Below, one piece after another: positions 1 through 64,000 of a stretch of DNA of 64,000 nucleotides (within the stretch, counting starts at the first letter, position 1; every line of letters begins with the position of its first letter). A model generated the notes under the pieces. The model saw only the letters and a list, made by a program, of their open reading frames with translations, was not told the DNA's origin and did not search any database. A program made the translations under genes and the position numbers. Source of the DNA: Bolinopsis microptera (Eukaryota > Ctenophora > Tentaculata > Lobata > Bolinopsidae); NCBI RefSeq assembly GCF_026151205.1, contig NC_087073.1, positions 19,978,658 through 20,042,657 on the forward strand, written 5' to 3'.

Positions 1-7
1 CACACAA

Positions 8-3000
8 CTAACTCTGAGAAGACCGGAGTGTCCCGGACCATTTGTGAACTTTCTCATCTCTCGTCTGACCGTCCACTGAAACACGCCTCAAAGATGAAAC
101 ATGGGTGGTAAATTCTTCCTATATTGGTTTATGTAGTAGTCGGATATCTTCAAAATATTGCAGAAATTCCAACTATTTAACTTACTTTTGTCCTGATGTC
201 TTGCTTGGTCTCTCTCGTCCCATTCCATGTCTGTTTTTTCTGTGTGTGGTTTCGCTGAAATTGAAGACACGTCAGCTATTTATAATATGTAGATTAAAGT
301 AAGTGTTAATTTTGACATTAGAAGTGTGTAACATTTATTATTTTTAGTTTAGTAGTCAGATAACGGATAAAACTAAAAAGTTGCAGTGCTGCGAACATGG
401 GATAGCGGAACTTACAAATCACTTTTTGCAAATTGTTTCTTCTTCCATGATAGTCATATTCACCATCACTTGCCTTCCTAATAGCCTTCTTCGATGGTAA
501 TACAATTGAGGCTGAAACGGTCAAGTTGTTACTTTGAAGGGTCAAAAGACAAAGTTTATTTCAAAGGTGAATCGTAGCGTAAAATAATAATTATTGCCAT
601 AAAAAAGAAATACATTTTGGTTGATCAGACTCTATGTGGAATTGTAGATAAACACAGAATTGTGTGAACTAACCGGACTGTAGTTCTCCCATGTTGGGTA
701 TCTGAATACCCCAAGCTAAAGGTTTAATTGCACTCTCGATAGCTTTAGTAAACACAGCTTCACGGACGTGACCCTCAGTAGGGAGGTTTAGACCCTTGGC
801 TCGCTCCTCTTCAAACACATCGTCATCTTCTGAGATAAGGAGATAATCTTGTTACAGATAGATATAAATTAGCTGTATAACTTCATCTCATACAATCAAT
901 GGAGAGTAAATAAATGCATAGGGAAAACAATCAAGATTTTAAAGAATCAACCGATGCAAAGGCCAAACAGAAAAAAACAGATGAAAGTTTTGAAACTGAC
1001 CTGACTTCATGCGTTGTTTAGTCGGTAGGGAAGGAGTGGAAGAGAGTGACTGTTTACCACTGGCAATACCAGAATCTGTCGACTCCCTCACTGATCCTTT
1101 TAGAATAGACCTGAAAACAAGAGAAATAAGTAACAAATTTGTAACAATAAAAGAAACATAAATGGACGATCCGCCAATCACGCTATTAGTATTCGTAGTA
1201 CATAAAATGTATGCGATGATAAAGAAATCATATTGTCCTAGATTTTAAGCTACCCCATCAAATAAACCTTGTATGTTGATCCTGTTCCATAATAACATCG
1301 GGGACTTTATCATAACTCGTTCCCAGTTCGTCCCCGTCGCTCGTCTCGTAATCCTCGTGATATCCAGACGATGTATCTGACACACCTTAACAAATCAACT
1401 TCAAGATCAAAATATTTTGGCGGCAAAGATTTTTGATCTAATTTTTCGGAAATAAAATAGAATCCAATGCTAATTGCTGACTTAAAAACGGCACAATCAC
1501 TGTACACTGTACATGGTACACTGTACAAACTACATAAAAAGTGGAATCTTTGACCAAAAGATAAAAGTCTTGGCTTGAAAATTTAAACTGACATGGAAGC
1601 CACTTTTTCGATAATTTTTGAAGAATAAAATTTAACAAAACACCCTCTTATACGAAGCTCTCGGACGCAGAAGTTTTGCTGACCTTTCTCCGAAGATGTG
1701 GATCGGTCTGAGTCTGAAGTGTGACCACTGCTGTTCATTGATCTCTTGCTACTCCGTGCTGGACCCTCTTTTTCTTCCTCTGATTTCTCGGCTTCAAAGG
1801 AATATCTCCTAGGAGCCAAGTTAAGAGTACTGTTGTTCGGAAGGGGTGTTTTCTCAGGTTTCATAACCACCTCCTCTCCCTCTGACAAGGGGTGCTCTGC
1901 TATTGCTCCTTCTTCGTCAGCCTCAGCTTCTTGTATTACTTCTAAATCTTCAATCTCCAAATCATCTTTTGGCTCGACCTCAATAGCTTTAGGAGGAGGA
2001 GATGCTTCTTTGAACTGCTCCTTGACAACAACTTCTTCTACCTTTTCTGGGGGTTTCGACATTTTGACGTGCTGCAATTCAGGTTGGTCTTCTGCCTCGA
2101 CAACTGTCTTCTCCGCCTCAACAGGGGCAATGGGCACCTTCGCCGGTACCACAATAGTTTCTTCTGCTACAGGTTCTTTCTGAGCTTCTGATAATTCGAC
2201 GACAAGCTCTTCGGCCATTGGTTTCACTTCAATGACTTCTTCGACAAGGAAAGTTTCGTCGATAGGAGCTGGAATGTGTTCCATACTTTCAGCGAGGACA
2301 TCTTCCAGTTTTGACGGTTCAAAATCTTCGTATTGATCTCCTATGGGTTTTAAAGGCGGCGGGAGATCATCTTTTTCTTTCTTCTCAATGTTAGAAACTG
2401 TTGATTTAACAGGCTGAATTTCTTCCATTAGGACAGTTGGAAGTTCTGTAAATATGTCTTTTACAGCAATATTATCAACTTCAACCACACCTTGGTCAGA
2501 TTCATCGGACGGCCGAGGGACCTTCATCGGATGTTTCTTGATCATATGCTCAAGTCTTTTCACTTTCTCAGCAAACGATGAAGTTTCTGGTTCAACTTTT
2601 TCTGCAATAACTGTGGGTGGACTCGCGGTTCCGCTGCTTGCACTTCCTTCCTCAATCATGATCGGTCCTGGAAGTGTTCCTACAACAGTAATATCTTCTG
2701 AAACAGCAGCTGGAAATGCTTCAGCAGATGGCTCTTCAGCCACTGGTTCCAAATCAACAACCTCTAAAACTGGTTCACGGTCTTCATCACTTTTACTTGT
2801 GGTTCTCTGGAATTCTTTTATAGACTCTTCTAGGTCCTCCTTAGCACTCTCAAGTTGTAATTGACGTTTTGTGATTGACTCCAGAACTTCTAGGCGCCTT
2901 GTTACTTCAAGAAGGCTTGCTGCCTGCTCTTTTTCAATGTTATCAACTTTATCCGTTTCAACCTTGGGCTCTAATTCTACTGACTCCTCTTCAAGATTAT

Positions 3001-6000
3001 CGACTTTACTCGCTTCGACCTTGGACTCTTCTACTGGTTCCTCTTCAATGTCATCTACCTTATTTATTTCAGCTTTGAGTTCCTTAAATGGCTCCTCTTC
3101 AAGATCATCTATGTTTTCCACTTCAGCCTTAAGCTTTTTTTCTGGCTCTTCTTCAAGATTATCAACGTTATAAACTTCAGCCTTTGGTTCTTCTATTGGT
3201 TCTTCTTCAAGATTGTCTATGTTATCCACTTCAAGAACTTCGCCAGACTCTTCTTGCTCATCATCAACAGCTTCGGCCTTAACATTTTTCTCAAATTCTT
3301 CGATCGAATCTTCCACTTCAGATTTCGCTCGCATATACTCTTCCATTCTCTTTATCATAGACTCCGTTATTACGGGTGTTGGTTCGTCCTCTAGCTCTTC
3401 GCCTGAAATGAGATGTTTGCAAAATGGTTAAAACATGAAAAATTGTTAAATAGTGGCACTGCGTGTTATGACTCCTATATTTTTCATGAAAAATGATTGA
3501 ATGGCTAAACTGTTATGTGTGCAAATCCGAAAGCTAAAATTCCATGCAGAAGAGAATGTTGTTCTATGAAACCTTCAGATATGGCAAGTTCGACTTCATT
3601 CATAGCCTGGAGTTGCTCGGAAACGTCGTAACCAGACTCAACGTCAGCTACATAAATATGTTTCTCAGCATCTTCAGCCTCTTCCACCTCGTCTAACTCG
3701 TCCTCCCACTGCTCTTCATCTTCCTGTCCTTGCTCAACAAGATCCTCTTCTTCTAATTCCTCTTCTTCAATTTCCTCAGTCGGAAGAAGCAACTCAGTTA
3801 CCTCCTCTTCCTCTTTTCCTTCCTCGGGCTCATGTCGCTCTGTTATCGACCCCAGCAGTTCTGAAGGATCCAAAAACTCTACGGTTGTTTCCTTTTCTCC
3901 ATCCTCAGAAATGTCTACATCAACTTCGTGGGTTACAGCCAGTCGATGTTCGGCGGGGTATTGAGATGAGATGGTGACAGCGACAAAGACGTTTCCATCT
4001 CGCTGCGGTCCATCAACTGGAATATCTTTTCCTGTCACTGGTATATAATGATATGTTGGACAATTCTTGTGAGATGTTATTGAAAAAGCATGCAGTGTAA
4101 TTTAAATGTTTGGAAGCGTGCGGTGTGGCAACAACTATTTTATACTTTTGTTGAGACTATCGTGTAGAGGAATAAAAGCGATTCATTGCTTGCACAAAAG
4201 TACTTGTTTGTAAAACATAACATTTCCATTGTTTTGAATATAAAACGGCTTGAAGAGGGCTGCAAAAGTCAACAAGGAAAAAGGAAACGGAATCGCTCAT
4301 GCTCACCAGCAAAATATGTTAAAAGTTCACATGTCACTAAATTGACATTAAGCGTTATGATTAAGACACAGGTGGAATTTTCGGGAAAGTTTCTGTCACA
4401 TAAGTGGTAACGAACAGTTTGCTTCGATCACAAGACATTGCAGTACCTTGGCCACTGTTTGCTGAACTCAAGCTATCATGTCTAGCCTCCCCCATTTTTG
4501 AGGCATAATTATCAGCTCCAACTGCTTCGTTCAGTTCGTCCTCAGTGGTGCCTCCCTCGTAGTCAGAGTCTGCCGGTTCAGCAGAAGCACGAGCAAGGGG
4601 TTCAGTTTCAGGCTGGGTTTCTGCTTTGACAACTTGAGGTTCTGCTTCTGGCTCAGTTACTTGAGGCTCTGCTTCAGGTTGAGATATAAGCTCAAATGGG
4701 AGCGGTGCTTCAGATGCAACCTCAGTCACAGACCCTGCTTCAATAGTGGGTTCAAATTCTTCAGTAGCATCGTCCTCATAGTACAGCCCAATAGGTTCGA
4801 TTACAAGTTCTTGTGAGGGAATGTCTTGCACGTCAAACCCTGGTGAGTTTAGTGTGTCCAGCCGAAATTAGGAGAGCAGAGGCGCATCAGAAAAAAAGAT
4901 GTTCATGCAGCCAATTCCACACAAATAAACATTGAATATGTTCAACAATTCTCAGGAAAGCTAAAAACATGTAAATGTCAAGCCGTTGGCGGCTATCTAG
5001 AATACTGCCCAGCCATAACACAGTATACAATGAATCGATTAACATTTAGACTGCATACCTGCATCATCACTGGGCAGTTCCTCTAACTGATCCATCTCCG
5101 AGCGATCCTGGTCATCAGTTATCATGTCGGAGATATCCTGCAAGGTGTCCCCTCCTGAAGATAAATATGATCAAGATTAGATGATAAATTTTATGGAATC
5201 AAGTGATAATCATGCATCTACGATAATTGAAATAAACAATTCAAGTAAATAGTTTTAACAATCGTCCAATTAATATTCACGGGTAACAAACAGTCTCTCA
5301 GTCTTACCTGACAAATGAGGAACAGATGAGTCTCCAACCGTTGCGTTCTCTGTAACCTTGGCAGGTTTAGATTCCGCAAGAGTATCCACCCCAGAATCTG
5401 GAGCTAGATCGGTGACAGAAGGTTCTGGAATCGGAACAGAGGGCTCAGGAAGAGGGCCAGGTTCCCCAGCTTCTGGAAGGTTCTCAACATCAACATCAAC
5501 TGCTTCGCCAGCCTCACACTGGTATTGCTCTTCTGCTATTTCTTCTATTGCTGCTATTAGTGCTGGATCAGTGGGTGACCTTACAACTTTCTCTGAAGTG
5601 AAGGGAATTTTTAAGATCCGATCATTTGACTTATATCATACGATCATACATTTTGTGATTCACAGAACTGCAAAATTAGTACGAGTTTTAAAATCAAAAT
5701 TGTTTAACCACCTTCGTCTTCAACTTCGCCATTGTCCTTCATGATCTCCATAGCTCGGCGAATCAGTTCAGGCGATGTTACTGAGTTTAAATAAAGTTGT
5801 AGTTTAACTACATACTAAATAGTTGTTCTGGTTTTCCAAAGAGCGCTCAACTGACATGCAGGAGCATTCTAATAACAATTAAAACAATGGAAATTGGCGG
5901 GCAAAAAATTCGTTTGCCCACCAATTTCAAATGTTGCAATTGTTAGTTTAAACATTCAAACAGACGAAAAATAGTTTGAGCTCAAGACAGTCAAAGCACT

Positions 6001-9000
6001 TGAACTTCAGCGATAAAATAAAACCTATACTCACTTTTGGGTTTGCCAGAAACCCTCTGAGTTGCCCGGTTGTATTGATCAGACTTTGGCAGGTTCTTGC
6101 CACCAACAGGGATCAGTCTCTTGTTCTGCGTTGGTGGCTCCTTCCTATCTAAGGTAGAAGCGCGGTTTGGCTGCTGAAAATTTGGAGTCGAAGGTCCGGC
6201 CTCCCCAGATGTTCTGCTGGCCGGCCTTTGCGGGGTACTGGCGGATCTGGATAGATTAGAGCGGCTGTTAGGAACGTTCTTCCAGGGAGGATGGGAAATT
6301 CCTCCCGGTCCAGATCCGGTGGGTGAAAGCGGATTAGCAGGGGACGGTGTTTTGATGGCAGAAGGCGAGGATGTCCTTAGCAATGAGGCTTTCGTTTGTC
6401 GTGGGGTAATGATCGGCTCTCTAATAGAATTGGGACGAGGAGTAGGACTGATGAGAGATTCTCTAGAGACAGAAGGAGATGCTCTGACAGGTGTTTTCTT
6501 AGGACTAGCTGCTCGTGGTGCTGGAGTGCTAGCAGACGGTCTCAGCGGAGACTTTGTCGGTGATCTTGTTCTAGGTGGAGTTGCTTTCCTCATGGGATCA
6601 GCAGTGGCAGCTATAGCAGCAGGAGAAGGAGAGGTTGCAGGTCGCTTTGGTTTGGCTGGGGGTACAGCAGCTGGGACTGGTGCATATGTCTCGCTCACTA
6701 CTGGAGCAGGAGCACTGTCCTCTTCTACTTCTCTTTCTGGTTCTCTTTGAGGGGTTGGCTCTCCTGAGGGTAGCATAATTTGGTTAGTGATACAGTTCCA
6801 CACTAAAGTAGAATATCTGCATCCGATCATGGGAGAGACGAAAGTTATCATCATCCATCAATAAACTCTCGTAATTTACAAATTAGCAACCATTATCCAG
6901 CCATATTTTATTTGCTCACTAACTTCTCGGTGCGGGCTGTTCTTCCTCGTTACTCTCGAATCTTTGTTTCAGTTTTCCAGTTGGAGATTTCCCACCGAAC
7001 GAATCTACAATTTAAAAATAATCATGAACTTGTCCGCAAAAAATCCAGGCCACTTCTATTGATTTTGTTGCGTGAAAATGTATCCCGCAAAATTGCTGCT
7101 GTCATGCAAGGAATAACGTAAAATGTAATCTCTACGGCTCATGATGAATCCTTTTATAAACTTTAATCTAACAAATGAGTAATCTGCAGACAAGTGAAGT
7201 ATCAGTGAATGTGACCCACCCATAGGAGCTCTGCAGGGGTCCATCTTGCTGAAGTAAGCTGAGAGTGTTTCCCAACCACCACCAACTCTCACCATCACAT
7301 GAGATCTCAGCACTCTCACAAACACTATAGACCTTCCTTCACCTACCTGTGTTTTATTTAATATCTTGAAAACAAAGTGAGAGATTTTTTTGTTTCATGA
7401 CTTTTAAGTAAGGATATATAACATTAGATGGTTGAGTTAAGATTACCATATTCAATGACTATTATGTGTATGACAGTAAAAACGAATCAAGAGCTGATTA
7501 GGAAGAACACATTCTATTATTATATTATAACTATGATTATTATTATCTACACAGCTGATAAACATAGTTCTACACTGGGTACCGACCTTGTAGCGACCTT
7601 CAGATACTCTGTTTACTGTGAAAGGAATAGAGCAGTTACACTCCGCTGCACAAGCTTGTACCTGACATGAAATCAACTTTTAGTTTACAGGGGGAAATTA
7701 TTTTTCGAGGGCTGTAAGAATTCGTTAGCTAAACTAAATATAATCAGCAAATGGGCAGGACATACAACATAAAACTTGTGCATTATCACAGCAAGATTAA
7801 AGAGCCGATTTTCTCTTTGAATTGAATGAAACCAAATGTTGTTATACAATTATTAAATCATATTAAATCAAAGTTCTAAACAAGGGATAGTTTTTAAAAA
7901 ACAACGCCCAAGTCTAATCTTTCCCTAAAACAAAAACTAAAAATTAAAAACTTCATTGCAAATTCCGCCAATATCTCTTGTCATAACTCAAATTACGGAG
8001 ATAATGCAGGTCAAAGATATTATTCAAAGATGTTATACAATATACATTTAAAATCAATTTAAAGACTATCATACTGCCGATAGATACAATATCTAATATT
8101 CGACTGAGGTAGTTACTCATAGTCATACTGAAGCACTAACCCTTGATATGGTTGTATACCTGATGAGATGTACTTGGTGAAGATGCATCATAATTTGTTT
8201 GAAGACGGTTAGGTTTGAGGATGCTTCTGTACCTTTCCAAGTGCCTCACTATGGCTGGATCTAATGTCGAATGTTTCGGACAGAAATTATGGTTCGTTTC
8301 AAGAGATAACTTTAGATAAAACTTCATGGATCTGGCAAGACGCTTTGCCGCTAACTCAGCCCTGAATTTGGCTATCTTCTTCTCAATATGACTCCACTGG
8401 GTTGGCTGATTAAAAAGACAGGCAGTCTTCGTGCAAGAGTGTCTCCTTCGGCCCGGCCATGTTCTATTTAAACTACCAGTACCATGAATAGGACATGATG
8501 GACGCACTGTCATAATACCGACTACTTGAGAGAAGAACTGTAAGCTTTGCAAAACCAACGATGAGAGAGCAAGTACTGCCGCTACTAGGACACATTGCAC
8601 TATTCAGACCGTCTATAATAAGCAATCAATCTCTGGAGTGCACAGTAATCTTAAAGTCCTGGCGTCCTTTTATCATTCGCTTATTTGAATGGCAGTCCCA
8701 TACTTAACTATAAAACGGAGACGTTCGTGCTTGTTTATTTGTGAGGACGTATCGTGCATCAAATAACGTCAACGAATTTGATTTTGATTTTAAAGCATGA
8801 CTCATTAGCTTGAGTTTAATGCTTCACAGGCTTCACAGCCACAGAAATTTGATATTTTCTGAAGCACGACAACAATTGCTTTGCATGAAGGATAAAATTT
8901 CTTGTAAAGAGGAACTGGAGAAAAGAGTGGCCGCCGAAGGTACCCGCATGGGGTTACCCTAAGGCGACGCTTGAATGCTTAGATGAGAGGACCGCAGCAC

Positions 9001-11006
9001 CCCAAGAGGGACATGCAATACCTTCTCATCGAGGGTTGATGCCCCTTTAGGAGGGGCGGGCATCGGATCCTCCAGGCTCATTTCCAGTTTAATGAGGGTA
9101 GGTGGCTCGATTCCAAACTTAACACCAAGTCGTCCTACCTCCATTAGGTGTACCACAATCTGAAGGAATGCTTGCCACTAAGAATCAAATGTTACACCGT
9201 TATTTACCTGTTCATCCAAGAAGGACACACCCTTCTTAGGTTTTGGTTTGGGTTCTTCTGGGGTTGGCTCAGGTTCAGGTTCAGGCTCTGGTTCGGGAAG
9301 CGGTTCTTCCAGTTCCATTTCTATTTTGATAAGAGTAGGAGGCTCAATGCCGTGCCTCACTCCCAAACGCCCGACTTCCATCAAATGTAGTATTATCTGA
9401 GGCGTTATTAGAAAAACAGCTACTTACACTTTTTAAACAGTTAGATTAGCGTATAGAATGCGGTAGTGTTATTATCTGACCATCGCTGATTCTTAATTCC
9501 AAATTTTTGTCAGAATTCATGACACGCTACTGAAGGTGGCTAACTCAAAGTAACTATTTTGAAAACATGTTTAATCTTGTCATCATCTGTGGTCCATTCT
9601 AGCTATAGTCACAATTCTTTTATCGAAAACTAAAAATTTAGACTCATCGATTGGAACGTTTTAACAGTCAGAGCAAGTTACGCCTTTTCACGAGGATCAT
9701 GCAACTTTAATAATTTGAGCAAGAATCGCGGTTTTATTCAAATCTTATACAAATCAGAACGAATTTTATCACTATCTAGATCATAGCAGATTCAACAAGC
9801 ATTTGACCAATAGAATATTTAAATGTCTAATCTAGATCTTAATGATCAAGTCATCATAACGAAATATTAATTTAAATGTTGAAATAGGCATTTTAAACAT
9901 TTCTTTTTAAGCGATTTAATTAAAAAGACTACCTGTCGATCATTTTTCCTCAACGTAAGATCATCCGTTTCAAATCGGCAAGAGTGTTTTACTCCAAACT
10001 CAATGCTCCAATCCAAAAAGTTACTTATGTTGTCCCGGCAGTAAAACGGCGGGGACTTCCTTGTTGCATTCGCGTACCTAACAGAAATTCTTTATCGAAA
10101 ATGGAATGAGACTTTTGGTGGTGTCAGTGTGGATTCGGTGTGAGTATTGTTTAGGCAAATTGCAAATGATAAAGTTAATTTGGAAAAAAGCTCTTCGTTT
10201 TTGGTAGAAGCTGTTATAAACTACTGACTTGAGACTGGGAGGTTTGGAGGGTACCAGTGAGGTATCCTCGGGGTGCTCCTTCCTGTACTTTACTGCCATC
10301 CTCTGCATGTGGATACCCAACTTACACAGATGTACTCCGGACTGTAGCTCCTGAAAAACAAGGGTTAAGCGGGGGCGTGAATCTATATATAACATGATAG
10401 TTAAAAACACGATCACGATTATCAAAATCACAAGTCTGCAATTGCACGAAGCTTGATTGATTTTCATTAATCGTGAGTTGTACATCGCAATGAAAATCGT
10501 AGAAACTGATAAAAGTAGAAGCTGATAATGAATCTGATAAAAGTAGAAGCTGGTTAACAATCTGGATTACCGGGAAGAATCGATTAGGCTGAATCTCTGC
10601 TCTAATCATTTTGTAGAGCCACTCAGCTAGATCCTCTTTAAAGGGCAGAAGCGGATCATAACCTGAAAACGTAAATTGTATCAAACAACCTTTCCAACGA
10701 CAACATCTCGCTAACACCAATCAAAACCATTGAAAAATAGACCGACAGCAACAGTATTCTATGTTCCAATTAAAGTAATGATAAGCACCCACTAGAAACT
10801 AAAAACGTACCAGCGGAACCAGCGTCTTTACACTGGACAGTTGAACAAGTAGCGATAAAACCTAGTCTCTTCCTGTTCTGTGCGAGTCCGGAGGAGAAGA
10901 AACAGTGAGGGTCATAGTAGTCATCGTCGTCATAGTGATAGAGTTTCTCGTAGGGATTGCTGGCAGCCCCGGGGTCGGCGGGATGTCCTGCAGTTGCAGC
11001 GCTCAT
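8..11006 (-). CDS. GAS2-like cytoskeletal linker (CH + GAR domains, long acidic tail), 20 exons
   Basis: GAS2-like proteins link actin (through a calponin-homology domain) to microtubules (through the GAR zinc-binding domain). Exons, minus strand: 11006-10811, 10662-10571, 10350-10229, 10077-9933, 9396-9208 or 9159-9022, 7661-7587, 7346-7220, 6763-6035, 5780-5712, 5592-5308, 5154-5059, 4839-4447, 4037-3573, 3402-1684, 1385-1268, 1110-1001, 829-674, 511-416, 254-186, 75-8. Every junction has GT-AG ends and matching phase, and the sum is 1,773 codons including the TAG at 10-8. Seen: the CH domain at about residues 70-215 ([36 protein letters not shown]), and the GAR domain at about 249-315 ([37 protein letters not shown]). 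These match the family closely. After the GAR comes a Ser/Pro/basic stretch (exon at 6763-6035), then a very acidic region with internal repeats. The start is the ATG at 11006, just after an intron acceptor, so 5' UTR exons lie further right. The family call is firm; the paralogue (GAS2 versus GAS2L1-3) is not resolved. Confidence 0.93.
8136..8600 (-). CDS. Possible nested single-exon gene, secreted 154-aa protein
   Basis: This open frame lies in the GAS2-like intron between 9022 and 7661, on the same strand. It starts with a hydrophobic leader ([20 protein letters not shown]) typical of a signal peptide. The rest has few Cys ([23 protein letters not shown]) and a basic helical stretch ([20 protein letters not shown]), and it ends at a clear stop. 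I recognise no family. It is longer than chance would usually allow in this AT-rich DNA, and its composition looks protein-like. It could be an intron-nested gene, an unused relic, or an alternative first exon. No promoter or poly(A) signal is convincing. Confidence 0.4.
   Translation of the reverse strand: MQCVLVAAVLALSSLVLQSLQFFSQVVGIMTVRPSCPIHGTGSLNRTWPGRRRHSCTKTACLFNQPTQWSHIEKKIAKFRAELAAKRLARSMKFYLKLSLETNHNFCPKHSTLDPAIVRHLERYRSILKPNRLQTNYDASSPSTSHQVYNHIKG
9022..9159 (-). other. Alternative CH-domain exon, version b (46 codons)
   Basis: One of two paralogous exons of the GAS2-like gene. It encodes the end of the CH domain ([20 protein letters not shown]) and a short linker ending LDEK. 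It starts in phase 0 after a TTCAG acceptor and ends in phase 0 at AAG|GTATTG, exactly as the exon at 9396-9208 does. Either can therefore join the exon before (ending ...KNDRQ) to the exon after (starting [10 protein letters not shown]). Using both would duplicate the end of the CH domain, so mutually exclusive use is the likely reading. That is an inference; no transcript evidence is available here. Confidence 0.85.
9208..9396 (-). other. Alternative CH-domain exon, version a (63 codons, Glu-Pro linker)
   Basis: Paralogue of the exon at 9159-9022, with the same phase at both ends and the same core ([20 protein letters not shown]). Its linker is longer, with an (EP)n run of about five repeats and a KPKPKK patch before LDEQ. 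The choice between the two exons would change the spacing and charge between the actin-binding CH domain and the microtubule-binding GAR domain by 17 residues. Confidence 0.87.
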
Positions 11007-11009
11007 CCC

Positions 11010-14000
11010 TGCTAGAGAGATACCATGTTAGTAAATATATAAGGGAGGTGGTGAGGTGAGAGAACTAGAAGGTAATATTAGGGGGTGTAGTAAAATTACG
11101 ACGAAAGACTTCGCGAGATAAGAAAATCTTAACCATTTTGTACACGGCAAAGATTGTGTGACATGGAACAATGGGCTAAGTTGTGCATGTACAGAGGATA
11201 TGAGATTGTCATATAGTCGAGATAATGACCAGTTTAGGCAAATCAGAGGGCCACTGAAGCAAAACAATGGAATATCACCGATATATGAAATTTAAGATCA
11301 ATCTTCCGGAAGACAATGGGGCTACTTAGTTAAGATAACCATCATCAATCATCACCCGTCAGCACTAATCGCAACTATTTTCTGCTTGCTTTGCCAACTT
11401 ATTGATTTTTAAAGCCACCAAAATTTAAGAATCTCAGAATATGCCGCTGCCACGCGAAGCTAGGTGGCTATAATGAAGTTAAAAAGTGGTAAAAAGTCAT
11501 CTGAAAGCCAATGAAATCATCAATAATGGAGACTTATTGTCTAATCTGCATATGAACACGATCATACCACATGCCCACAATCAGATGGTATTGATAGGGC
11601 GGCCACTCCTAATATATATATATATATAGAAATTGTCAGCACTATTCACACAAATTGCGCCGATCGGAAGCAACTACAAGTTGAGGGACGCAAGCTTCAA
11701 GTCGTGATTAGTTACACATGAAGACTCTAACAACACACACTGTAACACACACTGTTTTAGTATGGAAGCCACAGATAGCGATTGTGATTGGTGGCTGATG
11801 AGGATGAACCATCACAGTTTACATCCCACATAATTGTATGCACGATAGAATATGGTAACATCCGGAGCTCAGTTTTACGATGAAAGTTATAAATTATAAC
11901 CTTTAGCTTGATTTACAGCTTCTTTGGAAGGGTGTTATTTATCTCAAGTCTTATTTCTCTGAGTGAGTGAGGGACACGAGGTTCAACAAAAATTTGTATG
12001 CATGGTCACATGACTTACAGAATGCATAAAATTTTTACAAATCTTTGACACCTCAGACAAAAAACATTGAACGTCGCCAACTCGGTGTCATGTACTTAAT
12101 ATAACCAGGGAAATGCTGCTTATGGCAAGTAGCTATAAATGCACATTGCAGGTGGTTCTGCGACAAGTTACTAGTGACTATACGTCTGACCCCGGGCTTC
12201 AAGCTCCAAGTACATGCAGGTTACGCATTATAACTTGAACTCCGATATCGCATAACATGTTAAGACTATTCATATGTATCCTGACGAATGTTTCAAACAT
12301 ATGCACCCTGTACCAGTGTAGCATGAGTATAACAAAATTTACATATATTCAAAGATCTAAGATTACCCATACTCCATACTCCATAGCTCTATTATAGGTC
12401 TCATATCTATACACGGGTGTGTTCACTGTTATACATGTTTAGAGATTTGCTGTATTTGGACACGAATGGAAACACACAATATGCGAGGCTTGAAATCTTC
12501 GTAAAAACTACATCATGAGAGCCACAAAGTTTTTGCTATATAATAATGTTGAAAGTGTTACATTAGAGATCTGAACTAACTGAACTAGATTTTCATTATA
12601 GGAAGGCCTCGACGGTCAGAGTTTGAAACAGATCAAAAAACATGACACTAATCATGCCAATTAAGAAGTGGTCGAATGCGTCTAACAAATGGAATATTGT
12701 GGATTAAGACATATTTTTAATATCATCAGCAGTGGATCTGCACAACAAATTTTAAACGACCAAAAAATTTTAAACGACCAAAAAATTCGTTCAATCTGTT
12801 AAATATCGAATTCATCTCTTTATAATCAGATAGTTCGACGTTTCTCAAGTTAGTCGGGACAAGATTCCATGATGATCGGAAATGCCAAACGCAGATAAAT
12901 CTTCATTAGTTTCGAGACTTGCTAATAACTGTGAAAGTTGTCTGAGTAACAGGATCTGAGCCATTACTAATAACATGTGCTGATTAAGATTTACTTTCAG
13001 CATGTTAGTACAATAGCTACTGATTTACTCTTATCATGGTGACAATTCAGTATATGAGGTACAATCACGCACCCATTTCTAGGCACGAAGAACCGAACAG
13101 TTACTGAATATCAAGTTTGTTAAACCCTGAAATAAACAAGGTCCTCTTGCACTCGTTTGACTCTGAATACAATCTCTAATCCTATTATCAGTAGGTACTT
13201 ACCTTTATCAGTTTCCTGGCCACGGACATACGCGTAGTTATCCATGAAATAGATAGACACTTGCAGCTTGATATCAGCTGAGCTAGCTTGACAGAATAAA
13301 TGCAGATAGAAACGCAATCAACTCGGATCAAACTTTTAATGACATTTCTCGTTTCAGTAGTTGTTAAGGTCCACGACAACTTGATATGTCAGCATGATTT
13401 CATGAATAGGACAATTCTGCTAGTTTTCACCACTGCTTGTCAGGTCTATTTGGTCACGTGATTGCAGTGACAGACGGGACACTCACTTGTTAAGTGTGTA
13501 CTGTGTGTTTACTGTGCTCTTATTATTTCAGTGTGGAGACGTAATGATAGGAGATACTTCTTATCAGTTACATTCTGCAGTGGTACAAAGTTGAAAAAGT
13601 CAGGTCAGCGAAATGAAAAGGTTCAAACTTTCGTGTTTATTCTTATCCATTTGAAACCATTTGTTCAATCTAAAAAATTCCAGAATTTTATTTCGTTAAA
13701 TTAAACGTAACATTTTATCTCGAGTAGCTGAGAAATCCGAAGCGTAGTGAAGTGACATGTTGGTCATTGTGGCCATTAGATCAGCTGAAAACTTAAGAAT
13801 TAGCTGTATGAGAAGGATGATGGCACCATGACTGGTTTTAATCTGATAATAACAATGGGATGATATCAGCTACCTTAATGAATTTATATTTCTAATTTAT
13901 ACTGAAGTCATAAATTGTATCCACGTGATCTACAGACTTTGATTACTAATCACATGATCTACGGACTCTGGTTGCTGATCTAAACAGTTTAACATCTACG

Positions 14001-17000
14001 TCAGTACTACGTCAGAGAAATAGTAGGACCAGCTCCAATTGAGTTTCTTGATGAAACTACCTACTTACTAACGATATCAGGTCGACTAAATTGAGCTAAA
14101 ATCTGTTGATTTCTGCGACAAATAAAGCAAAGGAGCATTTATTTGAGGCCCACACACAACTGTGGGAGGATAGTCTTGGCAAATATATATTTTACAAACT
14201 TTATACTGTACACTTTATTGTACTATAATCATGACGCTAAAAATTATTAACTACTCAAATTACAGATTTCAAACAGAAATTAAAGCTTTTTAAAAAGTAT
14301 TACAAAGCTAATCCACTACAGATTCCCTTATTTGTGAACTAAGAACGAAAGTAATACGTTTATAGCGTTTCAAAACAATATCAACTCGTAGTACAGAGCT
14401 CTGCCAATTGTATTTGAATCCCACGAAAATGAGGAGAAGATAAGAACTTCAGCAACTGTTGATATGAAGTACAATCAAGAAAGTAATGCCAGCATGATAA
14501 GGGTGGTTTGCAGCAAATCCGAAGCAAGATGAAGTTACTTGATAAGTGATGGCGTTGAGAAACATTTTAGAAACATTTATGTGCATACAAAATAAAAGCA
14601 AGAGAGGACCAAATAATGTTTCCAATTCGTGTGGATTGAAGATTTATGCAATTAGATTGAATGCAGGCGATAAGCTTTCTCAAATAAATTAATTCACTTG
14701 TACACAGCTGGTATGTCGTATTATGCTGAGTACTGTAACTTTACTATAAAAATTAAACTAAGGGATTACGGCAGTTAAAAGTTTCAAATGAATATGACCA
14801 TCACTGCGACCTAAGTGCCGACCTATACACTATGGCACCGCTGATCGTAATCATGTGAAAGTTTTAGTTTGCGGTAATTCTTGAGTTTATTTTGTATAAA
14901 TTCACTTGTATGACGTATGTGTTGTACAATTATTATAGATGTGGCCAATTAACCGCCAACACATATCGAGCTGAGATGGGAAACTTACGACGTAAGAAAG
15001 TTTCATCGTGAAATGAAATGTTCGAAAACAATATTTTACGTTTTACAAGACTCAAGTTGAAGTAAAATGCAATTTAATTTTGTGGTAGTTAGAAAGAAAG
15101 CAAAAACGCATGTTCGTAATAAAGAAATGTGCCCAGGCGACTCAATAATCTTAAAAGATTATTTTCAACACCAGCAGATTTAAAAGGTAAAACAGATTTA
15201 TAAATGCTTGAAATCAGTAAGAGTATCATATTCATAATGTTATCGAGCAACTGACAGCCAAGAAAAAGAATCCGTTAGTACCGCACGAATGGTTGCCATG
15301 ATAAAGAGTTAACGTTGACAATTTTGAAGGAGTAATACAGAACATTAAATATATAGTAAAGTAGAAATAGAGAGCATCTTTTACAGTCTCACTTGCAGAT
15401 GAAATAATTCAAAATTCAATAAGCAATTCTAATTTCAGACTGGTACAGTTAAAACAGGATGAAAGCAATATACATTAACTGGAATTGTAAGCGATACTTG
15501 TTACGATTGGTCCAGACATCAGCTCGGAGGAGTACATGATTGGCTCTTTACTTCTCACACGTGGCGAAGCAATAAATTGTAAAGGAACAAATGCTCCACA
15601 AAACAATGTCTAACACGACACGTGACCAGTGCATGACTTAGGAGGGGACACGCTCACCAGTCACCTGCGAAACACATGACTTTAAACAGATAGCACTTTT
15701 CACATGCACTCTCGTTTATTGAAAACGGTAAGCGGTCAGCAGGACGGGGCACTCAATACAGGGACAAATGTGACTTTAAGTAAATACTCCTGGTCTGGCT
15801 TCACGGTTAATACATGTTGTGTCATGTGACCAGCTTGTTTACAAACAATCATGTATCAAATCACACCACACGAGGTTGCCGTTACTGAAACAACACGTGA
15901 ATTGGATAGATACCGCGATTATAGTTTACAAGTTACAGCGCAGTTTGTTCCAGATCAATATTCAAGTTTATCACTTTAACCGCATCTTTTAAAGAATATT
16001 TTCCATTTTAAAACATAAGTGACAGCGTAGTTGATCAGGGCACAAAATAACAAACATTTATTCAGAATATTGTTATGACTTTATAGGTCACCCGCTATTT
16101 AATTTTAAACTTTTTAAATGCCCAGCACCACTATATTTAGTGTATTTATGAATGCTTTCTGGAACGATATTCCAACAATTGTTCTGTGATCGTGAGTAAG
16201 TGAATAGACTAATAGAAGACAATTAACACCACCACTAATAGAATTCATTCTCATCCTTTTAAAATCTTTAAACTAAAATTTTGTGAATCATAGTTATTTA
16301 CATGCCTGATTTTCATGACTGTCAGGTCACAACTAATTCTGTTTGATACACAATACACATGGTATCGACCCCATGACTTCTAGCTTCTATAAGACTAGTC
16401 AACAAATCTACTAACCATGTCCTCGACCCGTCATGTGAGAGATAATCTTCAGTCATCACGCGTCAAACTGAAGCATGACAGGACACCTGAAAAAGATAAT
16501 TTAGAGAGCTATCTTTAGAGCTGCAATCTTAAACCGTCTAGAGTAATCTGTAAAGATAGGTTCCCAAGAATTAATTACAGAAGGGTGCGACGAAGCAGCA
16601 CTGCTCTCTACCCTGCACATCCTGTACAGTGGTGTCATGTCTCTAACCAGTTAAACGAGCGCTAATATAAAATACTCAAATACTGCCCCCTTTACTGACG
16701 CACTTTTCTTTTAACCTGGTTGGAGTGAGCTGAGGAAAGCCGGCAGTCTGGAGTCGAGGGAGGGAGGGAGGGAGGCGGGGGATAATTTGAACAGATGTTG
16801 GTCACGCCTTCTAGACTGTGCTTTATTGTGGTCTGGTTGCTCGATCTGAATACAGAACGAGTAAGGTGTAGTGGTTCATATTACGCATTGAGTTTTAAAG
16901 TGAGGAGATAATCCGTCAATAACAGAACGAGAAGGCTACTGGCGATCCTGACGTTTTATAGCCAGAGTTTATTTAATGTTGCAGTTACTTATTAATTAAT

Positions 17001-18479
17001 TTGAATTATTCCAAATATAAATTGTTCAAAGTTCGGATGAACTTGGTTAAAATTGTATGTCAGTTCTAAAAAGCAATAGTGATTAATGATTACTGATTAC
17101 AGGGACAGTAATATAAAATCCACTTCGTGATTACCTTCCAATGTTCCATCTCAATTTTATAGATTTTAGATCAGCTATTAATCTCTGTGAACAAGACTCA
17201 CCGAGAAATGAGAACTGAGACAGTTGTCAATGTCGGATCAGAGGTTGGTTTTCAAATTATTTAGGAGCAAAAGTTTCATAAAGGCAAACTTAAATTTGCA
17301 AATTGTGTTCATTACATAAAGTAAAACTAGCATGAAGTTTAAAAGGCGTTTAGGCTGAAATCACACAGATAACAGCCGATGTCCTGAGTTTGGTTATACG
17401 TAGCGTAATATCGCCATTACAATTTCATCGGGGATAAATATTCCCCGTACTAAATAATCCAATACCTTACTCATTCAACGTCTCAATCCTCAGTTCAATA
17501 AGTCGACATGAATACAACTTATTCATTTTGTCAGCATGAGTGGTCAAAAACGGTAAAATTCTTTTATTAGAAACGTGACGAATATAAACGTCTTGCGAAT
17601 ACCACAGTTTAATGCTTGTCATAGTTATAAATACGTTAATAACTATGTTTTACTGAATAGCATAAACAAATCAAGTATAGTTTCATGTCTGCATAGCATT
17701 ATCATAGAATTTCTAATTGGAGGATATAACTCTGACTCAGATATGATATTGAGATTATTTAAAATTTGATAGCCTTGATTACCTTGCAGCGTGGCGTTAT
17801 GACTTTATGACCTGCAGGAATTGCTTAAGGACCTGCAGGAAACTTAGAGACTTGCAGGCTACAGGAATAATTTTGTGCAATATCTGGCGGGGAAATTCTA
17901 TTTTAAGAACTCCTGGCAACCAGACACTATAGACTTATAGAGGATAAAAACATCTGTCTCCTTGGACATGATTGCTCTGTCCTATATGTATACCACGTGA
18001 TCTGAAATCCTTATGTAGTGACCATGACTTCTGGGACTCCTCTGGCAATTGCTCGGTAGGCCTTTTGTACGACAATTCTTGCACAACTCCGCTTGTAACG
18101 ATTGAGTAATCCAGTTACCTAAAGCAACAGCAATTGCAAAACGATGTCACGTGCAACCCGGTGACGCGCAGCAACTGGTCAGAAAACATCACGTGATCAA
18201 AACCAGGGCATCTGAATGGTTCCCACGGGGGAGGGGTGGGTTGTACGTAACAGAGATGTGAACCACACCATTGAGTGAGTGGTGTGATGTCTGTAAACGC
18301 TATCTACCTAGAGTAGGGGCCGATTAGATAGCTAGTTGTGGGTTGTTCGTGACAGTTGTCTTCTTTTCGTGTGTACTCAGTTTGAGAATCGTTGTTCAAG
18401 GTCCTTGTTTTAAACCACCCTGAAAGAGACCCTAAACCAGCGGTTAACTCCACCTAAAAACACCCTCCCAGTCCATTGA
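11010..18479. other. Non-coding interval between the GAS2-like and metallophosphoesterase genes
   Basis: About 7.5 kb without a reading frame I can defend. The longest open frames are 60-80 codons and read as chance frames. The interval separates two divergently transcribed genes, so it probably holds both promoters and 5' UTR exons of the GAS2-like gene, whose first coding exon begins right after an acceptor at 11009. Many CACGTG-type and TCACGTGA-type sites are scattered through 13.4-18.2 kb. A GGGA repeat at 16757-16782 could form a G-quadruplex. Confidence 0.6.
16757..16782 (+). repeat. GGGA repeat, possible G-quadruplex
   Basis: Four to five GGG runs separated by single A residues, then a GGGGG run. 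This satisfies the usual G-quadruplex pattern (four runs of at least three G with short loops). It sits in the intergenic interval about 1.7 kb upstream of the metallophosphoesterase ATG. Confidence 0.6.
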
Positions 18480-21400
18480 ATGTCTCGTATCTTTGCTATA
18501 TCTGATCTGCACACGGACTATGAAGCTAATATGGAGTTTGTCGAAAGTCTCCCCCCACACCCAGAGGATGTGCTGATTGTGGCCGGGGATGTAAGCGACG
18601 ATATTCCAAGGTATGCTACAGGGGAGAGTTATTTTCTATTTTATAATTATTATTATGACCTCTATATTTCTAACTCTGAAGTAACCAAAATACGGATTGG
18701 ATTTTATAGCTGTATAGTGGATAGTACATATGAATATGTCAAGTATAATACGTAGTAACTTATTACAGCCTTCCTGTTGCTATACCAATGATGAAACAGT
18801 ACTCTATTGATCGAACCTTGGTCATGAAATTTTATTAAACCATTAGAGGTTATTACAGCCAATTGCACTAGCACTAGCAACCATTTGTCATTTTACCTTG
18901 ATATGTAATGTCGTAGAAAGCCATGACTATAATAAATCCCTGCATCACCACTCGACAATGGTTTTATTTACAACCATTAAATATAGTCAAACGTCAAAGG
19001 TTACTCAAGGAATCTCTCATATCAAAAGTACAATATGATGGTCCATGGCGTTGACTTGGCAATGGATTAGCGCGATCATGTACTTACATACTTACTTACG
19101 TAGATCAAAGGTATCTTACTATAATAAATACCTGCAAGAGCTTTTTTATCGTAATCGATTACAGATTCTTTAGCCATTTAATCATCACTGTAATTGAACT
19201 TCGCCTTGGCATCCCCGAATTCTAGATGTCATGCATTAATAAATAATTCCTGCTTACCAACTTGAAAACACCTGCAAATGCAAACCTGCCTTGAACTTCA
19301 TTCTAACGGGCTTATTGATAAAACGATAAAACAAGAAATTCTCAAGAAACATTTCCCCTAGATTGATCGAGACACTGAGTATCCTGAAAGCGAAGTACAA
19401 GGATGTTTACTTTATCCCGGGGAATCACGAGTTATGGATTAACAAATCAGACATCTCCCCAAACTCGTTGGTTAAACTATTCGAGATTGTCCGGCACTGT
19501 ACCGTCATTGGTAAGTAAATATATTCACACCATCGTAGATATTTCTTAGCTGATTTTTGTTAGTCGCATAATTACTGATCTTATGTAACACTTTAAATAC
19601 ATTTTCTTTTTGTTGCAAGTGTTAATGACAATGAAGAAGCTAGGTGCTTTAAAAAGCTGCGAGCGTTTGCTGTCTTGCAATGTCCATGTCCCATGATCAC
19701 TATAATAAACCACGATAAATTTAATAATTCGTAGATGCGGAATTAGTTTTAAATTAATCCCACATCTACGAATTACTTGTTTTAAACTAACTTTACATCT
19801 ACAAATAGTTACATTTACATGTATTGCTATGTTGTACGTGGTCAGGATGTCCAAATTAAAACTTTTGTAGTTTTTAAAGTATCTCTAATCTATTAACATT
19901 ACACATGCAGCAAAAAAAGACAGAGAAATTTAAAGAAATACATAGGATCAGTTCAGTTGAGACTCTGCACTGGTCTCTTTTCGCAGTTCAACTCAGAACC
20001 ATTCATTTGTTAACAAATACACTCCCGGCAGGCGTGCAGACAGAGCCAGGTAAAGTGAGGTGTTTGGACGGCAATGATGTCTGGATAGTACCTCTCTACT
20101 CTTGGTACGCTGGCCCTGATGATGATCCTAAGAATACCCTCTACATCCCGGAGGTCTGACCTCGTGGAAAGACCTCACTCTTAAGGAGATGGGCTGGAGT
20201 GATGCTTACTTTTGCAAGGTGAGCTGCTTTGGGATCATTACATCAAAATATCCAATACCCGGAGATTAGAGCTGATAAAAAACATTTGCGATTGAAATAT
20301 TTCTGGATTTAAAAAAGCCAATTTTAAGCAATAATAACCATCATTTTAATCTCTCAGTGGCCAGCTCTAAAACGAAGAGCTTCAGGAAGCTGCCCGAGTT
20401 TAGCTCAACTGTTTGCAGACATGAACACGGAACGGTTAACAAATGACTATGATGCCCCAGTTATAACCTTCTCTCATTTTGTGCCGCGACCCGAACTGAT
20501 GAGAGCTAGCATTCAGGACGAATCTGAGATTGCACTCGAGAGGAACATCATGGTCAGTGAACTGCACTCATAACACTTCAATCATGCATTATTCCGACTC
20601 CTGACCGCACTTCCATCCAAATCACATATTACGCAAGTTTTTCTTGGTCAATCTAATATACAACTCGCTGACACGTGTTAAGAAAACGTTTGTTCTTTGT
20701 CAAATCAGATAATATTATACCTTTAAATCGATTTGTTTAACACTTTCTTTTTTAGGGGCTGCCTTCACCGGACTGGAAAGAAAAGGAGTTTGGAACTAGG
20801 TTCAACTTCAGTAGAGTGGCTGGAAGTAACATCTTAGACAGACAGCTCAGAAAAATAGGATCTATGGTGAGAAGCCATTTATTTCCCTTTTATTATGTCA
20901 ATACGTCCTTTCCATTTTCACGGTCCAGCAAATAATAACCGCTACACTACCATGGTTATTTCCATGTTGTGCTAAATTCAAGTGAGTATTTCTCAGACTG
21001 TTAAATCCGACACAGTTTGCTTGTAAATCACTCACATTAAGCTCCTGAGTGTTGATATAATCCCTCAAATGAAGCTCCTGAGTGTTGATATAATCCCTCA
21101 AATGAAGCTCCTGATTGCTAATATAATACCTCACATTAAGCTCCTGCGTGTTGATATAATCACTCACATTAAGCTCCTGAGTGTTGATATAATACCTCAC
21201 ATTAAGCTCCTGAGTGTTGATATAATCCCTCAAATGAAACTCCTGAGTGTTGATATAATTCCTCAAATGAAGCTCCTGAGTGTTGATATAATCCCTAAAA
21301 TGAAACTCCTGAGTGTTGATATAATCACTCACATTAAGCTCCTGATTGCTAATATAATACCTCACATTAAGCTCCTGAGTGTTGATATAATCCCTAAAAT

Positions 21401-23539
21401 GAAACTCCTGAGTGTTGATATAATTCCTCAAATGAAGCTCCTGAGTGTTGATATAATCCCTCAAATGAAGCTCCTGAGTGTTGATATAATCCCTCAAATG
21501 AAGCTCCTGATTGCTAATATAATACCTCACATTAAGCTCCTGCGTGTTGATATAATCACTCACATTAAGCTCCTGAGTGTTGATATAATACCTCACATTA
21601 AGCTCCTGAATGTTGATATAATCCCTCAAATGAAACTCCTGAGTGTTGATATAATCCCTCACATTAAGCTCCTGAGTGTTGATATAATTCCTCAAATGAA
21701 GCTCCTGAGTGTTGATATAATCCCTAAAATGAAACTCCTGAGTGTTGATATAATCACTCACATTAAGCTCCTGATTGCTAATATAATACCTCACATTAAG
21801 CTCCTGAGTGTTGATATAATCCCTAAAATGAAACTCCTGAGTGTTGATATAATTCCTCAAATGAAGCTCCTGAGTGTTGATATAATCCCTCAAATGAAGC
21901 TCCTGAGTGTTGATATAATCCCTAAAATGAAACTCCTGAGTGTTGATATAATCCCTAAAATGAAACTCCTGAGTGTTGATATAATCACTCACATTAAGCT
22001 CCTGATTGCTAATATAATACCTCACATTAAGCTCCTGAGTGTTGATATAATCCCTAAAATGAAACTCCTGAGTGTTGATATAATTCCTCAAATGAAGCTC
22101 CTGAGTGTTGATATAATCACTCACATTAAGCTCCTGATTGCTAATATAATACCTCACATTAAGCTCCTGATCTAAGATGAGAAGTACGGACTCGTTTAGG
22201 GGGAAAAGTACGTACTTGTACGCAACTTTGAAAAGTCCGACTCATACGACGTACGATTAAGATAGATTTTTTTGCTTTTGAATTATTATCATCAGGGCCG
22301 TTGTAAAATGTAAATGTAATTGTTTGCCGATGTTAGAGAAAATATGCCGTTCGCGAACAAATTAAACGCACAATTCTTAGATCAGGCAGGCATTTAAATT
22401 TAAAAGTAAAACAAAAATTACTAGACAATTTACTTATTCAAACAGCTTGTTTAAAAGCTGTTTTGAAAACGCTCAATATAAGTCCGTAACTTGCGATTTA
22501 GAACTCTTCCATTAATTTCTAGAAGGAGAACTTTTCAGTAGAATTGAAAAGTACGTACGATACGAGTAAATTGAAAAGTCCGACTCATTCGTACTTCTCA
22601 TCTTAGCTCCTGAGTGTTGATATAATCCCTAAAATGAAACTCCTGAGTGTTGATATAATCACTCACATTAAGCTCCTGATTGCTAATATAATACCTCACA
22701 TTAAGCTCCTGCGTGTTGATATAATCACTCACATTAAGCTCCTGAGTGTTGATATAATCCCTCAAATGAAGCTCCTGATTGCTAATATAATACCTCACAT
22801 TAAGCTCCTGAGTGTTGATATAATCACTCACATTAAGCTCCTGAGTGTTGATATAATCTCTCAAATGAAGCTCCTGAGTGTTGATATAATCCCTCAAATA
22901 AAGCTGCTGAGTGTTGATATAATTCCTCAAATGAAGCTCCTGAGTGTTGATATAATCCCTAAAATGAAGCTCCTGAGTGTTGATATAATCCCTCAAATAA
23001 AGCTCCTGAGTGTTGATATAATTCCTCAAATGAAGCTCCTGAGTGTTGATATAATCCCTCAAATGAAGCTCCTGAGTGTTGATATAATACCTCACATTAA
23101 GCTCCTGAGTGTTGATATAATCACTCACATTAAGCTCCTGAGTGTTGATATAATCCCTCAAATGAAGCTCCTGATTGCTAATATAATACCTCACATTAAG
23201 CTCCTGAGTGTTGATATAATCCCTCAAATGAAGCTCCTGATTGCTAATATAATACCTCACATTAAGCTCCTGAGTGTTGATATAATCCCTCAAATAAAGC
23301 TCCTGAGTGTTGATATAATCCCTCAAATGAAGCTCCTGAGTGTTGAAGTATGATAGTCTAACTCTTTCTCTCTCCAACAGATCCACGTGTACGGACACCA
23401 GCACAGGAACAGAGACAGAACGATACGGCGTGTAAGATACGTGTCCCACTGTCTGGGGAACCCCCGGGAGCACGGGGAGGGGATCACTTGGGGGATATCA
23501 ACCTGGGCCGGCCCCAAACTTATACACGGACATTGTTAG
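18480..23539 (+). CDS. Calcineurin-like metallophosphoesterase, 6 exons, one-base frame break in exon 3
   Basis: A predicted metal-dependent phosphoesterase; its substrate cannot be read from the sequence. Exons: 18480-18610, 19362-19510, 20032-20218, 20358-20552, 20756-20866, 23381-23539. All introns are GT-AG with matching phase. The conserved metal-site motifs appear in order: SDLHTDYE (residues 8-15), AGDVSDD (35-41), PGNHE (63-67), TFSHFVPRPEL (His 196) and YGHQH (262-266). This is the calcineurin-like fold signature. Exon 3 is 187 bp where 188 are needed. The frame through NTLYIPE runs into a TGA at 20156-20158, while the frame one base off reads LTSWKDLTLKEMG...YFCK into exon 4. One missing G near 20151-20156 explains it, giving about 310 aa if whole. 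It may be a sequencing error, an allele or a dying gene. The last intron carries a minisatellite. The start is the first ATG in exon 1, directly before the DxH motif. Confidence 0.88.
19726..19775. repeat. Short inverted repeat in metallophosphoesterase intron 2
   Basis: AATTCGTAGATGCGGAATTA is followed after a short loop by a near-complement, giving a hairpin of about 20 bp per arm. A third partial copy of the CATCTAC core lies just to the right. Probably a tiny foldback element remnant. Confidence 0.6.
21026..22170. repeat. 33-bp minisatellite, block 1 (~34 units)
   Basis: The tandem unit is 33 bp and begins CTCCTGAGTGTTGATATAAT. The last 13 bases vary among a few versions (CCCTCAAATGAAG, CCCTAAAATGAAA, CACTCACATTAAG, ACCTCACATTAAG). 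A variant first half, CTCCTGATTGCTAATATAAT, recurs in a regular order, suggesting a higher-order multi-unit repeat. Because 33 is a multiple of 3, the array stays open on both strands (11-residue repeats), which creates long but spurious ORFs. It lies in the last intron of the metallophosphoesterase gene. Confidence 0.97.
22171..22605. mobile_element. TIR element (~435 bp) inserted in the minisatellite
   Basis: The ends are inverted repeats: CTAAGATGAGAAGTACG at the left and its complement at the right, followed by related subterminal GTACGTAC and GAAAAGTCCGACTCAT motifs at both ends. GCTCCTGA, part of the 33-bp unit, flanks both sides (22163-22170 and 22606-22613), consistent with an 8-bp target duplication of the hAT type, though the repeat context makes this less certain. 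No coding capacity, so it is MITE-like. Confidence 0.8.
22606..23346. repeat. 33-bp minisatellite, block 2 (~22 units)
   Basis: Continuation of the same 33-bp array after the inserted TIR element, with the same set of unit variants plus a few new ones (CTGCTGAGTG, CAAATAAAG). It ends about 35 bp before the acceptor of the last metallophosphoesterase exon, so the array abuts the pyrimidine tract of that splice site. Confidence 0.97.
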
Positions 23540-23696
23540 CTTGTTCTCTCTCTCTCTTTTAGGATACAGTCATGCAGGGGACAATTTGTAGTGTTGTTGG
23601 TCTTTGCAAATCACGTGTCAGGATTCAATGGTGTTTATTGACAATAATATTTGATTATCAACTTTACGGAACTTTGGCAGTTTAATATTGTTTGAT

Positions 23697-23760
23697 TGTA
23701 AGGTGATTAGTGAGGTGATTAGTGAGGTGATTAGTGAGGTGATTAGTGAGGTGATTAGTG
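23697..23760. repeat. 12-bp tandem repeat (AGGTGATTAGTG), about 5 copies
   Basis: Near-perfect tandem copies of AGGTGATTAGTG just downstream of the metallophosphoesterase stop codon, probably in its 3' UTR or immediate flank. Confidence 0.9.
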
Positions 23761-24574
23761 ATTGATTTTCGATTTTGGGGTTTAAATAATGAAATATTTT
23801 GACATTTAGCAAATATTTGAAACCTTTTCAGTATCCAGGACTCCGCATAGCATTTAAGCTATTTAATTAATAATATATTTATAGACGCAGCCGTGCAGAA
23901 CTTTTACTCTCATTGAATTATCTTGAATCTTGGATTTTTTTCTAATCACTCGACGTGACCTCTTCTATTCAGTAATATTTTGTTTCCTTACTCGAGTCTG
24001 ATCAGAAGACATCAGATATTTTGAATACAAAATCACACATTTGTTTTAATCCCAGCCCAATGCATTGATTTTCTTAATCATTTTTGTAGACCATTTCTGT
24101 TTGAAACATTGTGTTTAATATTCAAAACTGATCTACAATTAAAGAATAAGATATAATCTGGTAAAGACGACAAAACAGTTTCGAACAGGGAATGGTTTAT
24201 GGTATGAACAGGGGTGTAGGAATAAATTTCTTCGTGCGGGGTGGGGGGGGGGGGGGGGGGGGCCAAAATTATAGAGATTTTAAAATGTTGCACGCTGTGC
24301 GCCTGAAAGTGAATGTCAAAACAGCGAAACATTCAGTGTCAACCATACCTGTAAAAAGTTTAAAGTTTAAACTTTATGACAGGACCGCCGAGAGCAGCAT
24401 CCTGTACAATATTAATGGAGAACATTTCGCCGTGCAAAAGGCCTAGCTGGGAAATTTGGCATTGGAGATCATTTTCAAACACAGTTTTAAGAACGATTAA
24501 AATATTACAATTTTAAATGTATTTTATAGCCTGCCAGCAGCTCTTGTTAAATAAATATGGTTTGAAAAAGGTGC

Positions 24575-25003
24575 ATAGGGAGCGTTCACATATAACATCA
24601 GCAAGATTTTAGCCAATTTTACCCCCCCCCCCCCCCCCCCCCTATTGACGTCAGCATTCGCCAGACCCCCTTGCCTTCTTAACCACCTTACTTAGTACTT
24701 ACCCCCTTCCGTCAGCCAGCGAGGGGGTATAGAAATGCTGACGGGTGTATGCAGGGAAAATAAGTATGCGACTGATATAAACAGTTGGTTCAACAGAGTT
24801 AAGTTCACTGAAGTACTAATATTAAGAAAGTTAGCGAAGTTTTATTGTTAATAATTTTGCCAAAATTCACGTTACATTTCTGCAAGGCTCAGACCCCCCC
24901 CCCCCCCCCCCCCCCGGCCCCCCGTTCAGCATTTCCAAATTCCAAACCATCTCTTTCCCCTCACGGCTGTTGACGTCATAATATGTGAACGCTCCCATAC
25001 CCA
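24575..25003. mobile_element. MITE-like TIR element with internal poly-C tracts
   Basis: The left end reads TAGGGAGCGTTCACATATAA. The right end is the imperfect complement (ATATGTGAACGCTCCCATA). Both poly-C tracts (24622-24642 and 24894-24915) lie inside, next to GACGTCA-containing sequence. No coding capacity. An internal segment (24728-24860) is repeated at 25567-25712 without the termini. Confidence 0.65.
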
Positions 25004-25566
25004 CAACTAAATTGTTCAATATTCCAGCTCGAACTTTTGAAGCTATCAATATAACTATAAGTGTAGACTGTCCCTCATCACGTCGAGACCAATGGAATGG
25101 ATATAATAGTTATTGCATAATTAGTGCACAATAATACTAATGGTGGTATGTCAACTAACTCCGCCCTAGTGACCCTATAATAGTACTAATTATAGTACCC
25201 TATTATAATAGTACTATATATTATGACTAGGTGGTATTAGGAGTCCTAATTTAGGACATGATGTGATGAGGTAAAGTATAGACTGACTCCGAAAAACAAA
25301 GACGTAAAACTAAAAGTTATTAAGAGTTTACGGGTACAAAACCAACAGAGATAAAACTTTGAAGGAGAGCCAAGTTTGAGCTATAATATGAAACAATTGC
25401 ACTGTCACACTTGAAATTTGTATCTGATGAGGGCGGTAGTAAACTGACCACAGCTATACTTATACCATATCATTTCCAATTTATTACTAAACTTTGAACT
25501 TATTTTCGATTTTTCACGTTTTGAGTACCTACGCCTTGAGTTGATCAGTACGATTAGTAAGTTTTC

Positions 25567-25712
25567 GTATAGAAATGCTGACGGGTGTAAGGAGGAAAAA
25601 TTAGTATGCGACTGATTTAAACAGTTGGTCAACAGAGTTCAGTTCACCGAGGTACTAATATTTATGATTAAGGAAATTAGAAAAGTTTTATTGTTGATAA
25701 AATTGCAAAGAG
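25567..25712. repeat. Diverged copy of the 24728-24860 segment
   Basis: Shares TATAGAAATGCTGACGGGTG and most of the following ~130 bp, including the GTATGCGACTGAT and AACAGAGTT blocks, with the interior of the TIR element at 24575-25003, in the same orientation with small indels. Likely a truncated second copy of that element family. Confidence 0.8.
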
Positions 25713-26322
25713 GGAGAATCTGCAATTTTGTTGGACAATTTGCTGAAAGGAAGGAATTTTAGCAATGAGGAATGTAAATTTGGACTACACTTTGTCTTTA
25801 GCAGTAAGGCAATTTGGATAATGAAATGGCGGATTGGCCAAATGAGCCTAAAAATGTTGGCCCCTTTCCGCCCCTTGCCAAGATTTTATATGGGGGCGGT
25901 CGCCCCCTGCCCCCCCCCCCCCTCTTCCTACACCCTTGGGCATGAATAATGATAATAAAATCGCTGTACGGTGGTTAAAAAGTCCTAATTCCAATATTTA
26001 AGTATATAGAACATAGCTATCATAAACTGCGAAATTTCGCTATCTTTCCTCGAACGCTTCTACTCGAGGCAATTATAGCGTGTCACCAATAGTACACATG
26101 GTGGAACCAGGATCTGAGCACAAATTAATTGGATCAACGTGTTCTGTCCCTTTTGTTTCTTTTGTCCCATTTGCTCCCTTTGTAACGAAGCCACAGATTT
26201 AGGCGATTATATTTCTGAACTGCAAACGAACTGACGATTTTTTTCAATCACTTAATTAAAGTAATGTTGTCGATGGAACTCATACACACATCTAACGACA
26301 TTACCTAATTACTCTCACCCAG

Positions 26323-26444
26323 GCCATGCAAATCAGGGGGAGGATTTTGTAGAAGCCGCGGTAAATTATTTTCTGGGCAAAATGTTCCAGGAGAAGACTC
26401 AGTCTACATTCGCATTGTTTATAGATGTGGATTCTTGTGGGGAG
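26323..26444 (+). other. Orphan exon-like open stretch
   Basis: A good acceptor (ACTCTCACCCAG) and donor (GAG|GTGAGG) bound 122 bp. The frame HANQGEDFVEAAVNYFLGKM... through ...FIDVDSCGE is fully open and protein-like; a second frame is open too. It could be an exon of an unrecognised gene. Splicing from a weak GT inside the metallophosphoesterase stop region would keep phase, but I have no reason to prefer that. No family recognised. Confidence 0.3.
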
Positions 26445-27785
26445 GTGAGGTACATTTGTTTAATTTAATAGTAATTAATACTTGCACAGCAGAGGAGAGG
26501 TAGTGCACATTTTGTATTATGGAACGCTTGTAACGCTTGTAACTCCTTCTTGTTACCCCCAGCCTCCCGCCCCCCCCCCCCCCCCCCCCCCTTTGAAGGT
26601 CCCGAATTATTTTCTGAACGAATACCTTAGCGGAGAGATGAAAGACTATCGTGGTAACTCGTACTCTGTTTTAAAGATCTAGATTGTAGAGTACGTTATA
26701 TAAATATCTACCACATACCACACTTTATATTATGAATTATCACAATCGACTAGTTACCGAGTACCGCTCTAGAGATTTGACTGCTGAACCGGAAACAGTC
26801 GGATATCAATCTATTGTCCTGACTGCTAGACCAGAACCGAGTGGCAAACAGGAGAATTAAAACTATATTGAAAGATTCTGGAATTTCTAACCGCTGGTTC
26901 CTTATAGATGTCAGAAAATTGTTTTATCTGCCATTGAACCCTCTGATCCTATGATCTTTCATATCTGCGCAAATAAAATGACTAGGCAGGATTGGCGATT
27001 AATTTTTGCAGGAATCAGATTAAGGCTTTAAATTGATTACCAGCCTTACTGCAAAACCTGCCATATTAGATGGCAGGATACGCCCTTGCATTTCGACCTT
27101 TCGTGACGTGTAGAAGGAGGTGCAAGGCCAGACATTTTATATTGGAAACAGTTTGTCCCAGCATAAATGGATTAAATTGAAACACAGATCGCCAAAGCAT
27201 TTCAGCCGTAAATAAATCCCATGACCCGTTTAGTAATCCACTTTCAGTGTTTACCGCAATATTGCAGTAATAATGGGGTAAAAGAATCATTGTCTGAAAA
27301 TATCAAGTGCTGTGGTTTTACTTTTATTGATCAGAGCTGCCCTAGGGGACCAGGATTCCCACATATTGTTTAATTACTGACTTGAACATGAAGCTAAGAT
27401 TTATGAATGCAGGCAAAATGGATCCGATCACAGACCGAAATTTTCGACGACCCCTATAACTCACTTACTTGACTCTGTAGGAGCGATTGAACTGCGAGGG
27501 AAATGTTTGGGTTTTTACAAAGACATTAAAGTCATTCACCAGCTCGTCGACGACAGTTATACTGTGAACTGTCGCAGTACCGTCGCAGTAATGCCATCCC
27601 TGTGTTATAATAATAATAGGATAAAATGAACTGCTGTGAACTGTGGCAATGAACCTTATATTACGGCCCGACCAGTACACTACACGGGAAGCTGGGTAGA
27701 TTTAGTTTCCATGTAGTCTCATCAAGCAGGTGCTAAGAGCTGGTAAGTTGTCGTGAAGTCATTAAACAGTTCAAGTTGTTTTCAG

Positions 27786-27934
27786 GAGAAGAGATGAGTT
27801 TGTTAGAAACTTTTGATAACCTCATTTCACCCTCAATTAACTCAAAAGCTTTTTCTGTGACAATCTGCTGTCCGAACATTCCTAATGATCAGGGTCCTAA
27901 TGATCAGGGTCAACACGACTTCTGTCGAAATTAA
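27786..27934 (+). other. Orphan terminal exon-like ORF (46 codons from ATG)
   Basis: Follows a TTTTCAG acceptor and reads EEMSLLETFDNLISPSINSK ... to a TAA at 27932-27934, with a short NDQGPNDQGQ duplication. The length is modest and no family is recognised. Its entry phase does not fit the natural end of the orphan exon at 26323-26444 in that exon's better frame. Could be a relic. Confidence 0.25.
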
Positions 27935-28557
27935 GGTCAATTTTTGGTTAGGGTTTCTTATTCGTACAAGAGTCGTGTCCGGACAAGATTCACCGCCCAT
28001 TTATGATTTGAGGGGAATTTACCAACAGTTTCTTGGGAATGTTTGATGTGAAAACTCTTCACAATTGTTGAGCTATTGTATTCATCCTGTATCTCTACTA
28101 TAATTCAAAGAATTATTTCTGTACGACCGCCCACGTGCAAATCAGATGAGAAATAGGAAGTTGCAAAGTAACCATGGTAACGGGGGTTATTGCACGCACG
28201 TGCACGTGCAAAGATTGTTTTTAACGTCATTTTTATCGGTTTTGTTTCAATATTACGTTGCGAGCAACATTTTAATCGGCTGTATCTTCGGTTGTGTAGG
28301 ATATTTTGACGCGATTTAAACTTACTAACAAAAAAATACTATTAGCAATTCCTCCCTGTGACCACGGGTTTTCTAGTTATACATAATAATAATATCTACG
28401 TCAATGTCGATGTTATGTATATTATTAAAATATAATTCCTAAGATTGGATTTGAGATTGACGTCGATATGAAAAAGTGTTTTTTGTAAGCAAGTGACACT
28501 TTGGAATATTCTCGAGAAGACTTAGACACTTTTTGATGAATGACCTGCAATCACTGC

Positions 28558-28842
28558 CTAAGCCACATCTGACATCATTGTAAAAATTTCATAATTGAAT
28601 ACTACGCCCTCGGATCGTCGAAAGTAACCGATTTTTTCTTGACAGAAAATAGAGCAATTAGGCACTCTCGCCGTATTATTTTCTAAATTGACGCAGCTGG
28701 TATCATTCGATTCCAAACTTCGAACGAACGAAGATGTCAACTTGCTCGCTAACTCAATTGCCTTGGACACCAGTAATTCCCATTGAGGGGTAGTTAGAAT
28801 GGATTGTTTGGTTATAAACATTGACCGAGACCCCGTTTTCAT
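28558..28842 (-). CDS. Hypothetical 94-aa ORF
   Basis: Single open frame starting MKTGSRSMFITKQSILTTPQ, containing SKAIELASKLTSSFVRSLES and a few Cys, with no hydrophobic leader. Composition is plausibly coding, but there is no recognisable domain, promoter or poly(A) signal, and no neighbouring exon that fits. May be a chance frame or a relic. Confidence 0.22.
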   Translation of the reverse strand: MKTGSRSMFITKQSILTTPQWELLVSKAIELASKLTSSFVRSLESNDTSCVNLENNTARVPNCSIFCQEKIGYFRRSEGVVFNYEIFTMMSDVA

Positions 28843-29341
28843 TTAGGGAAGCTCATTATTTCATACGTACTTCAATTAGAGTAATTACTGATTGGGGAAT
28901 ATAAACGACTTCAGTGGTTAAATGGTGTTAGATTTACCGTTTCTCTTCTCTGAAGATCAACTATTTAATGTCCAAACCCTTTTGCCAGACCAGACTGACC
29001 CTAATAATCTAATGCAGAAGCTGTAAGCAGTAGGTGAAGGTTCTTAAGTTTAGCGTGGCCGCATGAAACTTTAAGTTTATCGTAATTTGTATTCCTTGAG
29101 AGTGGATGGTGTTTCATGTTTAAGTTGGAGTAATTTTTGGCTGTTAAGACTATATAACCCGATGTGGCGATGTAATGATGTATTAGTCCCTCAATCTCCG
29201 TCAGTGGCGATTGGCGAACCGACCGCGCCCCCGGCCGCTATATCCCCGCTTTGCGGAAGGGGGGGGGGGGGGGCATTTATCCGAATTTAAGTTCTTTTTC
29301 AAAGCAAAATCGCCCAATTTTTGTATTATCCCGTCCAATTC

Positions 29342-29729
29342 GGATGATGATTAATTACTCTACACTCGACTGTTACGTGACATTTTAACACGTCCTCTAG
29401 CAGGTGGCTCTGAATGACTATTCGAAACCCTAATCCTCTAATCTGATCCCAACCCTAACCCTAACCCAATCCCTAAATGAAGCATATGCTGAAACCCTAA
29501 CCCTAACGAGAAATTATACCAACTTTCTTATATGGTAATATCACGTGATCTGATCGATACAGTTTTTTGCCGATATCTCGCTAGTATAGGGGAGCATTTT
29601 AACCCTATGTCATCATGTGGGGTAATTCGGAATCAGCGTCCGAAAATACATCGAATCAGGTGGATTTCAACTGTCAGGGGCCTTTAGAAAAATCTCGAAG
29701 ATCGACTGTAGAGTGATTTAGCACGCTCG
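29342..29729. mobile_element. TIR element with telomere-like CCCTAA hexamers (copy 1, complete)
   Basis: A 388-bp element flanked by the 9-bp direct repeat GTCCAATTC (29333-29341 and 29730-29738). The termini are imperfect inverted repeats around TCACTCTACACTCGA. The interior holds several CCCTAA units, and a related copy lies at the right end of the window (63699-64000). No coding capacity. The shared boundaries and target duplication show that it moves as a unit and is not a telomere scar. Confidence 0.85.
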
Positions 29730-30762
29730 GTCCAATTCAATGTTCGGTCGAAGTGAATAAATATTTGGGGTACTTTTTGCTTCGGGGGGAGGGGAGGGGG
29801 CGGCAAAAAAAGGAGGCCAGGTACGTTTGGCCACTGATCTCCGTGCTTATGTATTTATACTTCCACTGTCCTGTGAAAAGTTTACTCGTTTGCTCTGATC
29901 CCACTTAAAATCAAGCAAGATCTTAACCTTGGTAAAATATGTTCAAAAAACAAAAATTAACAACTATAACGCATTTTTCACAGAAAAGTTACAAATTTTT
30001 GGCTAAGATATTTATGCAATTCCAGCGGGTTCAATATCTTCAGGGGAGGCTTAAAGTAGTGTCGTTTCAATACTGAAACGTTGATCACTATTTTTCGTTG
30101 CAATCGGTCAGATCTATTGTTAGAAAAGGCAAGAATTGTAGCCATTGGATGTGACAGTTCGATATACGGGATAAACGGTCGACTGCTTCAGAGGTGTCCC
30201 GAGACACAATAACGGCCTACAATTATTCAAATCATGAGAGCAGCTGAATCGGAGTATTCGGTATCAATATTCATGGAATGCGCAAAAACAAATTTCCCTA
30301 AAAATGAGATTCTGTCGCAAATTAAGAAGGCTTTGTCGAAAGGGAGGCTTCGTAGGAGAGGAGCACGTCAATCGGGCACTACAAAAAGGAAGGTTCAATC
30401 GTTGGTTGTCACTGTTGAGTCCGAGGTTTACATTGTGGTGGTATCCATCTTCGGCACAGCTGGTCAGGAGTCATGGATCGAGAAAAACTTAATTCTACTT
30501 TCTGATGTTTTTTAATGTTACGTTTGACATTTGACCCTAACCATTGTTAGGGTCAACTAACCTTAACTAATCTTAACTAGGGCAAATAACATCGAAAATT
30601 TTTTTCCAAATCGACAAATATTTCCCTTCATTTTTCCACTAACAAAACTGCCACAGGTTTTATGGAGGAATAGTCCACTGAAGAACCTGCAGAACAAAGC
30701 CACCGAACAAAGTGAAGTGCGCAAACTCCAGACTAAATAGCAGACCAGTTATAAACCACAGC

Positions 30763-30990
30763 ATGAGGTCTACCAAGATGATAATTCTACTGACCCTCGT
30801 TGCGCTAATAGCTTCCAGAACCCTCGAAGAAAATGGTCAGACTATTGGATGGGGCCGGAAAATAGCCGCGGCAGAAGAGGTTGTTGGAGATCGTGACACA
30901 ATTGCAGATGGAAGGCTCGTTTTAGGGATGGCAGAAGAGGAGCAAAGCCTCGGACTAGGTTACGGGGAAGAACGACAAATTTTAGAATAA
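30763..30990 (+). CDS. Small secreted acidic precursor, family member 1 (75 aa)
   Basis: Start chosen at MRSTKMIILL because the other three family members start at the same distance before the leader; an in-frame ATG at 30712 would add 17 residues. A signal peptide (IILLTLVALIAS) is followed by a conserved acidic lead (TLEEN) and motif A, GQTIGWGRK. Near the C terminus comes motif B, EEEQSLGLGYGEE. No Cys in the mature part. I do not recognise the family. If processed like known cnidarian precursors (acidic residue before Gln, Gly as amide donor before a basic residue), motif A could release a pyroGlu-TIGW-amide; this is inference. Poly(A) signal AATAAA at 31128-31133. Confidence 0.72.
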   Translation: MRSTKMIILLTLVALIASRTLEENGQTIGWGRKIAAAEEVVGDRDTIADGRLVLGMAEEEQSLGLGYGEERQILE

Positions 30991-31127
30991 GTGAAGTACA
31001 TCACCTGATGAGAGGGCCTATGTCATGGCCCAACTTTACGGCCCTTTCTTTCAAGGAATGGCCGGGAACTTAAGTCACGCAGCATAAACTGTGATCTTGT
31101 TATTTTCATTGCTTGCGTTTACCAAGG

Positions 31128-31133
31128 AATAAA
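31128..31133 (+). terminator. Poly(A) signal AATAAA of family member 1
   Basis: AATAAA lies about 140 bp after the stop codon of the precursor at 30763-30990, at a usual distance for a short 3' UTR. Confidence 0.5.
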
Positions 31134-31839
31134 TGATTTCACGGTCTTAAATTGATTCTGAGATTTTTTTTAACCGCAAGTCGGTATTTGGGATTTTGTT
31201 ATAATCATGATACTAGATTACGCATTTTGAAAATAAAGCATTATTACTCTAATCAACCAAGGATGTGAAGTGTGAACACTATGATCTCACCTTATAAATC
31301 CGTAAAAATTAATTGCATATCAACTGGATCATTACTGTACGTAAATCTGCTTGAAAACAACATTTATTTTTACAAATAGTAGATGCCACTTGTAGCTTTG
31401 TTGGGCAGCCAGATAATTTCAAAATTTTCTTTGAAAAATTGCATGTTTGATCAGTGTATGCACATTGTTCAAAGATGGTACATTATATTTATAAAAATTA
31501 TAAAAGATCTTTGAAGTTTAATTAATTTAGCAATAATTTTCGTTGGTCGAAATTTAGAAATTATAGTTGATCTTTGTAGTTTAAATTTAGTATATGATCG
31601 GCGATCATTTTTGTTGGTCGAAGTTCAAAATTTTTAAAGGCTTCGTACTTGTAGAAGCATTTTGAGGCTTACATAAGGTTTTCGGCAGGCTACAGCACCT
31701 CTTCAAATCTGTACAAACATTTTATGCTTATTTAGTGTTGTTGATTTTACGTATGTCAGCAAATTTATTCAGTCAATATATTTACATGAATTACATCTAT
31801 TATAATATGCTGATTCGAACCATTTTTCCACCAGTGTGG

Positions 31840-31847
31840 TATAAAAA
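31840..31847 (+). promoter_or_regulatory. TATA box of family member 2
   Basis: TATAAAAA lies about 94 bp upstream of the ATG at 31934. That allows a 5' UTR of roughly 60 bp, with no intron needed. Confidence 0.5.
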
Positions 31848-31933
31848 ACTAACAGAATCACAGCAGGATTAGGAGAAAGTTGTGACTGAAGCAAAGAGGA
31901 AATTCCAATAAACAACAAGACCTATTTTACGTC

Positions 31934-32161
31934 ATGCCACTCACCAAGATGATCATTTGCTTTAGCCTTCTGTTAGTGGTGACCTCCACAACCTTCGAAG
32001 ACGATGGACAGACCTTTGGATTGGGGCACAAGGTTCTCTGGGCTGATGCACTTGCAGAGGAAAACCTTGAAAAGGAGGTGCCACTCAAAGCAGGCGGGTT
32101 AGAATCTACAGAAGAAGAACAGCACTTTGGTGTTGGAAAGCGTGCTGACGAGAGTACCTAG
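31934..32161 (+). CDS. Small secreted acidic precursor, family member 2 (75 aa)
   Basis: The signal peptide MPLTKMIICFSLLLVVTS is followed by TTFEDD and motif A, GQTFGLGHK. A middle segment rich in Ala/Glu/Leu leads to motif B, EEEQHFGVGKRADE. Here motif B is followed by Gly-Lys-Arg, a classic amidation and cleavage site, so a pyroGlu-HFGV-amide is conceivable (inference). Same length and plan as the members at 30763, 34072 and 45159, on the same strand. Single exon, with a TATA box upstream. Family not recognised. Confidence 0.72.
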   Translation: MPLTKMIICFSLLLVVTSTTFEDDGQTFGLGHKVLWADALAEENLEKEVPLKAGGLESTEEEQHFGVGKRADEST

Positions 32162-32934
32162 ACAGTGGTAGCTTGGTCTGGAGCAAGATGTGGCTGGATG
32201 TTCATGTCATCTGAACACCGCCTCCATATCTAGACTGGGAGTAAAGGGGGTCCGCCGCCTTTTGATGCCACTTTGCACTGTACAAACGGCAAAATTTGGT
32301 TTAATCTGCTTCTTCCCTTGGCTTTAGTATCAAACAATAACCGACGAAAGAAAAATATGTGCATATTTGGCTATTTTGAAGTTTAAGACATCCTTTGCTA
32401 CTGCCATACTTATATTTATATATTGCTGTAAAGGTTTGGTGATTTAAGATGAGCATCTGAATCCCTCACCCCACCCCCTAAAACATTTCAATCTCTGCTG
32501 ATATGGCACAATACAAGCGATTCATAATATTTGCCATTTTTACTTTATATTAATTTAGCGTTAACGATCATGGGGGTGATTGAAGTAAACTGGTATAGAG
32601 GATAAATGACAATATCCATGGATCGCAAAGATTATTATTGATATGTTTTTTGATACAATTGTTTCGTATCTATCGGCCTAAAGCCAGGCATGTATTATAA
32701 CTGTATACTATTACGTTTGTATGCTAAAATAACGTGTGTTCACTGCAAGTCTAATTAAACAGAATTACTGATAAATTACCATAAATTTAAAAGATCTATA
32801 ATTTTAGATTTTGGATTAAGGGTTCTTCCAGTTGAAATTGGCTATTTTTAATTGATCGGAATTTCAGTATTTAAGAGTAGCTACAAATGTTTAAAATGTG
32901 TTTCTCTTCAGGATCCCACAGGAACACAGCAACA

Positions 32935-33138
32935 ATGGGAAAAACGAAGCTACTTTTAAATTTAACAGCGTGTTTTACGGCTTCGCTGGTTTTAAAAAAC
33001 GTACAAGAGAGTGAAGAGCTTAGAAAGCCCGAGTTGCTGATTGGTTTGAAGACCTTTTCGAAGTGGAAACGCACATGTTCGGACGGTAGCGAAGCACTAC
33101 AACTAAAACTGATCCTTGCCGAACATGATATTGATTAA
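32935..33138 (+). CDS. Small ORF inside the secreted-precursor cluster (67 aa)
   Basis: Starts MGKTKLLLNLTACFTASLVL, a leader-like stretch, then a basic and acidic mixture with a single later Cys (RTCSDGSE). It lies between members 2 and 3 of the precursor family on the same strand, but has neither motif A nor motif B. It may be a degenerate copy, an unrelated gene or a chance frame. Confidence 0.25.
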   Translation: MGKTKLLLNLTACFTASLVLKNVQESEELRKPELLIGLKTFSKWKRTCSDGSEALQLKLILAEHDID

Positions 33139-33229
33139 ACAAGTGGCTCACAGTGGATTATGGAAGTGGACATTTTTCATAAATATAAGTAGAACTGATT
33201 TTAACTTTCATGATTTATAGTGTTTAGAT

Positions 33230-33610
33230 CAGGCTTGTCTGCCGCCACCGAATGCCGCCTGGTTATTTGGCCACGCCGAACGTCGTCGATACAACCGGCC
33301 TGGCGTAAAGCGGCTTGCTTCTTTTGATTTTTCGAAATTTTCAAATCTTTCAAATATTTACTTTAAATACGCTGCCATGCACTATACTGCTCCAAACATA
33401 ACGATTTTCTGTAAAAGAAAATGTAATACTAATTGGACTCACTGCACCTTTTATTTTATTTTAAAGTTTGAAAATCAATTTTGTTTTCAAACACAGCAAT
33501 TACTGAATAGCACTAACATTTACTTTAACTTGATTTCACTCCGGCACCGGTGTTACTGTTATTTTGGTCAACGCCGCCACCGATCACTTGAACCACGGCG
33601 GACAAGCCTG
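33230..33610. mobile_element. hAT-type MITE, 381 bp, with 8-bp target duplication
   Basis: The left end reads CAGGCTTGTCTGCCG; the right end is its near-complement (CGGCGGACAAGCCTG). GTTTAGAT occurs immediately outside both ends (33222-33229 and 33611-33618), the 8-bp duplication expected of hAT transposition. No transposase inside. The TIR is unlike that of the larger hAT at 40636, so it is a different family. Confidence 0.88.
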
Positions 33611-34071
33611 GTTTAGATCTCGGATCGTCATCCGAATAGCTTTGATGATGCAATTTTTCGAAAATATATATATGTTTTGGGCACAATTGTTAGGGCAAAT
33701 TCGACCTGTCGCGTCGAAGGGAAATCTCCCATTAAAACATTAAGATCAATAACAGTATCAGATTGTTTGTATCATGACTGTCGATGAATTTTAATTGTCA
33801 ATTCAACCACGACCCACGATTTGACAAAATTGAATAATTCCGCTGTTATTTCCATCTATTTATATATTAAATTTATCATATTCCACGATTTTTATTGAAT
33901 GAAAAGTCAGCTCCATTTCCAAAATTGTTGTCCTCTGTGTCTCTGAGATAATATATCGGTTATTGAATATAGTTTTACTGGTGTATTTGATTTATATTAA
34001 TCCAATTTAAAAAACAAACCACACTCGTCTAGGGATGAAAAGAAGATAAGACTTTACAAAAAGATAAGAAC

Positions 34072-34290
34072 ATGTGCAAAGGAATCCTCTGCTTAACCCT
34101 CCTTGCTCTGGTCACCTCCTCGACAATAGATGATAACGACCAGGCCTTCGGATTAGGAGTTAAAACTGGCTTGTCTGGGGAACTTTCTGGAGATGCAGAC
34201 TCGATATTTGGGGGAGTAATCTTGGAGATGGAGGAGGAGCAGGGGTTTGGATTTGGCAATAAAGAAGAAATTCTCATTGATCTGACGTGA
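34072..34290 (+). CDS. Small secreted acidic precursor, family member 3 (72 aa)
   Basis: The signal peptide MCKGILCLTLLALVTSS is followed by TIDDN, motif A (DQAFGLGVK), a Gly/Ser/Asp-rich middle, and motif B (MEEEQGFGFGNKEE). The plan is that of the family, but the basic residue is not adjacent to the motif A Gly (GVK), so amidation is less expected here. Poly(A) signals (AATAAATAAA) occur near 34652. Same strand as the other members. Confidence 0.7.
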   Translation: MCKGILCLTLLALVTSSTIDDNDQAFGLGVKTGLSGELSGDADSIFGGVILEMEEEQGFGFGNKEEILIDLT

Positions 34291-34538
34291 CCGTGTTATT
34301 TTATGAATTTTACTAAGCATATAAACAGGACACTGCACATTTGTCTTTAATAATCGAAGGAGTATCTTACTCCTCGATACTTTTTTGGGAAAAACGTTTA
34401 TTGAATTGTTTAATGTGTTATTTTTGATGATATTTCCTGCATTAAAAGAATTGTTCTTATTTGCTTACCGCATAAATGTACAAATTAGAAATCAATTTGG
34501 TTTTGAAATAGTAATAAATGATGAGATCATAATTACAA

Positions 34539-34561
34539 GGGGGGGGGGGGGGGGGGGGGGG
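34539..34561. repeat. Poly-G tract, 23 bp
   Basis: Uninterrupted G run, one of eight long G/C homopolymers in 24-40 kb. Length in the assembly may be inexact. Confidence 0.9.
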
Positions 34562-35091
34562 TGGGGGGCAAAAGTCAGTACCCATACGTTGGCCTTAATA
34601 GCTCAGTCACTGTCACTGAGTGCCCAATTGAAATTACAATTGAATTCCATGCAATAAATAAAACACACATTATTTGGAGATAGGCCAAGAAATAAGTTTA
34701 CTCTCGCAGGAAACAAAAACTCGCACACAGTAGACTATAGACTTATAGAGTGTAGAACATGTTGTATGCTAAGAAAATATGCCCTCAAAAATAAAATAAA
34801 ACAAAAAGAAATTGTTTAAAGATTTACGTATTGGACGAAATCGCAAACCCAAAAACATAAAATTAATTTAATTTAAAGATTTGATTTTTTAATTAGTTTC
34901 ACCAAATTCAAATAAAAAATATCTTCTAATGAATTTATCACTAATTCAATGTTCCTTCATTTTATATTTAATCTAAATGTAGCTTTAAAAAATCTTTTAG
35001 TTCGAAGGGCCTAAAAATTGATTCGAAATTGTCCGGTCCATCGCTGCTCAAACATATAACTTTAAATGTCCTTTAGTTTCGCTAGCTCATC

Positions 35092-35196
35092 ATGAAGTGC
35101 CTCATTAGCTTATTGCTTTTTGGAATATGCAGTCTTTTCACAGTAGTTGATGTTCTTTGTTACTCAACTATAAGCGTCCTGAAATTATCAATGTAA
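35092..35196 (+). other. 34-codon hydrophobic ORF in a duplicated segment
   Basis: MKCLISLLLFGICSLFTVVD followed by VLCYSTIS resembles a signal peptide plus the start of a Cys-rich secreted protein. The segment 35077-35235 is repeated in diverged form at 36425-36562, where the ATG is lost. No donor of good quality follows, so it could be a lone first exon or a chance frame. On the minus strand the two copies share a splice-acceptor-like CATTGATAATTTCAG. Confidence 0.25.
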
Positions 35197-35238
35197 AAAT
35201 ATGTTCCAGTACAACAAAACAATTATTTCAACATTGAT

Positions 35239-35336
35239 CACCAGTGTCACAACTCACAAAGTTAATTACCAGTGTCGCAAAGTTAATTACCAGTGTCACA
35301 AAGTTAATTACCAGTGTTACAAAGTTAATTAATTAT
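35239..35336. repeat. 21-bp tandem repeat, about 4 copies
   Basis: Tandem copies of ACCAGTGTCACAAAGTTAATT with single-base differences. Confidence 0.85.
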
Positions 35337-35888
35337 ATAATAACTTAAATACTATTTTCTGCTGATTTCAATCCTGTTTCCACCCAAATGTCATTCTGTA
35401 AGTGTAATCACTGTGCTCAAGATTCTCCATAAAGATTTAAAGTAGTTGGATTCTAAATAATATTGGATCATGAGCAGTTCAATTTGAGAAGAAGATTTTC
35501 TTTGTCTTACCTTGTGTGGAAGAAGGAACAGCTCCTTCCTGCGGTGTCTGTATGATACATTAGGATCGTTTACAACAATAAACCTGCAAATTTCCTTGTT
35601 AAATGTGACATTAAACCATACCCTGGATTGTTGAGAGATATCAATGTTAGAATTTCGTCTCTCCCTCAGAAAAGCCAGTTTAAATTCAAAATCACAGATT
35701 AGCTAAGATGAAGGTACTTTAAAGAATCAATTCTTATGTTTGAGAATTATTGTGAACAAACTCGGAAAGAGCAGAAAAATTCCCCAACATTAAATTGTCA
35801 GTGACACAAGGCTAATAGTAATAGTTAAGTACTATAAAACGCACAATCATTCGATCAAAAGCTTGTGTGTCTTACCATTAACTTACAC

Positions 35889-37632
35889 TTAATAGGTCCG
35901 TGTTAGTACGCTTGTTATCGTCGAAAAGAATCTGATCCGCTTCATGACGAGAGTTGCTAATAAGCTCCGAGAAATCTCTTCAGCTTTTATCTTTTTATGA
36001 TATAAGGAGTCTACGTCCTGTGATGGTGAATTGTTGCGAATTTTTACTCGACCATGTGGAGAAATATCTGATAGCAAGAAAAACGCAAGAAAACGATAGC
36101 TAAACAAGGAAAAACATTAAAATTGTATTATGAGCTGCAAAAGGAATACGACGTGATACTACGCCAACATAAATTTCCTTCGTTCAATATTCCGTTGACT
36201 TACGTTTTCATGTTCTTAACTTATGTCGCCATCTTAATCTAGGATCGTACGCTTCTTTTTTACTGGGTTAACTGCATCTTGGAAAGAGTTGAACATTTGC
36301 ATGTTACACTAATAAGTTTTTATGAATGTCAAATATCGACTTAAGTCTAGAAATATTTTACGACAAGATCTTAACAAGTAAATAAACAATGTTTTTAGGT
36401 AACTTACTTTATTGAATCTGGTGACTTAGTCTCGCTAGCTCATCATTGTACCTCATTGCTTTAGGAATGCAGCCTTTTCACAGTTGTTCTTTTTTACTTA
36501 GTTATAAGCGCCTGAAATTATCAATGTACAATTTTGTTCCAGTACAACAAAAACTTATTTGCAATGAACTTGGTGTACTGAATTTTGAAGAGAATCGAAT
36601 TATATTATACTAATGCAGTTTTTTCAATGTTAATCTTAAATTTACGTCTAAAGAAATGTTTTCGGAAGATTTCAAGAAGTAGGAAACAAATTTTTCTGGT
36701 CGCTAACTTACTTTATGGATTATGGTCACTGCAACAATATAATTCCATATTTTCTTGCGTCCCGGTTATAGTGGTCTGGTACTACTCCAGGGATCTTCGT
36801 GTGATCAGTCGAATAGTTAGCAGATTTCTTCATGACTCCATCTATTAGTTATCCTGAAAAGCAGATCAGTTGAACTTAAAGCACCGCGATCTTCAGCTAT
36901 ATAGGAGCTGATCATTATAACAGTCAATCAAATATTGATAATCGCTATTTAATTTCAAGAGCTTAAAAAATGTATGCCTTTATATTAAAAATTAATTTTT
37001 GATACGGCTCTTTTATTCTTTTTTAACGGTGCTGTATAGTCCCTAATATTTAGGCACGTACCGTGGTATTTGTTGGAGCTGAAATGTTCTTACTTGAGTC
37101 CGCACTATTTAGCTAAAATATAACTGATTAGAATTAATTTGGATTGATATCATGAAGTACCACTATTACGATATCGTAATAGTGCTAATAATTATAGTGG
37201 TACTACCCGTATTGAAACTAAAAAACCAGTTCTATCAATTTCATATTTGAGATTGGGGACGGATCTCAAATGCAAACATAAATATAATTGTAAATTGATT
37301 GTTTAGATTCTGAAGTGGTACCTGTTGAGTGTTGAAATTTTATGATTTCCTCCGTGTAACCTTCCTTCATTCTGTTTTGCAGTTTACCAACTGTCCCTGC
37401 AGAGAGTAATGTGTTATTCAATTAAAATAAGCTGAGTTTCACAATATCACTGAATTAGAATATTAATAATTGACCTCATCAGACTATTAAATATTTGCCA
37501 TTATCGAGAGTTTATTTCCTGAAACTATTTGATGCCCGCGAAAATTATTTCATATTACGTTATCGTTTCTGATCTTATTAGTGCTTACCGCCTGCAAGAT
37601 TAAGGTCATCTTTCTTTCCGTGAGTAGAACCC
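35889..37632 (-). other. Candidate further exons of the FTP/sushi gene
   Basis: Three minus-strand stretches have splice signals and protein-like frames. 37632-37589 (longer form from 37660) reads THGKKDDLNLAG. 37396-37322 reads TVGKLQNRMKEGYTEE... . 36067-35889 reads DISPHGRVKIRNNSPSQDVD... and ends in TAA at 35891-35889. The exon at 37396 accepts phase 1 and leaves phase 1, which fits both the end of the sushi exon (38344) and the exon at 36067. A linear model skipping 37632 therefore keeps frame. No membrane segment or known domain seen. A further exon-like piece (35586-35511) does not fit in frame. Confidence 0.35.
37161..37184. repeat. Perfect 24-bp palindrome
   Basis: CACTATTACGAT followed by its exact reverse complement, with no loop. 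A third related piece (AATTATAGTGGTAC) follows at about 37190. Probably a foldback remnant. Confidence 0.8.
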
Positions 37633-37797
37633 CTTCAAGTTTCTTCGCTCTACTTTTTTTCTGAAATTTTAAACAGCTTCATGATTGCCTTATTAACCAT
37701 TTTATACCAAGCATGATGTACATTTTCACAAAGAATTTGTTTATTTATCTAGAAACATGATTACTTGATCAATATTGTACAGGATTTATGTTTCTAA

Positions 37798-37885
37798 ATA
37801 ACACTTACCTGGGGACCCCAGGCTATTATGTTCATGAACGAATAGAGATTCGGCGGAATGACAGGATGAGCGCCGCCCAGTAAAA
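37798..37885 (-). repeat. Dispersed repeat, inverted copy of 47379-47470
   Basis: On the minus strand this reads GGGCGGCGCTCATCCTGTCA...CCTGGGGTCCCCAGGTAA. The plus strand at 47379-47470 has the same blocks with a few differences. It contains the 12-bp palindrome TGGGGTCCCCAG-like core. Unclassified element fragment. Confidence 0.75.
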
Positions 37886-38343
37886 TAACACAACATTTAT
37901 TGAAAATTGTATTCACTGATGACTGATCGCCACCATACTACTGCTAAAATTATATTTGTCGGTTCGTATGATATCTTTGGTAAGGAAAATATCTAAAATA
38001 TAAACCTAAACCTATTCCAAAATTATTGAGGTGTTTTAATGTTCCAGATTTCGCGCCATGGCCTAGCCCATATATGTTCATCAGGTTCTGTTGGCCAGAC
38101 AGAACTAAAGTGTAAAATGTTTGTAGCGCCTAATCAGTCATCACGATCTCGAAATTTTTATTTTGCTCTGCGGTCTATAGTTTCCAAAGTAACTCGCACT
38201 AATAACGTGAAGCTCGCAGCATCTGTTTCTCGTGCATATAATATATTATAAGTATATATGTTTTACGACATAAATATTAATTTAAATGTTTAAATGTTAA
38301 TCATTAACTTAATAAGCTATCTTAATAAGCAGGTTAAACATAC

Positions 38344-39403
38344 TTATGATTTCACAAAGTGGCGCATCATGGACAAGACCAACTATCTCCCCATCCAGAC
38401 ACGTCACTTTTCCCCCTCTGTTGATGAACCCTGTTTCGCAATGTACCGTCATCAGGGTTCTATGTGCTACAGGAAGTCCAGGCTCCGTTGATGACACGTT
38501 CTTCAGGCTCAGTTCCTTGCAACCTTCGGTAGATATTGTAATTTTAGAATGTCATATTTTCGCGCAACTAGTAAATTGTCGTGAAATTTTGTCTAATGAC
38601 GCTTTAAAAATATAGCTAATAGTATAACTCATGAAGCTATGACATGATATAATTTGACAGTTTCTGAATAATATATCTGGAGAAGCAACTTAAGATTAAT
38701 GAGTTCAATAGACTACCTAATTGTGCGATGATCACTATTTCAAACACACCGATGAAATTCGACCCACTTATTTCTACAGTGTCTCCAAGTTTACATCCGG
38801 AGGGGACATAATCTCCAGGGATTGTGTTTTCATGGTACACTGTGAGGGGATAATTATCACAAGTATAACTTCCCTCACAGATACACGTGTCTCTAGAACA
38901 GGTGTACTGCGTGTTCTTTTCCTGTGTATAATAATGCACCACCTGCTTAATGCAGTGTTCCTTATCTAGGGACGCTCTAAACCAGGCCTTATTAAACCCT
39001 CCTGGTTTTGCAGAAGAAAGGGTGCTCAGATCCCTGTCTATAGCATTGTCTGCTCCACTCTTAGCCACGTTATCTTCCCAAGTCGCAGACTGAGACACAG
39101 AGGCAGGTGTTATCTCACCTGGTTCCTCTGGTCTTAGTGCACCTGAAGTAGTGAAAACTTCACATTATGATCATACTGTTTTCAATTAGTCAACTTAGGG
39201 AAATAGTGTGGATTTGAGTTGATTACAACTAAAATGTTATAAATATTGAGTAATCAATCGAAGGATTAACTTAAATCTACCGCTACTATTAGCTATTATT
39301 TAAAGCACTGATATAATCACTAATTCGAGTGTATCACCAATTCACTTTTACCTTTGAGGCGTTGCCAGAGCAAAGCCGTAATGATGATTAAGGTTGCTTT
39401 CAT
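38344..39403 (-). CDS. Secreted fucolectin-like (FTP) plus sushi-like protein
   Basis: Exons 39403-39352 (signal peptide MKATLIIITALLW), 39142-38717 and 38523-38344, all phase-matched with GT-AG ends. Exon 2 encodes an F5/8 type C or fucolectin/tachylectin-4-like fold: VSQSATWEDNVAKSGADNAI, then KAWFRASLDKEHCIKQVV, a Cys-rich loop (TCSRDTCICEGSYTC), and DCK/GCK-GDTVEI with a final EIVIIAQLG. Exon 3 encodes a four-Cys sushi/CCP-like module (CKELSL, VHCETGFINRGGKVTCLDGE, PLCEI). Such secreted lectin-like proteins often act in recognition or adhesion; the ligand here is unknown. Exon 3 ends in phase 1 without a stop, so the protein continues, probably into exons further left. The acceptor of exon 3 (ACCGAAG) is weak but is needed for the first sushi Cys. 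Confidence 0.72.
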
Positions 39404-40040
39404 GTTCGGGTTCCTTATGTCCTAATTTCTTAATATATGAAGAACAAGGGTATTATTTAATTTAATAAACAAATTATTCACAAAAAAATAATGCATCGAT
39501 GTTTATTGTTTAATGAGTAATTGGTATTTTAACATTAGAGATTTCGGTTCGACTATGTTCTCATTCTGCTGTTCTGTGAAAAAGGATGTATGTCAAGTTG
39601 ATGTCTTTTGGGAAAATTGGACTAACATGTTGTTTGACCAATTATAGGGTCTGTCAGCTAACAAACTAACAAATGTGCAGGGTATCTTAAACATCCGCTA
39701 CAGCTTAGCAACGAGGCAAGTGAGGAAAGCAAGTACTACTACTGTATACAAATGTGCTAAAAAGCTTAACCATAAACTGGTCTCCCGCACACTCAGATGC
39801 TGATTATGTTTGGCCCAATTGTATTTATATTTTGTCAACGTACTCGCATTACAATTAAAATATGCAGCAAAACCGACAAAAAAGGCTATAAAGCTATAAA
39901 ATCTGACTATAGCACTAGCAAAGAAGACTACTTATAGCTTTCTTTCTGTGACGACAGGCTTTCTTATATTCAACGAATATACTCCTCGAAATTAACACAA
40001 CTCTACGATAGTGAATAGTGATGGGTGGTTATATTGGTTA

Positions 40041-40063
40041 CCCCCCCCCCCCCCCCCCCCCCC
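40041..40063. repeat. Poly-C tract, 23 bp
   Basis: Uninterrupted C run, the right-most of the long G/C homopolymers. The DNA around it (39.5-40.6 kb) shows no gene. Confidence 0.9.
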
Positions 40064-40782
40064 ATCATCACTCATCAGTGGCTATAAATCTGGATATGGC
40101 TAGGCTGAATAATTCTTCAAGTAGTACTCGATCGTAGCCTTTAAATAGTGTCTTATAGAGTATAGACGCTATGTCTTTGCAAAACTGATTAGGGAGGAAA
40201 ATCATGAATAACAACTGATGAAGCTTTGTTAGCAAATTGCCGACGGTTTTTTCAAAGTACCTCAAGAATAAATTACTATTAGACAGGCAAATTAGGTTTT
40301 TTTCTTCCTTTCAAAATATCACTAGAATAACCTGTTATGCCAAATAAATATATAGGCTTAGACTAGGGTCCGTCAGTTAACAATGCTTTATCAATTATCA
40401 TTCATGATGCTCCCCTTAAACGATAATTGGCTAATCAGTTTAAAAAATTGCATACAGTATACTACAGTATACTTTTAACTTCTTGAAGACGCCTTTACCA
40501 GTGGTTAGGGGTACCGATGCGAATCGGTAATTTTAACGACATAACGGACACTTTAAGTTTATGCACAATTTACACTTAACGCACGGATAACACAGGGGTA
40601 ACCATATGTATACGAGTTATGGCTATTATCTTAACTAGGAACCGACCGGAAATCCGGCTGAATCCGGTTCCGGCCGGATATCCGGCTTCAAAATCCGGTT
40701 CCGGTTCCGGCTCCGGCTGGAAAAAAAATTGCCGGATTTTTGCCGGATTTCAGTTTTTTTACCGAAAAAAAAATCAAAAAAA

Positions 40783-41835
40783 TATTTTCGGCTAATAATG
40801 AACAGGGTAGCCTGAATCGTGGAAAAAAAGTGGTTTTCAGAAAAACTTTTTAAAAATGTTGACTTAGAAGTTTTTCGGTCCGAGTCGTTCTCGAGACGTA
40901 CCTCCTGTATCGAGAGCTCCCGCTTCCGAGCTCGTGTTGCAAAGGGGAGGCCTGCCTTCCAAGATCACATTACCGGGGGGAAACCTCGAGTCCAGAATTG
41001 TGTATCGATGGGTAGGTGCGGACTTCGAAAAACCGAAAAAATATTTTCGGCTAATAATGAACAGGGCCGGGTAGCCTGAATCGTGGAAAAAAGTGGTTTT
41101 CAGAAAAACTTTGAAAAATTTTGACTGAGAAGTTTTTCGGTCCGAGTCGTTCTCGAGACGTACCTCCTGTATCGAGAGCTCCCGCTTCCGAGCTCGTATT
41201 GCAAAGGGGAGGCCTGCCTTTCGAGATCACATTACCAGGGGAAACCTCGAGTCCAGAATTGTGTATCGAGGGGTAGGTGGGGACTTCGAAAAACCGAAAA
41301 AATATTTTCGGCTAATAATGAACAGGGTAGCCTGAATCGTGGAAAAAAGTGGTTTTCAGAAAAACTTCGAAAAATTTTAACTTAAGTTTTCGGTCCGAGT
41401 CGTTCTCGAGACGTACAGCTCCTGTATCGAGAGCTCCCGCTTCCGAGCTCGTGTTGCAAAGGGGAGGCCTGCCTTCTGTGATCACATTACCAGGGGAAAC
41501 CTCGAGTCCAGAATTGTGTATCGAGGGGTAGGTGGGGACTTCGAAAAACCGAAAAAATATTTTCGGCTAATAATGAACAGGGTAGCCTGAATCGTGGAAA
41601 AAAGTGGTTTTCAGAAAAACTTCGAAAAATTTTAACTTAAAAGTTTTCGGTCCGAGTCGTTCTCGAGACGTACCTCCTGAGTCCTGTATCGAGAGCTCCC
41701 GCTTCCGAGCTCGTGTTGCAAAGGGGAGGCCTGCCTTCCGAGATCGCATTACCGGGGGGAACCTTGAGTCCAGAATACAGAATAGTGTATCGAGGGGTAG
41801 GTGCGGACTTAGAAAAAACCGGAAAATATTTTGGG
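40783..41835. repeat. ~258-bp tandem array inside the hAT element, 4 copies
   Basis: The block GGCTAATAATGAACAGGG recurs at about 40790, 41049, 41310 and 41565, giving spacings of 259, 261 and 255. Each copy includes TCGGTCCGAGTCGTTCTCG, an imperfect GAGCTC palindrome pair (GAGCTCCCGCTTCCGAGCTC) and GGGGAGGCCTGCCTT. Short open frames across the array are by-products of the repeat. Confidence 0.93.
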
Positions 41836-42325
41836 CCACCTCCCTGGGCTAGCCCCCGGCTATAATCGCAAAATTTGCAGTATTAAATCTTCTGATTATG
41901 AAATACGAAATATGAAGGTCACGTGTTCAGGGTCTGGGTAGCTACTTAATTAGCTCATTACTGCAATCATGTGACTCAGCTCTAGACGCCAGACGGTGAT
42001 TAGTACTGTACTAGACAGTGCCTGCTTACGAACAACCTTATTAAGCACCTCTGGTTGTAAGTCACGTGACCCAATGATACTCAGACTTGCATGAAAAAAA
42101 GGGAATTCGCACAAACGCGCTCAATCAGGGGTCTGGCAGCATATGCCAATTAGATATCATTTCTGATTATTACTCGTCTAGTGTCGTGACTCGTGTCTAC
42201 TCGTGTTACATTGTGTCTGCTACGTACTGCTTGTTTAAGCAATGTCTAGTATAGTAGATAGGAAGATTTGTAAAAAAACTATATCTGTTCGGACGTTGAA
42301 GCCGCCCTAAGTCGAGTCGAGTAGT

Positions 42326-42468
42326 AGTAAATCTAAAACATCGTCCGTCTGGTTGTTCTACTCAGAAAAAAATGGGATCCCTTATGCAAGCTGCAAGAAG
42401 TGCTCGATGAAGATTAGGCGTGGAAAGGAAGGAAATTTTCCGGCAACATCCGGCTGCCTTTTATTTCA
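42326..42468 (+). pseudogene. BED-type zinc finger remnant of a hAT transposase
   Basis: The frame reads SSVWLFYSEKNGIPYASCKK then CSMKIRRGKEGNFPATSG and LLFH. The VW-F, CxxC and TS-x-L-x-x-H pattern is the BED finger found at the N terminus of hAT transposases. Nothing catalytic follows; the frame runs into the terminal CCGG-rich repeats. It supports the hAT assignment of the surrounding element. Confidence 0.75.
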
Positions 42469-42593
42469 CTCTGAAACCACCGGTTCCGGTCCGGCAAAAT
42501 CCGGCTTGCCGGATTTGAGATCCAAATCCGGCTGAATCCGGTCCGGCAGCCAAAACCCCAATCCGGTCGGTTCCTAATCTTAACTAAAGTACA

Positions 42594-42783
42594 TCATTTG
42601 ACTAAAGAAGAAGCTAAACCCAACCTTGGCCTTGGCCAACTGGAGCGAGGAGGATGATGAGTTTGAGGAGTTCCCGGTAGAAGAGTGGAAGCAGGAGGAT
42701 ACTGACCAGGCTGACTTGCCGTCCTCTGATTATCAATTACAGCTAGATTCCAACGGAATTGCCGGATTTGACCATGGATCATG
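42594..42783 (+). pseudogene. SEM1: SEM1/DSS1 (26S proteasome subunit) retrocopy, frameshifted
   Basis: SEM1 is a tiny acidic subunit of the 26S proteasome lid that also binds BRCA2. Here one frame gives TKEEAKPNLGLGQLE, and a shifted frame continues SEEDDEFEEFPVEEW, the hallmark SEM1 motif. The second acidic/WEDNW half is largely missing, then YQLQLDSNGI resembles the SEM1 C terminus. There is no intron. The frame change and the lost segment make it non-functional. It begins about 10 bp after the right target duplication of the hAT element, so the transposon landed next to or in it. Confidence 0.62.
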
Positions 42784-43378
42784 AGCAGTTTAATTTGAGA
42801 AAGCGCTCGTTGTTAGTACTTGAATAATCATGTTTTAGGGTGCGGTATTAAAAATGTTTATTTTTTGATTTTCGATTTTGACCAAGAAACGATGAAAATA
42901 ATTATACCCATTTTTCCAGCTATTATAATTGGACCTTAGGATTCGAACCAAAGGACCCAGTATGCAACCTAATAACCTAACATCAGATCTAGAAACCTAC
43001 CACTCTATTAGTTAGTACCACTTGACCTTTAGATCCACTCCAAAAGACCTGGCATGTTACTTTACTATCCGAGATAGTTTCAATGGTAAGAAAAACAGGG
43101 AATGAGCAGACCATAAGTCAAAGTGAGTAACGGCCAATGCAACCCATCATACTGCGTCTCCTAAATACACAAAATCCAGGGCCAGGGGAGTCAGAAGGAT
43201 GTCACTTTGAATGTTTTATTCATTAACCTGGTCGAATTGAGATGAGCAATTTAAATTTTAAGCCGTCAAGGATATCTTGAGTGGTAGGAAATTTTGACAT
43301 AAATTGTAACTGGGGGAGGTTGCCCATCGCGTAATTGAATTATTCAGAATATCTATCCAATAAAACCTTATCACTGAA

Positions 43379-43507
43379 TCACGTGACTTGATTCCATGTC
43401 CGTTATTGGCCCTCAGGAGGCTGCGTACTATAATGCTCCATATTCACGTGACTTGATTCCATGTCCGTTATTGGCCCTCAGGAGGCTGAGTACTATGCTC
43501 CATATGC
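43379..43507. repeat. 65-bp tandem duplication
   Basis: Two near-identical copies starting TCACGTGACTTGATTCCATG, containing CCGTTATTGGCCCTCAGGAG, with one substitution and a 3-base difference. It lies in an otherwise empty stretch (42785-45158) that holds no other feature I can support. Confidence 0.9.
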
Positions 43508-45158
43508 ACGATAACCAGGTTTTGTGCGAGCAAATTTTATCCCGGAGAAACTTTGTGAGTTGACATAGTATTAGAGATTTGTTTAAAGAGCTCATCTTTG
43601 AGCACTTGTCTACTTGGCGACAAGTATTCAACTTCAAAGCAAAGGAGCTACTCCTTTAATATACGTACGGAGCCGAGAGGAAGTTTTTGCAGGGAAACCT
43701 TAAGTGTCACCAAAATATATGAATCTGCGTTAATTGCTCGGGGTAAATTGCAAGGACCTTTTAAAGTTATGCTCGGTAAATTTCCTTTACTGAAACTATT
43801 AGTATTAAGTTGACAACCATGGATCATGGAGATATGTGTGGAAATTTATTGAAGTGTTTAGTCTTTTTTATGGGACATGTTTTTTACCCATATTCCTATT
43901 GTACAGTTTATGCATACCATTTATTGAACAACCAATTAATTAACGTGTAGTTTACGTCTTTTGGTCTGCCAAGTAAAGTATTGCCGCAAAGTTAAAGTAT
44001 CAGCAAGCCCGAGGGAAATACCATTTTATCACGATCAAGTCAAGATATTGTGGGACTTCCATATCCAGACCGACCATGTTAATAGTTAGGCCACGTGGTA
44101 CCTACTCCTTTTTACTAAGTGTTTTACTCTTTTTCTGAACTCTAGAATGTGACTGAGGAGTGAATATATTTGTCCTAGTATTTTTTTTAAAGCTTGACGG
44201 TGCCAGGCGGTTCTAATGACCAATTAAAACATACAAAACAATAGTGAATAATAATCCCTCTGTTCAGGGCACTGCACACTATATGGGTCATGTATAGTAT
44301 GAAATCACCCCAACACTTCAATAGCCTACAATGAAATCAAACCAAAATATTGCGAAAACTATGAAGTTTTGTGTGCTCATATGGAACGAAAACAGAAAAA
44401 AACTAGTATACCAATAAACTAATATAGTAATCGGCTGCAAGTACACACATATCTATTATCTACGGACTACGCATATGTAGGGACACACACACACTAAAAT
44501 TAATGGAAATAATTACCGGACTTTATTATTTACAGACCTTAATGCCACAGACATTATTTATACGGACGTATTCACTAAAGGTCTTCGGCGTGAAAGAAAC
44601 ATTCGTGATAATTATGACCGATAAGGTATGTCGTACTCTGCAGATAATGGGACTATAGGTAGGTAGTCAGTTGCTAAATCAGGCATTGTAAGTGTAACTT
44701 TGTCTCCAGTCCCGAGTGAGTATCTCTAAATAATTTAAGTTAACTCCTTATATTTCTTAACAGTGAGACGGTAATGTAATTGTTTCGGTGAATCTATTGC
44801 TAACTTCTATTCGTATTTTGGTTGTCCAAAATGAAATTAGGCTAGCGTACAACATAATTTCTTTAATAGTGAAGGTATTTTAGACCCTGGATCTAATTAT
44901 CTGATTGGTGCTAATTGCACAAGAATGATCTGTGTCTTGAGGACTACATGTTATTTTGAAGTTTAATCAGATGAACAACCTGATTAGCAAGTTGTAACAA
45001 AGGAAATGCTGCAGGTCGCACAACGAGACGAGAAAAGTAGGTCAGACTCGTCATTACGACGTGAGCAGTACAAATACAGCATACGAGATAGCGATCCTCA
45101 CTTATATTTCCATTAAATCGTATCTTGCAGCAGCTCTCTTTATTCGCCAAACTACACC

Positions 45159-45365
45159 ATGATGAAATTCACCAAGACTCTTATCTGCCTGACCCTTGTG
45201 GTCCTTGTCACTTGCAGAGCCCTCGAGGAGGACGACCAGACCATTGGTTGGGGCAGAGCAGAAGCAGCTGAGGGAAGTATGGATCAGGGAGCTGTTGAGA
45301 TGGAGCTTGCGGAGGAACTTGAGGATCAGCACCTTGGTCTCGGATCAGGAGAGGAAATATTTTAG
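45159..45365 (+). CDS. Small secreted acidic precursor, family member 4 (68 aa)
   Basis: The signal peptide MMKFTKTLICLTLVVLVTC is followed by RALEED, motif A (DQTIGWGRA), an acidic Glu/Met/Ala-rich middle, and motif B (LEDQHLGLGSGEE). Motif A is identical in its core to member 1 (QTIGWGR), although the genes are 14 kb apart and separated by a hAT element and a minus-strand gene. Same strand as the others. A poly(A) signal AATAAA lies at about 45659. If cleaved before Gln and amidated at Gly, it would give the same TIGW-amide as member 1; this is inference. Family not recognised. Confidence 0.74.
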   Translation: MMKFTKTLICLTLVVLVTCRALEEDDQTIGWGRAEAAEGSMDQGAVEMELAEELEDQHLGLGSGEEIF

Positions 45366-45678
45366 ATGATCTTAAGAGACAGCTTCATGATTTTGAATCG
45401 ATAGTCGAGAACATTGCATCTTTTATTTGACTTTTTGGTGACGATTTAGATTATCATAACTTTGTGTTTACGATATTGAGCCTAAAAGCTTAAAAAGGTG
45501 ATAACTGATTTTAACCTGCATTTACTAAACGATCATGTATAACTTGATATGCTAATTCTGTATTGATTAATTGAATTTTGAAAATTGTGTTTTAGTTGTT
45601 AAACTCAAAATTAAAAATCAGAAGAATGGGAAAAGAGGATTGTGGATCAGCGTATCGAATAAAACGTTGTTGGGAATT

Positions 45679-45938
45679 TGGTAATCTAGCTAGGCACACT
45701 CGAGGCACATTTAGGGCGCAAAACTGAAATTCCTGAGGCACAGTTGGGGCAAAAAGTTACTTGGGCACACTCGGGGGATAGTCGGGGCACACTTGGGGCA
45801 CAGTCGAGGCAAAAAATGACTAGAAGCACAGTTTAGGGAAATTAAACACACTTGGGACACCATTGCTGTACCCCAACTGTGCCCTAAGAGTAGGTGTCCC
45901 CCAAGGCCAAGTGTGCATAGCTAGATTTAAGATTACCA
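45679..45938. mobile_element. MITE-like element of degenerate GGGCACA repeats
   Basis: The left terminus TGGTAATCTAGCTAGGCACA pairs with a right terminus of complementary sequence (TGTGCATAGCTAGATT...GATTACCA). The interior is a degenerate array of (GGGCACA)-type units of 12-18 bp, ending with the same units in inverted orientation. Confidence 0.65.
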
Positions 45939-45980
45939 ACTGGCCGCGTTGTTACTATTTACTGTAACACAATTACCTAA

Positions 45981-46180
45981 TTGGACTTTATTCGACCGGA
46001 CATCGCGTGAACAGACATAATTTTGAACGGACATTAGAATGAAAGCTCAAGCGGCCATCTACTTACTCAACTTAGGACGTCCGCCATGAAAATTGGAACG
46101 GATAGTGAAATTAACGGACATGAACGCTTGGGCCTCTAGCCTCAAATTAATGTCCGTTCAAAATCAAATAAAGTCCATTA
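45981..46180. mobile_element. Foldback element, ~200 bp
   Basis: TGGACTTTATTCGACCGGAC at the left is matched by a complementary GTCCGTTCAAAATCAAATAA...GTCCA at the right. Several ACGGACAT/ATGTCCGT copies lie in the interior. Adjacent to the MITE at 45679. Confidence 0.6.
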
Positions 46181-46184
46181 TAAT

Positions 46185-49100
46185 GGACGTTATAACGTAG
46201 GTATAACGAAAAGAGGGTCTAGTAAATCCAAATTATTTTCTTGACAAAATAGATATTTTTAACAAGATTTTTAATAAAATTGTTAATAAGTGTACTTATT
46301 TTCAAATTGTAAACAAACATCGATTTCAGGGTACATAGCGTACTAGATGCAGGTTGTAAAATTTTCATTCCAATTTTATACAACAATATGTTTTCACAGC
46401 AATTATCACGAATAGCATTAGTATATTATTTAATATTTAATTATCAGCGATGCTGCAAGAAATTTACAATTTCAATACTTATATAGAGGAGATTCATTTG
46501 TATTAAGTACAACTACAGGGTGTTACAAGACTCGTGTCTGAATTTGAAATTACAATTTTTCTATTTTACGATGGAGCAAATTAGATGCAAACGGTTTAGG
46601 AATGTTTGTTAGGTCATCCATTTTAGTTATTTCTTGCAAAACGAATTTTTTCATAATCTTGCATTAGCTTTCAAAAAATTCTTCGAAAAATTTCAAGATC
46701 TGCTATAAATATGAGAGTATAGTTGGTCAACGAAAGCTCATTTGGATCTTGAGCTACTTGTGTCTTGCTGCATGTACAGTTTCACAATTCACATGCATCC
46801 TCTCCGCCGAAACGGCTAGGCTACAATCATGAAGTGATGGGTCGGGCAGCGTCTCGCAAAAATCAGAAACAAATAACAATTATAGTGCTGCTGAACAATG
46901 GGATGACGGCCTTCGGAACAATTGCTTTCAAAATGGAAATTTAACAATGTGAACTGATAATTCTTGCAAGAAATAAGATACATTGTAATTGTGCCAATTT
47001 TCCCCGATTCATGGCTTTTGAGGCGAAGCCTAAAAACAAAAGGTAAGAACGAGGGTTCAAAATCGAGATTATTTTACATTTTAGTTTTTACGATATATCC
47101 TAAAATGTATATAATAACGATAAGCTAAACCAATGACCAAGTTTGCGTTCATTCGTACGAATGTATAATATTCGCGGTGATCGTTTTGAATTTTTTTAAT
47201 TATTACAACACTGCAAATCTATTGCTATGCATTTATTGATGACGTAACAAATGGATATAATGTAATGTAGTCCGAGGAGTCTTACATCCTACTCGCGTCT
47301 TAAAACATAAAATGGCGTTTTCCTCGCACTGTATCATATTCATTTATCATTAAAAAAATAATGTAGATAGTCGTTACTGAGCGGCGCTCAGCCTGTCACT
47401 CCGCCGCGTATCTTCATTTGGTGTTCATGGTGTTTATGAACACTAAAGCCTGGGGTCCCCAGGTAACGCTCCTGAAGTTGCTATGGTAATACTAATATAA
47501 ATATAATATTCGAAAAGTTAGTTTACACGACTTCCGGGATGAATCTCTGTCGTAAATACTAAATGCAAGACGCTTAACAGGGCAATAAAATCGCTACACG
47601 AATAAAATGTACGAAAGTACAAAATTGATCTCAGAAAAAAAGCAAATTCAAAATTCAGAGAAACATTTTTTGTTTTAAAAAGCAAATAATTGCCAATTCT
47701 GTTTTTTCATTCATTTTTTAAAATTCCAACATATGTGACCCGACCCGGGTCTAATTAAATCGACCTTATCAACAGCTTTCTAATTAGTGATCGGTGACGA
47801 AGCCTAGACACTAATTCACTGGCGTCAGATTGTGAATGTAATTGATTTACCGGGCCAATGATAAAGAGTGATTGCACAGGAAGTCAAAGTTTTGATAAAA
47901 TGATCTACTCTCAAACGGAAGTTTTGTTTACTTCCGTGATCAACCTGTCTTCCGCACATTCCACGTTACACTTACTGATCCGGGACACAGAGCTATACAA
48001 ATCTGATAATGAAGTGAAGAAAAGAAGAGGTGTGAACCATATGAAGGAAAGGAGTGATCACTGATCGCTGACGACGATACATGAAGTGGTGTGCACTACA
48101 CAAGATTCCAGAGAGAGAGGGAGAGAGGGAGGGGGGCCTTATCAGTGTGGTGTCCTGCTGTCCCGGAGAGGTGGTAATCAGAGACCCCGTCTACCTCGCG
48201 TGATACCCGAGACCAGGTATTTACAGCAGGACCTAACTTGATTATCATACGGAGAAGGAGAGCATTCATCTATTATTTTATTAATATATATTTATATATC
48301 TCTACACACCTTCCCCTCTTGTCTTTTGCCTGTTGACGAGTGGAACACGTTGCTTCACCGCAATTAGTGGGATATTCCTGGCCCGGTTGAGGTGTCCTGG
48401 TGCACTACTCCAACCATAATAATACTTAGCTACTCTCCGCTCGTTTGCATTGCGTTTAAATTAGAACCCATACAAGCTTTCTGATACACGCTGACAAGCC
48501 GCAATTATCTTGTTATAATACAGCCCGTTTTTAGCACATATTTTTTTAGCACATATTTCCACACTCAACTTTCTCAAGAATTTGTTTTCAATGATCATTG
48601 TTGAAAGCTTTTCTGACTACTCATTATTTTAGCGGCATCATTGATCGCTGTTCAGATTGCTGTTCAGTTAAGCAGATATTTTTGCATATTACGTAGTCTC
48701 TTCATCCGTAAATATAAACGGGTTTCTTATTTTACAGGCTATCAACTGTAACACATTTTAACTTCGTCTTTCTGCTTAGTTTGAGAACCAATTTGCAATG
48801 CAATATCTTTCGTCAACTTCCTCAACGATGTAGTTCGGTTAACTAAGGTAAGTGTTCAGTGTTTGTGTAACGATATAAATAACATTGGGATAGGAAAACC
48901 TGGGGAATCAGTTCCTTGTCATGAAATACGGCTCAAAATATACTGCGAATCTCTCTATACCGGAACCTTGACATGCCGGGCCTCTCCTTTCCCGGCCCAA
49001 ATGTTCAGTTAATTAGCTAGTTTTGTGCAAGAAATGTGATGTACAAAACTAGCTAATTAACTAACTAACATTTGGCGGTGATTTTGGTATATTTTTACTT

Positions 49101-50476
49101 TTGAACCGTATTTCATGACAATGCGACACAATATGTGCATATAAGGCCACAGTGGGCTAATGGCTGATGGGGTATATGAGAAGGTTAACAGGTTATTTGA
49201 GAGGCTACAGATACTGAAGATTGGGATCATTTGAATCTCTCTATACTGGGTTTTTCTACCCCGTACACTTTTCGTTTCTCCTTTAGAGGTCCGGTATATA
49301 GAGGATTGAATGCACCAGTTTCCCTTCACATAAACTTATAATAAACATGACGCCAATCCCCAGTTTCTGTTAAGCGTCAAGTATATAATTAAGCATAAAG
49401 CTCCCAAAGCAATAAGTAGTTTGGTAGGTAACAAACATATATGAGCAGCAGTGTTTTAAATGTCATGCTCTGTAATATGTTCTGATGCAACATGTTTGAT
49501 GCAATCAGTTATTAAAAAAACCAGAGTACCAATTGTCCATATCTTACCGAGTTCTGAATTGCATAATTTACCAAAAGTCTTTTTGTACTATTGTGCAAAA
49601 GAATCGAGCTGTAGAATTATGGCCAATTTGGGTGCTTAGTCCAGTAATTATACTAGAGCTCGATCTGTCGTTCTGCCTGCTGGTATATGATTGATACCCG
49701 ACAAGTCTTTGAGACACTAGACAGTGGTTCAGGTTATTGGCCCCGTCTGACAATTATTTCATCTAATCTCGATTTACTTTGTGGTGTGAAGGTGTTATGA
49801 TTAAAAGGGTTACAGACACCAAATTTGTCTGCAGCTGTTCTACCCAAAAGTCAGCTGGTTTGGGATTCTTAGTTTGGTGCTGGTGTAAAATCCTTTATCA
49901 GTTCTAGCAATAAGAGCCTCATCACTATGCAATTCTGTACGATAACCTCGCGAATGAGAGTGTAGTATCGGTAATTACTACACGATCGTTATAGATATAA
50001 TGTCCGATCGATAGCCCACTTTCGTAAGTGCCCGTAATTTTATCTCACCCGAGCTAGCAACACTTTGATAATTATAACCTTGATTTTTCAAGCTTTATTT
50101 CCTCCTTAACCAGTTGCATTGTGTTGCTGGCACGTACTGACAGACTCGACCATTAACATCTTCCCAACCTGAAAGAGATTGTATTGCACTGGACTGAAGT
50201 GCGCATATTTCACTTCGATCCATTGATTTTATGAAAAAGCTGGTCGAGTCGTGGGATTGCATGTAAACAATTTTTCACCTCTCCCAAACTTTATTTGCTG
50301 TACTTACGAAAAGCACTAAATATATTATATTGTCAATTTGGGAAAGTGATTCGGGACAATATAAGGAGATCATATTGACAATAAAAAAAATAATTCGTGA
50401 AATTTCTTCATACCACCATTATCTCTGTCAGGATCGAGAAGCGTGCAAAACACATTAGCCGATTAGAAGAAGGAAT
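46185..50476. other. Non-coding interval upstream of the aminopeptidase gene
   Basis: No defensible gene. It contains the dispersed repeat at 47379-47470, a purine-rich (GAGAGG) stretch at about 48108-48135, and a foldback sequence at 48917-49121. Short open frames at 47858-48064 and 49057-49329 look like chance. The promoter of the aminopeptidase gene should lie at the right edge, but I see no clear TATA box. Confidence 0.5.
48917..49121. repeat. Foldback sequence with 19-bp perfect inner stem
   Basis: The inner arms GTTAATTAGCTAGTTTTGT (49008-49026) and its complement (49043-49061) flank a 16-bp loop. The outer arms TGTCATGAAATACGG and CCGTATTTCATGACA give a larger imperfect palindrome of about 205 bp. 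Confidence 0.75.
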
Positions 50477-53400
50477 ATGACAAGTTGGATGGTATGGAGT
50501 TTGTTGGTGGTGATGTGCAGAGCGGCAGGGGGAGAGTCAGCTGAGGATCAAGTGGTAGAGTTTGAGGACAGCAATGATACAGATCCTTTTGTGGATGACT
50601 TTGAGGATATTCCGTACAGGGGAAATATCCCGTCCTTCATCTCGGTTAGAACTTATTTTAATTGTTTGAAAAAACTAAATAGTTTTCCATAATAAAATGG
50701 ATTAAGCTAAAATTTTGATTTTTTTTGAAATTTGTAATTCAAACCATTTCTGAAATACATGATTGTATTTTTCAGCCGCTTCACTACGGTATAGTATTAA
50801 AAGCGAACCTGAGAGATTGGGTTTACTCCGGAAGGACGCACGTGCTTATAAACAGTAAGTTTAACACCATAAGAATGTTCCAAAACTGAAGAGATACAAG
50901 GCTGGTGCAGGGCCGGTGCAGGGCCGGTGCAGGGCCGGTGGCAAACCACACCATCAATCCGTGCAGCTGTATTCTGTACCACAAAAACCTGCAATATTTA
51001 ACTTTACGTTAACTGCAAAATTATATTGTTGCGTGCACACTTCCTCTCATTTAGAACATTTCCACTTCAATTTAAAATATTACGTTAACCACGTCATGTG
51101 TTTGCCCTGCTTCCAGTACCATGACCCCTGTCACAATTTCAGTCACTGAGCCGTGCGACCAAGTGCCTATTCACTCTGCTGGATTAAACATCAGCGACGT
51201 TTTCATGGCGACATACGAGCCGGAGGGGCGAGGCAGGAGAGTTCCGATCATGCAAGTGGTAGAAGACAAAAACCAAGAACTATTGCGGATTTATCCCCGT
51301 AGAATTCTTTATTCTGGAGTATATCAGCTGTTCATTGATTTCAAGAACGAGTTTGTTTCTGATTTGTTTTGGGGGTTTTATCAGAGCAGTTGGACGGATG
51401 AAAAGGGCTGGAAGAACAAAATGGTGACCACCCAGTTTTCACCTTACTGGGCTCGACACGCCTGGCCCTGCTACGATGAACCTAAATATAAGGCAACGTT
51501 AGTAAAAAATCAATCCTGTAATAGTTTTAGCGTTTGAGTAATGCAAGGTAGACAAGGTGAAAATGTGAACTTCAGAAAGCTCATTTCAAAACTCAAAATT
51601 ATCAAATGACCACTTTATTGGTGTCATGCTTTGTTAGAAAAGAACAACATTCTCAATTTCAGGTTTAAGTTTTTCGTTGATCACGAGTCACAGTACTATG
51701 CCCTGAGCAACGGTGCTCAAGAGTCCAGAGAACCGATACGGTCGGGCTGGGTGCGGACCACTTTCGAAAGGACCCCTGAAATGAGCACCTACATTACTGC
51801 CATGATTATTACAAATTACAGGTACCATACCATTACCAACTACTCAACTACCACTATCACTACCAGCATGTATTTAAATAGGATCTGACATGTTACTTTT
51901 GAGTTGACATGATATTTCTGACTAGGCAATGGGGGAGGGGACTGGTGAATGAACTTCTAAAATTCTGGGGAAGTCAGATCACAATCTCATGTGGGGTATT
52001 CATTCATACTTTAAACTTAAAGAGCAACCATTTAAACTAAACACTAATTTAGCTGAGAAGTATAATTTATGACAGTATGACTGTAGGGATATCAAGGGAA
52101 CGACAAAATCTGGAATTCCTGTTAAACTGTACGGGAGTCATGAAAAGCTACAGACCAGTCGGAGGATGCTTGACACAACTATAAAAACTATAGACTTCCT
52201 TGAAGAATACTTTGGGTAACGTTATATCTACTGTCTGCGTTTTACTTATTTTCTTGACAAATTAGCTAAAGAACGCATGATTTGCGCCGTATTCCGTACA
52301 GCCTAACCTCATTAGCAGCCCTCAACCTCTGATTTTTACAATCTTCTCATCATCCTCTCTCTACTGATAACGTAACGACCTCAAGGATATTTCAGGGTAG
52401 AGTACCCTATGAGCAAATTAGACGTGGTACCTGTACGGAGATTTGGGGTGGCTGCTATGGAAAACTGGGGTCTCATAACAGGTAATTCCGAATCACACCA
52501 CACACGGGCCACCGGGCTGGACCAGTTTCTGCAGAATTCTTGGCTGTAGCTGATCTGCCATGACAAATGATGATTTAAGGAAATTTTACCCTGGAGCCAA
52601 ACTGTATCCTGGATTTCGATTCTCGTAATTAGAAAGGCGTGATACTCAACATCAGTCAATAAATATCGAACTTTTAACACGTTCGACAAATTTTAACAAA
52701 TTTGTCAAACTTTTGTCCAGTGGCCTGAACTTGTACAATCGAGCAGATTTGTTTTTTAAATCTCTCCATCAATGCAATGATCAACTATATGATAATGGTC
52801 AACCATGAGTTGACAGTCAAATGATAAACTTGTACAATTTAAATGAGTTAACAAGTGTTATACGCCAAAAATCACAGATAAGATTGGACTGACAGAACTA
52901 TACTATTACAGTCCTTGATGTTTTTGATTTCATATTAAATTACCATTACTAGTTTGAAACGTACTGAAAAAAACGTATAATTTTATCTTGATTGCAAGGA
53001 TCTTCACAACTTATTGAAGTATTAACGAGATTTGGTTTTCACACGTTCGCGTTTGCAACTTTCCCGCTCTTTTTCCAGCCTGCACAGTGCACATATTGAT
53101 ACAGATAAAATATGTTGACAATAATGAATAATGTGCATGATTTAAGTTTTTCGAATGTTTGGATATCATATTACGCTTATCTCATTGAGATTGTAGGAGA
53201 AAAATGTATTATAACCAGTAAAGCTAAGTACAAGAAATAAGATATTTCGATTATTGATTTGGATTTGGCGACAAAAGAAAACAGTAGGAGTATATTTTCT
53301 GAAATTCCAGAGTCGAAGACTTTCATGAGCTTCTAATTTTTCAATTTTTTTGAAAAGCAATAAATTAAATCAAGATTAAAACTCAAAGACAAAATGCTAA

Positions 53401-56400
53401 CCTCTAAATTCTTCAAAAACTTTAAAGAATAGATCTGGTACATTTCCATCGATGTAATTCATGAAAAATTTTAGAGCCGGTTAGAAAGAGGGTTGCAATC
53501 TCGCGTTTCTTATTGTATTCTGGTCCTTAAGACGAGTATGGCCGTCAACATTTTTAAATTTTGCATTCTTTATAAACCCAAAAGACATACCTAGAATACC
53601 TAGCATATCAGTCACATCGATTGACTTGCGATTCTCGCGAATTCATTAACAAAGTTATTAAACTAAAAGGTTTCAGATTCAAATTTAACGGGGAAGCAAT
53701 CTTGTGACAGAATAAATTAACTTTCTGCTCAGAAATTTGGCATTGACCCATTATATTCAAAGTTCGATCAAACCGACTTATTTGCACTATCACCCTGAAA
53801 AACGTTCACTTTTTTAACAAAGTTTATGCTCTCAGCTCGGGAAGACATTGCGAACTTTGACCCAACGGTTCACAGCGCACAGTGGGAACTCCAAGCAAGA
53901 GTCATCATGGCACATGAGGTCGCTCATATGTGGTTCGGTGATCTGGTTACACCGGTTAGTTTACTTTGATTAATAGCTTTGTTAACAGATTATTTTATAA
54001 CTTTGTTCACAGATTTGTTTATACTTCTATAGCTTTGTTCACAGATTAACATGGTATGAAATATAAAGTATATGGTATATCTTAACTGTAAAGTTTTAAA
54101 GTCTGTAAATTTCAGAAATGGTGGGACAACATCATTCTCAAAGAGTCGACTGTCTCGTGGTTCATGGTGTTTGCTGCTGATGCAATCTTCGACGATTTTA
54201 ACTTCAGTGACGAGTACATGGTCACGTACGAACTAATTGTGAGCATTATTGAAATTATACAAAGGTTAAAGCTTACATTTGTCGATTTCGACGAAAATGT
54301 TGAAAATTTGCAGGATATTAATCATAAATTTAGAGCTGGATATCAAACTCCAGCCATTCCTCCACTCAAAATAAGGAATGTAGGATCTTTATAGAGTGTC
54401 CAAATTTCAGAGAGGTATGGATAAAGACTCTAGCGTGAACTCTAGACCTGCCATAGCGAACCCAGAATCGCAGGACGAGGTTTGCAGGCAGATCAAGATT
54501 TAGTTTAGATGTTTACTTTGCTCTTATTATTATATTATTATATACTTATATATAATGACTATATATAGTCATGAAATACTAGCATATATATAATATATAT
54601 ATGTATATTATATATGTATATATAATATATGTATTATATAAATATTATATAATATATATATATATTATATATATATATTATATATATATATAATATATGC
54701 TAGTATTTCATAACCTTGCTAATGCCAGACATTACTTCATTTCTCGTGAAGTCGAGATTTTATAGAACAGTCGATGAGCACATGATTTTCAGATAATGAA
54801 CTTGTTTGACGAGATAACGTATCAGCGAGGTGGTAATCTGTTCAGGATGATCTACCACATTATGGGTCCTGCGCCCTTCAAAGCTGCCATTCACAATTAC
54901 TTATCAGAAAATGCGTTCAACACTGCTCAAATGACAGATTTGACTCAGGTACTGCAAATTTTTTCAGATTGTCTGTATTATTTTGCCGCCCAAATTTTAA
55001 ATCACTGCTCTCGGAGATATCAAGGTTATGTACATTTATCTTACCTATGGTTCGTATTTCAGAATTTGCAAGACGAAGCCCCAGAATATGATTTAAAATC
55101 CTTGATAGAAAGATACACATTGCAAAAGAACTTCCCTGTGGTAAGAGTAATTCTAATTGTAATCATTGCATTAACGAAAGCAGAAAAAATTACGTTACAT
55201 TATAAAAAGCTTTTCAAATTCTGAGTTTATGTCTGTATGTGGTTTATAAAATCCATGGTTCCCGCTTGCGCGTGTCACAACAAACTCCACACTTTTCAGT
55301 AAACTTATCAGTTATCCGAATTAAGACATTTTATTGTTGAAGTAATTTGATTATCTTGCACCTTATATTTGGTGGGTGTAGAGGTTCATGGGCACACGAT
55401 ACCGCAAAAACAGGAGTGGTGTAGGGTTTTAAAAGACATAATGATTACTGACATGCCGTACCACTTTATCTTTGGAATGAGAGGAGGGTTTATTTCCTCG
55501 GCCAGAATTTATCAAGAAGTTTCATAATAAGATTATCTGTACCTGCGGCCAGTTCAACTGTTAATATACCAGGTGGGAGGTGATGAACTTTAGTTATTTC
55601 GACACATAACAATATGGTGGTAGTTATTCAGGGCTTTGATTAATCAATTGGGTAATAATGAAAGCTGATTAATCGATATCACGTGTCATAACAATTATGG
55701 TCTACCTTCCTACCAGCATCCAGATCTGTAACACCCTGTATAGTAGTACATTAACTTCCATTAACTGCCATCAATTTACGGTTTACCCTTTGACGTACCA
55801 TTATAATAGTAAGGTGTTATATTTCCTGGGTGGTCCAATATCTTAGTTCCGACAAGAAATGTTGCAACAGTTCTTCGCCGTTTGACAGCAGCATGCACGC
55901 TAATTTTAGTTCAACATTCCACATCAAATGTTAATCAACTCAAATTAGCATTCAATAAAATCGGCTAAAAATCAAAGAACACTGTGAATTGAGTAAATTG
56001 TGAATTAAATTCACTTCATAAGTTCATTATGCGGACCAGTACTAAGTGCAATATTTAATGAGGTGTCAGCAAGCCTGACAACTCACACCCAGCTGGTGGT
56101 GCAGCTCCATGTTCAGATATCTAAGTGGAACTCCTGACTCAGTAGTTCCACTTAGGTGCCTTGGAAGTCAGGGTTCGTGGACTCATGATGCATAAAAAAC
56201 AATCCTATTAAATTCAAGTCACGTGTAAAATCTCATTATGTTATATAATATAGTTACACATTTCACTCGATTGCTCAATAGAAGCTTGTATGTAATATAA
56301 CTGCAGGGTCAAAAGGGACAATGCACTCCTCAATATTTGATCCCTGATAATTTAAAGAAAAGTTTTCTGAGTTAAGGACAGAGACAGGATTCTAAATTTT

Positions 56401-59400
56401 GTTTAAAATAGAGGTTATGATTAGGTTGGAAATGATTTGGTTAGAGTAAGGTTCATGGTTTATCTTTAATTCTTTAAGTTATGGTGTCTTCGTTAGGATT
56501 TGTCATAACATATCACACCAAGAGAAGAACAACATTAAACAAGTACTTTTCACCACCTAACTCTGTCAGGTGCACGTAAAGATGCTGAATAGAACACACA
56601 TACTAGTGACACAGGAGAGGTTCCTCTTCACTAACAAAGAAGCAGTGGATGACTCACCTTATAACTATACGTGGCATATCCCCTTTACTTACACCACCGA
56701 CGCAGAGCGGGTCGACAAGGTTTGTAGAGGCATTTTGTGTTCCTGGTTGAAGCCTCATTGAGTGCGCGGCGCGGCACAGTAACGCATCGCGCTACAACAT
56801 TTTGTGTTCCTGGTTTGCGATTCATTTGTAGTTCGTTTAATCTTTAGTCAGTGATTAAGTATAAATTGCAGGGCAGGACCAGAGAGTGGAACTGGAATAT
56901 TAATTTTATTTATTCACCCGCATTTTCAGCTTCACCATTACGAAGAAAATGTTTTAACCCTTGCAAGGCTCACCCATGAGTCATGTCCCTTAATATGGTC
57001 AAACTTGACACTGTCAAGCGAATTTTAATTGCTGCTAAATAGCAAAAGTAACGCCCAGCCATTTTCCAACTCAACATCGGCGAAGGCCCATAATAGAACA
57101 TAAATGTTTAAACACTTCCTCGATGCAATATTTGAATTTCAATCATAAACTAAAATTCATTTTTTCAGCTCAACAAAATCTAAAAATTGAGGCGAATAAT
57201 CTCTTAGTCAATGCAATGAATGCTGATTGGTTGCCTTAATAATTACCTAAGGCCACTCCTTCAGGTACAAATCCTCACGGAGAGGGAGAATATAGTGGAA
57301 CTTTCCAAACCAGCGACCTGGATCAAAGTCAACAACGACTTCAGAATGTACTACATAACTAACTACGATTTAGTTGGCTGGAAGAAACTTTATCACCAGC
57401 TAGTTGAAGACCACACGGTCTTCACCACAACAGGTCAGTTGAAAGAAGAAACACTCATTAACTCAGATAATTGATATAAGCTGATGCCTGATGATTAAGC
57501 TAAATGTTTGAGGGGGGATGTTAGGTGAAGGAGGGTTTAAACTTAGGTATCTGGAAGAAAGTTCCATCTCTTTAACGTTCTTAATCTCCCCAAACCATTA
57601 TTAACTGACGGCGCCCATTACATCAGATAGGATACAACTACTATCTGACCTGCTAAACCTGGTGACAGCTGACAAGCTAGATATCACCTTCCCTCTGCAG
57701 TTCCTGACCTACATGAAGAAGGAGACAGAGTTTGGGCCCTGGAAGCTGGCTACAGAGCATTGGAACCACCTCATTAACCGCATGTCACCCGCAGAAAAGT
57801 TCGCCGCCAAGGTAAAGGTAGGATGAGCATGGAGCGTATTGTGAGTTAAGTGTGAATATCCGAGCAGAGCACAACTTACCGGAGGTGTCTTATATCTTTT
57901 ATCATTAAACATTTTTATGGCATGCTCATAATGTTCACCATTTTGCCCTTTGACAATATTTTATCTATAAGAAATTGACATTTACCCCAACACGATTTTT
58001 CCAGATATATGCAAGAGATTTAATGGATGAAGCATTGAAGGAAGTGGTTAAATTAAATACCTCTTATAATAAACCAATCAAAGAAAGGTTGCTACAGTTT
58101 GTTTTGGTCGACACGGGGATGACAGTCGACCATCCTGTTGCTCACGAATTCATCGATAAGCTCGGGGAATTGTCAAGGTAATTGGGTTATGTATTTCTTG
58201 TTTTTATATTTATTATAACATCCGTTGAATTTCAGTAATCAAATCTCTCAGTTTTTCCTGATTTGAGCGACCTTACTGCCCACAGTTTAAATGGTCGGAT
58301 TGTTCGATCATCATTACGCGACAAATAATGCGTAAAAATAATTTACTTGGACAAATGAGGACTTCGATACTTAATCATAAATTTTACCTATCAAATTATT
58401 ATATTTATACTTTTACTATCTGCAGAGAGAGAACGTTTCCAATTTACTGGATAACCCGTAACCGACCCTATTTAAATTCTCATTAATATCCAAATCGACT
58501 CGTCTAGTTTACTGTTTATTAATAAATCGACACTCTCTTAATCTTTCAAATGATTAACGATAAATCACCGATATATTATAAAATGCTCACTTCAGTATCC
58601 ATTAGTAAATATATTAATTAGACAATATCCCTGTCTAGTCATCGACTACTGATATATATTATCTTCATTAGTAAACATTATATATTAGTTAAGACTATAA
58701 ATCTGTTCTTAAGAGAACTACAAATCACAATACCCACTTTTAAATAACGTGTTCTCAAGTAAATAAAACTAAAACTCCAATACAGCCAGAGTTGGAATTT
58801 GATAACAAGCTATAAAATCGAAAAAATGCTCAGGTGCTTGGTTTATGGTTAGAATTACATGACAAACATTATATTTCTTGCCCCTTTCTGGAATCTTTTG
58901 ACAACAAATCCTGAGTCGTTCCACAGTTTGTTAAAGTGAAGGGCGACAAATCCACGCCTTTCGAACACTCTGTATTTATAACCTTGCTAACCTTTATCCC
59001 TAATCCCACCTTAACCTTCATTACATGCCCTGCCATAGCAGACATATATAGCTGTCAGTTACCGGTTACGAGCCATCATTTAGACCTACGGACCGTCAAG
59101 TACAGCCACATAATATATCCTGCAAGTACATGATCACATTCTGCAGAAACTGTATGATTATATACTTAATTTCTTGTCACATCTGTGTAGTATTCTAACA
59201 ATCTATGCGGCGAACACTGACGTAGATTTTATTTTAAGTAACCGAGTAACGATTGTCGGCTATTTTAAGAAGTCTGTAGGTATACAGGTTATGTAATTTA
59301 CGGTATGCGACAAGTAGATCAGGTCAAAGAACGGAGAGCCTTAGTAGAACTTAAGTTAACTGACAGGATTGCCTATATAGTATAATGATATCATTTGACG

Positions 59401-62400
59401 GTAGATAGATGGATAGATGGTAAGGTAGATGGATCGAGAGGGCTATTAAAATGAGATATTTATAATATTATATTCAAGTTGGAAATTCTCCAGTCAGATT
59501 TGTGCCGTGTGGGTTTACTGCCTTAAGAGAACATATAACGGAGAGAATTCTCAACTAATATTGACCATGATGGTACTTTGCGATGACTCTCTCAATCCAA
59601 TTCAAAACAAAAATGTAGAAAATCACCCATGAGCTAAATCATATAGCGTACATGATATCAAGTTCATGATATCAAGATTGCGTATCCTTTGTTCATATTT
59701 ATAATATTTTGCAAGAGATGGGACAGCTCCAGGAATACGAACCCTGGTGAGGACCGACCCACTGAGAAGAAAACGGTTCAACTTAAACTTGCTAGACATC
59801 AACCTACATTCGTACCATTGGGAAGGTAGACACAACAAGGGCCCGCAGAAGCAACTCCTGTTTAATATATCTGATGAGGAGGTCACTGGACCGACACAGG
59901 AGATGATAACAAAGAGCTCTGGGATATTTCCTTTTAACGACACTACACCGCCTTATCCCAACCCACAACCCCTTGACCCAGACTCTGGCTGGATCCCGGA
60001 GGAGAAGAATACGGAGGAAAGTATAGACTCGGAGCCAGCTACAAAACCGGGACCAGCTACGGATATGATCAGTTTTGATTGGGACAATATGTCTGATTTA
60101 ACCTCCCCCTCTTTCCAAGACCCTCTAGAGAGAGAAAAGCGATCTAGTAATAATAGAAGACACTCATCAAGACGGAGATCGCAACAACAGTGAGGAATAT
60201 GTGACATGATGCACGAGTAAGGGCTGAGTAATGCACGACAGTATTGCACACCTTAGTATTGCACCTTATTAGTGCACGTGCTAGTATTGCGCCTTATTAT
60301 TGCACCTTATTAGTGTACGCTAGTATTACGCCTCAGTATTACGCCTTTGTATTGCACCTTAGTATTACACGATGGTATTGCACCTTATTATTGTACATTA
60401 CTATTGTACGATAGTATTGCACGACAATATTGCACGACAGTACTGCACCTTAGTATTGCACGACAGTATTGCACGCTAGTTTTGAACGTCAATGATATTA
60501 TGCGTCAAATGAATATTTATTTCATCTCATTCCTCTTAAATAAAATTCTTGCGACCGTAACAATTTTTGCATACACACATTATGTCTTTCAAAGCTGCAT
60601 TGCATGAACATCCATACCCATTCCTCATAATCCTTCTGTAGAGGAGGAGTTCGTCAAGGTTTGTATGATCACCACTACCATGACCACAATCCACATAACC
60701 CATTAAAGAAAACATGAATTATCAATCGGATTTGCCTATATAAGTATATAAATTCAAATTTCAGATTATGCAATGAATGAGCATTTAAAATGAAGTATTT
60801 AACTATCTGTGATCTAATATGTGATATTGATCCACCTAGTTCACGTATAATGATGTAATGCATCGAATAGTTGGGATGAGTCACACCAAGAGTCAAGATA
60901 ACGTAATTTGTACTCAGCTAGGCTTTACTCTAGAGGAGGATTGGCAAACGAAGGAAAAATAGCCAAAGTTTAGATTACGGTTGTATATTATTGCCCATTT
61001 CCCAGTACCTGCCCTAAATAAAGTCTTATTAACTCACAAATTATTTATAAATTTAATTGATGAACCAATCAGTGCGACATCAGGAGAAGGAACAGAACCA
61101 GGGATAGTGTATCTACAGAAGCTCCGGAGAGCAAAGACAGATAAGAAGTATTGGACTGAACTGCTTCATACATTACCCAGTATGAAGAACCCTGATGATA
61201 TCAGAGACACGTATTGGATATTGTGTGATACTAACAATGTGTGAGTTTTATTACTTACTTAAGTTATGAGTGATAGTTTGTAATAACTAAAGGTTGGGTA
61301 TGTAGTCCCAGTAAGTTTGGGAGTAGTCAAGATCTAAACGCTGGAAAAGTAAGTGACAGATGGATGGTATTGAATATAGGACTATAAAAAATTCCAATTA
61401 CCATTCCAATTACTCCAATATTTTTTGATGAGATACTCAATGTTACAAATCAAGTTAAAAGTGTTGTTTATTTCAGAACGGCTTTGAAAGCTCTGTTAGA
61501 AAATTCCCTCCAAGGATCAGAAGACACCCAACAAGAAGCTCTAGACATTATCAGCAAAACCAAACCTGAGGTTGTCTGGAAGTTCTTCAAGAAAAACTAC
61601 GATAGGTACTACCAGGTAAGATACAGTTTCATAATGTGATGAGGAATTTTTTTTCTTACTGTCATTCAAGTGCGGCTCGAGAGCAGGCAACTATTTACTC
61701 GCTTATACAAACTTCTTCCCCATTTTTAATTAAATTTATTCGTTTATCTTCCAGACGCCACTGAATGGTAATTATCAGATTTGAAAATAAGCATAGAGTT
61801 ATAAAATGCCGGGTCTAAGTAACAGGCCCACAATTTCCAAGATTAAAGTTATTTCTAATTGTACCTACTTAAGTACTTAGCATTGCATAACTACGAGACG
61901 TGCGTTGATCATCGGTTGAAAAGTCGCTTGAAACATTATCCTGATATCGAAATTCTGGATGGTTTAACCAAATTGCTAGCTTAAGTAAGCTTATCCTTAA
62001 TATCCCTGTACTACAACATGTTTAAAGTTAGTATTCCCACTCACTGAGACTGTTATTATAATAATATAACCGTTAAAATTATCGCTTTTGATTGGTCCAG
62101 AGCACATGTCCTCGACAGGATTACCGTCTTTAAAGTAATTAGTTGGGTAAAGCATGTGGTCAACTGAGTTTCGCAGGAACCACCGAGTTTTTCCAAGAAT
62201 TGTTCCAAGGGTTTAATTTTAACTGAAAACCTCTAATTTGTATACTATAATATATGTATAGTATTGTATAATAGTTTTAGGAGTAACCCTTGGTTAAAAG
62301 GATAATATCCGTTGAAATGAAGTAAATACACTAAGACAACTTCACTTGACAGGGTCACTGATATCGAGCATTTTTGTAAGATATTGTATAAATATAAAAT

Positions 62401-63086
62401 ATCTATACAGAACTGTTATAGTACATTTCCCCTTCTCCACATCCCATTATAGTGCAAAGTTTTTACCGCTTATATTTGTTTCAGCTGTATGGAAAGTCGC
62501 AGTTTACTATGGCGTACCTTATACAAATCGTGACCGAAATGCTTAACACAAGTGACATGAAAAATGATGTCAAGTCATTCTTTAAGTCAAACGATCCCGG
62601 CACCGGAGAACCTGTAAGTTAATATACTGATTAATTGAGTAATTAACCAATTCAAAAGTTAAAATCAATCATGAAATTAATTATTATATTAGTCACTTTA
62701 TGCACAGATTTTTGTCACAATGCAAGAACTATTGGATCATCTGAATCAATTTCTAGATCAAATTCGTTTGTCTACTTACCGAGAAATTCAGAATCCAGTT
62801 TTCTCACTGGAAGTGGATGTAAAATAACCTGTCACAATATAGTATAGGTACCCTTAACCCAGTATTGGTATCAGAACTCCAAGGGCAACAATAAACTGCG
62901 ACTTTGTAGCGTTTTCCTTCAATAATTTGACAGTAATTTGTGAACATAACTGCTTCCCCATCTCAGGGTATGATGGCAGGATTAGAGCAGATAGCAGAGA
63001 ACATTAGATGGAAGAAGAATCACAGACACAAATGCAGAAACTTCTTCTTTACATACGCCAGGAAACATGCTAAGGGTAAAAATTAA
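50477..63086 (+). CDS. M1-family aminopeptidase N-like protein, 19 exons, ~927 aa
   Basis: A zinc exopeptidase that removes N-terminal residues from peptides. Exons: 50477-50644, 50776-50858 (see below), 51117-51497, 51663-51821, 52087-52215, 52396-52481, 53836-53954, 54116-54238, 54411-54479, 54793-54948, 55063-55140, 56570-56719, 57265-57433, 57627-57811, 58005-58177, 61073-61240, 61477-61615, 62485-62613, 62967-63086. The total is 928 codons with the stop. Seen: substrate motif AAMENWGLIT (326-335, first residue Ala instead of the usual Gly), zinc site HEVAH (362-366) with Glu 385 after 18 residues, and catalytic Tyr 449 in DEITYQRGG. All catalytic residues are present. The N terminus (MTSWMVWSLLVVMCRAAG) looks like a cleavable signal peptide, not the usual type II membrane anchor, so the enzyme may be secreted. 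Exon 2 to 3 is uncertain: the strong donor at 50855 breaks frame, and the weaker GT at 50859 keeps it. AATAAA at 63172. Confidence 0.92.
54571..54711. repeat. AT-rich palindrome, 141 bp, in aminopeptidase intron 9
   Basis: ATGAAATACTAGCATATATA at the left end is exactly complemented by the right end (...TATATGCTAGTATTTCAT), with (TA)n throughout. It could extrude as a cruciform or long hairpin. It lies between exons 54411-54479 and 54793-54948. Confidence 0.88.
56119..56156. repeat. Hairpin in aminopeptidase intron 11
   Basis: CTAAGTGGAACT and its complement AGTTCCACTTAG form a 12-bp perfect stem with a loop of about 11 bp. Possibly a small structured element; nothing else supports an RNA gene. 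Confidence 0.6.
59733..60193 (+). other. Orphan terminal exon in aminopeptidase intron 15
   Basis: After an acceptor (ACAGCTCCAG) an open frame of about 153 codons runs to TGA at 60191-60193. It has no early ATG, so it should be the last exon of a spliced transcript entering in phase 1. Seen: a basic start (RTDPLRRKRFNLNLLDINLH), a Pro/Asp/Glu-rich middle, and a Ser/Arg end (RSSNNRRHSSRRRSQQQ). The preceding aminopeptidase exon ends in phase 2, so it does not join it in frame. It could belong to a same-strand nested gene or a rare isoform. No family recognised. Confidence 0.4.
60238..60487. repeat. Degenerate ~13-bp minisatellite (TTAGTATTGCACC)
   Basis: About 18 imperfect copies of TTAGTATTGCACC and variants (GACAGTATTGCAC, TTATTAGTGCACG), starting right after the orphan exon at 59733-60193 and lying in aminopeptidase intron 15. 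Confidence 0.9.
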
Positions 63087-63171
63087 AGAATTTTCGAAGA
63101 TTTGTGCTTTGCGAATGTGAGCCCATGGATCTGGGCGCAAGTGGAATTTATGCATTATTTATCAGAAGCAT

Positions 63172-63177
63172 AATAAA
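63172..63177 (+). terminator. Poly(A) signal AATAAA of the aminopeptidase gene
   Basis: AATAAA 86 bp after the TAA stop at 63084-63086. Confidence 0.5.
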
Positions 63178-63310
63178 TATAATGGAAATGGAGGGATTGT
63201 GACATTTTTAAACTGTCGGTGATAAAACATTATAATATACTTAAACAGCTAAATTATTTCAGATTAGGTTTGAACTGATTAAGATTTACTTTACAATAAA
63301 TGAATATATT

Positions 63311-63410
63311 CAGTAAAACCCCGATTGACCGCGCCCCAATTTGCCGCAAACCCCAATTTACCGCGGGTGTTTCCTTTCCTCAAACTTTGCGGTAAATCGG
63401 GGTTTTATTA
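63311..63410. mobile_element. Short inverted-repeat element, pogo/Tigger-like ends
   Basis: CAGTAAAACCCCGATTGACC at the left and GCGGTAAATCGGGGTTTTA at the right are complementary over about 19 bp. CAGTAAAAC-type ends are reminiscent of pogo/Tigger TIRs. About 100 bp, no coding content. Confidence 0.6.
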
Positions 63411-63698
63411 ATATTGTATTTGCGAAATTTAATTATCTTGATGATACATCATTATATCAATTATTGCAATTACTATTGTACATAACAGTAGTTTTAATTT
63501 ATACACCAATTTGTACTGTTACTGTTACATGTTAGCCTATTCAAAGTGGCCGCGAGCATTTGGTTTTAGGGTTTTATAATATTTGTTGCCTTTTTTAGGG
63601 GTTACTTTTATATTCAAATTGATTTTTATTCAGATTTTACCCTCCACATTTGATCCTTACAGTGATTAACAGGGTCGATTACTGGGAGTGGATATATA

Positions 63699-64000
63699 AG
63701 GATGATGATTTATCACTCTACACTCGACTGTCACGTGACTTTTTCAACCTGGCCCTGAACACTGAACTACATTTCGAAACCCTAACCCTCTAATCTGATC
63801 CTAACCCTAACCCTAAGTCTAACAATAACATATGCTTAAACCCAAACGATAAATTAGACCAACTTCCTTCTACCGTCGATAGTTTTTCCCAAATATCTCG
63901 CCAGGGGAGCACTTTAACCCCATGTCATGGGCCGGGTGATTCGGAATCAGCGTCCGAAAGAAAATCTCGAAGATCGAGTGTAGAGTGATTTAGCACGCTC
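63699..64000. mobile_element. TIR element with CCCTAA hexamers (copy 2, cut by window end)
   Basis: Same order of blocks as 29342-29729: GGATGATGATT, CACTCTACACTCGACTG, the CCCTAA stretch, TATCTCGC, GGAATCAGCGTCCGAAA, TCTCGAAGATCGA, GTGATTTAGCACGCTC. It is shorter by internal deletions (the block after GTCCGAAA is missing). The right terminus falls at the window edge, so the flanking duplication cannot be checked. Confidence 0.85.

What the first reader, a model, noticed from the sequence alone, without database searches (positions are those of the whole stretch)
30763..45365. Unrecognised four-member family of small secreted acidic precursors
ORFs at 30763-30990, 31934-32161, 34072-34290 and 45159-45365 encode 75, 75, 72 and 68 aa, all on the plus strand. 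All have a signal peptide ending ...(T/A)S or TC, then T/A-(L/F/I)-E/D-rich lead, then Q-(T/A)-(I/F)-G-(W/L)-G, a variable acidic middle, and near the C terminus E-(E/D)-Q-x-(L/F)-G-x-G. Flanks and middles have diverged while both motifs held, which is the pattern of selection on two short segments. No Cys framework, so they are not typical defensins. I cannot place the family in anything I know.
Basis: partly seen in the sequence, partly recalled or inferred. Interest (0 to 1): 0.85.

Follow-up and report, generated by a model that had tools for sequence, protein, structure and literature searches.

The report
Likely comb-jelly peptide-hormone precursor family
Four small genes in this comb-jelly genome window, with two relatives elsewhere in the genome, look like precursors that are cut into short signalling peptides such as pyroGlu-Thr-Ile-Gly-Trp-amide, adding probable members to the little-known chemical vocabulary of one of the earliest animal nervous systems.

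Summary
Four plus-strand ORFs at the stated places encode related, apparently secreted, acidic proteins without Cys after the leader, under purifying selection. The two 'motifs' are one repeated unit, acidic-Q-x-(hydrophobic)-G-(hydrophobic)-G. Whole-genome searches found two further members: one with four head-to-tail copies of EEDDQTIGWGKA (one reads EEDG), one with three such units. That is the layout of a multicopy amidated-peptide precursor: Q behind acidic residues, then glycine and K/R. In the window genes K/R lies within two places of the unit in 6 of 8 cases (1 of 20,000 shuffles reaches this). The genome is a ctenophore close to Mnemiopsis, by inference Bolinopsis microptera. In its congener B. 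mikado, acidic cleavage, pyroglutamate and amidation are known from mass spectrometry (PMC9525235, passages). I predict pQTIGW-amide as main product, pQHFGV-amide from 31934. Member 34072 holds QAFGLG, the letters of B. mikado's FGLa epitope, but V-K follows, so FGLa membership stays open. No transcripts, peptides or other ctenophore precursors could be examined, and published supplements could not be read, so first discovery is not claimed.

The parts
30763..30990 (+). Member 1, 75 aa, ORF open from leader to stop: leader + two units
30838..30855 (+). Unit QTIGWG followed by RK (predicted pQTIGW-amide)
30943..30960 (+). Unit QSLGLG followed by YGEER (no basic residue next to G; probably not amidated)
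31934..32161 (+). Member 2, 75 aa, ORF open from leader to stop
32009..32026 (+). Unit QTFGLG followed by HK (non-canonical)
32120..32137 (+). Unit QHFGVG followed by KR (predicted pQHFGV-amide)
34072..34290 (+). Member 3, 72 aa, ORF open from leader to stop; no unit with a canonical amidation site
34141..34158 (+). Unit QAFGLG (letters of the B. mikado FGLa epitope) followed by VK
   Evidence: epitope from PMC9525235 passages
34240..34257 (+). Unit QGFGFG followed by NK (non-canonical)
45159..45365 (+). Member 4, 68 aa, ORF open from leader to stop; closest in the window to the two multicopy genes elsewhere
45237..45254 (+). Unit QTIGWG followed by R; this R is the only K/R of the mature part after its first residue
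45327..45344 (+). Unit QHLGLG followed by SGEE (no basic residue)
45071..45158 (+). Upstream stretch shared with the gene on C5:22.46 Mb (83% over 83 bases) and, as part of a longer match, with C2:9.99 Mb (75% over 388 bases); contains AAATACAGCATA; promoter or leader role is inferred

Best explanation
These are prepropeptide genes of a ctenophore (by inference Bolinopsis microptera). The protein enters the secretory path by its hydrophobic leader. The acidic pro-region is cut just before Q by the acid-directed processing reported for ctenophores and cnidarians, and the new N-terminal Q cyclises to pyroglutamate. At the other end the chain is cut at K/R, the basic residue is trimmed, and the exposed glycine becomes a C-terminal amide. 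The main predicted product is pQTIGW-amide: one copy each from 30763 and 45159, four from C2:9.99 Mb, two plus a pQTSGW-amide variant from C5:22.46 Mb; 31934 would give pQHFGV-amide. The peptide is then secreted and acts on receptors, as a neuropeptide or neuroendocrine signal. Shown here: open frames, shared unit, tandem copies, selection, placement of basic residues. Inferred: secretion, cleavage, pyroglutamate, amidation, expression and signalling.
For: Own-genome searches find two further members with tandem units: C2:9994735-9995031, 4 x QTIGWGK; C5:22459047-22459610, QTIGWGK, QTIGWGK, QTSGWGR. The QTIGWG codon pattern has 9 places in 264.65 Mb against 0 for the reversed-pattern control; 8 of 9 lie in this family and the ninth (C88) is an 8-aa open stretch. 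Of 17 units in six genes, 10 have K/R directly after the glycine and 16 have D/E at -1 or -2; in 45159, C2 and C5 all 8 basic residues beyond the first mature residue sit directly after a unit. K/R at +1/+2 of the window units: 6 of 8, reached by 1 of 20,000 shuffles. pN/pS 0.27-0.58 in 15 of 15 pairs. PMC9525235 (passages): B. mikado precursors use acidic as well as basic cleavage sites, pyroglutamate and amide ends are described, and the amidating enzyme is abundant in peptidergic clusters of Mnemiopsis. PMC11087051 (section 5): in Nematostella some peptides are cut N-terminal to Q, often with D/E one or two positions before. The same genome holds a probable VWYa precursor: leader exon, acidic exon, terminal exon ending NRVWYG-stop.
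Against: No RNA, peptide or relative from another species could be examined. Member 34072 has no canonical amidation site, and the C-terminal unit of four of the other five genes lacks one (YGEER, SGEE, AGEG, AGEG) although it is kept; the simple precursor model does not explain that. The acid residues before Q are no more than composition gives: 7 of 8 window units, reached by 1304 of 20,000 shuffles. Five basic residues in 30763 and 31934 lie away from the units. C5 also has about ten copies of a 33-base unit, AEGNMGGGAEL, with no peptide logic, so tandem copies here can be minisatellite growth.
Confidence: 0.7

Rival explanations
1. The family is the already described FGLa precursor family of B. 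mikado (C-terminal QAFGL-amide; Mnemiopsis gene ML030511a), of which 34072 would be the direct counterpart and the QTIGW genes lineage paralogues. (This is compatible with the mechanism above; it competes only on novelty.)
For: 34072 encodes QAFGLG. Of the 4 places of the QAFGLG codon pattern in the genome it is the only one with a hydrophobic leader in the same open frame. Two wider QxFGLG patterns with a following basic codon gave 22 places against 36 in the control (this pattern also admits a following Q) and 1 against 3 in the control; of these 23 places I read six, five of them without any precursor-like frame, the sixth being C10 below. PMC10826244 (passage) says that the antibody peptides, RWFa excepted, are identical between B. 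mikado and Vallicula, so QAFGL should be present in B. microptera.
Against: In 34072 the unit is followed by V-K, not by K or R. The FGLa codons could be split by an intron; the probable VWYa precursor here is split into three exons. One other QAFGLG place (C10) reads QAFGLGKRSE-stop behind a possible splice acceptor, with a perfect dibasic site, though in G/T-rich repetitive DNA. In the 9.6 kb read around it there are three weak leader-like frames, Arg-Glu repeats and one acidic exon 3.4 kb upstream that reads as a coiled coil of another gene. The FGLa precursor sequence itself could not be read.
Confidence: 0.33
2. The whole 50-60 aa acidic chain is the active secreted product (for example an anionic antimicrobial, mucus or colloblast component), and the conserved units are binding or assembly motifs, not peptides to be cut out.
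For: C-terminal units are kept although most lack a basic residue after the glycine; C5 has a long AEGNMGGGAEL array, as in structural secreted proteins.
Against: In three genes all basic residues beyond the first mature residue sit directly after unit glycines (8 of 8); unit number varies and K/R is kept in every N-side copy of these three genes; no family or solved-structure match.
Confidence: 0.2
3. Fast-evolving secreted ORFs or decaying duplicates without a present function.
For: Synonymous sites near saturation between most pairs, and changing linkers.
Against: All six frames are open, pN is below pS in 15 of 15 pairs, and the C2 v C5 pair keeps pN/pS 0.27.
Confidence: 0.05

Closest known systems
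FGLa amidated peptide of Bolinopsis mikado (Hayakawa et al. 2022, PMC9525235; passages read, supplements not)
   Same: 34072 holds the letters QAFGLG; the family unit Q-x-(hydrophobic)-G-(hydrophobic)-G fits QAFGL-G; same genus by inference; acidic cleavage known there
   Different: 34072 lacks K/R after the glycine; 8 of the 17 units read QTIGW or QTSGW and only one QAFGL (7 QTIGWG + 1 QTSGWG beside 30763's, i.e. 9 W-type units in all); the FGLa precursor was not available for comparison
VWYa precursor (Hayakawa et al. 2022) and its probable counterpart here at C4:13.748 Mb
   Same: Leader, acidic pro-region, C-terminal glycine as likely amide donor
   Different: Three exons, one terminal NRVWYG directly before the stop; does not carry the Q-x-x-G-x-G unit
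Acid-cleaved, pyroGlu, amidated neuropeptides of Nematostella (PMC11087051, section 5 and passages; Antho-RFamide-type examples partly recalled)
   Same: Peptides starting at Q behind acidic residues and ending in an amide
   Different: Different peptide sequences; PMC9525235 reports no similarity of ctenophore precursors to cnidarian or bilaterian ones
Arthropod A-type allatostatins, FGL-amide (recalled; not compared)
   Same: C-terminal FGL-amide resembles QAFGL and QTFGL
   Different: Two or three shared residues only; no homology tested or claimed

Membership tests
Ctenophore short amidated (neuro)peptide precursors | N-terminal signal peptide | tested here: inconclusive
   Hydrophobic 16-19 aa leaders ending AS/TS/TC in all six; no signal-peptide predictor on hand
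Ctenophore short amidated (neuro)peptide precursors | Acidic and/or basic cleavage sites flanking the peptide | tested here: met
   D/E at -1/-2 of 16 of 17 units; K/R at +1 of 10 of 17. The acidic part is not beyond composition (1304 of 20,000 shuffles); the basic part is (1 of 20,000)
Ctenophore short amidated (neuro)peptide precursors | Glycine amide donor next to a cleavable basic residue, at least one copy per gene | tested here: inconclusive
   Met in 5 of 6 genes; 34072 has GVK and GNK
Ctenophore short amidated (neuro)peptide precursors | Mature amidated peptide detected by mass spectrometry | not testable with these tools
   no peptide data on hand
Ctenophore short amidated (neuro)peptide precursors | Expression in peptidergic cells | not testable with these tools
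   no expression data on hand
FGLa precursor family | Encodes QAFGL with amidation glycine and a cleavable site | tested here: inconclusive
   34072 has QAFGLG followed by VK; C10 has QAFGLGKR but no precursor-like gene around it was found; intron-split codons not excluded
FGLa precursor family | Sequence homology to the B. mikado FGLa precursor or ML030511a | not testable with these tools
   Sequences are in supplements; ML030511a is named in one held paper only
Cys-framework secreted peptides (defensin/toxin-like) | Conserved cysteines in the mature part | tested here: not met
   0 Cys in all six mature parts

The most novel reading that the evidence does not exclude
A ctenophore peptide-hormone family not yet described in print: pQTIGW-amide and kin, six precursor genes on two chromosomes in one species, with unit copy number and unit sequence diversifying gene by gene (QTIGW, QTSGW, QTFGL, QAFGL, QHFGV), so that ligand repertoire and dose evolve by gene and unit duplication; the known QAFGL peptide may be one branch of it.
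Probability: 0.38. Interest if true: 0.65.

Novelty: new member of a known kind. Interest (0 to 1): 0.5.

Why it matters
[quoted passage not shown] Their peptides are few and showed no similarity to cnidarian or bilaterian precursors (PMC9525235, passage), so each precursor family is a usable marker for cells and a ligand for orphan receptors. The predicted product is a five-residue peptide that can be synthesised and tested at once. It is an ordinary kind of thing (a secreted peptide precursor), in an unusual animal.

Tried and rejected
Rejected: 'the genome is Nematostella', my first guess, with which I read cnidarian papers first. Contig lengths, glutamate-receptor loci 74-78% (part 1) and 70-77% (part 2) identical to Mnemiopsis ML032222a and the VWYa-like gene point to a ctenophore near Mnemiopsis. 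One receptor query (L029) had only vertebrate and other non-ctenophore receptors among its 18 listed hits; the other (L036) had ML032222a first.

Rejected as chance: C88 QTIGWG place; C2:8.94 Mb QAFGLG place; C34, which reads QAFGFG in an open frame without a leader; C10 QAFGLGKR, less surely; QxFGLG places on C5 (three), C3 and C11; a C6 coiled-coil match (its twin L010 was not read). The other matches outside the family (on C1, C3, C5:2.15 Mb, C8, C9, C10) were judged low-complexity from their table rows and not read. Of the 23 places of the two wider QxFGLG patterns, six were read (C10 among them) and 17 were judged by number against control only. I first took the NRVWYG places for negatives and later read one as a three-exon gene. 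In one search the C5 gene was out of register in its first part; its figures there are dropped and replaced.

Print searches: 'TIGW' with Nematostella, 0 papers; 'QTIGW' anywhere, 0 papers; TIGWamide, IGWamide and TIGW-NH2, 0 occurrences in the 20 papers listed of 434 (swamped by unrelated words). Papers searched by passage for IGW or QTI: PMC11087051, PMC7523074, PMC7042181, PMC9525235, PMC6756747, 0 occurrences in each main text. Supplements were not readable and Sachkova et al. 2021 (recalled) is not held, so absence in print is not shown.
Full report
What was checked. They share a hydrophobic leader, an acidic lead, Q-(T/A)-(I/F)-G-(W/L)-G, a variable middle and E-(E/D)-Q-x-(L/F)-G-x-G, with 10 invariant columns. 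An HMM of the four finds only these four in the six-frame window (next hit E 0.69), and the unit pattern occurs 8 times in the six-frame window, all 8 in these ORFs (both were derived from the sequences). Shuffles of the mature parts do not reproduce the similarity for four of six pairs (0 of 2000 each); the other two pairs are reached by 7 and 2 of 2000.

One unit, not two motifs. Set side by side, both motifs read Q-x-(I/F/L)-G-(W/L/F/V)-G behind acidic residues (one of 17 units, QTSGWG on C5, has S in the third place). Each window gene thus holds two diverged copies of one unit. Two matches in one protein arose in 0 of 20,000 shuffles for each of the four genes (the pattern was read off the data).

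Two more members. The whole genome of the window (264.65 Mb, 232 contigs; window = C2:19978658-20042657) was searched with five of the six members as queries, C5 not among them. Besides the four there is a 98-aa ORF at C2:9994735-9995031 with four head-to-tail copies of EEDDQTIGWGKA (one reads EEDG, and the last runs on as KAEAA), and a 187-aa ORF at C5:22459047-22459610 with QTIGWGK, QTIGWGK and QTSGWGR followed by about ten copies of AEGNMGGGAEL (tandem repeats). Both end, like the window genes, in the second unit form (EEEQHFGLG). Flanks: C2 and 45159 share 75% over 388 bases upstream; C5 and C2 share 91% over 88 bases, C5 and 45159 83% over 83 bases upstream; downstream the three pairs share 70-90% over 225-267 bases. 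So 45159, C2 and C5 form a dispersed younger branch. 30763, 31934 and 34072 show no shared flanks at the threshold used, apart from two 24-25-base matches of 30763 downstream to C2, and read as older tandem copies. The codon pattern for QTIGWG occurs 9 times genome-wide, 8 in this family, against 0 for the reversed control; the ninth, on C88, is an 8-aa open stretch.

Coding and selection. Over 15 pairs of the six genes, pS is 0.31-0.85 and pN 0.09-0.41, pN/pS 0.27-0.58 (counting after Nei and Gojobori, uncorrected, few sites, 12 of 15 pairs with pS 0.67 or more). For 30763 v 45159 the first unit has pS 0.92 and pN 0.10, the leader pN 0.27 and the C-terminal unit pN 0.33, so the first unit is the best held part of that pair and the second is not. 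The frames run open from leader to stop in all six, so I read them as single-exon coding regions; no transcript was seen.

How it probably works. Outside the leader there are 20 basic residues in the six proteins apart from the first mature residue; 10 sit directly after a unit glycine and 15 within two places of it; the other five are in 30763 and 31934. In 45159, C2 and C5 all 8 sit directly after a unit. In the window genes K/R at +1/+2 is seen in 6 of 8 units, reached by 1 of 20,000 shuffles that keep the units fixed. D/E at -1/-2 is seen in 7 of 8, but composition alone gives that in 1304 of 20,000. A Q behind acid, a hydrophobic end, a glycine and a basic residue is the processing grammar of amidated peptides in these animals. 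For B. mikado, mass spectrometry showed acidic and basic cleavage sites, with pyroglutamate and amidation described (PMC9525235; passages). For Nematostella, cleavage N-terminal to Q, often with D/E one or two positions before, is reported (PMC11087051; section 5 read). The prediction is pQTIGW-amide from four of the six genes, pQTSGW-amide from C5 and pQHFGV-amide from 31934. Secretion, cleavage, cyclisation, amidation and receptor action are inferred, not shown.

What does not fit. 34072 has QAFGLG-VK and QGFGFG-NK, neither canonical. The kept C-terminal unit of 30763, 45159, C2 and C5 lacks a basic residue directly after it. It may serve in folding, sorting or as an acid-cut unamidated peptide; I cannot tell. 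The C5 array shows that tandem growth can happen here without making peptides.

Which animal. The genome has 32 matches to a glutamate-receptor domain. Of the 12 loci held from that search and compared, three are 74-78% (part 1) and 70-77% (part 2) identical to the ligand-binding domain of Mnemiopsis leidyi ML032222a. A gene with a leader exon, an acidic exon and a last exon ending NRVWYG-stop matches the C-terminal epitope of the B. mikado peptide VWYa. Of the contigs whose length was printed, eight are 16-26 Mb and two are below 0.1 Mb. PMC10232365 (passages) reports 13 chromosome-scale scaffolds and about 254 Mbp for Bolinopsis microptera. The species name is an inference; 'ctenophore near Mnemiopsis but not Mnemiopsis' is the firmer statement.

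Relation to FGLa. B. mikado FGLa antibodies were raised to Cys-QAFGL-amide (PMC9525235), and except for RWFa such epitopes are identical in Vallicula (PMC10826244, passage). In this genome the QAFGLG codon pattern has four places. They are 34072; C34, which reads QAFGFG in an open frame without a leader; C2:8.94 Mb, a short frame reading KQAFGLGFAT; and C10, reading QAFGLGKRSE-stop behind a possible splice acceptor in G/T-rich repeats. Around C10 the 9.6 kb read hold three weak leader-like frames, Arg-Glu repeats and one acidic exon 3.4 kb upstream that reads as a coiled coil; the same scan finds the acidic exon of the VWYa-like gene. So 34072 is the best candidate for an FGLa gene by letters and leader, C10 by its dibasic site, and neither fits fully. 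I leave membership open.

Verdict. A real, ctenophore, probably peptide-hormone precursor family; a new member of a known kind unless the unread supplements already list it. No Pfam or NCBIfam model passes its cut-off and no solved-structure sequence is related (best E 1.5).

Noticed in passing
L060 8131-8848 (about G000:C4:13747630-13748347): Probable VWYa neuropeptide precursor in three exons: leader MKCFVVMVTLLVLSQSAS..., an acidic exon, and a terminal exon ending NRVWYG directly before the stop, so that the amide-donor glycine would be the last residue.
   Followed up: partly
51076-55224: Exons of an M1-family aminopeptidase on the plus strand (PF17900 E 8.9e-21, PF01433 E 1.3e-10), about 6 kb downstream of 45159.
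   Followed up: no
20898-23497: Two long tandem-repeat stretches open on both strands (INTQELHLRDY / LLSVDIIPQMK type units), probably a minisatellite rather than a gene.
   Followed up: no
1583-6857: Series of long minus-strand open frames, very acidic then Ser/Pro-rich, no Pfam match for the two tested; perhaps one large multi-exon gene.
   Followed up: no
40635-41850: Several near-copies of a unit with overlapping open frames on both strands, looks like a tandem or mobile repeat.
   Followed up: no
18480-18752: Exon of a calcineurin-like phosphoesterase (PF00149 E 1e-05).
   Followed up: no
G000, e.g. L029, L036: Glutamate-receptor matches: 10 of 32 lie in open frames of 900 aa or more, that is apparently without introns.
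   Followed up: no
L003 1687-2020 (C5:22459233-22459566): 33-base coding minisatellite AEGNMGGGAEL, about 10 copies at 98% match, inside a secreted-precursor frame.
   Followed up: no
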